This document shows, in pieces, positions 1 through 47,464 of a stretch of 47,464 nt of DNA. How positions within the stretch are numbered: position 1 is the first letter of the stretch; every line of letters begins with the position of its first letter. A program made the position numbers and the translations under genes. Below the pieces are notes generated by a model that saw only the letters and a program-made list of their open reading frames with translations, made no database searches and had not been told where the DNA came from. The stretch lies in IMG/VR virus record IMGVR_UViG_3300024261_000051, positions 1 through 47,464 of that record; one strand, 5' to 3'. This stretch comes from a virus.

Positions 1-2
1 GT

Positions 3-236
3 AATGTTTGGGAAATGCAACCTGATACAACGAATAAACACCCAGCACCTTTTCCTTTAGAGTTACCAACAAAGTGTATAACTTATTATTCCTATGAGGG
101 ATGGACTGTGCTTGACCCATTTATGGGTAGTGGAACAACAGGAGTGGCAGCAAAAAACCTAAACAGAAAGTTCATAGGGATAGAGCTTGATCAGGAATAT
201 TTCAAGATAGCACAGGAACGCATCAGTGCCGTCTAA
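3..236 (+). CDS. DNA N4/N6-methyltransferase, C-terminal part (cut by left edge)
   Basis: The open frame runs in from the left edge (codons for N-V-W-E precede the first internal ATG at 15), so this is the C-terminus of a larger gene. Residues NVWE...HPAPFP, then DPFMGSGTT, then a strand ending GIELDQEY, match the end of the N6/N4 MTase family, where the SAM-binding motif I (FxGxG) lies after the catalytic DPPY/NPPY motif (beta class). The catalytic motif is outside the window. It would transfer a methyl group from SAM to adenine N6 or cytosine N4 at a specific site; in a phage this usually protects against restriction. Its stop codon (234-236) lies inside the first box of an attC-like site, as in integron cassettes. 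Family assignment is firm; target base and site are unknown. Confidence 0.88.
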   Translation, partial: NVWEMQPDTTNKHPAPFPLELPTKCITYYSYEGWTVLDPFMGSGTTGVAAKNLNRKFIGIELDQEYFKIAQERISAV

Positions 237-292
237 CGCCTTTGTTAACTTGCTGGCGTTTATCGCCAGTCGAGTTGAACTAGTTGTTAGAC
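231..292 (+). other. attC-like recombination site 1 (integron gene-cassette type)
   Basis: The outer boxes GTCTAAC (231-237) and GTTAGAC (286-292) are perfect inverted repeats and fit the attC R''/R' consensus (RYYYAAC / GTTRRRY). Inside them, AACTTGCTGGCG pairs with CGCCAGTCGAGTT apart from small bulges, over a TTTAT loop. Such extrahelical bases are characteristic of folded attC sites. Length is 62 bp, within the known size range. The stop codon of the upstream methyltransferase lies in the first box and the next start codon is 26 bases after the expected crossover (G^TT at 286/287), a typical cassette arrangement. No integron integrase or attI is in the window. Confidence 0.72.
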
Positions 293-312
293 ATTACCAG
301 AGAGGATAGGAA

Positions 313-597
313 ATGGAAGGTTTTATTTTAAAAGCTCCAATTGAAATAGAGATGCAAATTAGCGTTATTAACATTGATGACCCTTCACAACTTGGGACAG
401 TAACTTACGGGCTTAGGAATGGTGAGTTTCCAACCAAAGAGGACATGCAAGCAGCGTTAAAAAAGTTTGAAAATGAAGAAATGCCAGAGGGTTTTCGCCT
501 AATGACTAAAAGAGAGTTCTTTGACAAGCTTATTCGTGAAAAGACTGGAAGCCGTGAACGTTTTGCATTACCCGGTGGTGATGATTGGAATGTCTAA
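313..597 (+). CDS. hypothetical protein in attC-flanked cassette
   Basis: A 94-residue acidic soluble protein with no signal peptide, membrane segment or motif that I recognise. It starts with ATG after a purine-rich ribosome binding site (GAGAGGATAGG, 301-311). The gene is flanked on both sides by attC-like sites and its stop codon (595-597) lies in the first box of the downstream site, so it looks like the whole cargo of one gene cassette (about 287-654). Its C-terminus, GGDDWNV, is encoded up to the box itself. Function is unknown; as single-gene cargo beside two methyltransferases it might be a defence or anti-defence protein, but that is only inference from context. Confidence 0.75.
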   Translation: MEGFILKAPIEIEMQISVINIDDPSQLGTVTYGLRNGEFPTKEDMQAALKKFENEEMPEGFRLMTKREFFDKLIREKTGSRERFALPGGDDWNV

Positions 598-660
598 CGC
601 CAAGCTAACCGGACACAAACGGCTCCTTGTTTGTGGTCCGTGTTGAGCGACTTGTTATAT
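592..660 (+). other. attC-like recombination site 2
   Basis: First box GTCTAAC (592-598) overlaps the upstream stop codon; last box GTTATAT (654-660). The inner arms GCTAACCGGACACAAAC and GTTTGTGGTCCGTGTTGAGC pair along their length with a few unpaired bases on one side, the hallmark of attC. The outer boxes are not complementary to each other, which is expected in an integrated array because the last six bases of the right box belong to the next cassette. The first box of this site does pair with the box at 286-292, which would be joined to it in the circular form of cassette 287-654. That consistency supports the call. Confidence 0.7.
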
Positions 661-678
661 TACGTTTTGGAGATTGTT

Positions 679-1167
679 ATGACGGCTGGGAGAAAAGTAA
701 ACACTGGTTCTACGGATTGGAACACGCCCCCAAAGTATGTAGACGCTGTGAGAGATGCCCTTGGGAGGATAGAATTTGACCCATGCTCAAATAGCTCATC
801 GATAGTTGGTGCTGATGTTGAACTGCACAGCGGTGGGCTTGATGAGGACTGGGATAAATATAACACCATATTTGTAAACCCACCTTACGGATTTGGGATA
901 GCAGATTGGTTAAAGAAGTGCGCGAATGCGAAGGGGGATGTTATTGCGTTAATACCAGTCGCACCGAACACTAAGCACTGGAAGAAATCGGTATTTACTG
1001 CTAATGCAATATGCTTTTTAGCCGATACAAGACTTCGTTTTATGATAAATGGGAATGTGAATAATAAAGGTGCAAGCATGGCCTGTTGCACAGTATTTTG
1101 GGGTAAAGACAGTGCCAGATTTGTGGATGTATTTAGCAAGTTTGGCACATGTGTAAAAGTAATATAA
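679..1167 (+). CDS. phage DNA N-6-adenine methyltransferase (Dam-like)
   Basis: A 162-residue protein with TDWNTP near the start, FDPCSN, and the catalytic motif NPPYGF about residues 69-74. The order is that of the compact phage N-6-adenine-methyltransferase family, and the length is close to the family norm. Later strands (VIALIPVA, ICFLADTRLRF, TVFWGK) match its C-terminal half. The start at 679 is chosen over the upstream frame start at 631 because GGAG lies 7-10 bases before it and because the upstream part would run through the attC-like site. It would methylate adenine in DNA and probably protects phage DNA from restriction. The stop codon lies in an ATATAAC box (1162-1168) that mirrors the TTATAT beginning of its own presumed cassette. 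Confidence 0.85.
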   Translation: MTAGRKVNTGSTDWNTPPKYVDAVRDALGRIEFDPCSNSSSIVGADVELHSGGLDEDWDKYNTIFVNPPYGFGIADWLKKCANAKGDVIALIPVAPNTKHWKKSVFTANAICFLADTRLRFMINGNVNNKGASMACCTVFWGKDSARFVDVFSKFGTCVKVI

Positions 1168-1288
1168 CAGTGGACTATACGGAAATATAAATATGACCAA
1201 ATACGCAGCAATATCACTAGACAGGCTAGAGGAGATACAACAACATGCGGATGATACTAGAGAAGAATGAGTTGACGCATAGTTAGGC
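1162..1288 (+). other. degenerate or broken third cassette junction
   Basis: ATATAAC at 1162-1168 overlaps the Dam-like stop codon and is the exact complement of the GTTATAT box that begins this gene's cassette (654-660). Downstream, GAGTTGACGCATAGTTAGGC (1269-1288) resembles the right halves of the two intact sites (GTTGA, a short spacer, then GTTA). The interior does not fold into the arms expected of attC and contains a 25-codon reading frame, so I read this as a junction damaged by insertion or deletion, or as two half sites from different cassettes. Confidence 0.4.
1193..1270 (+). CDS. 25-residue ORF, possibly a gene remnant
   Basis: ATG at 1193 with GGAAA eight bases upstream; the product begins MTKYAAISLDRLEEIQQHAD and ends TREE. 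This looks like the N-terminus of a small soluble phage early protein that has been cut short. It lies inside the broken cassette junction. It may be a remnant carried in when that junction was disrupted. Whether it is translated cannot be told from the sequence. Confidence 0.3.
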   Translation: MTKYAAISLDRLEEIQQHADDTREE

Positions 1289-1313
1289 TGAAGCTAATAG
1301 AGAGATAATTATT

Positions 1314-1664
1314 ATGAAACACAACCAAACAATTAAACAAGCGATTGATGCTCTATTAGTTGCTATGAGTCACATCGACCCTTGTGATACAGACGCATTC
1401 ACACAAGGAAATGATGCTATTCAAGCCCTACGTGAATATCAGGATGGTTGGATTAGCGTAGAAGATAAACCTGTCCCTATCGATGAAAAGGCAATGCTCT
1501 GCTTCCCCTTAGCTAATAATGAGTATTACATCTGCTCAGGTTATATTGCGCTTGAGGACGGATCTGTATGGGCTGATAGTGATGTTGGTGAGATAGGTTA
1601 CCTATCGTGTGATATATCACATTGGCAATCACTGCCTGAGCCACCAATGAATACAGGAGAATGA
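1314..1664 (+). CDS. DUF551-type phage protein
   Basis: A 116-residue protein. The C-terminal half has the pattern of DUF551, a small domain common in phage and prophage early regions: DGWISVEDKPVP near residues 44-55, a central strand ending ICSGYI, and DISHWQSLPEPP near the end. The N-terminal half is a helical segment (IKQAIDALLVAM). The start follows AGAGAGA about 9 bases upstream. It begins a run of closely spaced genes read rightwards. The molecular function of the family is not known to me; family assignment is good, function none. Confidence 0.75.
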   Translation: MKHNQTIKQAIDALLVAMSHIDPCDTDAFTQGNDAIQALREYQDGWISVEDKPVPIDEKAMLCFPLANNEYYICSGYIALEDGSVWADSDVGEIGYLSCDISHWQSLPEPPMNTGE

Positions 1665-1667
1665 TAA

Positions 1668-2072
1668 ATGAAACACATAGACAGACTAACAGTGCAGCAA
1701 ATCAATCGCCTTGCAGCTAAGGCACAGTGGAAGTTAAAGAAGCGTGAATTCGGAGATCATTACGACACTGTAGATGCGGTTGATTATTGGATTGAAAAGA
1801 AAAAGATATGGCTTAGTGAATACGACCCCTGTCACAACGGTCAGCAAGCGATGGATCTTCAGAAGAGATTTCATGTAGATGTAACTTACACGTATTCTAT
1901 AGATGAAGTTCATGATGAATTAGATGAGTCCGAATGGGTTGAGGCAGTAGTGTATCTGCAGTCTTGTGATTCTCCGAGTATTCGCAGCTCTACACCAGAG
2001 CGAGCAATAACACTGGCAGTAATTGCATCGAAGTGGGGAACTGAGATTGATGAGGAATTACTAAATGGATGA
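1668..2072 (+). CDS. hypothetical phage protein, ABA-sandwich-like
   Basis: A 134-residue acidic protein starting three bases after the previous stop, with GGAGAATGATAA as its ribosome binding region. The central YDPCHNGQQAMDLQKRF, a beta-rich middle, and a C-terminal helix after TPERAITLAVIASKWG recall the phage ABA-sandwich domain proteins found in many early regions, in which a short recognition helix is followed by a sheet and an AICxAAL-like helix. The resemblance is weak and by eye. No catalytic residues are evident. It is probably cotranscribed with its neighbours. Confidence 0.65.
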   Translation: MKHIDRLTVQQINRLAAKAQWKLKKREFGDHYDTVDAVDYWIEKKKIWLSEYDPCHNGQQAMDLQKRFHVDVTYTYSIDEVHDELDESEWVEAVVYLQSCDSPSIRSSTPERAITLAVIASKWGTEIDEELLNG

Positions 2073-2127
2073 ATTTAACAAGCATAAGTGTAAAGTTAAA
2101 AAACTATTAGAGTTAAAGAATGAGTAA
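2065..2127 (+). CDS. tiny lysine-rich ORF (20 aa)
   Basis: ATG at 2065 lies within the end of the preceding gene and its stop overlaps the start of the next (2120). The product, MDEFNKHKCKVKKLLELKNE, is a short basic helix. The overlap pattern is like that of its neighbours, which is the only support; it may simply be the leader that couples translation of the two flanking genes. Confidence 0.3.
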   Translation: MDEFNKHKCKVKKLLELKNE

Positions 2128-2344
2128 CATGGAAAAAGTATCTAAAGATATGAACGAGTTTATGGAGAATGCTTTGGATGCAGAGATAGCCCGTAGTATG
2201 TATGGTTCAGTAGGTCGTGAAGATTTTAAAGTAGAGGACTATCCTATTAAGTTTAGAAAATATTTAGATGCTTATGTAAATACTGATAAGGATGTGTGTG
2301 AATGTTTCACTATGTACTTGGATGATAATGGACTTCTAACATGA
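2120..2344 (+). CDS. hypothetical protein, 74 aa
   Basis: A small acidic soluble protein, largely helical in its first half (EKVSKDMNEFMENALDAEIA), with a C-terminal CECFTMYLDDNG. No family recognised. It sits in the coupled early operon; a weak purine-rich stretch (AGAGTTAAAG) precedes the start. A second ATG at 2129 (MEKVSKDM) is also possible. Real gene status rests on its position and on the tight packing with neighbours. Confidence 0.6.
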   Translation: MSNMEKVSKDMNEFMENALDAEIARSMYGSVGREDFKVEDYPIKFRKYLDAYVNTDKDVCECFTMYLDDNGLLT

Positions 2345-2394
2345 ACAATAAAATCGTAAGTGTCGTAGCTGATTTTGGAGAGAACAATGATTAA
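2341..2394 (+). CDS. tiny ORF (17 aa) overlapping previous stop
   Basis: ATG at 2341 overlaps the preceding TGA (ATGA coupling). The product is MNNKIVSVVADFGENND. It has no recognisable feature and may be a truncated gene or a coupling peptide. Confidence 0.25.
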   Translation: MNNKIVSVVADFGENND

Positions 2395-2419
2395 AGACCA
2401 TTAAAGAGGGAGCAGATAT

Positions 2420-2638
2420 TTGGCAGCATATACATATAACAGCATCACATATTCGTCCAAGGCAGAAGCTGCGAGAATTCTTGGGAAAGCACATGGAATA
2501 AAACCAAGGACGATAGAGAACAGAATGCAAAAAGGGCAAGACTTACTTACAGACCCAGCCAAAGGTAAACGGTCCACAGGATGGCACCGTAAAACCAAAG
2601 AGGACTGGGACAGACGGCATAGTTTAGGAGACAGATAA
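2420..2638 (+). CDS. small helix-turn-helix-like protein (NUMOD1-like), TTG start
   Basis: A 72-residue basic protein. Start is TTG at 2420, supported by GAGGGAG 7-13 bases upstream (2407-2413); no ATG fits. The sequence YNSITYSSKAEAARILG, then KPRTIENRMQKGQ, has the pattern of a short helix-turn-helix of the NUMOD1 kind, in which a strand and a SxxEAAR helix are followed by a recognition helix. Such modules bind DNA and often accompany homing endonucleases; here it stands alone. It could act as a small regulator or accessory DNA-binding protein. Its stop overlaps the next start (TAATG). Confidence 0.65.
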   Translation: MAAYTYNSITYSSKAEAARILGKAHGIKPRTIENRMQKGQDLLTDPAKGKRSTGWHRKTKEDWDRRHSLGDR

Positions 2639-2784
2639 TGAGTGACTGGGCAATAGCATTTGTATTAATCGGGTTAACCAGCGTTGAGTACATCAATCAG
2701 CACCCCTACTGCCTTCACCTATGGAGAAGGAAGGACACCAATAACTACTGTGACTACCCCCCCCAAATGCTGGTGGGATTCTAA
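2638..2784 (+). CDS. small protein with N-terminal hydrophobic segment (48 aa)
   Basis: ATG at 2638 overlaps the previous stop (TAATG) and its own TAA overlaps the next ATG (TAATG at 2782-2786), so it is coupled on both sides. The N-terminus MSDWAIAFVLIGLTSVEY is a short hydrophobic helix. The rest (HPYCLHLWRRKDTNNYC...) is polar with two cysteines. The double coupling is good evidence that it is a real gene. No family recognised. Confidence 0.6.
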   Translation: MSDWAIAFVLIGLTSVEYINQHPYCLHLWRRKDTNNYCDYPPQMLVGF

Positions 2785-3089
2785 TGGGCGAGGTTATCAG
2801 CCTAGACGGCAAGAAGTTAGAGCGCGGTCCACACAAAGAAGGTGAAGCATATTGCCTAGCATGTGGTCATGGGTGGGTGGCTGTTGCCCCTCTCGATCAC
2901 GGCAACCTTGAGTGCCCCAAGTGCGGAGGAATGCATGGCTGGTTTCGCTACCCTGTGCTGCATCCGGGCGAGCTTCACTTGTTCTGCCTTTGCGGCTACG
3001 ACATATTCAGGGTCACCCCCAACTTCACCTACTGTGCCGACTGCGGAAAAAAAGTAAACAAAGAATTATTACAAGGAGATAGCGAATGA
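2784..3089 (+). CDS. zinc-ribbon protein
   Basis: A 101-residue protein with four cysteine pairs: CLAC (about residues 24-27), CPKC (about 47-50), CLC (about 71-73) and CADC (about 86-89), plus histidines nearby. Spacing fits two zinc ribbons. Zinc ribbons in small phage proteins usually bind nucleic acid or another protein. It is coupled to both neighbours (TAATG upstream, ATGA downstream). The GC content is somewhat higher than in the genes to the left. No specific family recognised. Confidence 0.7.
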   Translation: MGEVISLDGKKLERGPHKEGEAYCLACGHGWVAVAPLDHGNLECPKCGGMHGWFRYPVLHPGELHLFCLCGYDIFRVTPNFTYCADCGKKVNKELLQGDSE

Positions 3090-3454
3090 AAAAACCAACA
3101 AATGCAGAACTAGAGGAACGTATTGAAAGTCTTACCAAGACGCTTCACCTCATGCGCAACGAACTCGACAAATCGCAGAATGAGGCCCGTGCGATGGTTG
3201 ATACGCTGAGAGACAATAACAGAGAAATTGAAACCCTTCACAACAATCTTGAGGCAATACGCGCAGCATGCGCAGAGATCGACACCATTGTCTCTGCAGC
3301 CAGAGTGCTTTTATGCCCCGACTTCATCTATCATGACACGTCTCGTGGGTATACAAAACGTAAATCTATTGATGCCTTTCTGGCTCATCTTCAATCACAC
3401 CTCAGTCCTCACCTCCATCGCTGTTCTACCCACCCCCCCTGCTCCTGTCAATGA
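3086..3454 (+). CDS. coiled-coil protein, possible +1 frame continuation to 3482
   Basis: A 122-residue protein. Residues 1-70 are a strong heptad coiled coil (ELEERIESLTKTLHLMRNEL...); a short globular part follows, containing LLCPDFIYHD. The in-frame C-terminus (HRCSTHPPCSCQ) looks unlike protein that has been under selection. At a run of seven C (3433-3439) a +1 change would continue the frame as PPAPVNDSDLTEFPF and stop at 3480-3482, where TGA overlaps the next ATG exactly as elsewhere in this operon. The true product may therefore be about 132 residues. The indel could be a sequencing error, a mutation or a programmed shift. Confidence 0.65.
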   Translation: MKKPTNAELEERIESLTKTLHLMRNELDKSQNEARAMVDTLRDNNREIETLHNNLEAIRAACAEIDTIVSAARVLLCPDFIYHDTSRGYTKRKSIDAFLAHLQSHLSPHLHRCSTHPPCSCQ

Positions 3455-3481
3455 CAGCGACCTAACGGAGTTCCCGTTCTG

Positions 3482-3613
3482 ATGTCCCTCTCAAACAGTG
3501 AATACCGGGATCTTCATAGGCTAATCCCCGATGCCTGGTTCAAGGATGTCCTTCTGAGACTCAGAGACTATCAAGAACAGATTGCCCACAACAAAAGAGG
3601 CCACCAGCAATGA
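3482..3613 (+). CDS. small helical protein (43 aa)
   Basis: ATG at 3482 overlaps a TGA in the frame of the shifted coiled-coil gene; its own TGA (3611-3613) overlaps the ATG of the DHH gene. The product, MSLSNSEYRDLHRLIPDAWF followed by KDVLLRLRDYQEQ, is amphipathic and helical. Coupling on both sides makes it a likely real gene. Function unknown. Confidence 0.55.
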   Translation: MSLSNSEYRDLHRLIPDAWFKDVLLRLRDYQEQIAHNKRGHQQ

Positions 3614-4437
3614 AAATACTTTGTATCTATCATGCCAACTGTGCGGATGGTATGGCTGCAGCAACGATTGTACGCATGCATTACGGATCTGGTCTGGTTG
3701 AGTTCTATCAGGGGAGCTATGGCTCCCCTCCCCCAGACGTTACTGGTAGACAGGTGCTGATGGTGGACTTCTCCTACAAACGTGAGGTACTGGTCCAGAT
3801 GGCAGCCAAGGCTCAAAACATTCTGATCCTGGACCACCACAAGACAGTGCAGGAGAACCTGACTAATCTACCCGAGAACGTGGTTGTGAACTTCAACATG
3901 GACAAGAGCGGCTGCGGGATCACTTGGGAGACCTTCTTTGGCTGGGAGAAGCCACCGATGATGGTTCGTATGATTGAAGATCGTGACTTGTGGAGATTCA
4001 ACCTTCGTGGGAGCCGTGAGCTGCACGCCTTCCTCTCCTCTCAACCCTATCGCTTCGATGACTGGCAGTCCATTATGGAGGACGACTGCATTAATGAGAT
4101 GGAGAGAATGATCCAAATGGGTGGAGCTATTCTGGATGCCATGATGACCAATATCAATGAGCTGATCCGCATTGGTGAGCATGAGGTTGTGATTAATGAG
4201 GTGAAGGTTCCTGCGCTGAACTGTCCTCCGATGTGGTTTTCTGAGGCGGGTGCTATCTTGTCGAAAGGGAGTCCGTTTGCTGCCCTTTACTTTGAGGATG
4301 GTGAGACCCGTAAGTGGGGTTTACGCTCGAATGCAGAGGGGTTGGATGTAGGTAAGATTGCGGAGTCTCATGGAGGCGGTGGTCACCGTCATGCGGCGGG
4401 TTTTATTGAGCCACGCTTGAGTGGTGTTGGCCAATAG
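3610..4437 (+). CDS. DHH/DHHA1 family phosphoesterase
   Basis: A 275-residue protein with the DHH motifs in order: HANCADG (residues 8-14), MVDFS (D53), LDHHK (DHH 75-77), EDRDLW (about residue 124), and the DHHA1 substrate-binding loop GGGGHRHAAGF (about 255-265). The family comprises metal-dependent (Mn/Mg) phosphodiesterases: RecJ exonuclease, oligoribonucleases (NrnA) and cyclic di-nucleotide or pAp phosphatases. At 275 residues it is close to the short members, and shorter than RecJ. In a phage it may degrade nanoRNA or host DNA, or destroy a cyclic-nucleotide defence signal; the last is inference. It is the last gene of the early operon, and a terminator follows. Confidence 0.85.
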   Translation: MKILCIYHANCADGMAAATIVRMHYGSGLVEFYQGSYGSPPPDVTGRQVLMVDFSYKREVLVQMAAKAQNILILDHHKTVQENLTNLPENVVVNFNMDKSGCGITWETFFGWEKPPMMVRMIEDRDLWRFNLRGSRELHAFLSSQPYRFDDWQSIMEDDCINEMERMIQMGGAILDAMMTNINELIRIGEHEVVINEVKVPALNCPPMWFSEAGAILSKGSPFAALYFEDGETRKWGLRSNAEGLDVGKIAESHGGGGHRHAAGFIEPRLSGVGQ

Positions 4438-4532
4438 TTCAGGGTGCGCTTCAAGTCCTAGAAAATTTATTTGAAGTTAAAAGATTAACTTACATTAACT
4501 CACATCGTTAACGAGTAACATACTGATTCTAT

Positions 4533-4563
4533 TTGGGAGTTCAGATGCCTCTCCCAGGCACCA
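4533..4563 (+). other. candidate attP core (tRNA 3'-end-like)
   Basis: TTGGGAGTTCAGATGCCTCT, continuing to CCCAGGCACCA, resembles the T-arm and CCA end of a tRNA, with arms GGGAG and CTCCC. The loop is nine bases rather than seven, so it is not a functional tRNA. It lies between the early-operon end and the integrase gene, the usual place for attP of a tyrosine-integrase phage that inserts into a tRNA or tmRNA gene. No second copy is visible, so the call is tentative. Confidence 0.3.
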
Positions 4564-4575
4564 CGAATTAACTAT

Positions 4576-4612
4576 AAGACTTACACCCAATCGGTTGTAA
4601 GTCTTTTTTTTT
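4576..4612 (+). terminator. rho-independent terminator of the early operon
   Basis: A perfect 10-bp stem, AAGACTTACA (4576-4585) and TGTAAGTCTT (4596-4605), with a ten-base loop, is followed by a run of nine T. It terminates rightward transcription from the early operon before the integrase. From 4438 to here no gene is seen. Confidence 0.85.
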
Positions 4613-4703
4613 GCACATTCTTTTTTTACTTTCATACACTTACCGTCATTATCTTACTGGTTATTTATTTAATCTATTTTAACTTAGTTAATTGTTTCTT
4701 AAC

Positions 4704-4732
4704 TTGATTAAAGTTACTTGTTACACTATATT
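4704..4732 (+). promoter_or_regulatory. sigma70-type promoter for the integrase
   Basis: TTGATT (4704-4709), a 17-base spacer, then TATATT (4727-4732), in an AT-rich stretch 43 bases before the integrase start. This would give the integrase its own transcript after the terminator at 4576-4612. Confidence 0.55.
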
Positions 4733-4774
4733 TACATTGTTCATACATTATCTCGAATTTGACCGGAGAATATC

Positions 4775-5836
4775 ATGGCTAAAGTAGAGCAAACATCCAC
4801 TGGTAAGTGGCAGGCAATCGTCCAGAAAACCGACCCATACACAAAGGAGTTGATACGTAAAACTCAGTCATTCCTAACCAAGGCAGCCGCCGAGAAATGG
4901 GCTACAGATATAGAGTACCACATAGAAAGAGGTGACCTTAAAAAGACCATCCATGCAGCCAAGACCGTCACCGATGCACTTGACCGGTATGAGAGAAAAG
5001 TAACCCTCAATAAAGCCTGTGCAAAATGGGAGAGTAAAAAGATCAAGTATCTCAAAACCCTCCCCATCGCAAAGATCAAACTCAGCGAACTGACAAGGGA
5101 AGATGTTTCAGATTGGAAAGACTTCAGACTGAAATCCATCCAGGGTGAGAGCCTGCTTAGAGAGTGGACCGTACTCAACTCCGTACTCAACTACGTCATT
5201 GAAGACCTCGGGTGGTTCGAAAAAAACCCCATGAGATCTGTACGCAAACCCCCCAAGGGTGACCCCAGAGATATCGTCTTCCTCGACAACGATCTCGCAG
5301 TCGCTCGGCACGTCAGTGGATACCATGAAGACGAACCACCAGAAAAGGTGATGCCAAGAGTCTGTGCCGCCCTGCTGTTCGGAGTAGAGACCGCTATCCG
5401 CTCCACAGAAATGACAAAGATCACCTGGGATATGGTACTCCCAGATCGAATCCGCCTACCCAAAGAGATCACCAAGGAGAAAAAGAAGAGAACAGTCCCC
5501 CTCTCCCCCAGAGCGCAACACCTAGTTCAACAGTTCTACTCCGTCAAAAAGGATAACACCATGTTGCGCCTGACCCCCGATCAGATCTCCTCCAACTTCA
5601 GGAATATCCGCATCAAAGGCAATCTCAATGGACTGACATTCAGAGACTCCAGAGCCACCGCCCTCACCAGACTCTCAAAACTCTACGAGAACCCAATGGA
5701 GCTGGCGAAGATCAGCGGCCACCGCAAACTATCCACTCTATTAAATACCTACTACCGCCCCGATGAGGACGACCTGGTCTCCAAACTATCCCAGTTCCAA
5801 CCCTCAGAAGTTGGCAAATCGACCTTCTTCCCGTAA
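4775..5836 (+). CDS. int: tyrosine recombinase / phage integrase
   Basis: A 353-residue protein. An N-terminal arm-binding part (TGKWQAIVQKTDPYTKELIR) is followed by a core-binding helical domain (about 70-160) and a catalytic domain. Catalytic residues visible are Arg209 (ETAIRSTE), a beta-hairpin Lys near KKKRTVPLS, Arg293 in RDSRAT (the usual HxxR histidine is replaced by Arg290), His316 in SGHRKL and the nucleophile Tyr326 or Tyr327 (NTYYRPD). The HxxR substitution is a modest deviation; neighbouring residues are conserved. It would catalyse integration and excision at attP/attB. The start has CGGAG 7-11 bases upstream. Its end overlaps the giant late gene, which converges from the other strand, by 33 bases. 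Confidence 0.93.
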   Translation: MAKVEQTSTGKWQAIVQKTDPYTKELIRKTQSFLTKAAAEKWATDIEYHIERGDLKKTIHAAKTVTDALDRYERKVTLNKACAKWESKKIKYLKTLPIAKIKLSELTREDVSDWKDFRLKSIQGESLLREWTVLNSVLNYVIEDLGWFEKNPMRSVRKPPKGDPRDIVFLDNDLAVARHVSGYHEDEPPEKVMPRVCAALLFGVETAIRSTEMTKITWDMVLPDRIRLPKEITKEKKKRTVPLSPRAQHLVQQFYSVKKDNTMLRLTPDQISSNFRNIRIKGNLNGLTFRDSRATALTRLSKLYENPMELAKISGHRKLSTLLNTYYRPDEDDLVSKLSQFQPSEVGKSTFFP

Positions 5837-8800
5837 GTAGTCATAGCTCTTAGGGAGATAGGTGCCAGCATGTGTCTGCTGCGCACTTCTCTTCCGGCTT
5901 CTCATAGAGCGCTTAATCGTGTCACCGGTAATCCGTATCCTCTTCTGAGGATGGCGAAGATTGAATGACTCAATACTCTGCATGATATTGCCACGCTCCT
6001 CCACCGACTCCGCACGGATCCAGCGATCAACCAGCCGTGTCTTCGCCTCCTGGATTGCATCCTTCTGCAGGGTAAGGAAGTTACGATAAGCGTAAGCCTC
6101 GCCATGCCTGCGGGGACTGAAACCTACCGCCTGCATGAACAGCTCCATAAAGGTAATATCCTCCTCCAGCACTCGCTCACCCTTCCAGGTTGTAATATCC
6201 TCCTGCGTAAACCGGATCGACTTGGAGATATCCTTGAACGCCTTCGGTATCATCATCTCAATACCTCTCCAGGTTTTGCCCTCCGCAACTTTCGCAGCTC
6301 CCGTGATCACATTCTCAAGGTTGGCAGCCAGTGGCCCCATCAACCCAGCGATCCGGTTACGGGCCATATCCCGCCCCTCAGCATGCTCATCCACCCGAGG
6401 CATCCACATACCCAGAAGATCGATACTCATCCGGGAGGAGATATCAATGGAGGGGAAGATCGCACGCGCTGGACCGTGCGCAATAACCTCTGCCCAATCC
6501 TTACCGGTCGCGTCCGTCAACTTGTTACGGTACCAAGCCTCCGCATCAAACTCCTCATCCTCCTCACCCATGCCATTGGCAAGCATCTCAACAACTCCAG
6601 TCACCATGCCAGAGATAGGCATTCCCAGGGTACCCACAAACATACCGTAGCCACCCATAATCCCCATCAGTGACTTCCGGGCCTGGCTACGGGTCTCTGC
6701 ATCCACGTTACTGGTGAATGAGTTACGCAACAGCCGCCCCATCATCCAAGACATATTGAGTGAATACTGCTTGAACATGGTGATCACACGCAACCAGTTC
6801 CCCTGCATGGCACGCGCCCTGTTTGAAGAGGAGTAGTCGAAGTGACTGTCATAGATCATGGTCCGTGCCGCATCAATCGCCTCATCATGAGAGAGTGGAT
6901 TCTTCTTATCACTCCGAGCCAAACGATAGGCAGCCAGCCCCGTTACCTGACGGTTGAATACCTCCGCATAGTGGAACGGTGCCCCCGCAAACTTCATGGC
7001 ATCATGTGCCTTCCGTGAGAGTGAACCACCTTTGGCCATTGCCAGATGGTCCTCATGTCCTGCACCCTGAAGCTCAATCACATTGGTGGTACTGATCGCA
7101 CCCATATCCTCCAACATTTGGATCGCCTTCAGCTCGTCACCCTTTAGACCATGCTTGATGTCACGGAACAGCTCAGGGTCATACTTACCATTTGGCCCCC
7201 AATCTTTCATGGCTCGCATCACCTCCTTGCCGGCCCGGCCAAAACCGTACTTGGCCCCCATCAATGGGTAGGCAATCAGAGGGGTCTGCGAAATATTAAC
7301 CAGTGCGGAGGCAATCGAGGGTCCGATGCTCCAGGTAAATCCTGCAGCTCCAGCCACCCCAGAGATCGGACTAAAGGATGCGTTTTGCATATTCTCATGG
7401 CGCTTATCGATCTCACCGATCAGATCATAGGCGTAGCGCTTATCCCCCGCGGGGAGACTCTTCGCCTGCTTCTTCGCCTCAGCAATATCACGGGTCAGCT
7501 TATAGTCATACTGAACATTGGCGATATTGTTATTGATCCGACCCGCTGTCAGAGCAAAAGCCCGGATCGCATCATCCGAATACCCCTTGACCCCTTTACG
7601 GTGCATGAAGTTTTTATGATAGGAGGAGTCCGGCATAGAGGAGAGCATGACCGTATTCATCTGGTCCAGCAGATCCTGCTTCAAGTGCTGCTCATCAGCG
7701 CTCGTATCAGGCAAGCTGTCGCGCAACAGATCAATCATCTTGCTCCCCACCCCAGAATAGGTGGCGTGCTTAAAGAAGTTCTGCTCCCCCTTCTTGATCT
7801 CAATATCTCCAGCAGAGTAACCCTGCTTAATGAAATCCTCTACCGCCACACGAACCTCTTCATCCGACTCAAAGGCGGCAACAATGCGCTCCTGATCCCC
7901 CTTCTCTTTAACGATCACGATATGATCCCCAAAGCGTGCCAATGGGAAGTATGGCCCCTTCCTTTTAATTACCTTGAACTGATTATTCAGCTCGCCCAGC
8001 AACCCCTTTAACGTCTTCTCATCTTCAACCGTATCGGTCAATCGAGCCGTCAGGGAATCCTGCAGGTCCACCATCTTGTTGGTGAAATTTTGGCGCAACT
8101 CTTTATAGAGGTCATGCCATCCAGGGAGCGCATCATACTCAGCACGAATCCGCTGATACTCAATACGTCTCTCAGAGTTAGGCTTGAGTGAGTCGTCCAG
8201 AAGCTCAAAGGCTTTGGCGGGGTCAATCTGGTAAAGCGTAGAGGTATGGATGATGTCCGCAAACCTAGTGGATGCCTCACCCTCTTTCTTGGCCTTAGCC
8301 ACCCAGCGCTTATAGAGCCGGTCATCCTTATCCGAGCGCTTCACCCGTACCGCCTCTTTATCCTGTGACCGCTTATGGTAGTCCCAGATAGAATCCAGGT
8401 GAGTCTCCTTAGCAAGCTCAGCCACCATGCGCCGAGTGAGCATCCCCAAGGAGGTGGCTCTCGCATTGATACCCTTCCCTCTAAGGAACTTACCCACCTT
8501 CCACTTTGAAGCTGGACGCCCCATGACCTGTTCCATCATCTGGTTAACAGCGCCCTGAGTCATTGGCTTACCATCCGGCATCGCTATCGAGAAACTGATA
8601 TCGTCACTCTCCTCACGCTCTGCCTTCTTGAACAGATCGGCCCTTGTAATATTCTCCACGCCCGGAGTCGTTGACTCTGGTTTGCGGCTGAATTTTGCCT
8701 CTATCTCTACGTCTGCATCATTGAAAATTACATAGTTGTAATCGCCGTCGCCTTTGCCGCGCGAGCTACCATCAAGGTATTTGATGCCTCGGATGCCTGC

Positions 8801-11800
8801 GGCGAGCAGGGCGAGGGAGGCGGCGCGGTCGGAGCGGTTGGACACGGCGATGTCGCGGTAGAGGCCCTCTCCGGTCATCTCACGCGGCTTCCCCGCGAAG
8901 GGGGAGCGTCCGGTTTCGTCCTGGTACGCCTGGCCCACCATCGACTTTTGGCCGTCGCTCAGAACGGAAGCGTCGAAGCCACCCTCAAACAGCGATGGGA
9001 ACTCTTTGGTGGCCCACGCCTGCGCCTCTGGCGTCCATGCCCCATGACCTTCAAGCCCCTCCAGCGCCTTCCTAACCTTCTCGCCCTGCTCACTCAGCGG
9101 CTTATCCCACAACAGGTACTCATCCTCTGATGGTTTGAGATCCACCTGGTAGAGTTTTCCTTTTGATTTGGATAGCTCCATCTCATCTAGGATTTGACCG
9201 ACAGTACGTTTTACCCCTCCCTGCACCCACAGACTGTAATAATCTCTAGCCTCTTCGAGATTGCCTCCGTGCTCCTGGATTGCTTGAACAGCAGTTGCGG
9301 CGGCAGCTTCAGAGTAGCCGGAATCGACAATGGTTGGGATCAGCTCACGATAATCCCCAGTCGTGAACTCTTTACCTCCAAACTTAAACACTCCTGGATC
9401 ATACTCGCTCAGTTGGTTGCGATAAAACTCCCCAACCTCCTTATTCCCAGCGAAGTACATCCCCCAGCCATACGCCTGAGCACCCACGCCTGTTCCGATC
9501 TTACCAGTAGTGAAGCCTTCAAGATCGTGTGGCGACCCGTGCCAAGCCGTCATAAACGCCGGACGATCACCAAGAGCTACGGAACCGCCCTCAATAGCCG
9601 CCTGGCGGACTCGTTTCAACAGGTACTGCAAGTCACTGTCCGTAAGCTCTGCGCTCTTCTTGTACCCCTTAATCCTTAGCCAGTCGCGGAACTGTCCCCA
9701 TAGCGCCTTAACTGCATTCTTAAATCTGACTGGCAGCGTCTCATACGCCTTTTTCCCAGACAATTGAGCAATCAACTCGTCCACTATGAATGCACGATAG
9801 TCCTCTACGGTAGTTTCTCCACGATCAAGCCGACCTTTACCTGTCTCAATGTACGAATCAAGATCGATATCGTACCTTTTAGCTACGTCCCGAACGCCTT
9901 TAGACCCCAGCATCAAGAACAGCTTGTTGTAAGATTGCTTGATATTATTGTCGAACAGTAGCCGACCAAACTTATGGCCAGCCGCCTCATGCAGTAGCGT
10001 CTCCTCAATATGGAGGTCTCCACTCATCTTGTCTGCAACCAGGTAGACCTTTCCTTCATGGAATACGCCCTCAACAGAGCCGGTCGCCCCATCTTCTTCA
10101 GCCTGTCTACGGATATCAGAAGGCAGATCTGCTTCAGTTGCTACAACCTCATACTCAGTCTTCTTACCCAGTCTGCGGTAAATAATATCTTCTGTTTTCG
10201 ACTCTACCGCATCAACGCTCATGCCTCCAGACTTGCCAGAATCAGATCGCAAAGAGTACATCGCTATACCTTTGCGCGGAGAGGTTGCAGCCTTGTGGGC
10301 CTGCATATCCAGATTGATCATCTCCTCATTGATCTTCATCTTGTTACCCGGGAAAGTTCCAGAACCATTGACGGCCCGGCGTGCCCCACGCAGCAAGTAG
10401 GCTACGTCTGTGACTGACATACTACGAGCCAGGCTCTTGAAGCCATGGTTACGCAGCCAGTTACGAATTGCACCCAGAATCTCCAGCGCCTTCTGCTTAA
10501 TCTTCCCAGTCTCATACCCAGCAACGTGCGCCAAGAACTCATCTGCAATCAGCCCCTGCCTACGCTCACGAGTCTCTCCACTGTACAGCTTCATGTACTC
10601 AGACATCTCACGAGTGATCCCGTACTTTCCGGCCAACTCATTGATCCCCTTGTACCCACCCAGCATAACGAACAGCTTATTCAGCCCCTGATTGATATCA
10701 GTCGTGTTGAGCAGCATACGGATACCGTGGTGCCCATAAGTCTCATGGAAGATCACCTGCTCTGCTTCGCGCCGTGAAGTGATCTGCTGACGATTCAGGT
10801 ATACTTTCCCGTTATGGATAACCCCTTTAATATCGGCTATGTCTTGGCCGCGCTTCTGATAGTGATTCTTTATGTAGCCTGGAAGCTCTTCGGCACTAGA
10901 GAGCGGGATGAGTTCTACGTTTCCACCCGACCATTTGACTGGGAGGTTACTGATGACAGCATCGAGAACAGCGGCAGAGATCGGAGTCTTTGACTGACTC
11001 TTGGATACCGAGAACGCCACATCACCCGTATCACCCTTAAAGGCATCATTGACTCTATGGGTTACTAGGTAATCTCGCTGAGCACCCTTTAATTCTTCCA
11101 GTCTGAGTTGATGCGGATCAATTGCCGCAACTACGGCACTAGGCTGCCTCTTAACAAGAGTGGTCTTATGTGCAGCGATCTCTTCCTCGGTTGGAAGTTC
11201 AGCCTCATTCTCAAAAGACCCCTTCGATATAGCGGTTGTGATCTTACGCTTGTCGGCTGAGGATAACTCAATCGCCTCGCCATTGCCCCGCACGCTCAGA
11301 CGCACGCCATTCATCATCCCAGACAATGCCTCTATGTTCTCCTCAGTAACGCCCCTGATCAGGAACTTGCCACCTGAAGAGTAGAGAGTCGCACCAAGAT
11401 CATCCAGCTTATCATCCATACGGCTATCAAAGTAGATTCTGCCTCCCGATTCCATCTCGCGTGATTCTGTCACGGTAAAGATGAGATCACCCGAGCGCAC
11501 CTTATGCTTGCCAGTAATTATCACGTCATCTGTAGAGAGAATCTCACGAACCCGCCCCACTTTATTCTCGTGCAACTCGGGGATGACCTTCTGATTGCCG
11601 TAGCGATAGATGACTGCGCCCAGCTTTTTCAGAGCCGCGTCACGATCATCTCCAAACGTAACTCTCATAGACTCCTTCTTACCTTGGTCACCCAGAACAC
11701 CAACCTGACTCTTCTCGTCAGCCAGCTTGCGCCCAACATGGTCCCAGAAGTATTCAGTACCTCGGTCCCCAATCCTCTTCAGTCCGGCCTCAACTTCACT

Positions 11801-14800
11801 CCAGCTATGACCGTCCATATATTGATCGAGCTTGCCAGACTGGAAGTCACGATTAAACTCAGTAAAGGTTCTATGCTTGTGCTCAAGAACCCCCTGCTTA
11901 ATCGCCGCCCGTAAAGCGTTAACTCCATCAGCAACCTCACTAAAGCGGAGCACCTCATCAAGCCCCATTCCGAAGGCTGGGTTAGGGATTAGCTCGCTCT
12001 CACCATTCGCGTGATCAGCAATGTCATACAGATTAATCAGCTTCTCTGTATTGATATAGTCTCCACTCAGAAACTCCGTATAAAGAGCTGAGTAGACTCC
12101 GTTATCGGTTTTGATGTCACTGAAGATACTGCTGTTCTTAACCCCTGATCCTGCGTTCTCACCATAGAAGAAACGGTTATCCAGGAAGATCTCTCCATCA
12201 ATGGAACGGGTAGGTACCGTGGTCCAGATAATGTTCTTGGGGCCGCTGCGGCGTAGGAAGAACAGCATATCACCATCCTTCTTCTGCATGACGAACGACA
12301 TAGCCTTGTCTGTATCGTCAGCGGATTCAGACATCTTCTCTCCACGCTCTTCGCGCCCAAGAGTAAAGCGGTCAAGCGCTTCCTGTCTGTTGCTTCTGGC
12401 GTGCCGAGTAACTCCACCACCCTGACGGCGATACCTTTTAATAATCTCGATCAAACTTCTGGGGGCGGCCATCAGCTTCTGAGGATCTTGGATCAACTCC
12501 AGCACCGCTGCCTTCAGCTTGTTGATGCTCTTATACTGTTCGCTCCATATAAGCGCATCTATCTCATCTGTAATCTGTAGGTCTGCAACAACCTGAGTCT
12601 TAATAATGTTATTGATCCGAGCCTTTGATGCCTTGTCCGGCGTAAAGGTTTTAGTCTTCCTGCTATTAAGAGTCACATCCACAAGATGATCATTCGACAG
12701 ATACTGGGCCAGATCCTCAGATGCCTCTACTCTGGACTCAAAGGAGTCAAGGGTAATTCCATCCAGGGTGACGTTCCACAAACCGTCCTGCCCTTTATTG
12801 ATACCCACAACAGAGTCACCGAACAGTGCCCGACGATCACCTGCTTTACCCAGCGCCTCATAAACAGCCCGGACCTCTTCGGAGAGTGAATCAATACTGA
12901 ATCCTTGGGAAGCCTCTTCAACTACCCCTTCAGTAGACTCCACCGCTACCTCAGCGCCCCCCTGCTCAGCCTGATACAGAGACTCATCCCAAACATCAGC
13001 ATCATTCAGCGCACCAAAGAATGCATTGCGTGCGGCCTCATGCAGCTGAGCAGGGATCGGAACCTCTTGAGCTGCCAGCAGCGCCTGGAACCGGTCCTCC
13101 AGTTCAGCATCATTGAGTGCCATAAATGCCGGGTGTGTTGCTGCCTGCTCCCCCATCATGGAGTAGCTGATAATCACGTCCTCCATCAGGGCTTCAAGCT
13201 GCTCCTCCTCGCTGGACTCCGAGATCTCAACTGACTCCTGAGCTGGTTGCTCTATTTCGACTGGCTCTGCTTCTGAGATCTCATCTGCTGGAGCTGCTTG
13301 ACTCTCAGCTTGGCTTCCTCTGGAGTGTTGTACCTGCCCAGCGTTCGTCCCTTCTTGGACACTACTGCCCACTGGTTGTCCTGCGTTTTGACTATCATTT
13401 ATATCTCCTATGGTTTCTGCAACAGCAACAGACGTAGCACCTCTTGTCAGTACGCTACGGGCTGCGGTATCGATATCACTATGCTGATCAATCTCTGAAT
13501 AGCCGCCCTCTTCATTCATTCCAAAGACAGAGAACCCGTTCCCGTTGTCTTCAATATAAAACTCAGGTGCGAACATATCAGTGTTTACCCACTCCACCTG
13601 AAGATCACCGTACAGCATATCTCCGGCAGGACGTAGCGCATGACTGAACGCCACGCTGTCACCCATAATGTCGTCATCCAAATCATCCAGGAAATCAACT
13701 TCATTCTGCTGGAACGCTATATTCTCTGGGTACTGCTTCACCAAGTTCTCGAACAGATTAGCCTCAACATGATCAGCTTCCTGCTGTGCGGCTGCAACAC
13801 CAAAGGCGTCAGCCATAGATGTGTTGGTAGCCTCGCCGAAGATGCGGCCATCAAAAGTATCTTCCTGCTCTACTTCTACAGCAACCGGTGTATTCGCTAC
13901 AGCTGCCGCTTCAATATTCTGACTATGCTGAGCCTCAACAGCATCAGGTAGCGTGCCACCCTGCGCCCTTACAGTCTGGAACAGATCGAGCAAACTTTCG
14001 GCCTGAGTGGCTTTAACTGAAGCCTGATCAATCTCCTCCTGAGTCTGCGCGTTATTCATCACATCTACCTGTGCAGATATGAAGGATTGAAGCATTGCGA
14101 TTCTCTGAGATAACGGATCAACCGCCACCTCCTCAGTAGGCTGTACCTGCTCTGATGGTGTAACACCATTCCGCATATAGGTGGGCGTATCCAAGTTAGG
14201 CTGTTGCTTACTTTCTACAGGAACAGAATCTGGAGCCTGAGCTGGAGTCAATATCCCGTTCTGCTGACGCGGAGCCTGAATAGCAACCGCTGCCTGCTCA
14301 ATAGCAACCGCTGCCTGCTCAATAGCAACCGCTGCCTGCTCGTATGTATCATGGACTGTAACCAGCTTGCCTGAAGGGTTCTGAACAAAGAACTTACCCT
14401 TATGCTCAATGATATTGAAGTCAGACTTCTCAACTCCCTCCACGGCATCCTCAATGCTGAGGCGCTGCGCCAACCCGTCTCGCTCCTGACCCAGAAGCGT
14501 TACCTCATTATCCAGTGCCGCAGCCTGTGTCGCAGTCTTCTCTCTCTGATCACGAGCGACATGCGACTCTTTGAGCGCCTTCTCTTCAAGTGCAGAGAAA
14601 GACTTCTTAGTGCCAGATAATGCCGACAGCTCAGCAAGCTCCGACTGCAAAGCAATCATGTCGTTGATGGGCTGGTTAATCTGGTCCTTCTCCAGCGGTG
14701 ACATTGCCGAAGCGAGAACATCCTTTGCGCCCTCTTGCGCCTTAGCAATTCGTGTCTTCAGCAGACTCTGGGCAGAGCCGATATTGTCAGTACCAATATC

Positions 14801-16237
14801 ATGATCTTCCAGCGCACTCGATACAGAGGTGATCCGCTCGCGCAGAGCAGTAGCACTCGCCTCCCTCTTGCTCTGAATCTGAAGAAGCTCATCATTCTCA
14901 GATCTTCTCTTATCGATATCAGCACTACGGACATCCAGATCATCTAATGCCTTCTTTATCCCCGGACGGATATGTGAGCGATCACCCGTATCAATATCCG
15001 CTTCAGGGTCTGCCCCAAATACAGAATTTACCGCACTGCCTGGAACCGACAAAGCACCACCCGCAACACTACCACTCACTACGCCAGTCATTGCCGCAGC
15101 ATTGGTGCCCTGCTCTTCAGGAAGGCCCAAAGCAATATTGGTAGCACGCTTACCCTCGTGCCCCTGAATACCCTCTTCCGTGGCCTCAAGACCTGTAGCT
15201 GCTGTCGTATTGCCAAGGAACGACTTCCCAAGTTTACCGGTGACCGCTTTGCCCAATAGAGGCATAGCCACGCCACTGGTGACAAAGGCAGTAGCAAACA
15301 TCTCATCGAACGCCTGCCCCTCAAGACGCTTAATCACATTGCTGCGTGCAATCTTTATCCGGGTCGGGGTGTCGAGAGAATCATCCGTATTGTTGTGGTA
15401 CTCATTAGAGAATAGTCTGGCAACCTTTGGATTGGAATCGGCAGACTTATTGTTCCACTGGCTATCAGTGTACCCGCGCAGTATATCTCCAACTTCCTGC
15501 GCCTGAGAACCAGCCTCCATCATACCAACAACGGTACCAAAACCAGCTGCACTACCCCCCGCATCCGCAGCCGTATCGAATGCACCCTTCTTGCCGAGCT
15601 TGTACTTACCGAGCTTGTACTTATTCAGTACCGCATCCGCCGCATCTTTGATCGGCATTCCACCTTTAGCAAGATCCTTTGCCTCACTGCTAAAGCGCTT
15701 AACAAGGAAACTACCACCCTTCTTTATCACCTTCTTTACTGCATACCCAGCCGGACCGCCACCCACTAACCCAGGGACAGTTGATCCTATGGAGTGGATT
15801 GCTGTTGCGTAAAAATTAGACAGGCTTGCGTCCCGGTTAACCTCCCAATCATCTTCGCCAACCTGATTGATAAGAGGTACCGACAACGCATCGGCTGTCG
15901 TTTTATTCATGTCACTCCAGACACTCTCTTTTGCAGCACCAGCGAACTTGTTAATTGTTTCGCCGACCCCAAAATCAGGGAGAAAGTCAAACTGATCAAG
16001 CCCCTTGCCCAGCCCCTCAATAGCACCAAGGGCACCATGCATAATGAGCTTAGACTCTTGGATATCATTAGGATCTTCAGCAGACGCATCCATGCCCCGC
16101 CCCATGCCAAACGACATCTCGTCACTCTTTACAATGTCTGGCGCGGACTCTCTTGCTGCGCGTAGTTGCACCAACTCATCTTTACGCGCCTGCCGTCTGG
16201 CAAGATAATCTGAACGCTGCTGATCTATATATGACAT
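5804..16237 (-). CDS. giant polyvalent virion protein (two zincin-like domains, ART-like domain, LPD-type C-terminus)
   Basis: A 3477-residue uninterrupted frame, last gene of the late operon, placed like the internal/ejection proteins of short-tailed phages. Visible regions: Gly/Ala-rich hydrophobic N-terminus (to about 420); coiled coil (about 430-630) with three copies of AVAIEQA; long acidic Gln/Glu-rich linker (about 650-1130). Two related zincin-like metallopeptidase domains follow, with HETYGHH at 1831-1837 and HEAAGH at 2083-2088, each preceded by GKVYL and followed by a similar helical part. An ADP-ribosyltransferase-like domain spans about 2231-2516 (AWHGSPHDLEGF, GAQAYGWGMYFA, DYNYVIFNDADVEIE). 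The C-terminal helical region (about 3080-3390: MFKQYSLNMSWMMGR) resembles the LPD38-type domain of large polyvalent proteins. Such proteins are thought to enter the cell with phage DNA and act on host targets. N4 virion RNA polymerase has similar length, but its motifs are absent. Confidence 0.85.
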   Translation of the reverse strand: MSYIDQQRSDYLARRQARKDELVQLRAARESAPDIVKSDEMSFGMGRGMDASAEDPNDIQESKLIMHGALGAIEGLGKGLDQFDFLPDFGVGETINKFAGAAKESVWSDMNKTTADALSVPLINQVGEDDWEVNRDASLSNFYATAIHSIGSTVPGLVGGGPAGYAVKKVIKKGGSFLVKRFSSEAKDLAKGGMPIKDAADAVLNKYKLGKYKLGKKGAFDTAADAGGSAAGFGTVVGMMEAGSQAQEVGDILRGYTDSQWNNKSADSNPKVARLFSNEYHNNTDDSLDTPTRIKIARSNVIKRLEGQAFDEMFATAFVTSGVAMPLLGKAVTGKLGKSFLGNTTAATGLEATEEGIQGHEGKRATNIALGLPEEQGTNAAAMTGVVSGSVAGGALSVPGSAVNSVFGADPEADIDTGDRSHIRPGIKKALDDLDVRSADIDKRRSENDELLQIQSKREASATALRERITSVSSALEDHDIGTDNIGSAQSLLKTRIAKAQEGAKDVLASAMSPLEKDQINQPINDMIALQSELAELSALSGTKKSFSALEEKALKESHVARDQREKTATQAAALDNEVTLLGQERDGLAQRLSIEDAVEGVEKSDFNIIEHKGKFFVQNPSGKLVTVHDTYEQAAVAIEQAAVAIEQAAVAIQAPRQQNGILTPAQAPDSVPVESKQQPNLDTPTYMRNGVTPSEQVQPTEEVAVDPLSQRIAMLQSFISAQVDVMNNAQTQEEIDQASVKATQAESLLDLFQTVRAQGGTLPDAVEAQHSQNIEAAAVANTPVAVEVEQEDTFDGRIFGEATNTSMADAFGVAAAQQEADHVEANLFENLVKQYPENIAFQQNEVDFLDDLDDDIMGDSVAFSHALRPAGDMLYGDLQVEWVNTDMFAPEFYIEDNGNGFSVFGMNEEGGYSEIDQHSDIDTAARSVLTRGATSVAVAETIGDINDSQNAGQPVGSSVQEGTNAGQVQHSRGSQAESQAAPADEISEAEPVEIEQPAQESVEISESSEEEQLEALMEDVIISYSMMGEQAATHPAFMALNDAELEDRFQALLAAQEVPIPAQLHEAARNAFFGALNDADVWDESLYQAEQGGAEVAVESTEGVVEEASQGFSIDSLSEEVRAVYEALGKAGDRRALFGDSVVGINKGQDGLWNVTLDGITLDSFESRVEASEDLAQYLSNDHLVDVTLNSRKTKTFTPDKASKARINNIIKTQVVADLQITDEIDALIWSEQYKSINKLKAAVLELIQDPQKLMAAPRSLIEIIKRYRRQGGGVTRHARSNRQEALDRFTLGREERGEKMSESADDTDKAMSFVMQKKDGDMLFFLRRSGPKNIIWTTVPTRSIDGEIFLDNRFFYGENAGSGVKNSSIFSDIKTDNGVYSALYTEFLSGDYINTEKLINLYDIADHANGESELIPNPAFGMGLDEVLRFSEVADGVNALRAAIKQGVLEHKHRTFTEFNRDFQSGKLDQYMDGHSWSEVEAGLKRIGDRGTEYFWDHVGRKLADEKSQVGVLGDQGKKESMRVTFGDDRDAALKKLGAVIYRYGNQKVIPELHENKVGRVREILSTDDVIITGKHKVRSGDLIFTVTESREMESGGRIYFDSRMDDKLDDLGATLYSSGGKFLIRGVTEENIEALSGMMNGVRLSVRGNGEAIELSSADKRKITTAISKGSFENEAELPTEEEIAAHKTTLVKRQPSAVVAAIDPHQLRLEELKGAQRDYLVTHRVNDAFKGDTGDVAFSVSKSQSKTPISAAVLDAVISNLPVKWSGGNVELIPLSSAEELPGYIKNHYQKRGQDIADIKGVIHNGKVYLNRQQITSRREAEQVIFHETYGHHGIRMLLNTTDINQGLNKLFVMLGGYKGINELAGKYGITREMSEYMKLYSGETRERRQGLIADEFLAHVAGYETGKIKQKALEILGAIRNWLRNHGFKSLARSMSVTDVAYLLRGARRAVNGSGTFPGNKMKINEEMINLDMQAHKAATSPRKGIAMYSLRSDSGKSGGMSVDAVESKTEDIIYRRLGKKTEYEVVATEADLPSDIRRQAEEDGATGSVEGVFHEGKVYLVADKMSGDLHIEETLLHEAAGHKFGRLLFDNNIKQSYNKLFLMLGSKGVRDVAKRYDIDLDSYIETGKGRLDRGETTVEDYRAFIVDELIAQLSGKKAYETLPVRFKNAVKALWGQFRDWLRIKGYKKSAELTDSDLQYLLKRVRQAAIEGGSVALGDRPAFMTAWHGSPHDLEGFTTGKIGTGVGAQAYGWGMYFAGNKEVGEFYRNQLSEYDPGVFKFGGKEFTTGDYRELIPTIVDSGYSEAAAATAVQAIQEHGGNLEEARDYYSLWVQGGVKRTVGQILDEMELSKSKGKLYQVDLKPSEDEYLLWDKPLSEQGEKVRKALEGLEGHGAWTPEAQAWATKEFPSLFEGGFDASVLSDGQKSMVGQAYQDETGRSPFAGKPREMTGEGLYRDIAVSNRSDRAASLALLAAGIRGIKYLDGSSRGKGDGDYNYVIFNDADVEIEAKFSRKPESTTPGVENITRADLFKKAEREESDDISFSIAMPDGKPMTQGAVNQMMEQVMGRPASKWKVGKFLRGKGINARATSLGMLTRRMVAELAKETHLDSIWDYHKRSQDKEAVRVKRSDKDDRLYKRWVAKAKKEGEASTRFADIIHTSTLYQIDPAKAFELLDDSLKPNSERRIEYQRIRAEYDALPGWHDLYKELRQNFTNKMVDLQDSLTARLTDTVEDEKTLKGLLGELNNQFKVIKRKGPYFPLARFGDHIVIVKEKGDQERIVAAFESDEEVRVAVEDFIKQGYSAGDIEIKKGEQNFFKHATYSGVGSKMIDLLRDSLPDTSADEQHLKQDLLDQMNTVMLSSMPDSSYHKNFMHRKGVKGYSDDAIRAFALTAGRINNNIANVQYDYKLTRDIAEAKKQAKSLPAGDKRYAYDLIGEIDKRHENMQNASFSPISGVAGAAGFTWSIGPSIASALVNISQTPLIAYPLMGAKYGFGRAGKEVMRAMKDWGPNGKYDPELFRDIKHGLKGDELKAIQMLEDMGAISTTNVIELQGAGHEDHLAMAKGGSLSRKAHDAMKFAGAPFHYAEVFNRQVTGLAAYRLARSDKKNPLSHDEAIDAARTMIYDSHFDYSSSNRARAMQGNWLRVITMFKQYSLNMSWMMGRLLRNSFTSNVDAETRSQARKSLMGIMGGYGMFVGTLGMPISGMVTGVVEMLANGMGEEDEEFDAEAWYRNKLTDATGKDWAEVIAHGPARAIFPSIDISSRMSIDLLGMWMPRVDEHAEGRDMARNRIAGLMGPLAANLENVITGAAKVAEGKTWRGIEMMIPKAFKDISKSIRFTQEDITTWKGERVLEEDITFMELFMQAVGFSPRRHGEAYAYRNFLTLQKDAIQEAKTRLVDRWIRAESVEERGNIMQSIESFNLRHPQKRIRITGDTIKRSMRSRKRSAQQTHAGTYLPKSYDYLREEGRFANF
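14280..14342 (-). repeat. three tandem 21-bp repeats within the giant gene
   Basis: Three 21-base units (ATAGCAACCGCTGCCTGCTC plus one base on the + strand), nearly identical, encode EQAAVAI repeated in the coiled-coil/linker part at about residues 632-653. Near identity at DNA level points to recent slippage. Confidence 0.85.
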
Positions 16238-16262
16238 AGGGTATCCAGGGGTAATGCTGCTG

Positions 16263-17912
16263 TTAATGATTCATCCATGTAGGTAATTTTGCGCCCGGCC
16301 TTGGTTTCAGTAGATCTGATACCTCACTACGGGGTTGTTGGCGAGTAGGGGGGCGAGTAGGGGGGCGACGTCGAGTAGGGGGGCGAGTAGGGGGGCGACG
16401 TCTAGGCCGAAGAAAATCAAAAGAACGTCCAGATGGTGAGTCTTGAGAATCCACGACAGTTGGCCTCCGTCCATGCCCGATTCCAGCGCTGACTCTATTA
16501 GCTCCAGGAGCGGCAGCTGGTGCGCCAGAATCTGCTGCCCGTGGAGAATAAACCGCAGGAGGAGCAGTGCCCGGCGCAGAGCGAGAAGCAGCAGGGGGCA
16601 CGCCTAATCCGCTACCAGCCTCCGCACTTGCGGCCTGAGCAGCAGGTGGCATCATGTTAATGATCGGCTTAGATGGGATCGTGTGAGGAGCTTTACTCAT
16701 GCGGACATCATCTTCCCGCTGATCAAAGATAATATTCAGCTCCGATATGCGAGCATCTAAAATGCGCTCAATCTCAGACACGTTTTTGATGCCACCCTCC
16801 CCCGCAAGCGTGGTGTAGTAGCTAATCAAATCATTGATTGACTTCACTCTCTCCTTATTGATTGCGTCCACCTGACTAGCAATAGTCTTGTCACTTGCTA
16901 CCGTACTCTTCCACGTCAGATCCTTGAGACGGTTTTGAGCGCGGATACCGTTATCCATCATCAACGCCTCAGCGGACTGGTAATCCATGATCGAAGCCAA
17001 TGTGTAGGACCGAACACCATCACCCTTATCCGCTGACCTTAATTCAGTAATGGGGCCAGTCTTCCGCATCTTGGTCTTAGGGTCCGTATAGCTAACAGCA
17101 AAGGTAAGATTATCCAGAGTCTCTCCATCTGTACCCGGAACAGGAATGATATCCACAATCTGAACATCATCCCCTACCCCCTTCTGAAGCTGCTTGTACT
17201 GCAGCACGTTTAAGGCTTTTATAGCGCCCCCTTTTATGCGCTCCATCTCCTTCTCTCGAAGCTCAGGAGGAAGATTCGTTTCTCCATTGCTAAGCATTCC
17301 AAATGCCTGGAATGTGCTCATCATATTTCGCTTGGCCTCTTGGCGTGCGGGATCAATAATGTCCGCAAACTTCCCCTTAGGCAATCCGATGCCTTGCCCC
17401 AGCTTGTCGTACTCAGCCGCAATCCGCACCTGATCCTCTAGGGACGTGGCATTACTGAATGCATACAAGAAGTCAGTTGCGAGTTTTCCAGCTTGCTCCC
17501 GGCGTAGCTTCTGTATATTTACAGCGTGTTCATCCCTACCCTTCGCTGTCTCAAAAACAGACTGCGCAGTGAGAGCATTGTTGTACTCAGTTAAAGCGTT
17601 CGCGCTTGCAGCCTCAGAAGACGGAACTCCTGCTGCTGTTCTTGCGTTTGTGAAGGCAGCCTGAGCTATGTCGTTCGGTGAGAAGTGCGGCTTACTGGTA
17701 TTGTAGGCCGACTCAGCAATGATGGCGGCATTCCTCTGCTCATTACTTGCAGCCTCCCGCTCCATACTTGCAGCCTCCCGCTCCATCAGTGCCATCTTCC
17801 GCTTCTCAAGCGCCATATCACTCCGGTCCTTCCTGCGATCTCTGGCGAAGTTCATACCGAAAGCAAATGAATCCATAGGATCACTGCCTGAATTTAGTCT
17901 TGTTCCACCCAT
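16263..17912 (-). CDS. putative internal virion protein with PPTR repeat tail
   Basis: A 549-residue protein. ATG at 17912 is preferred over an upstream in-frame start at 17951 because it overlaps the preceding stop (TAATG) and has GGAG eight bases upstream. N-terminal residues 20-60 are a charged coiled coil (ALEKRKMALMEREAASMERE). The middle is helical without a recognised fold. The C-terminus is Ala/Pro-rich and disordered, then carries an Arg/Pro/Thr repeat (RRRPPTRPPT twice) before DLLKPRPGAKLPTWMNH. Position between a small Gly/Ala-rich protein and the giant polyvalent gene is that of an internal-core or ejection protein. The basic disordered tail could bind DNA or RNA. No enzyme motif seen. 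Confidence 0.7.
   Translation of the reverse strand: MGGTRLNSGSDPMDSFAFGMNFARDRRKDRSDMALEKRKMALMEREAASMEREAASNEQRNAAIIAESAYNTSKPHFSPNDIAQAAFTNARTAAGVPSSEAASANALTEYNNALTAQSVFETAKGRDEHAVNIQKLRREQAGKLATDFLYAFSNATSLEDQVRIAAEYDKLGQGIGLPKGKFADIIDPARQEAKRNMMSTFQAFGMLSNGETNLPPELREKEMERIKGGAIKALNVLQYKQLQKGVGDDVQIVDIIPVPGTDGETLDNLTFAVSYTDPKTKMRKTGPITELRSADKGDGVRSYTLASIMDYQSAEALMMDNGIRAQNRLKDLTWKSTVASDKTIASQVDAINKERVKSINDLISYYTTLAGEGGIKNVSEIERILDARISELNIIFDQREDDVRMSKAPHTIPSKPIINMMPPAAQAASAEAGSGLGVPPAASRSAPGTAPPAVYSPRAADSGAPAAAPGANRVSAGIGHGRRPTVVDSQDSPSGRSFDFLRPRRRPPTRPPTRRRPPTRPPTRQQPRSEVSDLLKPRPGAKLPTWMNH
16342..16401 (-). repeat. two tandem 30-bp G-run repeats encoding PPTR motifs
   Basis: A 30-base unit, built from CGAGTAGGGGGG twice plus CGACGT on the + strand, occurs twice in perfect tandem. 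On the coding strand it gives the C-rich codons for RRRPPTRPPT repeated. The four G-runs on the + strand could form a G-quadruplex. Confidence 0.85.
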
Positions 17913-18421
17913 TAGAATAACTCCGCTACTAGAAATGCGCCGGCCACCCATGGCATTGCGGCACTGATTGCTGTACCTGCCGCACCAGCCGCGCCACCAG
18001 CCAGTGAACCTGCCTCCGAAACTAACGCCGCATTAGAGGCTTCCATTGCAGCTGCCTCAGCAACCCCTGCATCAATAGCAGCATCGTATGCAAGATCAGC
18101 TGCTACCTGAGCACCGCTACTTACAGCGCTTGCGCTACCTTCCGTTATTCCAAGCCCCATCGGATTTCCCAGCGCGTCACCAACGGCGTTTATGCCTCTG
18201 GTTATGCCTCTGGAAAGAATCTCCCCCCCTCCTTTCTCATCAAGGTAATCAACGCCCATGCCAATACCCTTCGTCATTACAGCTTGCTTTGACTCCTGCT
18301 CAGCTTGGTCAATCTCTTTCTGAAGCATGTTCCGCTTATGATTCTCTGCCGCCCCAACACCCATGCCATACATGGCCTCATCAAGTGTTTTGCGCCCTGA
18401 GTTTAGTAATCCACCAGCCAT
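17912..18421 (-). CDS. Gly/Ala-rich internal virion protein
   Basis: A 169-residue protein. N-terminal MAGGLLNSGRKTLDEAMYGM is followed by a charged helix (ENHKRNMLQKEIDQAEQESK), then a Gly/Ala-rich part ending in a hydrophobic stretch (AAGTAISAAMPWVAGAFLVAEL) that could insert in a membrane. Small Gly/Ala-rich hydrophobic proteins next to ejection proteins are common in short-tailed phages and probably help form the channel for DNA entry. It overlaps its neighbours by one base on each side, so all are translationally coupled. No named family recognised. Confidence 0.65.
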   Translation of the reverse strand: MAGGLLNSGRKTLDEAMYGMGVGAAENHKRNMLQKEIDQAEQESKQAVMTKGIGMGVDYLDEKGGGEILSRGITRGINAVGDALGNPMGLGITEGSASAVSSGAQVAADLAYDAAIDAGVAEAAAMEASNAALVSEAGSLAGGAAGAAGTAISAAMPWVAGAFLVAELF

Positions 18422-18924
18422 TACGATGATCTCCCTGTAGCTTGAGACAGACTTGCCATACCACCAGTCATAATTGCATTACGCCTGTCGTCTGCGTGTT
18501 GTGCTGCATCATTCATGGCGCTCACAGTCGCTGCCATTTTCTCTATACCAAACGACCTGTCAGATGCTTTTGCCTGATCAGCGGTCATACCGATCCCCAT
18601 ACGAGAGAGGCTCAACTCCCCCGAAGCCTTCTGTGCGTCCATTGAGGACTGGGTATAATCCTTCGCCATCTCAATCTCTTCAGAGCCGTCATTATGAGCC
18701 AGATCAATTAGCTCCTGCTCAAAGGGTTGAAACCGCTTCTTATAGTCATTCCACTGGTCACGACTTATAGCGGCATATCGGTTGGCCGCCTCCCAGTCGT
18801 ATGTTGTTTTGCCACTACCGCCCTTGCATGCAGCGACCTCACCACCGTACTCATGAGACTCTTCACTGACCTGAACAAGATCACCTCCCTCCCACTGATA
18901 CTCAATCTGTGTATAGACTTTCAT
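18421..18924 (-). CDS. late virion-associated protein, paralog A
   Basis: A 167-residue protein whose first 40 residues are clearly related to the gene just upstream: MKVYTQIEYQWEGGDL, EESHEYGGEVA, CKGGSGK. The rest is helical and Met/Ala-rich (FGIEKMAATVSAMNDAAQ). The shared N-terminus (MK-hydrophobic-YT-x-IE-aromatic-x-WE, EES, CKGG) seems to be a small beta-hairpin domain, perhaps a docking element on the internal core. Coupled by one-base overlaps on both sides. Function unknown; the context is that of internal virion proteins. Confidence 0.65.
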   Translation of the reverse strand: MKVYTQIEYQWEGGDLVQVSEESHEYGGEVAACKGGSGKTTYDWEAANRYAAISRDQWNDYKKRFQPFEQELIDLAHNDGSEEIEMAKDYTQSSMDAQKASGELSLSRMGIGMTADQAKASDRSFGIEKMAATVSAMNDAAQHADDRRNAIMTGGMASLSQATGRSS

Positions 18925-19586
18925 TATTCGTCATCCTCCATATAGCCAGCGACCATACCAAGTCCAGCAGAAACAGCCTTGCGTGTAGAGTTCTTATCAT
19001 TCCAGGCAGAGAAGGCATCATCCTTAGACTTCTGCAACGCTTGCCCGGTAATGTCTGCCATACTCTTAATAGCACCAGAGGATTGGCCTTGCCCCATACC
19101 AACAATCCCTTCCATCTTGCTTACAAAGCGATCCTTCATTCCCATGCCAGCAGCTGACCCAGCCCTGCCAACACTTCTCCCGGCACCAGATGACCGGTTA
19201 ACCCCTGACATAACATGCATTCCTGATCCGGCACGCACACCAGAGGAGAGCATCTCAGTATCCTTCTGCTTGGACAGCGCAGTAAGCTCACTATTCGCTG
19301 CAGTCATGGCATTACCAGCACCGCGATCAAACTCACTACGCGAACCAGATGCCTTGGTGTTTTCCATGTACTCGTTTTCCAGTGGGGCGAAGTGCTGCTG
19401 ATACCAGTCCCACTTCTCTTTTGCGATCCTGGAAAGCTCCTTAGCATGAGGTGACTCCTCAACATGATTGTTGCCAGCGCCACCTTTACACAGCGCAGTA
19501 TCACCATCATGCTCATACGACTCTTCATGCGACACCGCCAATTGGCCGCGTTCCCACTCGAACTCAATCTTGGTATATATTTTCAT
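18924..19586 (-). CDS. late virion-associated protein, paralog B
   Basis: A 220-residue protein, related to the following gene through MKIYTKIEFEWERGQL, EESYEHDGDTA and CKGGAGN; after this the two diverge. The middle is a charged helix (IAKEKWDWYQQHFAPLENEY) that also has a counterpart in the paralog (DQWNDYKKRFQPFEQE). The second half is Gly/Ser/Met-rich and the C-terminus is helical. The pair likely arose by tandem duplication. It overlaps the acyltransferase-like gene by four bases (ATGA). Confidence 0.65.
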   Translation of the reverse strand: MKIYTKIEFEWERGQLAVSHEESYEHDGDTALCKGGAGNNHVEESPHAKELSRIAKEKWDWYQQHFAPLENEYMENTKASGSRSEFDRGAGNAMTAANSELTALSKQKDTEMLSSGVRAGSGMHVMSGVNRSSGAGRSVGRAGSAAGMGMKDRFVSKMEGIVGMGQGQSSGAIKSMADITGQALQKSKDDAFSAWNDKNSTRKAVSAGLGMVAGYMEDDE

Positions 19587-20002
19587 AACGGTTTCCCAAC
19601 AATAATGTACTGCTTCGAGTACCCTAAAGGAGTTAGTATCTTTTCAAATGCATCACGACACATAGAGTCCATGGCGTCACAACCAATACTCTTGGCCCAC
19701 GCCTCTATTTCTGATAGGTGGTGAATCCGCTGGTTCAGCCCACGACCACCCAGCCCCACGACTCGGCATACACGCTTAATGGGGTAGGAAAGGATCTCAA
19801 CGACAACAGCGGCTACGATAGCTCCTTCATCGTCATCAACAATAATCCACATCATCATGCCGCCAGATTGGAGCATGCTGTAGACATGACGAACTTCAAG
19901 CTCACCCTGAGAATGGCTTAGTGCATCGCGCACGTATCCTGACACCTTATCCCAAACGGTATCAATCTCTTCTGGCGGGACTATCAGGGCTGTAGTATTC
20001 AT
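19583..20002 (-). CDS. GNAT-like protein (T7 gp13-type internal virion protein A position)
   Basis: A 139-residue protein. A VYSMLQSGGMMMWIIVDDDEGAIVAAVVVEI segment (helix then central strand), then RVCRVVGLGG, and a C-terminal helix-strand ending GYSKQYIIVGKPL follow the fold order of GNAT acyltransferases. Proteins of this size and type lie next to the internal virion genes in many short-tailed phages, where they are often annotated internal virion protein A or acyl-CoA acyltransferase. Whether it is catalytic is unclear: the RVCRVVGLGG strand-loop only loosely fits the acyl-CoA-binding Q/RxxGxG/A motif. Start ATG at 20002; a perfect inverted repeat lies just upstream. Confidence 0.65.
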   Translation of the reverse strand: MNTTALIVPPEEIDTVWDKVSGYVRDALSHSQGELEVRHVYSMLQSGGMMMWIIVDDDEGAIVAAVVVEILSYPIKRVCRVVGLGGRGLNQRIHHLSEIEAWAKSIGCDAMDSMCRDAFEKILTPLGYSKQYIIVGKPL

Positions 20003-20016
20003 GGCGCATTTTGATT

Positions 20017-20040
20017 GCAGTTCAATTGATTATGAACTGC
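20017..20040. repeat. perfect inverted repeat before the internal-virion genes
   Basis: GCAGTTCA (20017-20024) and TGAACTGC (20033-20040) form a perfect 8-bp stem with an eight-base loop. They lie in one of the few gaps of the late operon, 15 bases upstream of the GNAT-like start. There is no T-run, so a terminator is unlikely; an operator or RNA processing site is possible. Confidence 0.5.
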
Positions 20041-20077
20041 TACACCACCGCAATCACCTCAGCTTTTTTTATTACGT

Positions 20078-20302
20078 TTACGGCTCAGGAAGCGCCTCAA
20101 TTTGAGAGATAACACCCACCATTAAAGCAGGATCATGAATGTCTGGGAAAACCCGATCAAATGAGATTTTAAGTTCTTTGATTTTTTCATACACCCCAGG
20201 AACTAACTCATCCTGCAGTGCGACCCGCACAGTAGACGTGCGCTCCTGCGTCTGCTCACGGTACTCTAGTACATCTATATCCATGCTTTCTGTAATAACC
20301 AT
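20078..20302 (-). CDS. hypothetical protein, 74 aa
   Basis: A small acidic protein, MVITESMDIDVLEYREQTQE at the start, then a helix (VYEKIKELKISFDRVF) and an end in QIEALPEP. No motif recognised. It shares one base with the preceding gene and is followed by a 75-base gap. Likely part of the tail or chaperone set by context only. Confidence 0.55.
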   Translation of the reverse strand: MVITESMDIDVLEYREQTQERTSTVRVALQDELVPGVYEKIKELKISFDRVFPDIHDPALMVGVISQIEALPEP

Positions 20303-20769
20303 TAGACTCTCAATACATTAATATCATAATTAAATGAAAAACCATAGTGTCCATTACTAAGGTGTCCATGACCCCCTCCGTAGTGGATTACTTTAAACTC
20401 CATCTGCCCAGAGATAACAGTACATATCAATGCTCCTACGTTCAGATGAGGATTGCTAGGCGCATTAACACTAGCGACATCCAGCACCAGCGGAACATGA
20501 AGCGGTATATCTAACCCTATAAGAGATGTAACTGTATTATATGCGCTCCACCTAGAGTCGGCGCTAACTATGTTGATATAGACTGCAGCATGATCACCAT
20601 CTTGAAGTGATAGAGGCACACTGGCAACATTTGCAGCCAGACCTCCAGAGAACGTAATCAACCCTTGAACTCTCTGCGCCCTATAAATCATTCCTGTATT
20701 GGTTCCAAACAATACATCTCCAGCAGGAGAGGAGACCTCAATCACCCCCGATGCTATATTAAGACTCAT
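20302..20769 (-). CDS. hypothetical virion/tail protein, 155 aa
   Basis: A beta-rich protein with SSPAGDVLFGTNTG near the start and a Gly/His-rich C-terminus (HYGGGHGHLSNGHYGF). No signal peptide or membrane segment. It overlaps its upstream neighbour by four bases. By composition and position it is probably a structural protein of the tail tip or a receptor-binding accessory; no family recognised. Confidence 0.6.
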   Translation of the reverse strand: MSLNIASGVIEVSSPAGDVLFGTNTGMIYRAQRVQGLITFSGGLAANVASVPLSLQDGDHAAVYINIVSADSRWSAYNTVTSLIGLDIPLHVPLVLDVASVNAPSNPHLNVGALICTVISGQMEFKVIHYGGGHGHLSNGHYGFSFNYDINVLRV

Positions 20770-21653
20770 ACTGACGCCTCGATATTAAGCGCATCACTGT
20801 ATGTCGAAACCAAGAAGAAGGCACCCCATGCGGAAGTTAGCGCCGACAGGTCTGGCAGTCGAACTTCAACTGTATCAGACTCGTCGTGCATCCCGTCTAT
20901 CAACGTATATACACCTGGCGCTATACCAACTGACTTACAATAACATGCCTTTTCCACCTCGTCCTCACCCCACATTATCTGAATCGACATTACAAATACA
21001 GCGTTCACATATATGTCAGCGAACTTGCCTGCGTAATTAGAGTCCAACGGCACATTGTCTGCACCTGCTGCATCAACAGGTGCATAGAGCGTCAGCTTGT
21101 TACCTACCGGAGGGTTGATCCAAATGCTTGACGCAGGAGGGTTATGCGTAAACTTCCCAATAAAGTACCCTAGAGGAAGATCATTCCCCGCAGGCACCCC
21201 GTCTGTTCCAGCACCTATATTAACACCATAGGCGTACCCTATAGAGAAGTTAGGAGAGACGCTCTGCTTTAAATAGTTATACCTACTATCAAAAGTAACA
21301 TCACCAGCGGCATTAAGCGTTACAAAGTATCCAGGATACACCCCGATGCGTTGATTGACCTCTTCAAGCGGAGCTGCTGGGAGAATCGGATCAACAACCA
21401 TAATCTCAAGCCCGTTCATATTCACGGCCGGAGCATCTCCGGTAAAAACATTTACAATACAGATAACCTGTATCATCCCTGTCGAGTCATTATATGCAGG
21501 GTAATACAGGTGCTGGTAGCCAGCCCCCTCTACTGCGTACCCTCCCGAATAAACTACGCCATTATATTCAATAAGCATCATTATCGGTTTATGCGGCCAC
21601 GCCATAACGTCAAACTTATGAACAGCTGATACTGGATAACGTACGGTAGGCAT
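20766..21653 (-). CDS. hypothetical virion/tail protein, 295 aa
   Basis: A beta-rich, aromatic and proline-containing protein (PTVRYPVSAVHKFDVMAWPH... GVVYSGGYAVEGAGYQHLYY). Its last 25 residues (SAWGAFFLVSTYSDALNIEA) abut the start of the next gene. No catalytic motif. The composition and the place between the NlpC/P60 gene and the internal proteins suggest a tail-tip or adhesin component. Confidence 0.6.
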   Translation of the reverse strand: MPTVRYPVSAVHKFDVMAWPHKPIMMLIEYNGVVYSGGYAVEGAGYQHLYYPAYNDSTGMIQVICIVNVFTGDAPAVNMNGLEIMVVDPILPAAPLEEVNQRIGVYPGYFVTLNAAGDVTFDSRYNYLKQSVSPNFSIGYAYGVNIGAGTDGVPAGNDLPLGYFIGKFTHNPPASSIWINPPVGNKLTLYAPVDAAGADNVPLDSNYAGKFADIYVNAVFVMSIQIMWGEDEVEKACYCKSVGIAPGVYTLIDGMHDESDTVEVRLPDLSALTSAWGAFFLVSTYSDALNIEASV

Positions 21654-21880
21654 TACTTCTTTCCATCGCTATAAGTTACTGAGCCGCGAGAGAGTGCAGG
21701 AACTGTAATATTAGGGGCAGTCTGGATAGCAGCTATGTGCATATACTCACGATGTGAGTGAAACTTCAATTGATTATCATACGTTGTGACTGATGGGTTC
21801 CCATCTGGAATCGCCGAGTCGCCCACCCACACAACCTCGCTCCCCCCGACCGCTCCTGCATAGAATTTACTGCCCGACAT
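21653..21880 (-). CDS. hypothetical protein, 75 aa
   Basis: ATG at 21880 (MSGSKFYAGAVGGSEVVWVG) is chosen over an upstream in-frame start at 21985, which would put 105 bases inside the NlpC/P60 gene and code for an unlikely Trp/Met-rich stretch. It overlaps that gene by 14 bases. Short beta-rich sequence ending ALSRGSVTYSDGKK; probably virion-associated. No family recognised. Confidence 0.55.
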   Translation of the reverse strand: MSGSKFYAGAVGGSEVVWVGDSAIPDGNPSVTTYDNQLKFHSHREYMHIAAIQTAPNITVPALSRGSVTYSDGKK

Positions 21881-22403
21881 ATCGCATCCCGCCAAATATT
21901 TCCAAACCATCCAAAGCATCCAGCCCAGATAATCGGCCGGGGAGATGATGCAGCACCATACCATCTCCAACATAGACCCCAACATGATTAACCGTCCTGC
22001 TCCCGTACTTCATAAACACAAGATCATTAATCTGCATGTCTAGCACATCCACAAAACCATTTCCCTTGAAGCACTCAACAGACCCTTCTGCCAAACACCG
22101 GTCTCGCATACCTACATCACTCAAATAAATTGACAGCAAATTTGACCCCACCTTGCTATCAATCCATCCCAACACAAGAGTTATGCAATCATTCTGCCCT
22201 TTACGGTATTGATGACCAATTGGAATATCGTCTGCCGGAATAATGCTTAACGATCCTGCGCTCTTATTAATATATAAGGTACCCTTTTTGGGTGAATTCG
22301 AGATGAGAAGCTCACCACGGGCGCCAGACATCAAAAGCCTTCCATGCCTAATCTCACACCACTCACCAACCCTATCTTTCATCTCGTTATAGTAATCAAT
22401 CAT
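21867..22403 (-). CDS. NlpC/P60-like cysteine hydrolase (tail-tip type)
   Basis: A 178-residue protein. The start at 22403 has AGGTGG about six bases upstream; longer in-frame starts would lie inside the preceding gene. After an N-terminal beta part (residues 1-60) comes KGQNDCITLVLGW with the presumed catalytic Cys, and later VNHVGVYVGDGMVLHHLPGR with the catalytic His. This order is that of NlpC/P60 endopeptidases, and of lambda gpK and related tail-tip proteins in particular. Such enzymes cleave peptidoglycan stem peptides, here presumably to let the tail pass the cell wall. It sits in the tail-tip part of the operon, ten bases after the PP-loop gene. Confidence 0.75.
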   Translation of the reverse strand: MIDYYNEMKDRVGEWCEIRHGRLLMSGARGELLISNSPKKGTLYINKSAGSLSIIPADDIPIGHQYRKGQNDCITLVLGWIDSKVGSNLLSIYLSDVGMRDRCLAEGSVECFKGNGFVDVLDMQINDLVFMKYGSRTVNHVGVYVGDGMVLHHLPGRLSGLDALDGLEIFGGMRYVGQ

Positions 22404-22413
22404 TGAGTGCCAC

Positions 22414-23001
22414 CTATGTATTCTGAAGCTCACTGAAGATAAACTTATACAGGTTAGACTCTCCATACAAGCTGCACGCAACGACAACTGAATGCCCTGC
22501 GTCCATAAATAAAGGATTGTCTGTAAAGGATTGCAGGTATATGCCACGACTTCTCTTCGATCCTTCCTTTGAGTGCCCATTGACCGACAGTAAAATCATA
22601 CCCATCTGCATAATGCGGTCAGCCACCCACAAGGATGTTCTTGACATTCTTGGGGTCAAAAGATCTACGCCCATTGGCACCAGCAGTTCTGACAAAACAG
22701 ACATCTGCTCCGTAACCGGATTCTCCCCTATCATCACTGCATCACCAGACGAGAGATTAGAAAGTAAGTAGTCACTTAACATACCTACGATCTCTCCACT
22801 CTCTGAGGCATGTATAACATCAAGAGGCATACTCAGAGTGTCACTAATTGCAGCCACACAACTCAAAGGTAAAGTGTCCGAAAGAAAAGAAGAATAATCG
22901 AAGAATACTAGCCTAATCTCATCAAATTCCATTCCCATTGCAAGATCCAGAGCAATAATACTGTCCTTCCCGCCAGAAAATAACAACGCACACTTACGCA
23001 T
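22414..23001 (-). CDS. PP-loop ATP pyrophosphatase, DPH6-like
   Basis: A 195-residue protein. Start ATG at 23001 follows GAGGAGAG; a longer frame start at 23064 lies inside the previous gene. Near the N-terminus is CALLFSGGKDSIIAL, the PP-loop (SGGKDS) of N-type ATP pyrophosphatases. The second half (GDAVMIGENPVTEQMSVLSE, PRMSRTSLWVADRIMQMGM, LLSVNG) follows the pattern of the DPH6/MJ0570 group, in which a GxI-S-Q motif is followed by a PLW-like segment. DPH6 amidates diphthine in eukaryotes; bacterial members are mostly uncharacterised. The family adenylates a carboxyl or carbonyl group and adds a nitrogen or sulfur. What it would modify among tail genes is unknown. Confidence 0.72.
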   Translation of the reverse strand: MRKCALLFSGGKDSIIALDLAMGMEFDEIRLVFFDYSSFLSDTLPLSCVAAISDTLSMPLDVIHASESGEIVGMLSDYLLSNLSSGDAVMIGENPVTEQMSVLSELLVPMGVDLLTPRMSRTSLWVADRIMQMGMILLSVNGHSKEGSKRSRGIYLQSFTDNPLFMDAGHSVVVACSLYGESNLYKFIFSELQNT

Positions 23002-23488
23002 TATTTCTCTCCTCAAGCCATACGAATATAGGAGATATAGCATCAAAGCTAACTGTGGCGACAAACTCCCCGGAGGGTATACATTTAACCTGCCCCATCC
23101 TGGTAATCATTTCCGAGTCCTCTGCTTCGCACGTTACATTGTTGATCGATTTCGCTAAGCCGAGGACAGGGATATGGATATCTCTAATCTTCTCTTTTTT
23201 GAATTGCACCTCTGTACTATCAGGAGGGAGATCAATAATAACGAACACAGGTCTCACCACAGAATACCGGTTTAAAATATTTTCTCTAATCATCTGTCGC
23301 TCGAACGCCCCCCCACTGCAGACCCCTTTGTTGGACTGAATGGTGGTCGGCGATGACGCCTTCTCGATAAACTTTTCTGCATCCTCTACGGAATAAGGAA
23401 CGATGAAGTCAACACACCTCATCATTACGTTCTTGCGCATTTTGTAGGTAGTGTCTACCAAGTTTAAAATAGGACGAATATCAATCAT
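22994..23488 (-). CDS. hypothetical protein next to PP-loop ATPase, 164 aa
   Basis: An alpha/beta protein with no motif I recognise (FIVPYSVEDAEKFIEK; GVCSGGAFERQMIRENI; VRPVFVIIDLPPDSTEV; CIPSGEFVATVSFDA). It overlaps the PP-loop gene by eight bases and the large fibre gene upstream by four, so the two small genes are translated together. It could be the partner or substrate of the PP-loop enzyme, or a tail protein. The several cysteines are not in zinc-finger spacing. Confidence 0.6.
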   Translation of the reverse strand: MIDIRPILNLVDTTYKMRKNVMMRCVDFIVPYSVEDAEKFIEKASSPTTIQSNKGVCSGGAFERQMIRENILNRYSVVRPVFVIIDLPPDSTEVQFKKEKIRDIHIPVLGLAKSINNVTCEAEDSEMITRMGQVKCIPSGEFVATVSFDAISPIFVWLEERNNA

Positions 23489-26400
23489 GCTGTAATACTT
23501 ATAAATCCATTAGTAAGATCAATTACGAAAGTTCCAGCTCCATTCTGGATCTTTCCAGATGTCATAGTACCAATATCGCTTGATAGTGCAGATAGCCCTC
23601 CGGTTACCACCAACTTGTCAGCAGTAAGACTCTCAATCATGGCGCTGACTATCGAGGCATCCTGAATCATCGCGCTATTGATGTACGTCACACCGCTCTG
23701 AATCAAGAATGGAACACCAAACTTCCCACCAATATGAGCACTCAGAGAATAGATCTTTTCAAACGATCGATCAAAGTCACCCTGAACCTGTAGCTCGATA
23801 GTGGATATTGTCGTTACATCTGTGCTTGAAGGGGAGACAAGATGAGAGATCGTATAGTGATCATAGTTTCCTGGGTCTCGTGTGCATGAGCCGTAGGGGA
23901 TATCGAATACCGTTGTTTTGGCAGTACCGTATGAGTCAGTGCCCGTTAGATGTATCGACAACTGAAAGGGGTATGTTTGTGGCACGAAACCTTTAAAGAT
24001 ATACCGTGACTCTGGACCACAAAGCAAGTCAGCTTCAAAAGTATAGGCTGCACTCTTCACAAGATGGGGGGAGAAATGCTTAATACCAACAGTCTCCCAC
24101 TCCCATTGTTCTGCAGTGTTCTGCTGAGTAATCAAGGCGGAAAACCAGCAGCCGGGATCGACCAGCATCAACTTGTCAGCAACTATCGCAAACTCACTAC
24201 CGCTCCCTAAAGCATCACCGCTATGGACAGCCAACCCAAATCCTGCTGCCTGCCCATTGGCATTCATCTTTACGCTGTACTGCCCCTCAAGCCCATCGAT
24301 ACTGTCAGCATTTGCAGTCATGGATTGCTCAACCGTTACACCCGCACCTCCGGCATTATCAAGTCTTGCCGTTAGACTTGTGAAGTCAGCTGCTGCCGCT
24401 GTTGCGTGCCCCTCGGCAGTTGTCGCTGATGCTGAGGCGCTATTCTTGTAGGTTAGGGCATTAGACTCTGACGTACCTGCGCTGGTTGCAGATGTTGAGG
24501 CGGCACCAGCAGAAGTCAGGGCGTTATTCTCTGCTGTCTCCGCGCTATCTGCATGAGTTGCAGCCGCTGACGTGCTTGCAGCAACACCCGGTATCCATTC
24601 CCTTCCGGGGTCTACTATACATGACGCCTCAATGGTGTACGAAGACTCCAGGTTTTGAGTTGCTATATTTCGGCAATACCCTGCAGTTGCCAGAAGCTCA
24701 GCCTTTGTCTCGGATGCCGCTGCTGCGGTTGCGCTATTCGACGCCTCAGTAGCCTTTGTAGATGCTGTGGATGCGCTGCTTGCAGCGGCAGCCGCAACCT
24801 CCCCTGCCGAATCCTTAGATGATGCTGCATTTGATTCGGATGCAGATGCGTTAGATGCGGACCCAGATGCGCTCGTGGCTGATGAGGCTGCTTGAGTGGC
24901 TGATGTGGATGCTGCCCCTTGAGCAGTTTCAGCTTCAGCTTTGGCTGTTGCTGCAGCACTTGCATGTTGCCCGGCAAGCGTCTCAGATGACGAGGCGCTA
25001 CTGGCGCTAACTGCTGAGGCTGCTGCGCTATCCTCTGCGCTTGGAGTCCAGGTATTGCTGGTATTATCGGCGAGACAGTTCACTTCAGTCAGCAAAGTTG
25101 GTGACACACTGCCGTCACTGAACAGCGTACAGTAACCGCCTCTCGCCGCCAACTGGGCAACAATCTTATGCGTCTCAGCTGCAGAGGCAGATGTTCCGGC
25201 ATCACCGGCTGACGTAGCAGCAGCTGATGCAGAGCTAGAAGCTGCCGTTGCACTACCCCCAGCGTGCGTTTCTGAGGTTGCTGCATTTGATTCGGATGCA
25301 GATGCGTTAGATGCGGACCCAGATGCGCTCGTGGCTGATGAGGCTGCTTGAGTGGCTGATGCGGATGCTGCCCCTTGAGCAGTTTCAGCTTCAGTTTTGG
25401 CTGTTGCTGCAGCACTTGCATGTTGCCCGGCAAGCGTCTCAGATGACGAGGCGCTACTGGCGCTAACTGCTGAGGCTGCTGCGCTATCCTCTGCGCTTGG
25501 AGTCCAGGTATTGCTGGTATTATCGGCGAGACAGTTCACTTCAGTCAGCAAAGTTGGTGACACACTGCCGTCACTGAACAGCGTACAGTAACCGCCTCTC
25601 GCCGCCAACTGGGCAACAATCTTATGCGTCTCAGCTGCAGAGGCAGATGTTCCGGCATCACCGGCTGACGTAGCAGCAGCTGATGCAGAGTTAGAGGCTG
25701 CCGTTGCACTACCCCCAGCGTTCGTTTCTGAGGTTGCCGCATTTGATTCGGATGTAGATGCGATGGATTCAGATACCCCCGCACTGGTCGCTGATGAGGC
25801 TGCTTGAGTGGCTGACGCTCCAGCGTTCGAGGCTTGAGTGGTAGCAGTAGTAGCAGACGTATCAGCGGCGCTGGCTGAGCTTCCTGCGGCCGTCTCAGAC
25901 GCGGACGCATTAGATGCGCTGGTTGCCGCTGCCGTTGCACTTGTCCCAGCATTGGTAGCAGCCGTCTCCGCTGAAACCTTATGCGCCTCCGCTGACGTTG
26001 CTGAGGTACCGGCATTAGTGGCAGAGGTTGCAGCATTAGACTCGGACGTAGATGCGGCGACAGCACTGTCTCCAGCATTGGTTTTTGAAGCTGCAGCTGC
26101 TGTTTCAGATGAGCTTGCATTGGATGCAGAACCAGATGCGCTCGTTGCTGAACTTGCTGCGTTCGTTTCTGACACACCTGCATTGGCTGCGGCTGTCTCT
26201 GAAGCAGTCTTTGATGTCTCTGCGGCAGCAGCATAGGATGCACTACCCGTCTCATAAGCTGCAGACTGAGAAGCTGAAGTCGATGCCGCACTTGCTGACG
26301 TTGCGGCATTACCTGCACTAACCTCAGACCCATCAGCCCATACATTGGTTGGATCGTCAGCCAGGCACGACACAGAATCAGTGAACGCAACAAGAGAATC

Positions 26401-27534
26401 ACCGCCGGAACTCTTACAAAACCCCACCCCAGCAGCAGCTTCAGACGCTATGCTTGCCTGTACTGAACGAGACTCTGCAAGGATTGCGTCCGACTCACTG
26501 GACGCAGCAGTCTGAGCAGAAGTTGCAGCTCCAACGGCAGAGGTCGCAGCAGTAGCAGCTTGCGCAGCGGCAGCGGCAGCAGAAGTTGATGAACTATCAG
26601 CAGATGCGGCAGAGGCAGCAGCCTGATCAGATGCAGCAGTTGCAGACCCGGAGGCAGCAGATGCCGAGTTGGCAGAGTTATCAGCGCTCGCCATTGCGCC
26701 TACCTTCCAAATATTGGTACCGTTATCCAGTAAACAGGCTACTTGATCAGTAAATGCAGGGAGGCGTGTACCTCCTGAGTTTGTACAGTACCCTTGACCA
26801 GCAGCAGCTTCAGCAGCAATCTGAGAGATAAGAGCGTCTGCAGACTCAAGCGCAGCAGTGGCAGCACTTGCAGCCGCTTGCGAGGCAGATACGGCAGCCG
26901 CAGTAGTGTCACCATACGTCTCATCCAGCCCATTGATTGCTGTGTCAATATTGTCCAGCTCGGTTATCAGAGCCTGGGCCAACTGCGAACGATCAAGCGC
27001 CCCATTTAAAACAGCAAGCACATGATCTGGACCCATGCTGGTGTGGGCCTGAATACCATCAACGGCATTAAATGCACCAATCAACCCCTCACTACTAACC
27101 GCCTTAACCCAATAGAAGTAGTCAGAATCCCAGACGATATTGCTGTCAACATACATAGTATGCGTGGAGCTACCGATCAAAACAGCATTCGCCGTATTGT
27201 TGTCAGCACTTCTGAATACCTGCACCACAGAGTGATTGCCATACACAGGGAATTCCCATGTAATCATGACGGCACTCAGGCTCACATGCGTCTCCAGACC
27301 ATTTACTACAGGCGGCTTTACCCCGGTTGAATTGGTAACAGGTGCCCCGGTTGGATTCCCCCCTCCACCAGGGACATACTTTGATCCGCCGGCAACTGAG
27401 CGACCACTATTAACTCCCTGCACAGAAGTAGTAGATGACCCACCATAGTTGCCAGAGCCAAGCGACTCCCTCAACTGATTCAGGAACGTGGTCAATCCAT
27501 GATCTAGCCCCGGTGGAACATTAGGCAAACTCAT
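23485..27534 (-). CDS. Ala/Ser-rich tail fibre with FN3 domain, Cys-pair modules and lambda J-like C-terminus
   Basis: A 1349-residue fibre. The N-terminus is Gly/Ser-rich, then an FN3-like domain (about 75-165: PPVVNGLETHVSLSAVMITW ... YFYWVKAVSSEGLIGAF). From about 210 to 1060 runs a low-complexity Ala/Ser/Thr coiled coil like the side-tail-fibre repeats of lambda Stf. It is interrupted five times by a roughly 30-residue module with the pattern GYC...FTD..xCLxD...N.W (two cysteines, end Trp). The C-terminal third (QYSVKMNANGQAAGFGLAVH, SEFAIVADKLMLVDPG) matches the DUF1983-type end of lambda tail protein J. It probably binds host receptor. Overlaps the upstream gene by four bases. Confidence 0.82.
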   Translation of the reverse strand: MSLPNVPPGLDHGLTTFLNQLRESLGSGNYGGSSTTSVQGVNSGRSVAGGSKYVPGGGGNPTGAPVTNSTGVKPPVVNGLETHVSLSAVMITWEFPVYGNHSVVQVFRSADNNTANAVLIGSSTHTMYVDSNIVWDSDYFYWVKAVSSEGLIGAFNAVDGIQAHTSMGPDHVLAVLNGALDRSQLAQALITELDNIDTAINGLDETYGDTTAAAVSASQAAASAATAALESADALISQIAAEAAAGQGYCTNSGGTRLPAFTDQVACLLDNGTNIWKVGAMASADNSANSASAASGSATAASDQAAASAASADSSSTSAAAAAAQAATAATSAVGAATSAQTAASSESDAILAESRSVQASIASEAAAGVGFCKSSGGDSLVAFTDSVSCLADDPTNVWADGSEVSAGNAATSASAASTSASQSAAYETGSASYAAAAETSKTASETAAANAGVSETNAASSATSASGSASNASSSETAAAASKTNAGDSAVAASTSESNAATSATNAGTSATSAEAHKVSAETAATNAGTSATAAATSASNASASETAAGSSASAADTSATTATTQASNAGASATQAASSATSAGVSESIASTSESNAATSETNAGGSATAASNSASAAATSAGDAGTSASAAETHKIVAQLAARGGYCTLFSDGSVSPTLLTEVNCLADNTSNTWTPSAEDSAAASAVSASSASSSETLAGQHASAAATAKTEAETAQGAASASATQAASSATSASGSASNASASESNAATSETHAGGSATAASSSASAAATSAGDAGTSASAAETHKIVAQLAARGGYCTLFSDGSVSPTLLTEVNCLADNTSNTWTPSAEDSAAASAVSASSASSSETLAGQHASAAATAKAEAETAQGAASTSATQAASSATSASGSASNASASESNAASSKDSAGEVAAAAASSASTASTKATEASNSATAAAASETKAELLATAGYCRNIATQNLESSYTIEASCIVDPGREWIPGVAASTSAAATHADSAETAENNALTSAGAASTSATSAGTSESNALTYKNSASASATTAEGHATAAAADFTSLTARLDNAGGAGVTVEQSMTANADSIDGLEGQYSVKMNANGQAAGFGLAVHSGDALGSGSEFAIVADKLMLVDPGCWFSALITQQNTAEQWEWETVGIKHFSPHLVKSAAYTFEADLLCGPESRYIFKGFVPQTYPFQLSIHLTGTDSYGTAKTTVFDIPYGSCTRDPGNYDHYTISHLVSPSSTDVTTISTIELQVQGDFDRSFEKIYSLSAHIGGKFGVPFLIQSGVTYINSAMIQDASIVSAMIESLTADKLVVTGGLSALSSDIGTMTSGKIQNGAGTFVIDLTNGFISITA
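24824..25735 (-). repeat. tandem 456-bp duplication in the fibre gene
   Basis: The segments 24824-25279 and 25280-25735 are nearly identical at DNA level, with a partial third start after 25735. Each encodes 152 residues: one stretch of Ala/Ser coiled coil plus one Cys-pair module (GYCTLFSDGSVSPTLLTEVN and onward). In-frame length and few differences show a recent tandem duplication that lengthens the fibre. Confidence 0.9.
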
Positions 27535-29606
27535 GACTGCAGCTCCGTAATCGTATTGGCGACTTCAACACCATAGATCTCTTCAAAGTCACTCACTTCA
27601 ATTTCCCACTCTCTTGCAAGGAATCCGTCTGGTAGACGATGGCTATCATCACACGTCACGGTGTCATTAAATCTTTCGACACCATCTGCCGTAACCTTCA
27701 CCGTGACAGATCCTGTTCCACTCACCTGGAAGGCACCAAAATTGACAGGCTTAGGAAGCATAAACTTCTTGGACTTCCACTGCCCTCCGGCAAGCGCCCC
27801 CTGATTCCAGGCGCGAAGCTCATTACCCACCCCATACAGGAGACGATCTTCCAGCTTATCCCTGAACAAAGCAGTCGCAATGACAGATCTGAACGTGAGT
27901 CCATCCTCCCCTATGACAAAGCTGCCTGCGTCATAACAGCAGACATAATTGCCCTCATCATAGATACCAATCATGGTTGACGGATTCAAGGCATTCCACT
28001 GCGCCCGAGTCAGAAGATCTTTGGTAAGATTCTTTGTGCCGTTGGGCGAGATCGAAATCAGACCATCTGGCGAGGCGTATGCAACTGATCCACCCTTGGA
28101 AACGACAGACCTCTTCGATATGCACGCCTGATCTTCGTCGATAGGCTCCATCACCATATTAGATGGGTGAGTACCTCTAATCAGATAGGGCTGCCCAGTG
28201 GTAAGAACAACAATCCCATTGGTCATAACGCCCAATCCAACAATCTCAAAATCAACCGTATGGCGATACTTTACAGGCCATGCGTAGGGGAGATATGGCT
28301 CACAGAGGCAAACTTCCTTACCAAAGAATCCAGCCATCATCCCATTGGCCATACTCACCAAGCCCACCATATCCTCATTAGGAGGATCGTACTCAAGACT
28401 GACCAGAGTGCCGCCGGGGAGATTGATATCCAGGACATCATCCTGCAGATTGCTGACACCTAGAGACAAGAAATCAACCAGCACGAAGTCAGCTGCGCTG
28501 GAGCCATCAGCATAACGGTATACCCGCACCCCCTTGATGTCATAGTTTCCAGTCGGAGTTGCTTCAGGGATATCAACGCTGATTACCTGCCCCTCATACC
28601 ATTCAACAATTGTACTGGGTGGAGAAGGCGGCCCTTCCTCATCCTGATTTGTGATGTAGGTGTACACATAGGTTCGGCTAATCGGAAGACTGTTGCTGTC
28701 GATACCGTCAGAGGAAGTAATATCATAAGAGGGGTTATAGTAATTGGTTCCTGCCTTAACGATAACGATGTCATCCACAACACCCGCCGTTGCAACAGCC
28801 TGCAGGTTTGCACCTGATCCTGGGATCGCTTCAACATGAACCACTACGCCGGATGGGTAAGCAGATCCCCCCTCTGTCAGGGTGACCCCGGTAAGAACGC
28901 CAAGACTCCATACCATCTCAAAGACAGCGCCATGTCCATAGCCCAGTGAGTCCGTAATCACCAGCTTCGCTCTATCCTCTTTAAAGGCAGAGAGGTCAGG
29001 AAGTGTACCAATACTTGTAATAACCCCTCCCTCAGTAGAGACAGGGATATTGGCAAGAGCCGGAACATTATCGGTAACGGCAACCGCCAGCACACCGTCA
29101 TATCCGGTGCCTCCAGTGGTAATGCTCGCCGCTGAGATACCGAGATTCTCATCCAGCGTCAAGGTTCCCGCGAATCCAGTGGCACCTACTGCCCCATTCC
29201 CCACGCTCACCAAAGGAGCCTGTGAAGGAGCAGGCACGCCAAGCAGATAGGAGTTAGATGGGTACGGCAAAGATGCAGTTGCTATAGAAGAGAACGTCAT
29301 CCTTGGCTTACCATCACCGGTAATGTATGTCTTCTCTATCGTGTCGTTGGGGACCGCGCCCTTAACAACGTCCACATCCTTGTCCCACTCAAACCAGTAT
29401 TGCGCAACACCGGATGCATTGAATTTATGGACAGTCTTAACCGGGTTCGCCGTAAGGGTAGCTACAGCTGAAGCGCTCACCTTGCAGGGGACAAGATTAC
29501 CGTTACTGATGTCTACATCTTTGGCGATCTGCGCCTGTGCATTTTTCAATAGACGTGGAGCAACTGCAGGAGCTTCACCACCAAAGGTATCGATACTAAT
29601 CTTCAT
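27531..29606 (-). CDS. tail protein, P22 gp10-like (tail stabilisation type)
   Basis: A 691-residue beta-rich protein beginning MKISIDTFGGEAPAVAPRLL, then AQIAKDVDISNGNLVPCK. This opening and the repeated strand-turn segments (YLLGVPAPSQAPLV; LPISRTYVYTYITNQDEEGPPSPPS; KGGSVAYASPDGLISISPNG) are typical of large tail proteins of short-tailed phages that are annotated as tail stabilisation or P22 gp10-like beta-propellers. Length is somewhat above that of P22 gp10 (about 470). Its start overlaps the lipoprotein gene upstream (ATGA); its end overlaps the fibre gene, which it probably anchors. Confidence 0.65.
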   Translation of the reverse strand: MKISIDTFGGEAPAVAPRLLKNAQAQIAKDVDISNGNLVPCKVSASAVATLTANPVKTVHKFNASGVAQYWFEWDKDVDVVKGAVPNDTIEKTYITGDGKPRMTFSSIATASLPYPSNSYLLGVPAPSQAPLVSVGNGAVGATGFAGTLTLDENLGISAASITTGGTGYDGVLAVAVTDNVPALANIPVSTEGGVITSIGTLPDLSAFKEDRAKLVITDSLGYGHGAVFEMVWSLGVLTGVTLTEGGSAYPSGVVVHVEAIPGSGANLQAVATAGVVDDIVIVKAGTNYYNPSYDITSSDGIDSNSLPISRTYVYTYITNQDEEGPPSPPSTIVEWYEGQVISVDIPEATPTGNYDIKGVRVYRYADGSSAADFVLVDFLSLGVSNLQDDVLDINLPGGTLVSLEYDPPNEDMVGLVSMANGMMAGFFGKEVCLCEPYLPYAWPVKYRHTVDFEIVGLGVMTNGIVVLTTGQPYLIRGTHPSNMVMEPIDEDQACISKRSVVSKGGSVAYASPDGLISISPNGTKNLTKDLLTRAQWNALNPSTMIGIYDEGNYVCCYDAGSFVIGEDGLTFRSVIATALFRDKLEDRLLYGVGNELRAWNQGALAGGQWKSKKFMLPKPVNFGAFQVSGTGSVTVKVTADGVERFNDTVTCDDSHRLPDGFLAREWEIEVSDFEEIYGVEVANTITELQS

Positions 29607-30082
29607 GGCTCACTCTGTGTTGTTGACTGCCGCTCGTTAGACTTCATTCGATCAGTCAGTAGCTTGATCGTCTCTTGCTGCATGTGCTCTCTGGCACGGT
29701 ACCGCTCATCCAGTTTTGCTCTCTCATTCTTGCGTCCTGGGTGCTGCAAAAATCTACCGGTATAGATCAACATCAAAACAGTCAGCACAACTCCAGTGAT
29801 AATGAAATGGATCACGTCTTCGACAAGAAAGAAGATCGCTTCCAATTTTGTTTTGGGAACACGAGAGTCTTCCGAGATAGCAACCTCTGCCAGCCGGTCT
29901 CCCACTGCTGCACCGGCTGCACCACAGATCACAGGGTTGTAGCTAATGATGCTGCAAAGCCATACCGACAGCGCAGTGGTGCCCGAAACTATGCTGGTCT
30001 CACCAATCTCTTCACCAACATCCTTCATGCCGATGCAACCGGTCAAGGATAGAATCAGTGCGAATGTAATTACACCACGCAT
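29603..30082 (-). CDS. phage lipoprotein with membrane segments
   Basis: A 159-residue protein. N-terminal MRGVITFALILSLTGC is a lipoprotein signal peptide with lipobox LTGC (Cys at residue 16). A hydrophobic Gly/Ala stretch (SYNPVICGAAGAAVG) and a strong transmembrane helix (FIITGVVLTVLMLIYTG, about 96-112) follow, then a basic/acidic helical tail (RKNERAKLDERYRAREHMQQ). A lipoprotein with a periplasmic coiled coil near small membrane proteins fits a lysis or superinfection-exclusion role; the assignment is inference. It overlaps the large tail gene by four bases. Confidence 0.65.
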   Translation of the reverse strand: MRGVITFALILSLTGCIGMKDVGEEIGETSIVSGTTALSVWLCSIISYNPVICGAAGAAVGDRLAEVAISEDSRVPKTKLEAIFFLVEDVIHFIITGVVLTVLMLIYTGRFLQHPGRKNERAKLDERYRAREHMQQETIKLLTDRMKSNERQSTTQSEP

Positions 30083-30144
30083 ATCAGTATCTCTACATCA
30101 ATGTAGATAAACCACTGGCAAGCACCTATGATTACGGGACTCAT
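30070..30144 (-). CDS. tiny hydrophobic ORF (24 aa)
   Basis: ATG at 30144 overlaps the previous stop (TAATG) and its own end overlaps the lipoprotein start. The product, MSPVIIGACQWFIYIDVEIL and four more residues, is hydrophobic. Support is only the coupling pattern; it may be a coupling leader. Confidence 0.25.
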   Translation of the reverse strand: MSPVIIGACQWFIYIDVEILICVV

Positions 30145-30206
30145 TAGAACCCCTCATGCCCTTCAATGGTCCCGTGGTCCTGCTCAATAATTCTTTTGTC
30201 GTTCAT
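30144..30206 (-). CDS. tiny ORF (20 aa)
   Basis: ATG at 30206 overlaps the lipoprotein stop (ATGA). The product is MNDKRIIEQDHGTIEGHEGF. No hydrophobic segment or motif. Supported only by coupling with its neighbours. Confidence 0.25.
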   Translation of the reverse strand: MNDKRIIEQDHGTIEGHEGF

Positions 30207-30406
30207 CTCACTCTCCATACATCGTAAGTAGCGTCACTCCATCCCTCACCGATCTCCACAACAGCCGTCATCTCTTTCGGTGCGAGGGTACATCCGCTCA
30301 TTAGTACCACGATGAAAGTAATCCACAGAATTATTAGCAGTGACCCTAACAATCGGGCCAAGAGGGTGGTGATCACATCGTGTAGCTTGTCGTCCTTCAT
30401 AGTCAT
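30203..30406 (-). CDS. small outer-membrane-type lipoprotein (possible o-spanin)
   Basis: A 67-residue protein with an N-terminal polar part, the hydrophobic stretch LLGSLLIILWITFIVVL and the lipobox LMSGC (Cys about residue 39), leaving a mature part of about 29 residues (CTLAPKEMTAVVEIGEGWSD...). Small phage lipoproteins with this form often act as Rz1-type outer-membrane spanins, or block superinfection. It overlaps a zinc-binding ORF in another frame over 161 bases; both look credible, as in nested Rz/Rz1 pairs, but the overlapping partner is not a membrane protein. Start could be either of two ATG codons, 30406 or 30400. Confidence 0.55.
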   Translation of the reverse strand: MTMKDDKLHDVITTLLARLLGSLLIILWITFIVVLMSGCTLAPKEMTAVVEIGEGWSDATYDVWRVR

Positions 30407-30449
30407 ACAGAATCATTAATCCGCAAATATGGCATTTGAAATCACTCAT
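30246..30449 (-). CDS. small cysteine/histidine-rich protein (67 aa)
   Basis: ATG at 30449 (MSDFKCHICGLMILYDYEG) follows GAAAAATG... and overlaps the end of the 30-residue membrane peptide gene. CHIC near residue 6 and CDHH near residue 26 could bind zinc. The C-terminus is DDGCCGDR. Most of the gene overlaps the small lipoprotein in a different frame, so one of the two may be a shadow; the Cys/His spacing and the coupled start are the arguments for this one. Confidence 0.45.
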   Translation of the reverse strand: MSDFKCHICGLMILYDYEGRQATRCDHHPLGPIVRVTANNSVDYFHRGTNERMYPRTERDDGCCGDR

Positions 30450-30534
30450 CACATTTTTCTGCGCCATACCATGTGCAATATATAATCACTACAAGGGCAA
30501 TCGCGGCAGGTATTATGATTAAATAGCCCATCAT
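30442..30534 (-). CDS. single-pass membrane peptide (30 aa)
   Basis: Product MMGYLIIIPAAIALVVIIYC followed by TWYGAEKCDE: one transmembrane helix and a short polar tail. Start overlaps the stop of the preceding 25-residue peptide; end overlaps the next start. Two adjacent ATG codons (30534, 30531) can start it. Tiny membrane peptides in a late region can be holins or antiholins, but at 30 residues this is only a suggestion. Confidence 0.45.
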   Translation of the reverse strand: MMGYLIIIPAAIALVVIIYCTWYGAEKCDE

Positions 30535-30608
30535 CGTAAGTAGAAAAGACCAATTGAGATAGCCATAAATGCCATTGTGAAGAACCCTATTAAGTAAATT
30601 GGTGTCAT
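30531..30608 (-). CDS. single-pass membrane peptide (25 aa)
   Basis: Product MTPIYLIGFFTMAFMAISIG followed by LFYLR: almost entirely a membrane helix. It lies just after the coiled-coil membrane protein (gap 25 bases) and is coupled to the next membrane peptide. Possible holin-like or accessory membrane peptide; nothing more can be read. Confidence 0.42.
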   Translation of the reverse strand: MTPIYLIGFFTMAFMAISIGLFYLR

Positions 30609-30633
30609 TTTTTCGATCCTCGTTCCATCAGTA

Positions 30634-31116
30634 TTACCTCCAGCTGTCCATTGACTCTACCAGCGCCTCAAGCTCATTTGCCATCGACTCAATAATAATT
30701 TTCTCGTTCTTATGCTCTAGTTCAATCACTATCGACCTAGATTCCAGTTGGTCTATGCGCTTAAAGTAATCGGTCAACTCTTTGCGTTTAGCTTTCTCTA
30801 TAGCCTCTTCTTTATCTATATCCCTCACTACCAATGTAGTGGTTATTGTTGCCGCAAGTATCAAGAAAGCGCCGATACCGTTTAATATCCATCTGGCTGT
30901 ACGCCTTGATGATCTAGCACTCTCCAGCTCTTGAGTGTTTGCCGCTATTTCATCCTTCAAGCTGTCGTATTTACTAAACAGCGTTATTACTGTCTCCCGT
31001 TCAACAACGTCCTTCGTTATCTCCAGAAGATGCTCGAAGGTTGATTCCACCTTGCCGAAGAACTTGTCAACTGCTGGATGGTTGGTACTGTTTTCCGGTG
31101 CTTCTGGTGCCTTCAC
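30634..31116 (-). CDS. membrane protein with two coiled coils
   Basis: A 160-residue protein. Helix and coiled coil (about 20-75, ending ANTQELESARSSRR), one transmembrane helix (WILNGIGAFLILAATITTTLVV, about 76-97), then a long charged coiled coil (DIDKEEAIEKAKRKELTDYFKRIDQLE...). The second coiled coil may lie in the periplasm. A membrane-anchored periplasmic coiled coil followed by a small lipoprotein gene is the layout of i-spanin/o-spanin pairs, although an i-spanin normally has its membrane helix at the N-terminus. Placement in the lysis/envelope cluster supports a role in lysis. Start ATG 31116. Confidence 0.6.
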   Translation of the reverse strand: MKAPEAPENSTNHPAVDKFFGKVESTFEHLLEITKDVVERETVITLFSKYDSLKDEIAANTQELESARSSRRTARWILNGIGAFLILAATITTTLVVRDIDKEEAIEKAKRKELTDYFKRIDQLESRSIVIELEHKNEKIIIESMANELEALVESMDSWR

Positions 31117-31130
31117 TCATAATCCCTTCC

Positions 31131-31505
31131 TTAGACAAACAACAAAGCAAGCACAGCCAAAACGATAACAATACCCACGCGCACATCGGCAGAGCTGCGA
31201 TCTCTGCCATCCCAATCCTCTTCTGTTCGTGTATCCCCTGCTGCTTTACGCGCCAGCACCTCAAACGGGTTGTTCCAGTAACCATGTACCCAGTTGTAAT
31301 GGAGGTAGATAATGTGGAACGAGATAACTCCATGTTCTTTGAGCTGTCTTACGTGCTCCATCTCATGAGCAATCAGCGTGGGGTTATTCTCCCAGCTAGG
31401 CATGGCATAGACACTGCCCCAGAACGTCATGAAGCCCTCAAAACCACGTAGTTTCATGTACCAGTACCAAGGGTGATACTTCTTTGCTGTCTTGAGAGCG
31501 GCCAT
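31131..31505 (-). CDS. small HExxH metallopeptidase with C-terminal membrane helix
   Basis: A 124-residue protein. HEMEH (residues 47-51) is a zinc-binding HExxH site, and Glu82 in NPFEVLARKA is a plausible third ligand (gluzincin order). A C-terminal transmembrane helix (VRVGIVIVLAVLALLFV, about 107-124) would anchor it with no polar tail. Short HExxH proteins with an NP-F-E motif occur widely in marine phages. It may act on peptidoglycan crosslinks or on a membrane protein during lysis, but the substrate cannot be read. It lies between the zinc-finger gene and the coiled-coil membrane protein, in the same operon. Confidence 0.7.
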   Translation of the reverse strand: MAALKTAKKYHPWYWYMKLRGFEGFMTFWGSVYAMPSWENNPTLIAHEMEHVRQLKEHGVISFHIIYLHYNWVHGYWNNPFEVLARKAAGDTRTEEDWDGRDRSSADVRVGIVIVLAVLALLFV

Positions 31506-31506
31506 G

Positions 31507-31791
31507 CTATGCAGCCTCTTCCATTTCTTCAGTCAATGCGTCCATGATCTTGACCTGCTTATTCAGCTCCGAACTCCAGAAAGCCTTACCTTCGAGCAAT
31601 TCCTCGCGGTTATCAGCCCTATACTGCTTTTGGTAGGCTGAGCGGTCATTAGCTATTCGCCACTTCTTTTGAGCAACCTCTTTACAGGTTTTACATAATG
31701 TGTGTCGATCATCAGCCTTAGACCTATCTCTGTGGAATTCAGCCATAGATTTAGTTTCTTCGCATCTATGACAAAGTTTGGTATCGGACAT
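31507..31791 (-). CDS. zinc-finger protein (HNH-associated type)
   Basis: A 94-residue protein. CHRCEETKSMAEFHRDRSKA, then CKTC, is the treble-clef-like zinc motif (CxxC...CxxC) that usually forms the N-terminal part of small phage HNH endonucleases. The nuclease HNH residues are missing: after KKWR the chain is a charged helix (YQKQYRADNREELLEGKAFW) and an acidic end. It may be a DNA-binding protein, or a truncated HNH protein. Separated by a single base from its upstream and downstream neighbours. Confidence 0.65.
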   Translation of the reverse strand: MSDTKLCHRCEETKSMAEFHRDRSKADDRHTLCKTCKEVAQKKWRIANDRSAYQKQYRADNREELLEGKAFWSSELNKQVKIMDALTEEMEEAA

Positions 31792-32148
31792 CTATGTTTC
31801 TCCTGTTATTTCTACCCAAGCAAGTGTGTCTTCATCCCAAGAGTACATTAAGTCATCTGTTGGGTATGGTACGGGTGAATCCCATAGACAAGTGTCTTCA
31901 TTAAGAATCCACGAAGGATAAGGCTGAGGTGGAATGAAAGCATCACGAACTGAATCGTATGTGAATCCTACTCCTGCGTAGTTCTTTCTTAGAGGTGTGC
32001 CACCATCTGAATGAACACCACCTGATGTGTTATATGATGTTTGTACCCACTCGCCTGGACTTGAATCTACGAATGTATCGAAGAACTCAGCTTCTGCAAC
32101 TATTACTTGTGTTACTAATGTGTTTTCTACTTTTGCATAATGTGCCAT
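31792..32148 (-). CDS. marine-phage structural/accessory protein (KNYAG family)
   Basis: A 118-residue protein with the pattern MAHYAKVEN...VTQVIVAEAEF, GEWVQTSYNT, RKNYAGVGFTYD, RDAFIPPQPYPSWILNEDT and MYSWDEDTLAWV. This family is widespread in phages of marine bacteria and cyanobacteria and is often found beside fibre genes, so it is likely a structural or fibre-associated protein. It suggests a marine or aquatic host. No enzyme motif. RBS AGGAGAA before the start (ATG at 32148). Confidence 0.75.
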   Translation of the reverse strand: MAHYAKVENTLVTQVIVAEAEFFDTFVDSSPGEWVQTSYNTSGGVHSDGGTPLRKNYAGVGFTYDSVRDAFIPPQPYPSWILNEDTCLWDSPVPYPTDDLMYSWDEDTLAWVEITGET

Positions 32149-32159
32149 AGTTGTTCTCC

Positions 32160-34445
32160 TTAAAAAACTGCGTAGCGAATGATTACTATGCCTGAGCCAC
32201 CGTTTGCACCAACTAAGCTAGTAGCACTAGAAGAACTACCATTGTGAGCCGAACCACCAGCGCCACCACCTGTGCTAGTCGCACCGTTTATGCCTTTAAC
32301 CGAAGCATTTGCGCCTGAGGAGTGACCACCAGCACCACCACCGCCAGAACCGCCAGCACCTGCGGAACGACCACCTGCGGGTGGGTCGTTCCAGTCTGAA
32401 GCACCACCACCCCCTCCACCAGCGTAATTTATACTAGAACCTGTTCTAAGGGTAGATGACTGCCCATGACCGCCTGCACCTGCTTGTGAAGTTGTAGCAG
32501 CAGCTCCCACACTGCCCTTTCCACCGCCACCGCCGCCAGTCCTAGAATCAGTACCAGCACCGCCAGCGTTACCTTGTCCAGAAGTACCAGCACCTCCTGG
32601 ATGTACTGAATGGTGCAGGAGGTGAGCGCCTCCACCACCAGACCCGCCAGATTGTGCCGTATTGTCTGAATGAGATGCCCCAGCACCGCCTCCTATTGCA
32701 GTTAATGAAAACCCTGTTGATGAACCAGCTTGCCCAGCTCTAACTGACCTACCCGAAGTACCAGTACCTCCTGCACCGATAACAATAGGGTAGCCTTGGG
32801 CCGTTACGCTTAATGAACTTGTAAGTAACCCACCCGCACCAGCACCACCACCGCCCGTAGCATAGTCTCCACCTGAAGCACCGCCGCCGCCAGCAACTAA
32901 CAGCACCTCAACAGAACCTGAAGCTTCAGCAGTAAACGTACCTGATGAGGTAAATATGTGTACTTTGTAATTAACACCACCTGATGTGTATGTAGTTTCT
33001 GTACCACCTGTAGCTGAGAAATAAACAGGAGCCGCCAGCGCCGCAATAGCCTGAGCTACCTTCAGTGGTGACATGGCACGTATCCCAGACTCAGTACCAG
33101 TCTCCATCTCGCCTTGAGTGGCAGCGGGGTTGGCTGAGAATGGCGAACCGTGTTTGATAGTGGCCTTGAAGTCTTGATAGTATCCAGAGACATTCTTAAT
33201 GCTTGTCTCTGTAGCCGAGAGGTACTGGACCTCCCAACGGGATGCGTCAGCTACTTTAAAAGAATTGCCCTTTGTGAAGTTGAAGGTAATATCCTCGAAC
33301 GACTCTGATGCATCAAGATGCACCTTAACAAGCAGAGTGGTCGAACTTGCTGGTACGGCTACAACCCCATGATCAGCCGTAAATGCCGAATAGGTGGCCC
33401 CGTTATCAAGGCTGATCGCTGTTGTTGGAGTGGTTCCGTTTAGTGAGGTTTGCTCTATTGAGGTTACCTCGGAAAGGACAGCACTTTCAGAGCAGACGGT
33501 ATCACCCGTTGCCGTCAATACAACAGGAGCCTGTCTGGAAATATCCCACGGAGTTACTAGATTCGCACCATTATAGTTGCTCCAGAATATATAGGCGTAC
33601 GACCCCGAGTATGCAGTTGGAGTGATACGAACATATCTGCCCCGGCCGCTCATAGAAACAACCGTTTCAGTTGCAGCATAGTAATGTGTAACTAACCTGC
33701 CGATCTCTGTCCAGTTAGTGTTGTCGTCAGATACTTCAACATAGAACGGAGAAGTACCTAAGCCGGCGCTGTTGTAGCCAACGACATACATATCACCAAC
33801 AATGTATTCAAAACCAGCGCCTGCGTCCAAGCCATAAGCCGTCAAGGGTGATGCGCCAACGAAACAGGTACTTGCATCTGTATTGCTTCGCTGCAAGAAT
33901 GTAGCAAAATCCCATGCGCCATTTAACGAACCATGATTCAGGATGGAGTTGGTCATAGTGTCTGCGTAACTCTGCCCTCCAAATCCGTTACCTATCTTGC
34001 GTAGCTGAGTATTGGTGGGGATATACTCTTCAACCAGAACTTCACGACTGTAATCAGGGTCACTCGCATGCGTAACAAGAACGTCCTCTTGATCTGTTAA
34101 TGTAGTCTGAGCAACCGTAGCAAGCACCACCTCAGTCTCAACTCCCATAACCGAAGCAGTGACTGCCATAAAGCAGTGATCACCTGAACTCCAAGCCTGA
34201 TCAGTAGTGCTCTCGGCTCCTTTCGCTACACCCGTCAGCGTCCAGTACGTAGTATTGTCAGTGCGCCCGGTGTAAGTGATGATCTCCCACTTGGTAGGTG
34301 CAGACATATCATCCTGTAACACCAGGACACCACCGTCAGCCGGTGGATCGTTGTAAGGAGCAACTGCCTTGACCACCTGAATGGTAGTGGCTGCAACCGC
34401 TACTGCCGCATTAATGGTTGCCTTAACATTATTTTCGTATGACAT
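32160..34445 (-). CDS. tail fibre with glycine-rich receptor-binding domain
   Basis: A 761-residue fibre. N-terminal MSYENNVKATINAAVAVAAT and a beta-rich region (TKWEIITYTGRTDNTTYWTLTG) are typical attachment domains. The middle (about 130-450) includes a discoidin-like segment (FYVEVSDDNTNWTEIGRLV). The C-terminus (about 510-761) is a glycine-rich polyGII-like array: VEVLLVAGGGGASGG, YPIVIGAGGTG, many GGG and GAGG, ending GGSGIVIIRY. Such domains form compact receptor-binding tips, e.g. the S16 gp38 type adhesins. The variable loops between Gly-rich strands probably set host range. It follows the fibre-tail adaptor gene. Confidence 0.82.
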   Translation of the reverse strand: MSYENNVKATINAAVAVAATTIQVVKAVAPYNDPPADGGVLVLQDDMSAPTKWEIITYTGRTDNTTYWTLTGVAKGAESTTDQAWSSGDHCFMAVTASVMGVETEVVLATVAQTTLTDQEDVLVTHASDPDYSREVLVEEYIPTNTQLRKIGNGFGGQSYADTMTNSILNHGSLNGAWDFATFLQRSNTDASTCFVGASPLTAYGLDAGAGFEYIVGDMYVVGYNSAGLGTSPFYVEVSDDNTNWTEIGRLVTHYYAATETVVSMSGRGRYVRITPTAYSGSYAYIFWSNYNGANLVTPWDISRQAPVVLTATGDTVCSESAVLSEVTSIEQTSLNGTTPTTAISLDNGATYSAFTADHGVVAVPASSTTLLVKVHLDASESFEDITFNFTKGNSFKVADASRWEVQYLSATETSIKNVSGYYQDFKATIKHGSPFSANPAATQGEMETGTESGIRAMSPLKVAQAIAALAAPVYFSATGGTETTYTSGGVNYKVHIFTSSGTFTAEASGSVEVLLVAGGGGASGGDYATGGGGAGAGGLLTSSLSVTAQGYPIVIGAGGTGTSGRSVRAGQAGSSTGFSLTAIGGGAGASHSDNTAQSGGSGGGGAHLLHHSVHPGGAGTSGQGNAGGAGTDSRTGGGGGGKGSVGAAATTSQAGAGGHGQSSTLRTGSSINYAGGGGGGASDWNDPPAGGRSAGAGGSGGGGAGGHSSGANASVKGINGATSTGGGAGGSAHNGSSSSATSLVGANGGSGIVIIRYAVF

Positions 34446-34446
34446 A

Positions 34447-34746
34447 TTAGATATCCTTGACCTTCACTTTGAAGTTGTGCTCTTTAACTCGACCTGACAC
34501 CATCGTCATGACCACCGACAACTTATACGTAACAGCATCAGTTCCGTTCTCAACCCAGATCTGCGGATAGTTCGTATTCCCTCCGGCAACCTCTGCGAGC
34601 AATCCATTGGCAGTGACAGATAACCCCAGCGCACCGTCATCAATAGACACTTTTGTATCCGTAATAGAGTCACCAGACACCATCCAGGTTGATGTCTTTA
34701 CTCCGTAATCCAATCTCTCTGTTGGCTGCTTTCTAAAGGTATCCAT
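34447..34746 (-). CDS. phage fibre-tail adaptor protein
   Basis: A 99-residue beta protein. FRKQPTERLDYGVKTSTWMV, SGDSITDTKVSID, GLSVTANGLLAEV, VTYKLSVVMTMVSGRVKEHN and FKVKVKDI fit a widespread small Ig-like phage structural domain of about 100 residues that connects fibres to the tail. The family has the recurring GD-I-S-V and GR-x-E signatures. It directly precedes the glycine-rich fibre and follows the 20-residue-repeat protein, as expected for a connector. Confidence 0.7.
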   Translation of the reverse strand: MDTFRKQPTERLDYGVKTSTWMVSGDSITDTKVSIDDGALGLSVTANGLLAEVAGGNTNYPQIWVENGTDAVTYKLSVVMTMVSGRVKEHNFKVKVKDI

Positions 34747-34754
34747 GATCTCTC

Positions 34755-36857
34755 CTAACTGATCGTCACTCTGTCTTCTTCATTCATTTGGGTGACGCGA
34801 ACCTCTGACTCCATAACCATGATTCGATCAAGAGGGATAAAGTCTGGAGAGTAATCAATGATTCTCCCCGTTATCGTTACAATCGATACAGCCTCAATCC
34901 CAAGCTCAGTCAGAACTTGTGTTGTCTTGTGGCCACTTGAGAACGTCTCTGCAGTAGCAGTAAATGCACTAACGCCTGACGCAGCAACAGCTCCATCAGC
35001 TACGCAATCTGCATTAGTGGTAATGGCTGCCGCCGCGCTGCGAACAGCTCCGGCAGTAGCGTCAAATGTTGGTGTGCCTGAGACCGCTATAGCTCCCCCG
35101 GCCCTCACGGCTTTCCCGGTAAATGTAACCGTAGTTCCTGCCGCTGCAGCGAAGTTGGCATAGATGAGGGATAAGACATGGCCGCTTGCAGACATGTCAG
35201 CACTTGCGGTTATCGCAACAGTGCCACCCTCGAGGGTAACTATCGGATCAACGCCCATGCTCGCAGAAGATGACAGAGCTATCGCTGACTTCTTATGTGC
35301 CTTGGCTACGAAGTTGCAGTTCACTGTTGCGGCCATAGTGAGCGCTGGATTAGCGAGTAATGTAGCTGAGGCAGTAAACGTGCTGCTTGCTCCAAAGCCT
35401 GTAGCCAAGAAGTAGCTAACCTTCGGAGACAGTGTGACATCAGCAGCCGCAGACAGAGCCACCGAACCACGTCTATTTACACTTGCTGAAGCTGTCATGC
35501 CTGCAGTGCCGGCAGCAATCACCTCACCGCTCAATGGCAGGAGAGGAGTCATTCCACCGTATCCGTCAAACAGAGCAGACACATGACCCACTCTAGCTGG
35601 AACACCAAGCCCCAGGTCTGCAGTACCATCCATTACAGCTGCGCCAGAGCGCACGACTGACGCCCAAGCTGATACTGTAGCTGCTCCAGTCATCTGGCAC
35701 ACGGCCGGATTAATAACCCGCCCGACTCCAACCATTGCCCCAGTTGCAGTAGCCGCAGCAGATGATCTCTTCACCCCAGAACCATTCGCCACTACTGTCG
35801 CTGCGGCCATCATATTCATAATGACTGCGTTGGTAATGCGCGGCTGAACAGTTATCTCTGCGCTTGCAGTGATATGGGCAACTGCCTTCTTGTATTCAAT
35901 GCCTGTTGGGGCAAACAACGCTACCGCATCAAAGCTCGACTGAGCCTTAATCGTTGCCGCAGCGTTTGCCGTAAAGTCTGCAGTCGTTGTGACCGCTGCC
36001 TGAGCTACTCGTAATACAGAGCCGCTTACCGTAAACCCACCAGAAGCTAATGCAGACAGAGAACCGGCTGCACCTTTTGAAGCGGTCACTGTGACTGAAG
36101 CAGCGCCGTCAGGGTGGGCCGCCCCGTGGAGCCTCTTGGTTCCGTTTGCCACTACGGATGCCCCGGCCGTCATTGCAGCCGTGGCCGTCAGAGCACCCAC
36201 TGTTACAGCCGACAATGTAGCGACACCACTAAAGGCCGCTGTGCCGTGCTGTATCTTGGTTGGCGTAGCAACGACAGTCGCACCCGAGGCCAAACTAACC
36301 ACCCCTGCTCTAGCCGCTACGCCGTTAGCAGCGACAGAAGCAAAGCATGAGGGTTGAGCTATACCATAAAGGATCTTGTGCCCGTCAGCAGCCATTGAGG
36401 CCGTACTGGCCGCGCTAACAGATCCCTTTGACTCCTGGTTCGCACTGGCAGTCATTGTAGCTGTGCCAGCAAACGTCAGAAGCGCATGTGAAACCTTTGC
36501 GCCATCTACGGTAACCGCCGCAGACGATGCAGCATCTACCACACCACCTCTATTACAGTGTGCAGTAAATGTCGCTGATGCAGACCCGGAAGGGTGAACA
36601 GCACCAGCTCGAATTATTGAAGCACCAACTACCACCGAAGCAGCAGATGCAATGCTCGCAGATCCATTTGTAGATCTTCCACCTGTAGCCACTACTGTGG
36701 CTGCAGACGTAAAGCCTACAGAACCTGTTGTAACCCGCCCCCCACTCGCAACCATAGATGCAACTACAGCAGCATGGGCAACCCCATTATGTACTGTAGA
36801 AGCGCTCCCGGCGGCATAGCCACCAAGAATGCCGGATGCAAGTGGAGTTAAGATCAT
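34755..36857 (-). CDS. 700-residue repeat fibre (about 31 x 20-aa repeats)
   Basis: After a 25-residue leader (MILTPLASGILGGYAAGSAS...) the chain divides into about 31 units of 20 residues (e.g. SVSAASTASMAADGHKILYG; VVSLASGATVVATPTKIQHG; TAAMTAGASVVANGTKRLHG), nearly all without indels, to about residue 645. Each unit has small/hydrophobic alternation at positions 6-12, a turn near 13-16, and Gly or Ala at 20. This predicts a regular beta-solenoid or beta-rich rod. The last 50 residues (LTELGIEAVSIVTITGRIID...) form a different end. It lies among head-tail and fibre genes and is probably a long virion appendage. No named family recognised. Confidence 0.75.
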   Translation of the reverse strand: MILTPLASGILGGYAAGSASTVHNGVAHAAVVASMVASGGRVTTGSVGFTSAATVVATGGRSTNGSASIASAASVVVGASIIRAGAVHPSGSASATFTAHCNRGGVVDAASSAAVTVDGAKVSHALLTFAGTATMTASANQESKGSVSAASTASMAADGHKILYGIAQPSCFASVAANGVAARAGVVSLASGATVVATPTKIQHGTAAFSGVATLSAVTVGALTATAAMTAGASVVANGTKRLHGAAHPDGAASVTVTASKGAAGSLSALASGGFTVSGSVLRVAQAAVTTTADFTANAAATIKAQSSFDAVALFAPTGIEYKKAVAHITASAEITVQPRITNAVIMNMMAAATVVANGSGVKRSSAAATATGAMVGVGRVINPAVCQMTGAATVSAWASVVRSGAAVMDGTADLGLGVPARVGHVSALFDGYGGMTPLLPLSGEVIAAGTAGMTASASVNRRGSVALSAAADVTLSPKVSYFLATGFGASSTFTASATLLANPALTMAATVNCNFVAKAHKKSAIALSSSASMGVDPIVTLEGGTVAITASADMSASGHVLSLIYANFAAAAGTTVTFTGKAVRAGGAIAVSGTPTFDATAGAVRSAAAAITTNADCVADGAVAASGVSAFTATAETFSSGHKTTQVLTELGIEAVSIVTITGRIIDYSPDFIPLDRIMVMESEVRVTQMNEEDRVTIS

Positions 36858-37288
36858 TAGTCTAGCGTCACGCTCAGATCGCCCGGATCAAAGGTGAGCG
36901 AGTCACCAACATCCAAAGTCTTATTCGCAGCCAGGCCACTCCAGAACAACATATTGCCAGCAGCGTCAAAGAACGCAGCGCCAGTGATAATGTTCTGAGA
37001 CTGAACGATAGCTGGGAAAGACGCCGAGCCAGAGTTAGAGACCACACCACCAGACACTGCACCAAGGGTGACAGTCTGACGTGCGTAACCACTATCAGCA
37101 CACTCAACACCACCACCAGGATCACTGGGGTTAGTCGTATACAGTGCCAACTCAACCGATGCGTTTGAGATTTCAGGATCAGCTGAATTAGTAGCACCTG
37201 CTGTTACAGCAGTTGTGCCATCCGAATTCAGCCCCTTCATTACCAGATTGAGAACAGCGTTCTCCAGATAATCCGACATTTTAGCCAT
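36857..37288 (-). CDS. virion structural protein (GYARQ / GNxLF family)
   Basis: A 143-residue protein: MSDYLENAVLNLVMKG, VELALYTTNPSDPGGGVE, GYARQTVTLG, GAAFFDAAGNMLFWSGLA and GDSLTFDPGDLSVTL. This is a common small phage structural family with the YLEN...LALYTT-P...YARQ...GD-L-F order, often annotated as a tail or head decoration protein. It sits after the head-tail adaptors and shares one base with the following repeat fibre. Function is assembly; the exact location in the particle is uncertain. Confidence 0.7.
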   Translation of the reverse strand: MAKMSDYLENAVLNLVMKGLNSDGTTAVTAGATNSADPEISNASVELALYTTNPSDPGGGVECADSGYARQTVTLGAVSGGVVSNSGSASFPAIVQSQNIITGAAFFDAAGNMLFWSGLAANKTLDVGDSLTFDPGDLSVTLD

Positions 37289-37376
37289 GTCAATTTTTCT
37301 CCTATACCTTTAAAAAAATGCTGTTACCCAACAAACTGGCAACAAGTTGAAAAAGAAGCAGGCGCGACTTATCGAA

Positions 37377-37449
37377 GACACACAGACATTGTGTGTCCCT
37401 ACAAGGACGCAATCACTTCAGAGTTTTCTATGTCGCTGCGAATGCAGCG
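37377..37449. other. two perfect hairpins in the gap between adaptor and structural genes
   Basis: GACACACA/TGTGTGTC (37377-37384 with 37390-37397) and CGCTGC/GCAGCG (37434-37439 with 37444-37449) lie in the 164-base gap 37289-37452, one of the longest in the late operon. Neither has a T-run. They could be mRNA processing or stability elements. No gene or clear promoter seen in this gap. Confidence 0.5.
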
Positions 37450-37452
37450 GGA

Positions 37453-38052
37453 CTAGAAACCGTACTCGCGTGGCTTCACTTCCATACGCACACCAGACAG
37501 GTTTTTGTTCCTGCGTTTTGCTTTGTGTGCGGCGTTAGTGAACTCCGCGTAATGAGCAGCAGAGCCAGACATATCCATCCAGGATGTATCCTTCTGCCGC
37601 TTGAGACGTGCAACCGCACCATGAACAATGGCATCAGCGTCTCGGTCAAAAATAAAATCAGGGGCCGATCTGTCTGTAACCTTTGGCTTCAGAACTGCCT
37701 CTATCTCAATATCTGTATCAACAGCAGGAACCTTCCATACCTTGATCTCTCCGGTGTTCCTTACCCAGTAGTGTGTAGGCTTACCTGCCGCAGACTTGCG
37801 GATAGGCTGGCTTGGCTCAAGAGGAACTCCATCGATCCCCACATAGGAGAAACGATGGATAACTCCAGTGTCAGGAGAGATCTCAACCAAGGCAGTGTCA
37901 GCTGTGATCACCACCCCTTCAAGATCCTCCTTCCATGACTCAGTCTGCGCACACCACTCAATCGTGGCCATACGCACTTCCATCTCTGCAATCAAAGATG
38001 GAACGCCCTGAACCTCAAGCATCACCTGATTATTTAATCCGCTAAAGATCAT
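37453..38052 (-). CDS. head-tail connector/adaptor-like protein
   Basis: A 199-residue protein (MIFSGLNNQVMLEVQGVPSL..., THYWVRNTGEIKVWKVP, FIFDRDADAIVHGAVARLKR). The latter half resembles the end of the adjacent gp4-like adaptor (a beta strand pair followed by HGAVARLKRQ-type helices), as found in adaptor or tail-tube-like proteins of short-tailed phages. It overlaps the gp4-like gene by four bases (ATGA) and lies in the right order after the capsid for head-tail completion. Exact homology not certain. Confidence 0.65.
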   Translation of the reverse strand: MIFSGLNNQVMLEVQGVPSLIAEMEVRMATIEWCAQTESWKEDLEGVVITADTALVEISPDTGVIHRFSYVGIDGVPLEPSQPIRKSAAGKPTHYWVRNTGEIKVWKVPAVDTDIEIEAVLKPKVTDRSAPDFIFDRDADAIVHGAVARLKRQKDTSWMDMSGSAAHYAEFTNAAHKAKRRNKNLSGVRMEVKPREYGF

Positions 38053-38690
38053 TCTTTAGGCACCATGGCTGCGTCTGACTGCACCTTGCGTCCCATGGCG
38101 TTGTTAAATGCCATGTAGCTTGAATCAGCACGAGGGCCATTCGCAGCATAATCAGCGTCCTTCAGGTATCCCCGATACAGCATGTAATCAAGCATGACAT
38201 TCGCATAGTTATCATCAATCTTGATCACGTCTGTAGTGACTGTATGTGCAGTGGGGACAGAGGAATAAACAATATCCACCTGAGTCGCCGCAGCAACGGA
38301 CGGATAGACAAAGAACTCCTTCGGATTACGAGGATCGTAGGCATAATGCTGGACCTCAGCACCAGGAGTCTGGCTATGCCAGTCCGCAATCTGATCATCC
38401 AAAATGTCACGCTCAATCAAAGTGATCGGACGCATTGTTCCAGTAGAGTTACGCATAACATCCAGCAGCGTGAGTGCAGCCGGGAACATTGTCGTCACCT
38501 TCTGCAGCGTACCTTCCACACAATTGAAGGTTGCTGACTGAGAGTAAGCGTCTGGACGGATCTGAATGATCTCCTTGTAAGCATCATTCAGCCAATCCAG
38601 CAGCTCCGACTCTGGCCATCTTGTACCCGTCTTATCCTGCAGTATTACCTGTGCTCGATCAATTAACGAGCTAACCAGTGTTGAAGCCAT
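38049..38690 (-). CDS. head-to-tail adaptor (P22 gp4-like)
   Basis: A 213-residue protein: STLVSSLIDRAQVILQDKTG, WPESELLDWLNDAYKEIIQI, RPDAYS, then beta-strand parts (HYAYDPRNPKEFFVYPSV) and a C-terminal helical region (VMLDYMLYRGYLKDADYA). The opening helices with L-D-W-L-N-D-A match the P22 gp4-type adaptor family, which binds under the portal to close the head and link the tail. The order portal, scaffold, capsid, adaptor supports this. RBS AGGAGATAGGT at about 38692-38703. Confidence 0.8.
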   Translation of the reverse strand: MASTLVSSLIDRAQVILQDKTGTRWPESELLDWLNDAYKEIIQIRPDAYSQSATFNCVEGTLQKVTTMFPAALTLLDVMRNSTGTMRPITLIERDILDDQIADWHSQTPGAEVQHYAYDPRNPKEFFVYPSVAAATQVDIVYSSVPTAHTVTTDVIKIDDNYANVMLDYMLYRGYLKDADYAANGPRADSSYMAFNNAMGRKVQSDAAMVPKE

Positions 38691-38701
38691 TACCTATCTC
38701 C

Positions 38702-39040
38702 TTAAACGGACTTGCCGTCTTCATCACAAGGAATCATCCCTGGGACGCGGCGGACCATGGTGTCGTCTGCAAAGACGTTACCAGTACGGGGATGCTTCCA
38801 GAATGCAGGGCGAGCAGGAGCTTCTACTTCAACGATCAGCTTCTCCTCTTCCTTCTTCTCTTCCTCATCACCCATCAAATTCTGTACTTGCCTTAGAAGG
38901 TCCGAATGCTTCTTTCTCTTATCGAGATCGATCTTGAACTCTTTCTTTGCAAATGCTTCGAGCTGGTCCTTATCCATATCGGTGACATCAACTGTCTCCT
39001 CAACCTGCTCTTCTTCCAACGGTTTTACTTGGTCTGTCAT
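38702..39040 (-). CDS. acidic protein with HeH/LEM-like motif
   Basis: A 112-residue protein. The N-terminus is acidic (EEEQVEETVDVTDMD). Residues about 20-55 (DMDKDQLEAFAKKEFKIDLD, KRKKHSDLLRQVQNLM) fit the HeH/LEM helix-extended loop-helix fold found near capsid genes in many phages. An acidic linker then leads to a proline-containing end (FWKHPRTGNVFADDTMVRRV). It follows the capsid gene terminator and precedes the adaptor, so a head-completion role is plausible. RBS: TGGAGAACGT. Confidence 0.65.
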   Translation of the reverse strand: MTDQVKPLEEEQVEETVDVTDMDKDQLEAFAKKEFKIDLDKRKKHSDLLRQVQNLMGDEEEKKEEEKLIVEVEAPARPAFWKHPRTGNVFADDTMVRRVPGMIPCDEDGKSV

Positions 39041-39053
39041 TTACGTTCTCCAA

Positions 39054-39078
39054 TAAAAAAGCCCCTCCGAAGAGGGGC
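39054..39078 (-). terminator. rho-independent terminator after the capsid gene
   Basis: On the minus strand GCCCCTC TTCG GAGGGGC, a 7-bp GC-rich stem with a TTCG tetraloop, is followed by a run of six or seven T. It lies between the major capsid gene and the HeH-motif gene, and should reduce read-through from the capsid gene. Confidence 0.88.
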
Positions 39079-39086
39079 CATATCAC

Positions 39087-40109
39087 TTACGCATCAGCTG
39101 CCTTAGCAACAGTTATCGCAACACCAGCGTCAGGCTGAAGAGCCTTCATGCCATACACCTGCAATCCCTGGATCGCTTGTCCAAAGCGTCCCTGGATACG
39201 GGCATCCTCAGTCTTAACGTACTGAGTAGCGAAACTGAAGAAGTCGCGGGTACCACCGATAACCTTGTAACGCTCAGGATTAGCCAAAGCGTTATAGGTC
39301 GCAAGAGAATCGGGATCGTAACCAACGTCCCAAGGCATCTTGCCAGCTGTGTCCTCACCCTTGTAAACGCCAAGGTGATCAACGATTGCAAGGTTGTTAG
39401 ACTCGTAAATCTGAACCTTATCAATCTCACCAATCATGCCGTTACGCAGAGGAGAAGAACCGTCACCAGTAATGCTCACGTTACGCAACTCAGAGAGCTT
39501 CAAGCGTGCACCCATCCAGCTTGGAACAACGATGAAGCGGCCTTCACGAGGAAGCTTCTTCTCATTACAAGCGACTGAGAACTGCTCAACGATCAGCTCA
39601 AGCACGTTAGTCAAACCGCCCGCCGTAGCGCCCTGTGTAACAATGACAGGAGCAGCAATGCTACCAACCTGCGTTGCCGCATCAGCAAACATAGACCCCA
39701 GAACATGCTGATCGATGAACTGAACAAGGCCATCTGCAGCATTCTTGGTAGTGTCGTTCACCAAGCTCAGATCACTCTGTGCAACTAGAACGTCATCAAC
39801 CTGGAATGCCCACGCCTTAGCCTGATCAATAACCAGCTCATTCAACTCTTCCTTCAGCTGCTCATAAGTCAGCAGTGCGGTAGGATCAGTTGGATCGTAA
39901 TTCTGGATAGAAACCATAGGTGCTTTACGAATCTGGACCTTGGATCCAGCTCCAGCAATCTCACCCTGATAGTCAGTGTTACAGACACCCATTGCTACAG
40001 CTTCAGCCCAGTAGCGTGCTAGGAGCTTCTTGCTCCACACCTCTGGAATAAATGATGCAGCGCTCTGCACTCCCGCAGCGGGAGGTGCCCCAAAAAATGA
40101 ATTTGCCAT
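39087..40109 (-). CDS. major capsid protein
   Basis: A 340-residue protein beginning MANSFFGAPPAAGVQSAASF, IPEVWSKKLLARYWAEAVAM. It contains a long spine-helix-like region (LLTYEQLKEELNELVIDQAK), GRFIVVPSWMGARLKLSEL and a C-terminal beta part (TRDFFSFATQYVKTEDARIQ). This follows the HK97-fold coat proteins of P22 gp5-like or related type. It follows the scaffold gene with a strong GAGGAAAG ribosome binding site (about 40115-40122), and terminators stand on both sides. It is cytosolic until assembled into the procapsid. Confidence 0.88.
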   Translation of the reverse strand: MANSFFGAPPAAGVQSAASFIPEVWSKKLLARYWAEAVAMGVCNTDYQGEIAGAGSKVQIRKAPMVSIQNYDPTDPTALLTYEQLKEELNELVIDQAKAWAFQVDDVLVAQSDLSLVNDTTKNAADGLVQFIDQHVLGSMFADAATQVGSIAAPVIVTQGATAGGLTNVLELIVEQFSVACNEKKLPREGRFIVVPSWMGARLKLSELRNVSITGDGSSPLRNGMIGEIDKVQIYESNNLAIVDHLGVYKGEDTAGKMPWDVGYDPDSLATYNALANPERYKVIGGTRDFFSFATQYVKTEDARIQGRFGQAIQGLQVYGMKALQPDAGVAITVAKAADA

Positions 40110-40141
40110 TTTTCTTTCCTCTATATAAATGCGCCGGGCAT

Positions 40142-40165
40142 AAAAAAAGCCCGCGTATGCGAGCT
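40142..40165 (-). terminator. rho-independent terminator between scaffold and capsid genes
   Basis: On the minus strand AGCTCGC ATAC GCGGGCT (one G-T pair) is followed by seven T. It lies in the 86-base gap between scaffold and capsid genes, leaving only 32 bases to the capsid start, where no clear promoter can be seen. Confidence 0.82.
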
Positions 40166-40195
40166 GTCCGGCAGTAAAAAAATAGACTTATTCAG

Positions 40196-41143
40196 TTATG
40201 CAGCTTGAGACTGGTTAGCCATCCAGGTATCAATTGCTTCCTGGTTGGCCATGTATTCCTCAAGCGACATCGCCGCTATCTGTTCACGGGTGAACTGAAG
40301 CGGACCTTCTGAACTTGGTCTGGTTGCTAAGCTGGATACGTTAGGATCTGCTTCCTGACGCGCCTGCTCTAAAGTTGATGTCTGCTGCGTAAGAGTCTTC
40401 TTGTATTCTGAGATGACCCAGATCACATCGTCGGCATAACCAGACTTCATAATTTGTTGAACGGTAGGAGGCTGTTTCAGTAGCCACCCCTGGAACTCAG
40501 CGGTCTCATAAATTTCAAAGGCATCTGCGTGCCCGGCTCTGATCGCAGCACGATGTTCAGCAAGCGCGGCTTTCTTTTCGGCTTCAGCTTTCGCTACAGC
40601 CATATCTGCCATCTGCTTTTTGACATCAGCTACTTCGCCATGCATCGCCTCCATCTCTTGCCCCTGCGTATTCAACGCATTGACAACAGGCCGGAAATCT
40701 TCCCCGTACTGCTGTGTCACACTATCCAGCGTCTGCTCGGCAGGTTGTGCTGCTGGTGGCTCAACAGGTGCGGTTACGATCCGTCCCTCTAGCTCAGTAA
40801 TCCTTTTCTTCAACATCTCATTTTCGAGAGACAGACTTTCGTTTTCACGCTTGAGTTCAGCAGCTTCATTGGCCGCCTGGTTCATACGCTTACGTGCGTG
40901 CTGATAGCTTGCTTCCGCATTCATCAGTCTCGCTTCTGCATTCTCGACGGTCAGCCCGTCTTTCATCTCAGCTGGTGGCTGGTCCTTGTCCTGCTCCGCT
41001 ACGGGTTTAGGGGGAGTCTCTTCCGGCTGTGGTGTAACAACTTCAGGTTGCAGCTTATCCTCTTCAAGAGGGGCTTGACCTGCGGCCTGTCTGATTAAAT
41101 CGTCAGCTTCTTTTTCAAGCTGAAGTCTCTTTGCTTCGTCCAT
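40196..41143 (-). CDS. scaffold protein
   Basis: A 315-residue acidic, Glu/Gln/Ala-rich protein without globular motif. The N-terminus (MDEAKRLQLEKEADDLIRQA) and a Pro-rich stretch are followed by a long coiled coil (MNQAANEAAELKRENESLSL, ENEMLKKRITELEGRI, about 90-125, and VADVKKQMADMAVAKAEAEK later) and a helical C-terminus. Position directly upstream of the major capsid gene and the coiled-coil composition are those of phage scaffolding proteins, which direct procapsid assembly and exit. RBS is AAGGAAAC. A terminator follows. Confidence 0.82.
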   Translation of the reverse strand: MDEAKRLQLEKEADDLIRQAAGQAPLEEDKLQPEVVTPQPEETPPKPVAEQDKDQPPAEMKDGLTVENAEARLMNAEASYQHARKRMNQAANEAAELKRENESLSLENEMLKKRITELEGRIVTAPVEPPAAQPAEQTLDSVTQQYGEDFRPVVNALNTQGQEMEAMHGEVADVKKQMADMAVAKAEAEKKAALAEHRAAIRAGHADAFEIYETAEFQGWLLKQPPTVQQIMKSGYADDVIWVISEYKKTLTQQTSTLEQARQEADPNVSSLATRPSSEGPLQFTREQIAAMSLEEYMANQEAIDTWMANQSQAA

Positions 41144-41250
41144 CTAAGTTTCCTTTTTTGGGGGCAAGGTCCACTTGTCCTTCTGCTTTAACCGGGGCTT
41201 TCGCTTATCCGGTCAGGCATCTGGGGTCTTGTTTGCTTTTCCCTTGGGCA

Positions 41251-41275
41251 TAAAAAACCGCACATCAGTGCGGTT
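41251..41275 (-). terminator. rho-independent terminator upstream of the scaffold gene
   Basis: On the minus strand AACCGCAC TGAT GTGCGGTT, a perfect 8-bp stem, is followed by six T. It lies in the 160-base gap after the 75-residue gene. The remaining gap (41144-41250) has no clear promoter. Confidence 0.88.
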
Positions 41276-41303
41276 CGGCTGGTTCCCGCCAATTGGCGGT
41301 AAT

Positions 41304-41531
41304 TCATCTTGATGACATCGCTTTTGCCCGATCAGACAGCGCGAGGAACTCCTTACATATAGAGATCCTTCCCTGCTGCCTTGCGACACTCACCATATCT
41401 GTTGCTTCTTCTAATTCTTTGCAAGCCTGCTGCTTCACGCGATCTATGTGCGCCATGAGGCCACCCCAGTTACGTAGGTTGGTATTGCTGAGATGGAGAA
41501 CTGCTTCTGCTTCTTCCTTGTTCAGCTTCAT
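41304..41531 (-). CDS. small helical protein after portal (75 aa)
   Basis: A 75-residue, mostly helical protein: MKLNKEEAEAVLHLSNTNLR, HIDRVKQQACKELEEATDMV, then ICKEFLALSDRAKAMSS. Overlaps the portal stop by four bases (ATGA), so it is coupled to the portal. It has no recognised motif and is soluble. It may assist portal or terminase assembly; the position alone suggests this. Confidence 0.6.
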   Translation of the reverse strand: MKLNKEEAEAVLHLSNTNLRNWGGLMAHIDRVKQQACKELEEATDMVSVARQQGRISICKEFLALSDRAKAMSSR

Positions 41532-43642
41532 GCGAACTGCGCCTGTGCCGCAATCTCACGAGGCAATGCCTCTAACGAGCTACTAACGTCCCCGAACTCA
41601 CTGGGGAGCGGAGGTGCCTCAACTGCTTGCCGCTGCTGAATGCTGATATCAGCAACTGCCCGTTGAGCAACTGCCATATCCTTCTGGCTCTCTGCATAAC
41701 GCAGCTGAGGAATGCTCTGCGCATCAGCACGGAACTTCTCTGCCTCTGCAACCAGCCTATCGATCTTCGCCTCCTTCTCGGCAAACTCCAGCTGCTGCTG
41801 CTGCTCACGCATCTGCATAGCTCGCTGCTCTTGCTCAGACATGCCCTCTTCTATTGGCTTGATCAGCTTGTCAGCCGGCAGTTCCATAGCCTTCGCCACT
41901 TCCGTCAGGATTGCTCTGTGATCTACAAGCGGTGCATACACCTCGCTCTGAGTCATACTCATGATGTTGATCATCTTCTGCGCCTGCTCTTCCTTCGCTA
42001 TTAACGAGGTAGAGCCTTGGGCGAGAACACGCATGTCACCCTTAATGTCCAGTCGGTCATTCCATCTCATGTTCCAGTCGTACATAGACGTGATAAATGG
42101 CTCAATGCCATAGTCGTCTACGTTCTTAATGACTGACTTGATCGCAATGTTCGCAGCGCCCATCAGCATAGATAGCCCGGAAGATGTGCGTGTTGCGCCA
42201 ACGCCCTCCCCCTGCATGTACTGCGGCAGGGAAGTCTCTTCGTTCGCAAGCATCTTGTAGAATTCCATGACACCCATGGAGACGTTCGCGTTATTGTGCG
42301 GCTGAAAGGTGCGTACCATTGGGGAGGAAGGGTCGCCACCGTCTCTCAACCAAACTTTGTTCGGATAGATATCGGTAGGATCTTCACCCTCAGACAACAT
42401 AGAAGTATTCACTTCATACTGCTGGCCAGATGTAATGGCCAAGTTGTCCATCATGCTTCGGGCAGAGGCGTTGATTGTGATCTGCGAGTGACGCATCATC
42501 CGAGGTGGACCCATCCCCCAAAACTGGTGTGGGCTACGCTCGAACGGAAATAGATTGTATGGAATACGCTGTCCAGGTGTAGAGTTCAGGCGAGCCATTA
42601 AGACCCGTCCAGCACACAGCCAGATGTTTGCTTGGTATTCCACGGTGGGATCAGGGACATGACAGCCGCAGTTAGATAGCTCCTGGCCATCTACCGGCCC
42701 CCAATATTCCAGTACCTCATACCGGCGGTTGGAACCAGCGACAGCGCTGACCCCAGCAATAGCTCGGCGTGACTGCTCATGGACAGTCTCTTGGTGGTAT
42801 CCCTCTGGATATGAGGTAAGAATGTAATTGATTTCCGCCTGATTGAACCCCTGTATTTTGAGTTCGCGGAACTGGTGCTTCGACATGACATGCCGATGGA
42901 ATAATCCTGAGACATCCTCAAGATCAGTTGAATAGGGTTCTGGGTAGAGATCGAATATCGATACGTGCTCTACGTTGGGCTTAGGCGTCTCAGCAAAACT
43001 GATATCCCAGCCGCCACTCTCGTTGGTTGCCCACCCCTTCTTGTGCTCAATCCTCATGGTGGCACCCTTCAGAGCACCGGTACCCAATATGCACATCTCC
43101 AGCAACGAACGCTTTGCCTTGTTCTCGAAACCATTCTCAATGAGCTGGTCTTCGATCACAGTCATCATTCTTGAGCACGTCTCACGCGCCATGACCCTGT
43201 CTGCGTCACGCTTTTCAGCCGTCATTTTATTCATAACATCATGAATGGCTGCATTCGGATCACTTACTTCACCAGCTTCCATGCCCTGCATAACAACCTG
43301 CTTCGCCTGCTCAAACATATTACGAGCTTCATCAATGGTTGGAGGCACATCAGGGACAGGGGTAGGCTTGCCACCATAAGGAGGCATGCTGGATGAGAAC
43401 AACATATCGATAATGCGGCTGTATGCCTGCATCGTCTTGGTTCTTGTTAGAGAGACGAAGACCTTAGAGCCTCTCTTCTTGGCCATCTTCATCTGAACAT
43501 CAGGATCATACTGAGAATTGAACGCACGCAGATCTTCGATCCACTTCTCCTCAATCTCTTGGCGTGCTCTCGCCCACTCGCCGAAGCGTTTGGCCAGCTT
43601 CATCCCGAGTGTTTCAAACACTAAATGTTGATCGTCGTTCAT
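41528..43642 (-). CDS. portal protein
   Basis: A 704-residue protein. The start at 43642 is chosen because its ATG overlaps the stop of a small zinc-finger gene (ATGA); a GTG at 43666 is the alternative. The order of features (ETLGMKLAKRFGEWARARQE, DVQMKMAKKRGSKVFVSLTR, then IEHKKGWATNESGGWDISFA, FDLYPEPYSTDLEDVSG, and a C-terminal Gln/Glu-rich helical barrel EQAQKM...LEFAEKEAKIDRL) is that of large portal proteins of short-tailed phages. It forms the dodecameric DNA entry channel at one capsid vertex. Position after TerL supports the call. Confidence 0.85.
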   Translation of the reverse strand: MNDDQHLVFETLGMKLAKRFGEWARARQEIEEKWIEDLRAFNSQYDPDVQMKMAKKRGSKVFVSLTRTKTMQAYSRIIDMLFSSSMPPYGGKPTPVPDVPPTIDEARNMFEQAKQVVMQGMEAGEVSDPNAAIHDVMNKMTAEKRDADRVMARETCSRMMTVIEDQLIENGFENKAKRSLLEMCILGTGALKGATMRIEHKKGWATNESGGWDISFAETPKPNVEHVSIFDLYPEPYSTDLEDVSGLFHRHVMSKHQFRELKIQGFNQAEINYILTSYPEGYHQETVHEQSRRAIAGVSAVAGSNRRYEVLEYWGPVDGQELSNCGCHVPDPTVEYQANIWLCAGRVLMARLNSTPGQRIPYNLFPFERSPHQFWGMGPPRMMRHSQITINASARSMMDNLAITSGQQYEVNTSMLSEGEDPTDIYPNKVWLRDGGDPSSPMVRTFQPHNNANVSMGVMEFYKMLANEETSLPQYMQGEGVGATRTSSGLSMLMGAANIAIKSVIKNVDDYGIEPFITSMYDWNMRWNDRLDIKGDMRVLAQGSTSLIAKEEQAQKMINIMSMTQSEVYAPLVDHRAILTEVAKAMELPADKLIKPIEEGMSEQEQRAMQMREQQQQLEFAEKEAKIDRLVAEAEKFRADAQSIPQLRYAESQKDMAVAQRAVADISIQQRQAVEAPPLPSEFGDVSSSLEALPREIAAQAQFA

Positions 43643-43767
43643 ATTTTTTTCTGGTACTCGTCGCACCGATTGCTCTCAGTGGTGCGTCTTGACTTCACTT
43701 TGCAGATCCCTGATCGAGTCCGGGACGTGCTCTTAAAATGCTTACAACTTGCACAACGCTTCTTCAT
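43639..43767 (-). CDS. small zinc-finger protein between terL and portal (42 aa)
   Basis: The 101-base gap between terL and portal holds a frame starting directly after the TerL TAA (TAAATG) and ending with TGA overlapping the portal ATG. Product: MKKRCASCKHFKSTSRTRSG, ICKVKSRRTTESNRCDEYQK, KI. Four cysteines (CxxC, C, C; residues 5, 8, 22, 35) and many basic residues suggest a zinc-binding, perhaps nucleic-acid-binding peptide. Coupling on both sides is strong evidence that it is translated. Confidence 0.62.
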   Translation of the reverse strand: MKKRCASCKHFKSTSRTRSGICKVKSRRTTESNRCDEYQKKI

Positions 43768-45396
43768 TTAATACCCAGCAATATCATCTGTTGGGGAGTA
43801 ACCCACGCCCCCAGTACCACGACTGCGCCTACGTCTCGAATAGGCCAGGTACTGCGCAAGCGAGTACGCCATAATCGTGTCGTCATGCATTCCCGGCTGG
43901 GCGTTCGTTCTTCCCCTGGAGTCCACTACGTAAGTCCTGCACTCATCTACCAGTACCCTGCTTCTGATCCCAGACTTCCCGTCTCGCATCAGCGATACCA
44001 ACAGATCAATTACCAGTGGCTTGGACTTCGAGGTGGTTAACCACCCGTACTTCTTAACTTCTTTGCCCTCAGCCTGATTCTCAAAATCAACCTGGGTGTA
44101 TAGTTTTGGGTACCCGATCTCTTTAGCCAGCCGGTATAGGGTTAACTGCCCATGGTTATTCCGCTCACAGATGATCTCTGCACGCAGATACATCTTTCCA
44201 AGGCCAGCCAACAAGTCTGCAAATTTGTCCGGCGCTATATGCCCCCGGTACTCAGCAACCTGGTTACCGTTGTCATCTACAACTTCAGCTACCGAGTAGT
44301 CGCCCCTCGCCAAGCCTTCCGCCGGGTCGCCACCGATGAAGTATTTCTTGCCACGTTGGGGCTTTTCCCAGATCCAGAGTTCACCATCAGATCGCTGTAT
44401 GTAACGCTTGGTGGTCTCCTGAATGTCTCCTCGCTCAGCTGGGGTATAGCACTCATACCAAGCATCAGTGAGCCAGTTATCGGCAAACACACTCCGACCA
44501 CTCGCCTGAAACGCTTCTTCGATGGTGAAGGGATACTGTTCTTTAAATTTTGCTTCACTCTTTAATGTATGCACCTTTGATCGCCGCCAAGCAATCTGCT
44601 GCACATCCAGTTTGTACTGAGTGCGGAAGAACTCTTCCTCTTCAGTTAGCTCAATTTCACTGGCCGGGATTAGAATCCCACCCTCTTTCACAAATGGCTT
44701 GCGATACTCAGGTTGCCAATACCAGGGGACGAAGATAAGTTCATACTCACCATCACCCGCATGAGCCTCCATGACCATGTCATAGAAGACACCTCCCACT
44801 CCGTTCGCAGTGGACTCAAGAATAATCTCAGTGCCCCGCTCCCCTGATACCGCCTGGAAGATACCCGTCAGGTGATCCTCAGCATTTGGCCAACGCGAAG
44901 TTTCCGACCCATGAAAGTATTGCAGCGTGAAACCATGTCCAACCGCCTTGTTCCCTGCAGTACCTACTTCATACCCGGACTCAAGATCCTGGAAGAAAAG
45001 TTCATTTGCGTTTGATGCCCCAATCTTTGGGCGTATCTCTTCAGGGCTGTAGCGGTGATACCTGTCCGTCATTGCGAACAGCCGCTTTGTTGTCCCGGAG
45101 TCGTGCGTAAGAATGAACGCACGCTGTCCTATATTTGTGCTGGTCTTCCAGTAGTACCTGGCCTGTACGTAGGTGGAAGCTCCTTGTTGTCTCCCTTTGA
45201 GGATCAGCTTCCGAACATGACCCGCCTCAGCCAGTTGCCGCTCAACCTCAGTATGTATGTGTGTCTGCGCCCGGTTAAAGACAAACGGCATCGGTGTACC
45301 ACCAGCCTTTGGCGCAATCTTTAGAAACGCCTCCGAGTAAACCTCAAGATCAAGGAAGCCAGCTTCTACCAGCTCATCGTCACTCAGGGGCTGCAA
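43768..45396 (-). CDS. terL: terminase large subunit
   Basis: A 542-residue packaging ATPase/nuclease. LKGRQQGAST (68-75) is the Walker A-like loop, with Ala in place of the usual Lys/Gly before Ser-Thr. YFHGSETSRWP about residue 150 is the Walker B region; EIILESTANGVGG is the coupling motif. The nuclease domain has IGGDPAEGLARGDYSVAEVVD (Asp about 356) and MHDDTIMAYSLAQYL near the end. Start is TTG at 45396, with GGGA just upstream and a 17-base overlap with terS; no ATG fits. It translocates DNA into the prohead and cuts concatemers, together with TerS and the portal. Confidence 0.92.
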   Translation of the reverse strand: MQPLSDDELVEAGFLDLEVYSEAFLKIAPKAGGTPMPFVFNRAQTHIHTEVERQLAEAGHVRKLILKGRQQGASTYVQARYYWKTSTNIGQRAFILTHDSGTTKRLFAMTDRYHRYSPEEIRPKIGASNANELFFQDLESGYEVGTAGNKAVGHGFTLQYFHGSETSRWPNAEDHLTGIFQAVSGERGTEIILESTANGVGGVFYDMVMEAHAGDGEYELIFVPWYWQPEYRKPFVKEGGILIPASEIELTEEEEFFRTQYKLDVQQIAWRRSKVHTLKSEAKFKEQYPFTIEEAFQASGRSVFADNWLTDAWYECYTPAERGDIQETTKRYIQRSDGELWIWEKPQRGKKYFIGGDPAEGLARGDYSVAEVVDDNGNQVAEYRGHIAPDKFADLLAGLGKMYLRAEIICERNNHGQLTLYRLAKEIGYPKLYTQVDFENQAEGKEVKKYGWLTTSKSKPLVIDLLVSLMRDGKSGIRSRVLVDECRTYVVDSRGRTNAQPGMHDDTIMAYSLAQYLAYSRRRRSRGTGGVGYSPTDDIAGY

Positions 45397-45883
45397 GAGC
45401 TTCCCGCTTAGTCAGGCTTATTGCACGGTTACGCTCGACGATCTTACGAACCTTATCCAGCATCCTGTCATCACCCTCTGTACTGATGCCACCATCAGTC
45501 AGGCCGCGTACCTTCTTATACGTCTCATAAGCTACATCATTTGCTCGCAAGCAAGTGAGCAGCTGCCCAGGCTTTGTGCACAAGGCCACCACACCAGGTA
45601 GTTTCTGAATTGCCAACTCAGCAATATCCGCAACATCCTGCTGGATCTTTACGTCTCGGTCTACAGCCTTGTCCAAATCCCCGTCATCACCCAAGGCACT
45701 TCGTGCCTGAACCGCGAGATTTTTTTCCAACATCAGCTGCCGTACCCACCCCTCCCTCTCAGCGTGAGCATACAAATCCATCCTATCCACACCAATAGCT
45801 GACGCTATCTCATCCACAGAGGTACCCGAGAGGAATTCTTCCTGCACCTTGTCCCAGTCAATAGTCGTGATTTGTTGTGTCAT
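45380..45883 (-). CDS. terS: terminase small subunit
   Basis: A 167-residue protein beginning MTQQITTIDWDKVQEEFLSG, followed by a helix-turn-helix (VDEIASAIGVDRMDLYAHAE) and a helical oligomerisation region. It binds pac/cos DNA and feeds it to TerL. The ATG at 45883 is the better start; the longer GTG start at 45898 lies inside a hairpin stem. It overlaps terL by 17 bases. First gene of the late operon. A hairpin with a T-run lies directly upstream, so expression is probably controlled by termination or antitermination. Confidence 0.82.
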   Translation of the reverse strand: MTQQITTIDWDKVQEEFLSGTSVDEIASAIGVDRMDLYAHAEREGWVRQLMLEKNLAVQARSALGDDGDLDKAVDRDVKIQQDVADIAELAIQKLPGVVALCTKPGQLLTCLRANDVAYETYKKVRGLTDGGISTEGDDRMLDKVRKIVERNRAISLTKREALAAPE

Positions 45884-45911
45884 ATAAAAAGAAACCACCC
45901 GAAGGTGGTTT
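45884..45911 (-). terminator. rho-independent terminator overlapping the terS leader
   Basis: On the minus strand AAACCACC TTCG GGTGGTTT (perfect 8-bp stem, TTCG loop) is followed by CTTTTTAT, ending exactly at the terS ATG. Being inside the leader, the hairpin would both end transcription and hide the ribosome binding site, so it looks regulatory. Confidence 0.8.
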
Positions 45912-46047
45912 AATATTTCCGCAAGGAGGATGTAAGATTTCAGCAGAGCGAACTACCACCACTACCTAATCTAAGGGTCAAAATTACCCTGTCTGTAAAC
46001 CGCAATGTATTCAAAGTTTTCTGCTCTATTGCGAAATAAGTTATTTA

Positions 46048-46077
46048 TTAACTCAAATTAACTCCAGTTGATATAAT
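46048..46077 (+). promoter_or_regulatory. sigma70-type promoter (rightward, near-leaderless)
   Basis: TTAACT (46048-46053), 18 bases, then TATAAT (46072-46077). The next ATG is at 46084, so the predicted RNA start falls at or beside it; translation of the first frame would be leaderless or start further down. No comparable leftward promoter was found in the region 45912-46083. Confidence 0.5.
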
Positions 46078-46083
46078 ACACCC

Positions 46084-46229
46084 ATGCTCATTGTCATGGA
46101 CTACGACGAAACCTACACCGAAGACCCATCAATATGGGACGCATTCATCCTCCTGCTCAGAACAAGAGGACACACAATCATCTGCTGTATATCTACATGA
46201 ACCGGAACTTCGAGGAGATTGACCAATGA
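46084..46229 (+). pseudogene. HAD-like phosphatase fragment, frameshifted
   Basis: From ATG 46084 the frame reads MLIVMDYDETYTEDPSIWDA, FILLLRTRGHTIICC, then stops at 46198-46200. MDYDETYTED is the HAD motif I (DxDxT) and RGHTIIC is the next strand. A shift of the frame after ICC would give MNRNFEEIDQ and a stop (46227-46229) that overlaps the next ATG in the usual coupled manner. Phage HAD-like proteins that I know have this opening and are longer. So this is probably a decayed or deleted HAD gene, or one needing frameshifting. Confidence 0.5.
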
Positions 46230-46480
46230 AAGTAACAGCCGACCAGGTTAAACAAGCCACCATTGATGCAGGTATCGACATCATCCCGTCACACAACTGC
46301 TGCCTCTGCGGTGTCGTCGTGTTCTTCTTCAGAGAAGAAGAGAAACTCTACTTCAGCTCATCCTGCAATTGCTGCGAATCAGAACACAGAACAAGCTCAT
46401 GGGAAGAAGTAGCTAAATGGATCAACATACAAACCAACGAAGAGCAGGCACAAAAGATCGCCAAGAAGTTCGGACTATGA
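46226..46480 (+). CDS. cysteine-rich hypothetical protein (84 aa)
   Basis: MKVTADQVKQATIDAGIDII, HNCCLCGVVVFFFREEEKLY, FSSSCNCCESEHRTSSWEEV, then AKWINIQT... . Six cysteines in two clusters (CCLC, CNCC) could bind a metal. The C-terminal helix (EEQAQKIAKKFGL) is acidic/basic. RBS AGGAGATTG lies just upstream. Small proteins of this type (an N-terminal helix followed by a CxxC sheet and a W-E-V-A-K-W helix) occur in many phages; the function is unknown. Confidence 0.7.
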   Translation: MKVTADQVKQATIDAGIDIIPSHNCCLCGVVVFFFREEEKLYFSSSCNCCESEHRTSSWEEVAKWINIQTNEEQAQKIAKKFGL

Positions 46481-46536
46481 CTTACTACCCCGTAGGCTTA
46501 TGGGATCTAAGCACAGGCAAAATAATTTGCTGTTAA
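46477..46536 (+). CDS. tiny ORF (19 aa) coupled to previous gene
   Basis: ATG 46477 overlaps the previous stop (ATGA). Product MTYYPVGLWDLSTGKIICC. It resembles the start of a longer gene that has lost its remainder. Low support. Confidence 0.3.
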   Translation: MTYYPVGLWDLSTGKIICC

Positions 46537-46982
46537 CCAGTTAATAGCATAACTCCACCCCCATACCACCAGTACCCTGCACATAAATCCTTGAAAACAG
46601 AACAGCTACAAGGGATTCAATAACTTACGTCACTCTGACCCCCTACGACAGGGGGAATACACACAATCTCCACCACCAAATACCCACCAAACCAGGGTAT
46701 CCAAAACCCCAGTACCCACCCCGTGGGACATGTTAACTAACTCACTGTTCCACAACACCTTTTACATTTCCAATAATCCCCAAAATACGGGACTCCAACC
46801 CATATTCCAGGGGTACATCCACCAAAACACCCCCCCTTGCCCAAAAAAGAGGCAGATATATGGGGTTCGGGGTTGAATAGCGGGAATAGTCTGTGTTATT
46901 AACTTGGTAGTTATTGGGAGGGGGAGGAGTAGTGTGGGAATGGGGGGATGTATAGAGATACTCGCGTCCCTTTACCCCCCTT
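46537..46982. other. gene-free region with C-runs then G-runs
   Basis: Up to about 46855 the + strand is C-rich with many short C-runs and repeated words such as CCAGTACCC and CCAGG/GGTA variants. From about 46860 to 46960 it changes to G-runs (GGGAGGGGGAGG, ATGGGGGGATG). Unusual strand-switching composition, no coding potential I trust. Could be a replication origin, a packaging (pac/cos) region, or a G-quadruplex-forming regulatory stretch. This is inference from composition. Confidence 0.4.
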
Positions 46983-46994
46983 TCTGTGCCCCAT

Positions 46995-47069
46995 AGCCCC
47001 CCATTTTGAAGATGCTGCACGCATATGCAGGCACCGATAATGTAAGTTACCGGAATATGGGGGCTTTTT
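46995..47069 (+). terminator. long-stem terminator-like structure or small RNA end
   Basis: AGCCCCC (46995-47001) and GGGGGCT (47059-47065), the latter followed by a T-run, enclose a 57-base interior that contains a second stem CCGATAA/TTACCGG (47034-47040, 47047-47053; one mismatch). A terminator with a large structured loop, or the end of a small RNA. Confidence 0.4.
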
Positions 47070-47228
47070 ACTTATTTGAAATAAGCACATCCGCGTCATC
47101 CCCCAAAAATCATTATCAAGGCAAGGTAATATTGAATAAGTCGGGGATAAAACCCTTGCAATTCAACAACCCACAAGGCAAGCGCAAAACAAAACCCGTG
47201 CAACCCCTTGATAATTGGAGAGATAACC

Positions 47229-47464
47229 ATGAAAAAGACAGTAACCAAAAAAACAGCAACTGCAGGAACCAAAAAAACAGCAACTGCAGTGACTAAAAAA
47301 ACAGCAACTGCAGGAACCAATCAAAAAGCAACTGCAGGAAGCAAAACGGTATTTAAGCCGTTAGCCATGGCAGCCTTGAATAAGGTTATACAGGGGTCCG
47401 ACAGTGTAACGGTAAGTACACTGGTCCGCGCTATTGAACACGCTACCGCGGTAGCTGGTGGCAT
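47229..47464 (+). CDS. Lys/Thr/Ala-rich repeat protein (cut by right edge)
   Basis: ATG 47229 follows GGAGAG at 6-11 bases. The product begins MKKTVTKKTATAGTKKTATA, then a VTKKTATAGT unit and a related one, then a globular part (KTVFKPLAMAALNKVIQG, SDSVTVSTLVRAIEHATAVA) that runs off the window, so the gene is incomplete. The Lys-rich repeated tail resembles the basic tails of histone H1-like and other DNA-binding proteins. With a promoter-like region upstream this could be a phage DNA-binding protein. I do not recognise the globular part. Confidence 0.6.
   Translation, partial: MKKTVTKKTATAGTKKTATAVTKKTATAGTNQKATAGSKTVFKPLAMAALNKVIQGSDSVTVSTLVRAIEHATAVAGG
47244..47339 (+). repeat. four tandem 24-bp repeats
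   Basis: Three nearly identical 24-base units (ACCAAAAAAACAGCAACTGC plus AGGA) and a fourth diverged unit, each encoding TKKTATAG or TNQKATAG. They lie inside the truncated gene and are prone to slippage. Confidence 0.88.

Follow-up and report, generated by a model that had tools for sequence, protein, structure and literature searches.

Positions 1-1167 of an IMG/VR virus record are likely a CALIN, an attC cluster without an intI gene, lying in a phage genome with its cassettes inverted; a host integron integrase (IntI) would have inserted them at the point TAA^C, and selection would have favored the inverted direction. The window, which is the whole stretch of DNA analysed here, is 47,464 bases long and is classed as linear. 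At its left end, genes for a DNA methylase, a 94-aa protein and a Dam-type methyltransferase all lie on the plus strand, with two hairpin sites between them. The features are as follows:

1..236, minus strand: part of a further cassette, or an array-edge phage gene, cut by the record end; the methylase stop codon lies inside the attC1 R' box
3..236, plus strand: 3' end of a DNA methylase gene (N6_N4_Mtase; Pfam PF01555, E 3.7e-26)
231..292, minus strand: attC1, with R'' GTCTAAC (292-286), L'' and L' arms and R' GTTAGAC (237-231); crossover 237/236
237..597, minus strand: cassette B, 361 bp, attC1 plus the 94-aa gene (antisense to attC), with complementary end boxes
313..597, plus strand: gene for a 94-aa protein with relatives in five phage records, 33-43% identical
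592..660, minus strand: attC2, with R'' ATATAAC (660-654) and R' GTTAGAC (598-592); crossover 598/597
598..1167, minus strand: cassette A, 570 bp, attC2 plus the Dam methylase gene (antisense to attC), with complementary end boxes
679..1167, plus strand: gene for a Dam-type DNA N6-adenine methyltransferase (Pfam PF05869, E 5e-14; longest reading frame from 631)
1162..1168, minus strand: outer cassette boundary box GTTATAT (on the plus strand ATATAAC, which contains the Dam stop codon); crossover 1168/1167

To judge from their families, the methylases would probably protect phage DNA against restriction. The 94-aa protein matched no Pfam and no PHROG family.

attC sites and cassettes in the window

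On the plus strand the boxes read GTCTAAC (231-237), GTTAGAC (286-292), GTCTAAC (592-598) and GTTATAT (654-660). The sites were examined with a covariance model of 47 positions, whose training set comprised 68 of 72 spliced attC arm pairs and excluded the window sequence. The arms were spliced because full-length alignment misaligned in the right arm. Training candidates came from arrays adjoining genes for integron integrases and from three integron-bearing phage records; they formed a loose set with many false sites, then filtered by written rules, and since these rules retained sites in which R'' is followed by AACAA or AACC and R' is preceded by CGTT, the model is itself trained for direction.

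In the standard covariance search attC2 (592-660, minus) scored 33.5 bits (E 1.6e-5) and attC1 (231-292, minus) 23.2 bits (E 0.0042), with E-values that are rough by the tool's own statement, and these were the sole window matches at E ≤ 10. The same model gave 29.9-39.8 bits for the four sites of phage H101, which lie outside the training set, 23.8 and 20.0 bits for two sites of phage TJE1, and 26.1 bits for a copy of attC1 in the viral contig G001. By these scores both window sites are attC sites. This confirms an earlier observation, made from the sequence alone, which had placed two such sites at these boxes; on re-reading, the boxes fell at the same positions. The sequence-only reading had also named background scores in a covariance search as grounds for giving up the claim. 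None were seen in the standard search; with the filters off, the same model gave low scores of 15.4 and 13.5 bits (E 0.31 and 0.83) on partial alignments. Limits on loop insertion may be their source, although the low scores are not fully accounted for. Both sites folded better than their dinucleotide shuffles: attC1 had z values of -4.45 (minus) and -5.25 (plus), and attC2 of -2.54 (minus) and -2.43 (plus). An Rfam search returned no match, and comparisons of attC1 with phage DNA and of attC2 with plasmid DNA gave short matches only.

Both model matches lie on the minus strand, and both sites carry the forward AACAA/GCGTT signature on that strand. Among 124 candidate sites, some of them false, that a symmetric rule picked out in arrays whose direction is known, the full signature was found in 65 and its full reverse in 1, and in a check of the model's direction at 32 bacterial intI loci 84 of 86 matches fell on the expected strand. 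With model and signature both assigning the attC sites to the minus strand, the plus-strand genes therefore run against them, and the earlier plus-strand reading of the sites has to be given up.

The box at 286-292 is exactly complementary to that at 592-598 (7/7), so that the cassette with complementary end boxes proposed earlier does exist in a virus record. The R'' box of attC2 (654-660) is likewise exactly complementary to 1162-1168, around the Dam stop codon (7/7). On the opposite strand, every one of these stop codons reads as the TTA of an R' box. The two complementary box pairs therefore bound two complete cassettes, at 237-597 and at 598-1167, where a single-gene cassette was first described; the truncated stretch to their left may belong to a third one. 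The 94-aa and Dam genes lie antisense inside their cassettes, and the truncated methylase probably does likewise. The usual integron layout, in which gene and attC share a direction and attC follows the gene, is thus absent here, the genes being on the plus strand and attC on the minus. Beyond 1162-1168 there was no further model match in the window at E ≤ 10; an attI at the Dam boundary was considered as a candidate and is neither supported nor excluded.

The array is a CALIN in that it has two attC sites 300 bases apart and no IntI match in the record; the lack of such a match anywhere in the window record also means that it is not a complete integron. An integrase gene at 4775-5836 (plus) matches general phage integrase families. 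Its end is overlapped by a minus-strand ORF of 3477 aa (5804-16237).

Two other explanations of the sites were weighed. Hairpins of another kind, such as terminators or phage repeats, might merely resemble attC; every hairpin does lie directly after a stop codon, and the filters-off scores are low. Against this stand the standard-search scores at both sites, the complementarity of neighboring boxes in 39 of 63 viral pairs, and the exchange of cassettes at the G^TT point in other viral contigs, and we regard such a resemblance as most improbable. Hardly more credible is an array of ordinary forward cassettes, with attC on the plus strand and each gene followed by its own attC. The sites are near-palindromic, so that stop codons fall inside a box in either reading, and both strands fold about equally well. 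The plus strand, however, gave no model match at E ≤ 10, the AACAA/GCGTT signature is reversed when that strand is read, and in the minus reading the L'' arm has, by eye, the extra unpaired C of class 1 attC sites.

Gene direction at viral and bacterial attC sites

Viral sites were collected by pattern scans of contigs that were blind to gene direction, followed by the model and the removal of near-duplicates, which left 120 sites at 54 loci. Three scans gave 82 stretches, and 23 of the 61 from two of them had no model match at E ≤ 0.1. The 136 sites pooled from three model searches (47 of 52, 2 of 5 and 87 of 87 matches) included 16 near-duplicates, which were removed. Left out of the 52-match set were its weakest four and L207 3570-3627 (script filter); left out of the 5-match set were L139 and two that are the G001 sites, counted as L203. 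An ORF of at least 60 aa was scored as opposite-strand when it ended in the R' box and as same-strand when it ended in the R'' box.

By this rule 50 of the 120 viral sites were opposite-strand, 10 same-strand, 3 both and 57 none. Boxes in viral loci meet such an ORF end by chance in 83 of 905 cases (9%, attC boxes included), and the viral same-strand count is near that level. Bacterial sites linked to intI gave 1 opposite and 27 same among the best 79 of 86 model matches, and 20 other chromosomal sites 1 and 8, making 2 opposite versus 35 same in the pooled 99. Viral and pooled bacterial sites differ with a Fisher p of 5e-15, in which sites of one array are not independent. Taken by locus, 27 viral loci were mostly inverted, 6 mostly forward and 2 even (sign test, p 3e-4); of the 36 with a call, 6 were forward only and 5 mixed. 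The 20 loci with a terminase, portal or tail marker had 27 opposite versus 8 same over 52 sites, and among 24 inverted-only contigs 11 carried a phage marker. The marker and IntI searches covered 35 contigs for the 36 loci, L148 and L207 sharing one contig, and later marker searches covered the 22 without a terminase match. IntI gave no match at E ≤ 0.001 in the window and 35 other records, except for a weak partial one in G018.

A looser measure, which asks for a gene of at least 80 aa ending near attC, is weaker: the 120 viral sites gave 37 inverted, 22 forward and 61 without a call, and the 20 chromosomal sites 0, 15 and 5. The ORFs were called mechanically; a PHROG family was found in 7 of 20 inverted or edge ORFs tested, and a Pfam family in 2 of 10 same-strand (forward) ORFs, namely L208 and, below the cut-off, L246. 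It is therefore probable that viral contigs do contain a small number of genuine forward cassettes. In the isolated phage H101 (PH101) four attC sites lie on the plus strand, with three annotated genes between them on the minus; at none of its four sites does a stop codon lie inside a box. Phage TJE1 has the forward layout. A model search at E ≤ 5 of 88 viral methylase or Dam loci matched only the G001 copy, L148 and, weakly, L139, and phage methylases therefore rarely adjoin attC. Taken together, the survey suggests that the backward build is common in phages.

Cassette movement, the carrier and the proposed insertion

Among 63 neighboring viral pairs, R' and the next R'' matched 7/7 in 39; four of the seven box letters are nearly fixed, which brings the chance of such a match to about 1 in 64. 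Some contigs differ at the crossover points. L195 and L211 share 6,091 identical bases, a stretch that ends at the R' box; the edge attC of L195 agrees in its core with the third attC of L211, and between this third attC and the flank common to both, L211 carries one further cassette with exactly complementary boxes. L227 and L231 have a common 651-base unit (94.5%), both ends of which lie within a few bases of TAA^C. A stretch of 237 bases with attC, ending in R', is 97.9% identical in L230 (8417-8653) and L260 (1820-2056), with surroundings that otherwise differ. Since some viral contigs differ exactly at crossover points, cassettes move there. As to direction, L195, L230 and L260 are inverted, L227 is forward only, L231 is mixed and L211 is without a call.

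For the window array, the proposed check for gain or loss in close relatives found one relative with the same array, G001; the two carry the same cassettes, with neither gain nor loss between them. G001 carries DNA polymerase, primase and portal genes. It corresponds to window positions 1-1855 at 98.4%, to 30203-30793 at 92% and to pieces of 1656-2067, and its ORFs of at least 80 aa showed no other similarity to the window at E ≤ 1e-4. The two contigs begin at the same base, and their backbones differ. Either the array block has moved between phages or one of the contigs is a chimera. A mis-assembly, in which a block from another phage (G001, for example) was attached to this backbone, seems to us unlikely. 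The 98.4% identity beside a different backbone and the common starting base favor it, while in the window plus-strand ORFs run on up to the integrase gene, and phages exchange modules often. Mis-assembly, if true, would change the carrier and leave the cassettes as they are.

Some further observations concern the same contigs. The gene at window 1668-2072 has two diverged tandem copies in G001 (L013 1667-2503), the proteins being 61% and 73% identical. In contig G003 (L017 1-3628), window 2232-2400 and the sequence from window 30203 on are linked by some 3.4 kb that include a tandem array; the join may reflect a deletion variant, an exchange of modules or a mis-assembly. An ORF start at window 47208-47464, with a lysine/threonine/alanine repeat, is complete in G003 (237 aa). 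Close relatives of the 94-aa gene were absent from bacterial genomes and numbered one among viral contigs, that in G001. In the five phages with 94-aa relatives (L298-L302) no attC match at E ≤ 1 lay beside them; in three of these five records they stand near annotated recombinase or exonuclease genes. The DUF551 neighbor had no match in the phage collection.

An opposite-strand ORF ended in the R' box at 22 of 55 array-terminal sites and, in a similar proportion, at 28 of 65 inner sites. Three of the genes at these array ends fall into phage-type families: L212 has a Mor-family activator, L256 a single-strand binding protein and L251 an RNA-binding protein. At the other array edge, the stop box was exactly complementary to R'' (7/7) in 9 of 33 candidate ORFs, as in the window, the sequence beyond being viewed by eye. 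This edge pattern is what insertion at TAA^C would give, a target proposed from where the surviving arrays lie. A motif beginning at the stop codon, TAACAG(C/T)(A/G)G...CGGAA, is common to three gene ends, at L148 393-413, L148 2002-2022 and window 1165-1184; when the opposite strand is read, it looks like the right half of an attC.

In the mechanism we propose, the acting enzyme is assumed to be a host integron integrase, which would recombine a circular cassette into G^TTA on the complementary strand of a phage gene. Read along the gene itself, this target is TAA^C and closes the stop codon, so that the insertion would do no harm. An inverted cassette placed there would leave the preceding gene intact, would be read from the phage promoter, and would bring a stop codon that restores the target. 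In the direction of phage transcription, each unit of the array consists of C, attC hairpin, ribosome site, gene and TAA, with the next unit directly after. A forward cassette at TAA^C would be antisense. Because co-transcription would be obtained only when the gene is inverted with respect to its attC, selection would keep inverted cassettes in phages; in integrons, forward ones would be retained downstream of the promoter Pc. According to the text of PMC10127599, cleavage by integron integrases occurs at GNT or G^TT, and these enzymes also use motifs of this kind outside integrons; attG sites appear in the title of a reference cited in PMC11023631.

A different form of selection would act on cassette mobility, with inversion placing the recombining attC strand on the lagging-strand template, instead of on insertion at stop codons and co-transcription. 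In its favor, the text of PMC11023631 describes an inverted chromosomal integron in which the recombining strands lie on the lagging-strand template and more excision is expected. We hold this lagging-strand idea to be doubtful.

If insertion at TAA^C with selection for co-transcription is correct, it would provide a rule by which phage operons, among them those with anti-restriction methylases, could be assembled through integron recombination. As to where cassettes originate and how genes come to be joined to attC, the opposite gene orientation suggests that phage cassettes were not simply lifted from bacterial arrays. It is possible, though we would put it at somewhat less than an even chance, that phages hold their own pool of backward cassettes, that host integrases extend operons after stop codons, and that phage genes become cassettes there instead of coming from bacterial arrays. 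Annotation is also affected: once taken into a bacterial integron, an inverted cassette would have its gene pointing away from Pc.

Relation to known systems

CALINs in phages, as attC clusters without intI, have been published (Qi et al., 2023; PMC9892861). According to the text of that paper, 5 of 6 tested phage attC sites recombined with attI1, and several phage CALINs contain DNA methyltransferase genes. The window resembles them in both its attC cluster without intI and its methylase genes. The sequence-only reading was thus right that integron cassettes are present in a phage genome, which in view of this publication is not new. The passages of Qi et al. (2023) consulted here do not state that genes run against attC; of their phages, PH101 is inverted and TJE1 forward under the present model. 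Literature searches among open-access papers yielded a single paper devoted to phage cassettes, that of Qi et al. (2023), and, in the main text consulted, no statement of the inversion, whose novelty is thus unproven. As far as this literature goes, phage-borne cassettes are already known and the inversion is the undescribed part.

Chromosomal integron cassettes have the same attC sequence and structure as the window and the same complementary R''/R' boxes. They differ in that the gene runs with attC and attC comes after the gene (42 forward, 4 reverse and 4 without a call, n = 50), and in having an intI, for which no match was found in the window record. Insertion at secondary sites, as described in passages of PMC10127599, or at attG sites, as named in a reference title in PMC11023631, has in common with the window recombination outside attI at short GTT/GNT motifs. 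The window differs in that whole arrays lie at the stop codons of phage genes, with their cassettes inverted.

What the first reader, a model, noticed from the sequence alone, without database searches (positions are those of the whole stretch)
5804..16237. 3477-residue polyvalent protein with duplicated zincin-like domain
The protein has two similar metallopeptidase-like units (HETYGHH at about 1831 and HEAAGH at about 2083) with matching upstream strands (GKVYL) and downstream helices, i.e. an internal duplication. It also carries an ART-like domain and an LPD-type C-terminus. Proteins of this sort probably enter the host with the DNA. The two active sites, on different motif variants, may have different targets.
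Basis: partly seen in the sequence, partly recalled or inferred. Interest (0 to 1): 0.7.

Follow-up and report, generated by a model that had tools for sequence, protein, structure and literature searches.

The report
Giant phage protein, tandem zincin domains
A temperate phage encodes a very large, probably injected protein with two related zinc-protease domains side by side; such proteins are already known, but here the joints between its parts carry a short repeated motif and can be swapped between phages, which hints that the protein may cut itself into pieces.

Summary
ORF 5804-16237 (3477 aa) has HETYGH at 1831 and HEAAGH at 2083, each 21 residues after GKVYL; the two units are 33% identical over 202 aa (E 6e-26). 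Both keep the full HExxxH...E set, so they are not different motif variants. Copy 1 models as a zincin (best Z 7.8); copy 2 gives only weak structural support. An HYD-type ART, LPD39 and a PLxRFG domain (535 bits) follow. This is a polyvalent protein, a known kind (Iyer 2017), in a temperate podovirus-like genome. Tandem HExxxH zincins occur in 14 of 80 related loci. A recent internal duplication is disfavoured: copy 2 pairs with another phage's single zincin (support 98/94), although AU tests are equivocal (p 0.166, 0.048). Two results go beyond the finding. (1) A short FS[R/L] motif sits at the edges of these zincins in unrelated giants (42% upstream, 49% downstream, background 12%); a hold-out of 24 gave 29% (background 9.5%). 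(2) A 4.1-kb contig shares 141 and 86 bp of identical DNA with the gene but has different modules between and after them. My leading, unproven mechanism is self-processing at these junctions, alongside cassette exchange.

The parts
5804..16237 (-). giant polyvalent protein, 3477 aa
   Evidence: C-terminus NF032893 535 bits, PHROG 30335 E 2.5e-119 and 10089 E 8.7e-101
10343..10930 (-). zincin copy 1 (residues about 1770-1965)
   Evidence: HExxxH + E1900 invariant in 29 aligned sequences; AF2 core pLDDT over 90; VIA best rows zincins, Z 7.8 to 5.3
10730..10747 (-). HETYGH active-site motif, residues 1831-1836
9587..10168 (-). zincin copy 2 (residues about 2024-2217)
   Evidence: 33% identical to copy 1 over 202 aa, E 6e-26; HExxxH + E2154; AF2 model mean pLDDT 75.6, structure comparison weak
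9974..9991 (-). HEAAGH active-site motif, residues 2083-2088
8705..9556 (-). HYD-type ADP-ribosyltransferase-like domain (residues about 2228-2511)
   Evidence: PF18760 E 4.3e-4; conserved H2233, Y2261, D2507 in alignment A4 (assignment to H-Y-D is mine)
11003..11014 (-). junction motif FSVS, F at 1742, 89 aa before the HE of copy 1
   Evidence: at the edge of a low-pLDDT end of the model
10247..10258 (-). junction motif YSLR, Y at 1994, 89 aa before the HE of copy 2
   Evidence: pLDDT under 50 in the copy 1 model, low-confidence strand in the copy 2 model
8629..8714 (-). linker DVEIEAKFSRKPESTTPGVENITRADLF; 86 bp identical in L201 between other modules
9547..9687 (-). 141 bp at the end of zincin copy 2, identical at the start of L201; the two sequences part exactly at the junction with the ART
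8582..8593 (-). junction motif FSIA, F at 2549, before LPD39
7946..8485 (-). LPD39 domain (residues 2585-2764)
   Evidence: PF18858 70.3 bits
5849..7957 (-). PLxRFG domain (residues 2761-3463)
   Evidence: NF032893 535 bits, E 2.9e-160
16263..17951 (-). 562-aa gene directly upstream of the giant; same place as the 513-566 aa genes before giants in other phages
   Evidence: no sequence match to those tested
27531..29606 (-). internal virion protein (phrog_511)
   Evidence: E 2.5e-142; 31% to BcepIL02 gp63
4775..5836 (+). integrase, convergent with the giant gene and overlapping its 3' end by 33 bp
   Evidence: phrog_1 E 3.3e-42

Best explanation
The gene encodes a polyvalent protein of a temperate podovirus-like phage, made late, packaged in the head and ejected with the DNA (delivery inferred by analogy). 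It is a chain of exchangeable cassettes: N-terminal unknown part, zincin 1, zincin 2, ART, LPD39, PLxRFG C-terminus. Both zincins keep the metal-binding and catalytic residues and are probably active metallopeptidases (inferred). Their most likely job, as Iyer et al. proposed for the class, is to process the polypeptide itself in the virion or after entry. I add the inference that cuts fall in the flexible junctions marked by a short [F/Y]-S-[R/L/V/I] motif before zincin 1, before zincin 2, after the ART and before LPD39, so that the ART and the C-terminal part are freed as separate effectors. The second zincin came either from an old duplication or from capture of a cassette. Shown: domains, residues, motif enrichment, module exchange. 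Inferred: virion location, activity, cleavage and its sites. The confidence given is for the self-processing step; the identity as a polyvalent protein with two zincin homologs I hold at about 0.9.
For: Domains and residues. Zincin fold of copy 1: AF2 core over 90 pLDDT with HETYGH on helix 98-119 and E176 (residue 1900) on helix 166-183; VIA rows led by the lethal factor peptidase domain (Z 7.8, 163 aligned, 3.8 A), PPEP endopeptidases (Z about 6), MATCAP, IrrE/PprI. Both flanking motifs lie in or at the edge of low-pLDDT ends. Junction motif: FSR was the third most enriched 3-letter pattern in an unselected count over 65 non-redundant giants (79 seen, 22.6 expected); rate 0.43 per 1000 against 0.14 in 212 other ORFs of the same loci. 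FS lies 75-125 aa before the HE in 27 of 65 and 115-165 after in 32 of 65, background 12.4% (282 of 2276 windows); SF, LS, ES, KS, AS are not raised. Hold-out of 24: 7 and 7, background 9.5%, p 0.0058 each; FSR upstream 6 of 24, background 1.5%. Serine codons at these FS are mixed, 38 TCN and 29 AGY, so the motif is kept as protein, not as copied DNA. FS upstream is commoner with HExxxH (23 of 46) than HExxH zincins (4 of 19). Neighbours are head, portal, terminase and internal virion genes. The positionally equivalent giant of phage JC1 was found in purified virions, 51 unique peptides (PMC9144972, passages).
Against: No cleavage data for any protein of this group were found. N4 virion RNAP also holds such a domain and is packaged uncut (PMC5512222 passage). 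The flank intervals were chosen after I had seen the profile; the hold-out effect is smaller (29%), and FD upstream (10 of 24) and SF downstream (p 0.03) were raised there too. In a second set, ART-bearing giants with a loose zincin motif had FSR at background (0.15 per 1000) and those without it 0.17. Six of the 79 FSR lie inside a conserved HEW[WF]H domain. Copy 2's fold has no clear structural match (best Z 4.7 to non-zincins). BcepIL02's giant, of the same phage group as JC1's, matches this one only at E 0.006, so virion location is analogy.
Confidence: 0.45

Rival explanations
1. The two zincins are effectors that cut host proteins after injection, perhaps one target each; the junction motif only marks flexible linkers.
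For: Iyer et al. list this as an option. The fold neighbours include proteases that act on other proteins. A zincin directly followed by an ART recurs: 5 of 6 hold-out zincins among ART-fetched loci (those loci were chosen by their ART).
Against: It does not account for the motif at the edges of zincins in otherwise unrelated giants, nor for zincins being placed before different C-terminal classes.
Confidence: 0.3
2. The zincins and the motif serve packaging or passage through the portal (unfolding, chaperone binding, threading), without proteolysis being central.
For: The N4 RNAP region holding its MPTase is needed for encapsidation (PMC5512222 passage). P1 DarB is sorted to the head by its N-terminal 30 residues, so short linear motifs can steer packaging (PMC9024508 abstract and passages).
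Against: All metal ligands and the catalytic Glu are invariant in 29 sequences, which a structural role would not need. The motif follows this zincin group and is not raised in ART giants at large.
Confidence: 0.15
3. The junction motif marks recombination joints: cassettes are swapped at linkers, and the motif is a by-product of swapping rather than a protein signal.
For: L201 shares 141 bp and 86 bp of identical DNA with this gene while the modules between and after differ. FS[RKLVIM] is denser at the ends of local alignments between giants (1.7-2.9 per 1000 in the 20-aa bins next to starts and ends) than in control ORFs (0.57).
Against: Serine codons at the motif are of both classes (38 TCN, 29 AGY), so it is not one copied stretch of DNA. 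Both can be true: swapping at joints that are also kept for another reason.
Confidence: 0.2

Closest known systems
Polyvalent proteins of phages and conjugative elements (Iyer et al. 2017, PMC5512222; abstract, passages and two sections read)
   Same: Giant protein with MPTase, ART and LPD domains in a phage structural module; HEXXXH variants, one to five MPTases per protein, about 8% with more than one copy, and self-processing are all in that paper.
   Different: The paper names no junction motif (terms linker and recognition motif: 0 hits; cleavage site: only a reference title).
PLxRFG domain giants (NCBIfam NF032893) of Pavtok, LASTA, POI1126, Skulduggery and others
   Same: Same C-terminal domain at 23-36% identity, zincin upstream, same place after virion genes.
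   Different: The named relatives examined show one zincin motif before the PLxRFG domain, of HExxH or HExxxH type, and mostly longer proteins. None has the window's pair of same-subgroup zincins.
Bcep22/JC1-type DarB-like giants
   Same: Positionally equivalent, in a genome with a homologous internal virion protein; JC1's is in the virion.
   Different: BcepIL02's C-terminus belongs with the LPD38 class of L201, and the window protein has no methylase or helicase match.
Zincin metallopeptidases with solved structures (lethal factor peptidase domain, PPEP, MATCAP, IrrE)
   Same: Fold of copy 1: three strands, active-site helix, Glu helix.
   Different: HEXXXH instead of HEXXH (the HEXXH of those enzymes is recalled); about 8-16% identity; substrate unknown.

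Membership tests
Polyvalent protein (Iyer 2017) | Several domains of unlike activity in one long polypeptide | tested here: met
   two zincin units, ART-like domain, LPD39, PLxRFG domain
Polyvalent protein (Iyer 2017) | Encoded with phage structural genes | tested here: met
   terminase, portal, major head protein, internal virion protein, tail fibre on the same strand
Polyvalent protein (Iyer 2017) | Packaged and injected with the DNA | not testable with these tools
   only analogy: JC1 gp69 in virions
Zincin-like MPTase, HEXXXH form | HExxxH on a helix plus a downstream Glu | tested here: met
   H, E, H and Glu invariant in 29 aligned sequences, both copies included; on helices in both models
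Zincin-like MPTase, HEXXXH form | Zincin fold, copy 1 | tested here: met
   VIA: the top 41 rows are LF, PPEP, MATCAP and IrrE/PprI chains, Z 7.8-5.3; Z is under 8 and Foldseek's best E is 0.074
Zincin-like MPTase, HEXXXH form | Zincin fold, copy 2 | tested here: inconclusive
   VIA best Z 4.7 to DdmD, zincins at 4.2 and below; homology to copy 1 carries the claim
Zincin-like MPTase, HEXXXH form | Zinc binding and peptidase activity | not testable with these tools
   needs an assay
ART-PolyVal (PF18760, HYD type) | Profile match over the curated cut-off | tested here: inconclusive
   16.2 bits, cut-off 31.2; the domain carries a long insert
ART-PolyVal (PF18760, HYD type) | H, Y and D active-site residues | tested here: met
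   H2233, Y2261, D2507 invariant in four aligned ARTs; strand assignment mine
PLxRFG domain protein (NF032893) | Profile match over the curated cut-off | tested here: met
   535 bits, cut-off 100
P1 DarB-type antirestriction protein | Methyltransferase and helicase domains | tested here: not met
   no such Pfam match in any of eight segments, though PHROG 10089 that bears this label matches the C-terminus
N4-type virion RNA polymerase | T7-like RNAP module | tested here: not met
   no Pfam RNAP match over cut-off; PF00623 at 20 bits, cut-off 25.3, is another polymerase family

The most novel reading that the evidence does not exclude
Giant ejected phage proteins of this group are true polyproteins: HEXXXH zincins embedded in them cut at a shared F/Y-S-[R/L] junction motif that also marks where effector cassettes are swapped between phages, so any cassette bearing the motif is released by the resident peptidase. 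The motif would then predict the cut sites, and thus the delivered effectors, in many such proteins.
Probability: 0.25. Interest if true: 0.75.

Novelty: new member of a known kind. Interest (0 to 1): 0.5.

Why it matters
Giant polyvalent proteins are thought to deliver many enzymes at once, but how one long chain becomes working parts is open. A junction motif tied to the embedded peptidases gives exact, testable cut sites. The exchange of modules between identical linkers shows how such phages may trade effectors.

Tried and rejected
Considered and rejected: (a) two different active-site variants: both are HExxGH. (b) A polymerase: PF00623 at residues 1630-1746 is under its cut-off (20 of 25.3 bits). 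(c) DarB by function: no methylase or helicase found. (d) FS as a general mark of all large polyvalent proteins: not raised in ART giants. (e) Recent intragenic duplication: disfavoured but not excluded.

Led nowhere: sequence search of solved structures with the whole protein (0 hits), with the zincin profile (best E 0.032, an unrelated title) and with the ART profile (0). Foldseek gave no match at E 0.001 for either zincin. Pfam has no model that names this zincin: of 29 members, one matched ART-PolyVal (flank) and one DUF6647; PHROGs gave mostly unknown families. DNA patterns from the two shared stretches had no match in viral contigs. Of 245 genomes of the MAG's phylum, only the MAG itself matched the window's zincin-ART region. 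The head and tail genes of the phage were not in that MAG. Text searches for the motif found nothing; subscription papers are not held, and Gill et al. 2011 could not be read.

Full report
What is there. The window is a 47,464-base IMG/VR virus record, with no tRNA. The frame 5804-16237 is open on the minus strand (the plus strand is full of stops) and reads 3477 aa. Going upstream on that strand are a 562-aa gene, small virion genes, a tail fibre, an internal virion protein (phrog_511, E 2.5e-142), the major head protein, a head-tail adaptor/portal and the large terminase, with a weak small-terminase match. An integrase lies on the plus strand, overlapping the giant's 3' end by 33 bp, so the phage is probably temperate. 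Named relatives place their giant in the same way, after a 513-566 aa gene.

Domains. Segment scans gave LPD39 at 2585-2764 (70.3 bits) and no Pfam match to the zincins or the ART; NF032893 PLxRFG at 2761-3463 (535 bits); a weak ART-PolyVal match. tblastn of residues 1751-2529 found four phage records, three through the ART and one, Methanosarcina virus MetMV, through zincin 2 and the start of the ART. The ART aligns at 32-45% with three phage proteins, with H2233, Y2261 and D2507 invariant.

The two zincins. HETYGH (1831) and HEAAGH (2083) stand 252 residues apart, as do the two GKVYL. BLASTP gives 33% over 202 aa, E 6e-26. Across 29 aligned sequences the columns H, E, H of HExxxH and a downstream Glu are invariant (E1900 in copy 1, E2154 in copy 2). 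AlphaFold2 on copy 1 (29 rows) gave mean pLDDT 73 with a core over 90 and low-confidence ends. The second-look alignment lists lethal factor (Z 7.8), PPEP proteases (about 6), MATCAP (5.7) and IrrE/PprI (5.3) first; all rows are under Z 8 and Foldseek alone found nothing significant. Copy 2 gave mean pLDDT 75.6 but its best rows are not zincins (Z 4.7) and zincins come at 4.2 and below. Its fold claim rests on homology to copy 1.

How common is a pair. A profile of the PLxRFG C-terminus matched 542 of 577 candidate stretches in IMG/VR, of which the best 80 were fetched. Two HExxxH motifs 150-320 residues apart occur in 14 of these 80, and in 6 of 65 non-redundant giants, the window included. 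In those related to L021 the second copy is of another subgroup: it matches copy 2 at about 32-39 bits only. In the sets I held, only the window had two members of the copy 1/copy 2 subgroup. Iyer et al. already report one to five MPTases per protein, so the pair itself is not new in kind.

Duplication or capture. Copy 1 scores 132 bits with L098 and 90 with copy 2; copy 2 scores 140 with L097 and 90 with copy 1. In a 36-row tree copy 2 groups with L097 at 98/94; the AU test does not reject a copy 1 + copy 2 pair (p 0.166). In an 18-row tree, built after the first was seen, the grouping is 96/95 and the AU p is 0.048. The L097 phage record shows no match to the window's internal virion protein (the record may be a fragment). 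I read this as leaning against a recent copy inside this gene, without closing the case.

Module exchange. A scan of genome contigs with copy 2 returned one locus, L201, a 4147-bp contig binned with a Neomarinimicrobiota MAG. Its first 141 bases equal window 9687-9547 and its bases 701-786 equal window 8714-8629; outside the second stretch identity drops at once to 20 of 60 and 14 of 60, and after the first the sequences differ at once. Between them L201 has a different module in place of the ART, and after the second a C-terminus of the LPD38 class (145.7 bits), akin to L098, L004 and L109. The contig name carries k141, so the 141-bp start is probably a branch in the assembly graph at the module joint; that is inference. 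The 86-bp stretch is shorter than that k, so it is unlikely to be an assembly joint in L201. A joint in the window's own assembly cannot be ruled out. The bin says little about the host.

The junction motif. Reading the joints by eye showed AFS, MYS, KFSR and SFS in the window, and FSR, FSL or FSV in L097, L098 and L102 (FSI in L101). I then counted patterns without choosing them: FSR ranked third among 3-letter patterns (79 seen, 22.6 expected), of which six are part of a conserved HEW[WF]H domain. Against 212 other ORFs from the same loci FSR is 0.43 per 1000 against 0.14, and FS[RKLVIM] 1.20 against 0.57. By distance from the zincin motif, FS[RKLVIM] peaks at -120 to -80 and +120 to +160. 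In intervals set after that view, FS occurs upstream in 27 of 65, downstream in 32 of 65 and on both sides in 17 of 65; background 282 of 2276 windows; the dipeptides SF, LS, ES, KS and AS are not raised. With the same intervals, a hold-out from another zincin clade (80 loci; 12 dropped as already in the first set, 44 as redundant, 24 left) gave 7 and 7 of 24 against 9.5%, p 0.0058 each, and FSR upstream 6 of 24 against 1.5%; FD upstream was also raised, and SF downstream slightly. A small hold-out from ART loci gave 4 and 5 of 6, but two of the downstream hits are the ART's own FS. Serine codon classes at the flanking FS are mixed (38 TCN, 29 AGY), so the letters are kept as protein. Results against: ART giants with a loose zincin motif show FSR at 0.15 per 1000, those without at 0.17, so the motif is not general.

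Mechanism. Iyer et al. proposed that MPTases process polyvalent proteins before packaging, in the head, or after entry, or act on host proteins. For this protein I put self-processing first at 0.45: catalytic residues are intact in both copies, the motif sits in low-confidence joints on both sides of copy 1, and the same motif marks joints in unrelated giants of this zincin group. That thermolysin-like enzymes often cut before large hydrophobic residues is recalled, not tested. In the copy 2 model the MYSL segment is drawn as a strand at low confidence; I give this no weight. No experiment on cleavage in this group was found.

Virion location. JC1 gp69, a 4515-aa giant in the equivalent place, was detected in CsCl-purified virions with 51 unique peptides and 15.6% coverage (PMC9144972, passages). 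BcepIL02's giant, whose C-terminus is of the LPD38 class, aligns to the window giant only at E 0.006, so this supports the position, not this sequence.

Verdict. The finding is right about the anatomy, wrong about motif variants, and probably too quick about duplication. The protein is a new member of a known kind. The joint motif and the module swap are the parts worth following.

Noticed in passing
L201:1-4147: Contig with two stretches identical to the window but different modules between and after them: module swap inside the giant gene, or two haplotypes.
   Followed up: yes
window 14276-14338: Residues about 634-654 repeat QAAVAIE nearly three times in a row, a short DNA repeat in the giant gene.
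   Followed up: no
window 12698-14425: Three short stretches of the N-terminal part (about residues 605-635, 892-930, 1140-1180) look alike by eye and may be repeats of one small domain.
   Followed up: no
window 4775-5836: Integrase gene runs into the 3' end of the giant gene from the other strand with a 33-bp overlap; an attachment site may lie close by.
   Followed up: no
window 631-1167 and 3610-4437: DNA methyltransferase-like gene (phrog_111, E 1.5e-20) and DHH phosphoesterase-like gene (phrog_4771, E 1.7e-86) on the plus strand.
   Followed up: no
L031, L047, L052, L060, L078, L107: Some PLxRFG giants carry a further HEW[WF]H domain with a conserved HA-DNYFSR-like stretch, upstream of the other zincin motif.
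   Followed up: partly

Follow-up and report, generated by a model that had tools for sequence, protein, structure and literature searches.

A predicted PP-loop enzyme in the tail operon of a Bcep22-like phage, and a PP-loop family beside podophage ejection proteins

A PP-loop gene and an orphan partner gene follow a tail fibre gene

We analysed the virus contig IMGVR_UViG_3300024261_000051 over its whole length of 47,464 nt (the window). The following features are located between the giant polyvalent protein gene and the internal virion protein gene.

5804..16237, minus strand: polyvalent protein, 3477 aa, with an LPD39 domain (PF18858, E = 2.5e-17), presumed ejected
18924..19586, minus strand: short virion protein of the JC1 gp64 group, placed by phmmer matches to L007 and L004, which match phrog_611/8003
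19583-20002: 139-aa protein whose gene overlaps that of the short virion protein, with homologues in L041:13716-14153 and phrog_25629
20078..23488, minus strand: low-GC insert that L041, the nearest relative, lacks; it holds p164, the PP-loop gene, the NlpC gene and four small ORFs
21867..22403, minus strand: NlpC/P60 peptidase, a lambda gpK-like domain of tail tips (PF00877, E = 5e-7; tail phrog_30, E = 3e-16)
22414..23001, minus strand: PP-loop ATP pyrophosphatase, 195 aa, with SGGKDS at residues 9-14 and without CC, CxxC or EGGE/ENGE
22994..23488, minus strand: p164, an orphan 164-aa protein, translationally coupled upstream partner of the PP-loop gene
23485..27534, minus strand: tail fibre, 1349 aa, with Ala/Ser-rich repeats and homologues in 92 survey ORFs
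27531..29606, minus strand: internal virion protein (phrog_511, E = 2.5e-142), the anchor of the survey below

A sequence-only reading of the window had reported a PP-loop ATP pyrophosphatase gene with SGGKDS, QMSVL and TSLW motifs, coupled to a gene for a 164-residue protein. Both ORFs and all three motifs (residues 9-14, 99-103 and 121-124) are found at 22414-23488, and the enzyme identity is borne out by SGGKDS together with a match to Pfam family PF01902 over its cut-off. ATG 23001 is a better start for the PP-loop ORF than TTG 23064 and has the Shine-Dalgarno sequence GAGGAG close upstream; with this start the ORF overlaps that of p164 by 8 nt, in agreement with the reported coupling, and the fibre stop overlaps the p164 start by 4 nt. 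A codon-usage score trained on ten further window genes was positive for the annotated frame alone in both genes, and 0 of 2,000 shuffles reached it in either case. Both genes look genuinely coding, and the PP-loop frame is intact and full-length with an intact motif.

By gene content the phage is classed as a temperate Bcep22-like podovirus, because of its phrog_511 protein, portal, capsid, integrase, polyvalent protein and nearest annotated relatives (Aeromonas phage phiARM81mr, Vibrio phage douglas 12A4 and Bcep22-like Burkholderia phages). Its internal virion protein shares only ~30-40% identity with that of any relative found. The PP-loop gene had been placed in a tail tip, between a J-like fibre and an NlpC/P60 hydrolase. 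The NlpC/P60 assignment holds (PF00877, phrog_30), and a homologue search relates this protein to siphophage tail-tip peptidases; "tail tip" and "J-like" are loose terms here because the module belongs to a podovirus. The fibre (23485-27534) holds long near-identical internal repeats, with two copies of ...SVSPTLLTEVNCLADNTSNTWTPSAEDS.... In the 3477-aa giant protein LPD39 alone is recognised, beside a weak match to an RNA polymerase Rpb1 domain without DxDGD.

The gene pair lies in a variable slot

GC content per gene is 0.43-0.485 in the insert, compared to 0.49-0.53 around it. In L041, the nearest relative by gene content, the fibre gene is followed directly by those of a small protein and the short virion protein, where the window has 3.4 kb extra. 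Two of the four small insert ORFs (20766-21653 and 20302-20769) had no homologues. In 113 of 118 relatives, by a mechanical ORF count, the fibre and the short virion protein are separated by at least one ORF of 90 residues or longer, and a Pfam search of 110 such ORFs revealed tail chaperones (10), GNATs, Asp/Asn beta-hydroxylases (2), cupins (2), SDR and GDSL lipase. GNATs, Asp/Asn beta-hydroxylases and cupins are types that often modify proteins. The PP-loop gene lies in a variable, enzyme-carrying slot. The window ORF at 19583-20002 occupies the position of the relatives' GNAT gene, and its assignment as a GNAT found no support with a seed that excluded L041. At two other loci reverse transcriptase genes lie just upstream of the internal virion protein gene (L007, 6657-8308; L003, 7166-8452), and in L007 a gene annotated as Avd, from a diversity-generating retroelement, is present too.

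Searches for p164 in Pfam, PHROGs, NCBIfam and sequence collections returned no family or homologue, and 398 genomes from the phylum of one prophage host gave no match. Three candidate resemblances were set aside. A Foldseek list with many 2OG oxygenases came from a low-confidence model and was treated as meaningless, and p164 showed no significant similarity to the Asp/Asn hydroxylases of the slot. A likeness to ADP-ribosyltransferases was seen by eye only, with nothing in Pfam at E<10. A similarity to the 182-aa protein encoded before the PP-loop gene of locus L125 (6 of 2,000 shuffles) was not found by phmmer and is not claimed.

Family placement of the PP-loop protein

The N-terminal ~130 residues of the PP-loop protein match Pfam family PF01902 (Diphthami_syn_2) over profile positions 2-132, at 23.8 bits (cut-off 23.2, E = 3.7e-5). 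Pfam matches to QueC (PF06508, E = 0.005) and to PAPS_reduct (PF01507, weak) fell below cut-off, as did the QueC model TIGR00364 (15.6 bits, cut-off 150.3). The nearest full-length NCBIfam model is that of the PAB0415 family (NF052346), which aligns residues 7-170 with positions 3-162 of 205; because the match scores 17.9 bits where the cut-off is 250, we do not count the protein as a member. A literature search found no paper on this family.

Dph6 proteins have a strictly conserved C-terminal EGGE/DxE signature and their DUF71-B12 sister group has ENGE[FY]H (PMC3541065). An EGGExE or ENGEFH motif was looked for in the window protein and is absent, whereas ENGEFH or EDGEFH is present in 3 of 3 bacterial PF01902 proteins, taken from genomes with related prophages. 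We therefore do not file the protein under Dph6/DUF71-B12: of its earlier assignment to the diphthine-amide ligase group the N-terminal domain stands, and the C-terminal EGGE/DxE or ENGEF/YH signature is missing. The PF01902 match, slightly above cut-off, would fit a genuine amide ligase or amidohydrolase of the Dph6 or DUF71-B12 kind; with the conserved C-terminal part unmatched and its motifs lacking, and with bacteria having, to our knowledge, no diphthamide, we regard this identity as very improbable.

The protein has cysteines at positions 4, 48 and 176 only. It contains neither the ECG[IL]H catalytic cysteine of APS/PAPS reductases nor the CC and CxxC cysteines of the phrog_424-like phage group. 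No close relatives of the PP-loop protein or p164 were found in phages, plasmids, viral contigs or genome contigs; one genome match, L175, was spurious and sits in a purL frame. For the HUP alpha/beta fold expected of the superfamily, an AlphaFold model of the PP-loop protein made with no alignment reached pLDDT 34, and that of p164 reached 43, neither of them a usable confidence. By profile comparison, the window protein is best described as a small and divergent PP-loop protein whose nearest full-length match is the PAB0415 family, itself uncharacterised.

A CC/CxxC PP-loop family in related podophages

An odd conserved virion-associated enzyme had been one of the earlier suggestions. Such genes are not isolated oddities: in related phages PP-loop enzymes are encoded within this module or next to it, and the authors of the JC1 paper already recorded their PP-loop and GNAT genes as morons, suggesting sulfate reduction for the former (PMC9144972). 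We collected 89 proteins of a CC...CxxC PP-loop family (L176-L255 and L005, L042, L056, L071, L082, L151, L152 and L155), 18 of them fused to an N-terminal class I methyltransferase. The survey anchored on the internal virion protein has a CC/CxxC PP-loop gene at 8 of 119 loci, with a class I methyltransferase fusion in several of these. A PP-loop alignment search gave at least 80 loci (best-scoring; survey sets are the best 80 per search and biased to top scores, and L176 and L247 repeat the contigs of L082 and L042). An internal virion protein is found at 40 of them, the absence of one elsewhere possibly reflecting short contigs, and a GNAT at 57.

The CC/CxxC genes are flanked on one side by the short virion protein gene and on the other by genes for ejection or giant proteins. 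Many of the remaining loci belong to a second podophage group, with a phrog_6121 virion protein, a phrog_4470 GNAT and proteins resembling an injection transglycosylase and a DNA ejection protein. The PP-loop tree (quick search, no bootstrap; a second tree was restricted to loci with clear markers) shows at least 6 changes of phage group, at least 5 of them forced by well-supported branches. The family thus appears to have been exchanged between the two podophage groups at least 5 times, and its genes keep landing beside ejection proteins.

BcepMigl has its "PAPS reductase" and GNAT genes in one operon, and in the unbiased set a GNAT accompanies 5 of the 8 PP-loop loci, compared to 46 of 119 loci with a GNAT, which is not convincing. 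It is conceivable that a GNAT-fold enzyme acts on the N-terminal glycine of the short virion protein; an N-terminal MG is as frequent where these enzymes are missing, and the motif is also seen in phages that have no GNAT. At L237 a CxxCxxCC ORF (PF03692, 4355-4915) lies immediately before the PP-loop gene and overlaps it. The virion protein encoded 3′ of the GNAT very often starts MG[KGS] or has a Gly-rich stretch after its leader (L201, L237, L222, L152, L003). A third type of PP-loop protein (SGGVDS, no Pfam family) is encoded at a Motiliproteus coralliicola prophage edge (L125, 13595-15910), where the frames of a fibre, the 182-aa protein, the PP-loop protein and a beta-eliminating (PLP) lyase overlap.

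Relatives annotated as PAPS reductase match PF01507. CC and CxxC are present in all 89 phage relatives (89/89), and ECGxH or CC..RK in none (0/89). CC with CxxC is the cysteine pattern of APS-reductase iron-sulfur clusters, while ECGxH and CC..RK are catalytic and substrate motifs of sulfonucleotide reductases. The common "PAPS reductase" label probably misnames this phage family, and the sulfate reduction suggested for JC1 is unlikely because no member has ECGxH or CC..RK. In principle the window enzyme could supply sulfur assimilation as a sulfonucleotide (PAPS/APS) reductase, the annotation given to its Lessievirus relatives. Despite the PF01507 matches in the relatives and the weak one in the window protein, we consider this the least probable identity of all, since the relatives lack the catalytic motifs and the window protein lacks ECGxH, CC..RK, CC and CxxC alike.

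Mass spectrometry of JC1 virions detected gp64, gp67, gp68 and gp69; the GNAT gp63 and the PP-loop gp65 are missing from the list, on which gp64, encoded just upstream of gp65, does appear (PMC9144972). By analogy, this result disfavours the earlier idea of a virion-associated enzyme.

Proposed function and alternatives

PP-loop enzymes are established to adenylate a carboxyl or carbonyl group, which a nucleophile then attacks. By the chemistry of its superfamily, the window enzyme would use SGGKDS to bind ATP and would adenylate the oxygen of a carboxylate or carbonyl group, releasing PPi; a nucleophile, either an amine or a sulfur donor, would then displace AMP. Its gene would be expressed late, from the tail operon; its substrate would most likely be a protein from the tail or the ejection machinery; and p164 may be a dedicated specificity partner or the substrate itself. 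We tentatively propose, at somewhat below even chances, a small divergent non-structural late enzyme that acts on a tail or ejection protein with p164 as partner. The operon overlaps, the recurrence of PP-loop genes beside ejection proteins, the enzyme-rich slot and a defence-system precedent suggest this reading: QueC-family PP-loop enzymes modify a partner protein from the same operon, as demonstrated for Cap9 and proposed for QatC (PMC13279940). As counterpoints, ordinary tail chaperones and unknown ORFs occur in this slot as well, and the JC1 authors see their gene as a metabolic moron. The argument from the CC/CxxC group is one of analogy because the two are related by superfamily only. 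It may not carry over, because homology to the window protein is confined to the PP-loop stretch (42 columns) and the genes lie on opposite sides of the short virion protein. The earlier statement that this family has no established tail role is still correct.

A moron serving the lysogen or infected cell, with an enzyme acting on a host metabolite, nucleotide or tRNA from a permissive late-operon site, is a serious possibility. The low-GC insert absent from L041, the JC1 authors' own term and the third-type PP-loop gene of L125, just after the fibre at a prophage edge and adjoining a PLP lyase, all point that way. Morons usually have their own promoter, whereas the window genes overlap the fibre gene and each other, and a moron would leave unexplained why such genes recur next to ejection proteins in two groups of phages. 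Because of position and neighbouring genes, we prefer a substrate among the tail or ejection proteins to a host-directed role. It is improbable that the enzyme is packaged in the virion and enters the cell together with the DNA, where it would act against host defence or change host molecules. Such a role would fit the neighbouring presumed ejected polyvalent protein and the many host-directed enzymes that polyvalent proteins carry (PMC5512222), but neither gp65 nor gp63 was among the proteins detected in JC1 virions, although non-detection is not proof. We give still less credence to neutral or decaying cargo with no present function: the gene is known from a single genome with no homologue for a selection test, but its full-length frame, intact motif, ribosome-binding site and coding-like codon use argue against decay.

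A broader and more speculative proposal, which we hold to be unlikely, is an unrecognised cassette that chemically modifies podophage ejection or tail proteins before packaging. It would be made up of PP-loop enzymes from several unrelated subfamilies, in many cases accompanied by a GNAT and in some fused to a methyltransferase or preceded by a CxxCxxCC domain. The window gene would then be an independent replacement with its own partner, p164.

The presence of PP-loop enzymes beside DNA-injection proteins in many short-tailed phages suggests that an enzyme step tied to this machinery has gone unrecognised. Should these enzymes indeed act on ejection proteins, DNA entry by short-tailed phages would include a hidden step of post-translational chemistry. 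Even if they do not, the survey indicates that a label taken to mean sulfate assimilation probably does not apply to this family, whose genes track ejection proteins across phage groups.

Comparison with known systems

The Lessievirus "PAPS reductase" (BcepMigl gp18, JC1 gp65; phrog_424) is likewise a PP-loop enzyme encoded in the same virion operon, between internal virion and giant proteins; it belongs to the CC and CxxC subfamily and is sited after the short virion protein, whereas the window gene is sited after the fibre. Dph6/DUF71 proteins (PF01902, COG2102) share the PP-loop N-terminal domain, co-linear over ~130 residues, but the window protein lacks their EGGExE/ENGEFH, is ~30 residues shorter than the three bacterial members and is 17-22% identical to them. 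The PAB0415 family is co-linear over the full length and of similar size, with a score far under its cut-off (17.9 vs 250 bits). Cap9 and QatC, like the window enzyme, are PP-loop enzymes paired with the protein of an adjacent gene and offer a precedent for protein modification; they are defence systems, however, whereas the window enzyme is weakly QueC-like and p164 begins MI, without an N-terminal glycine.
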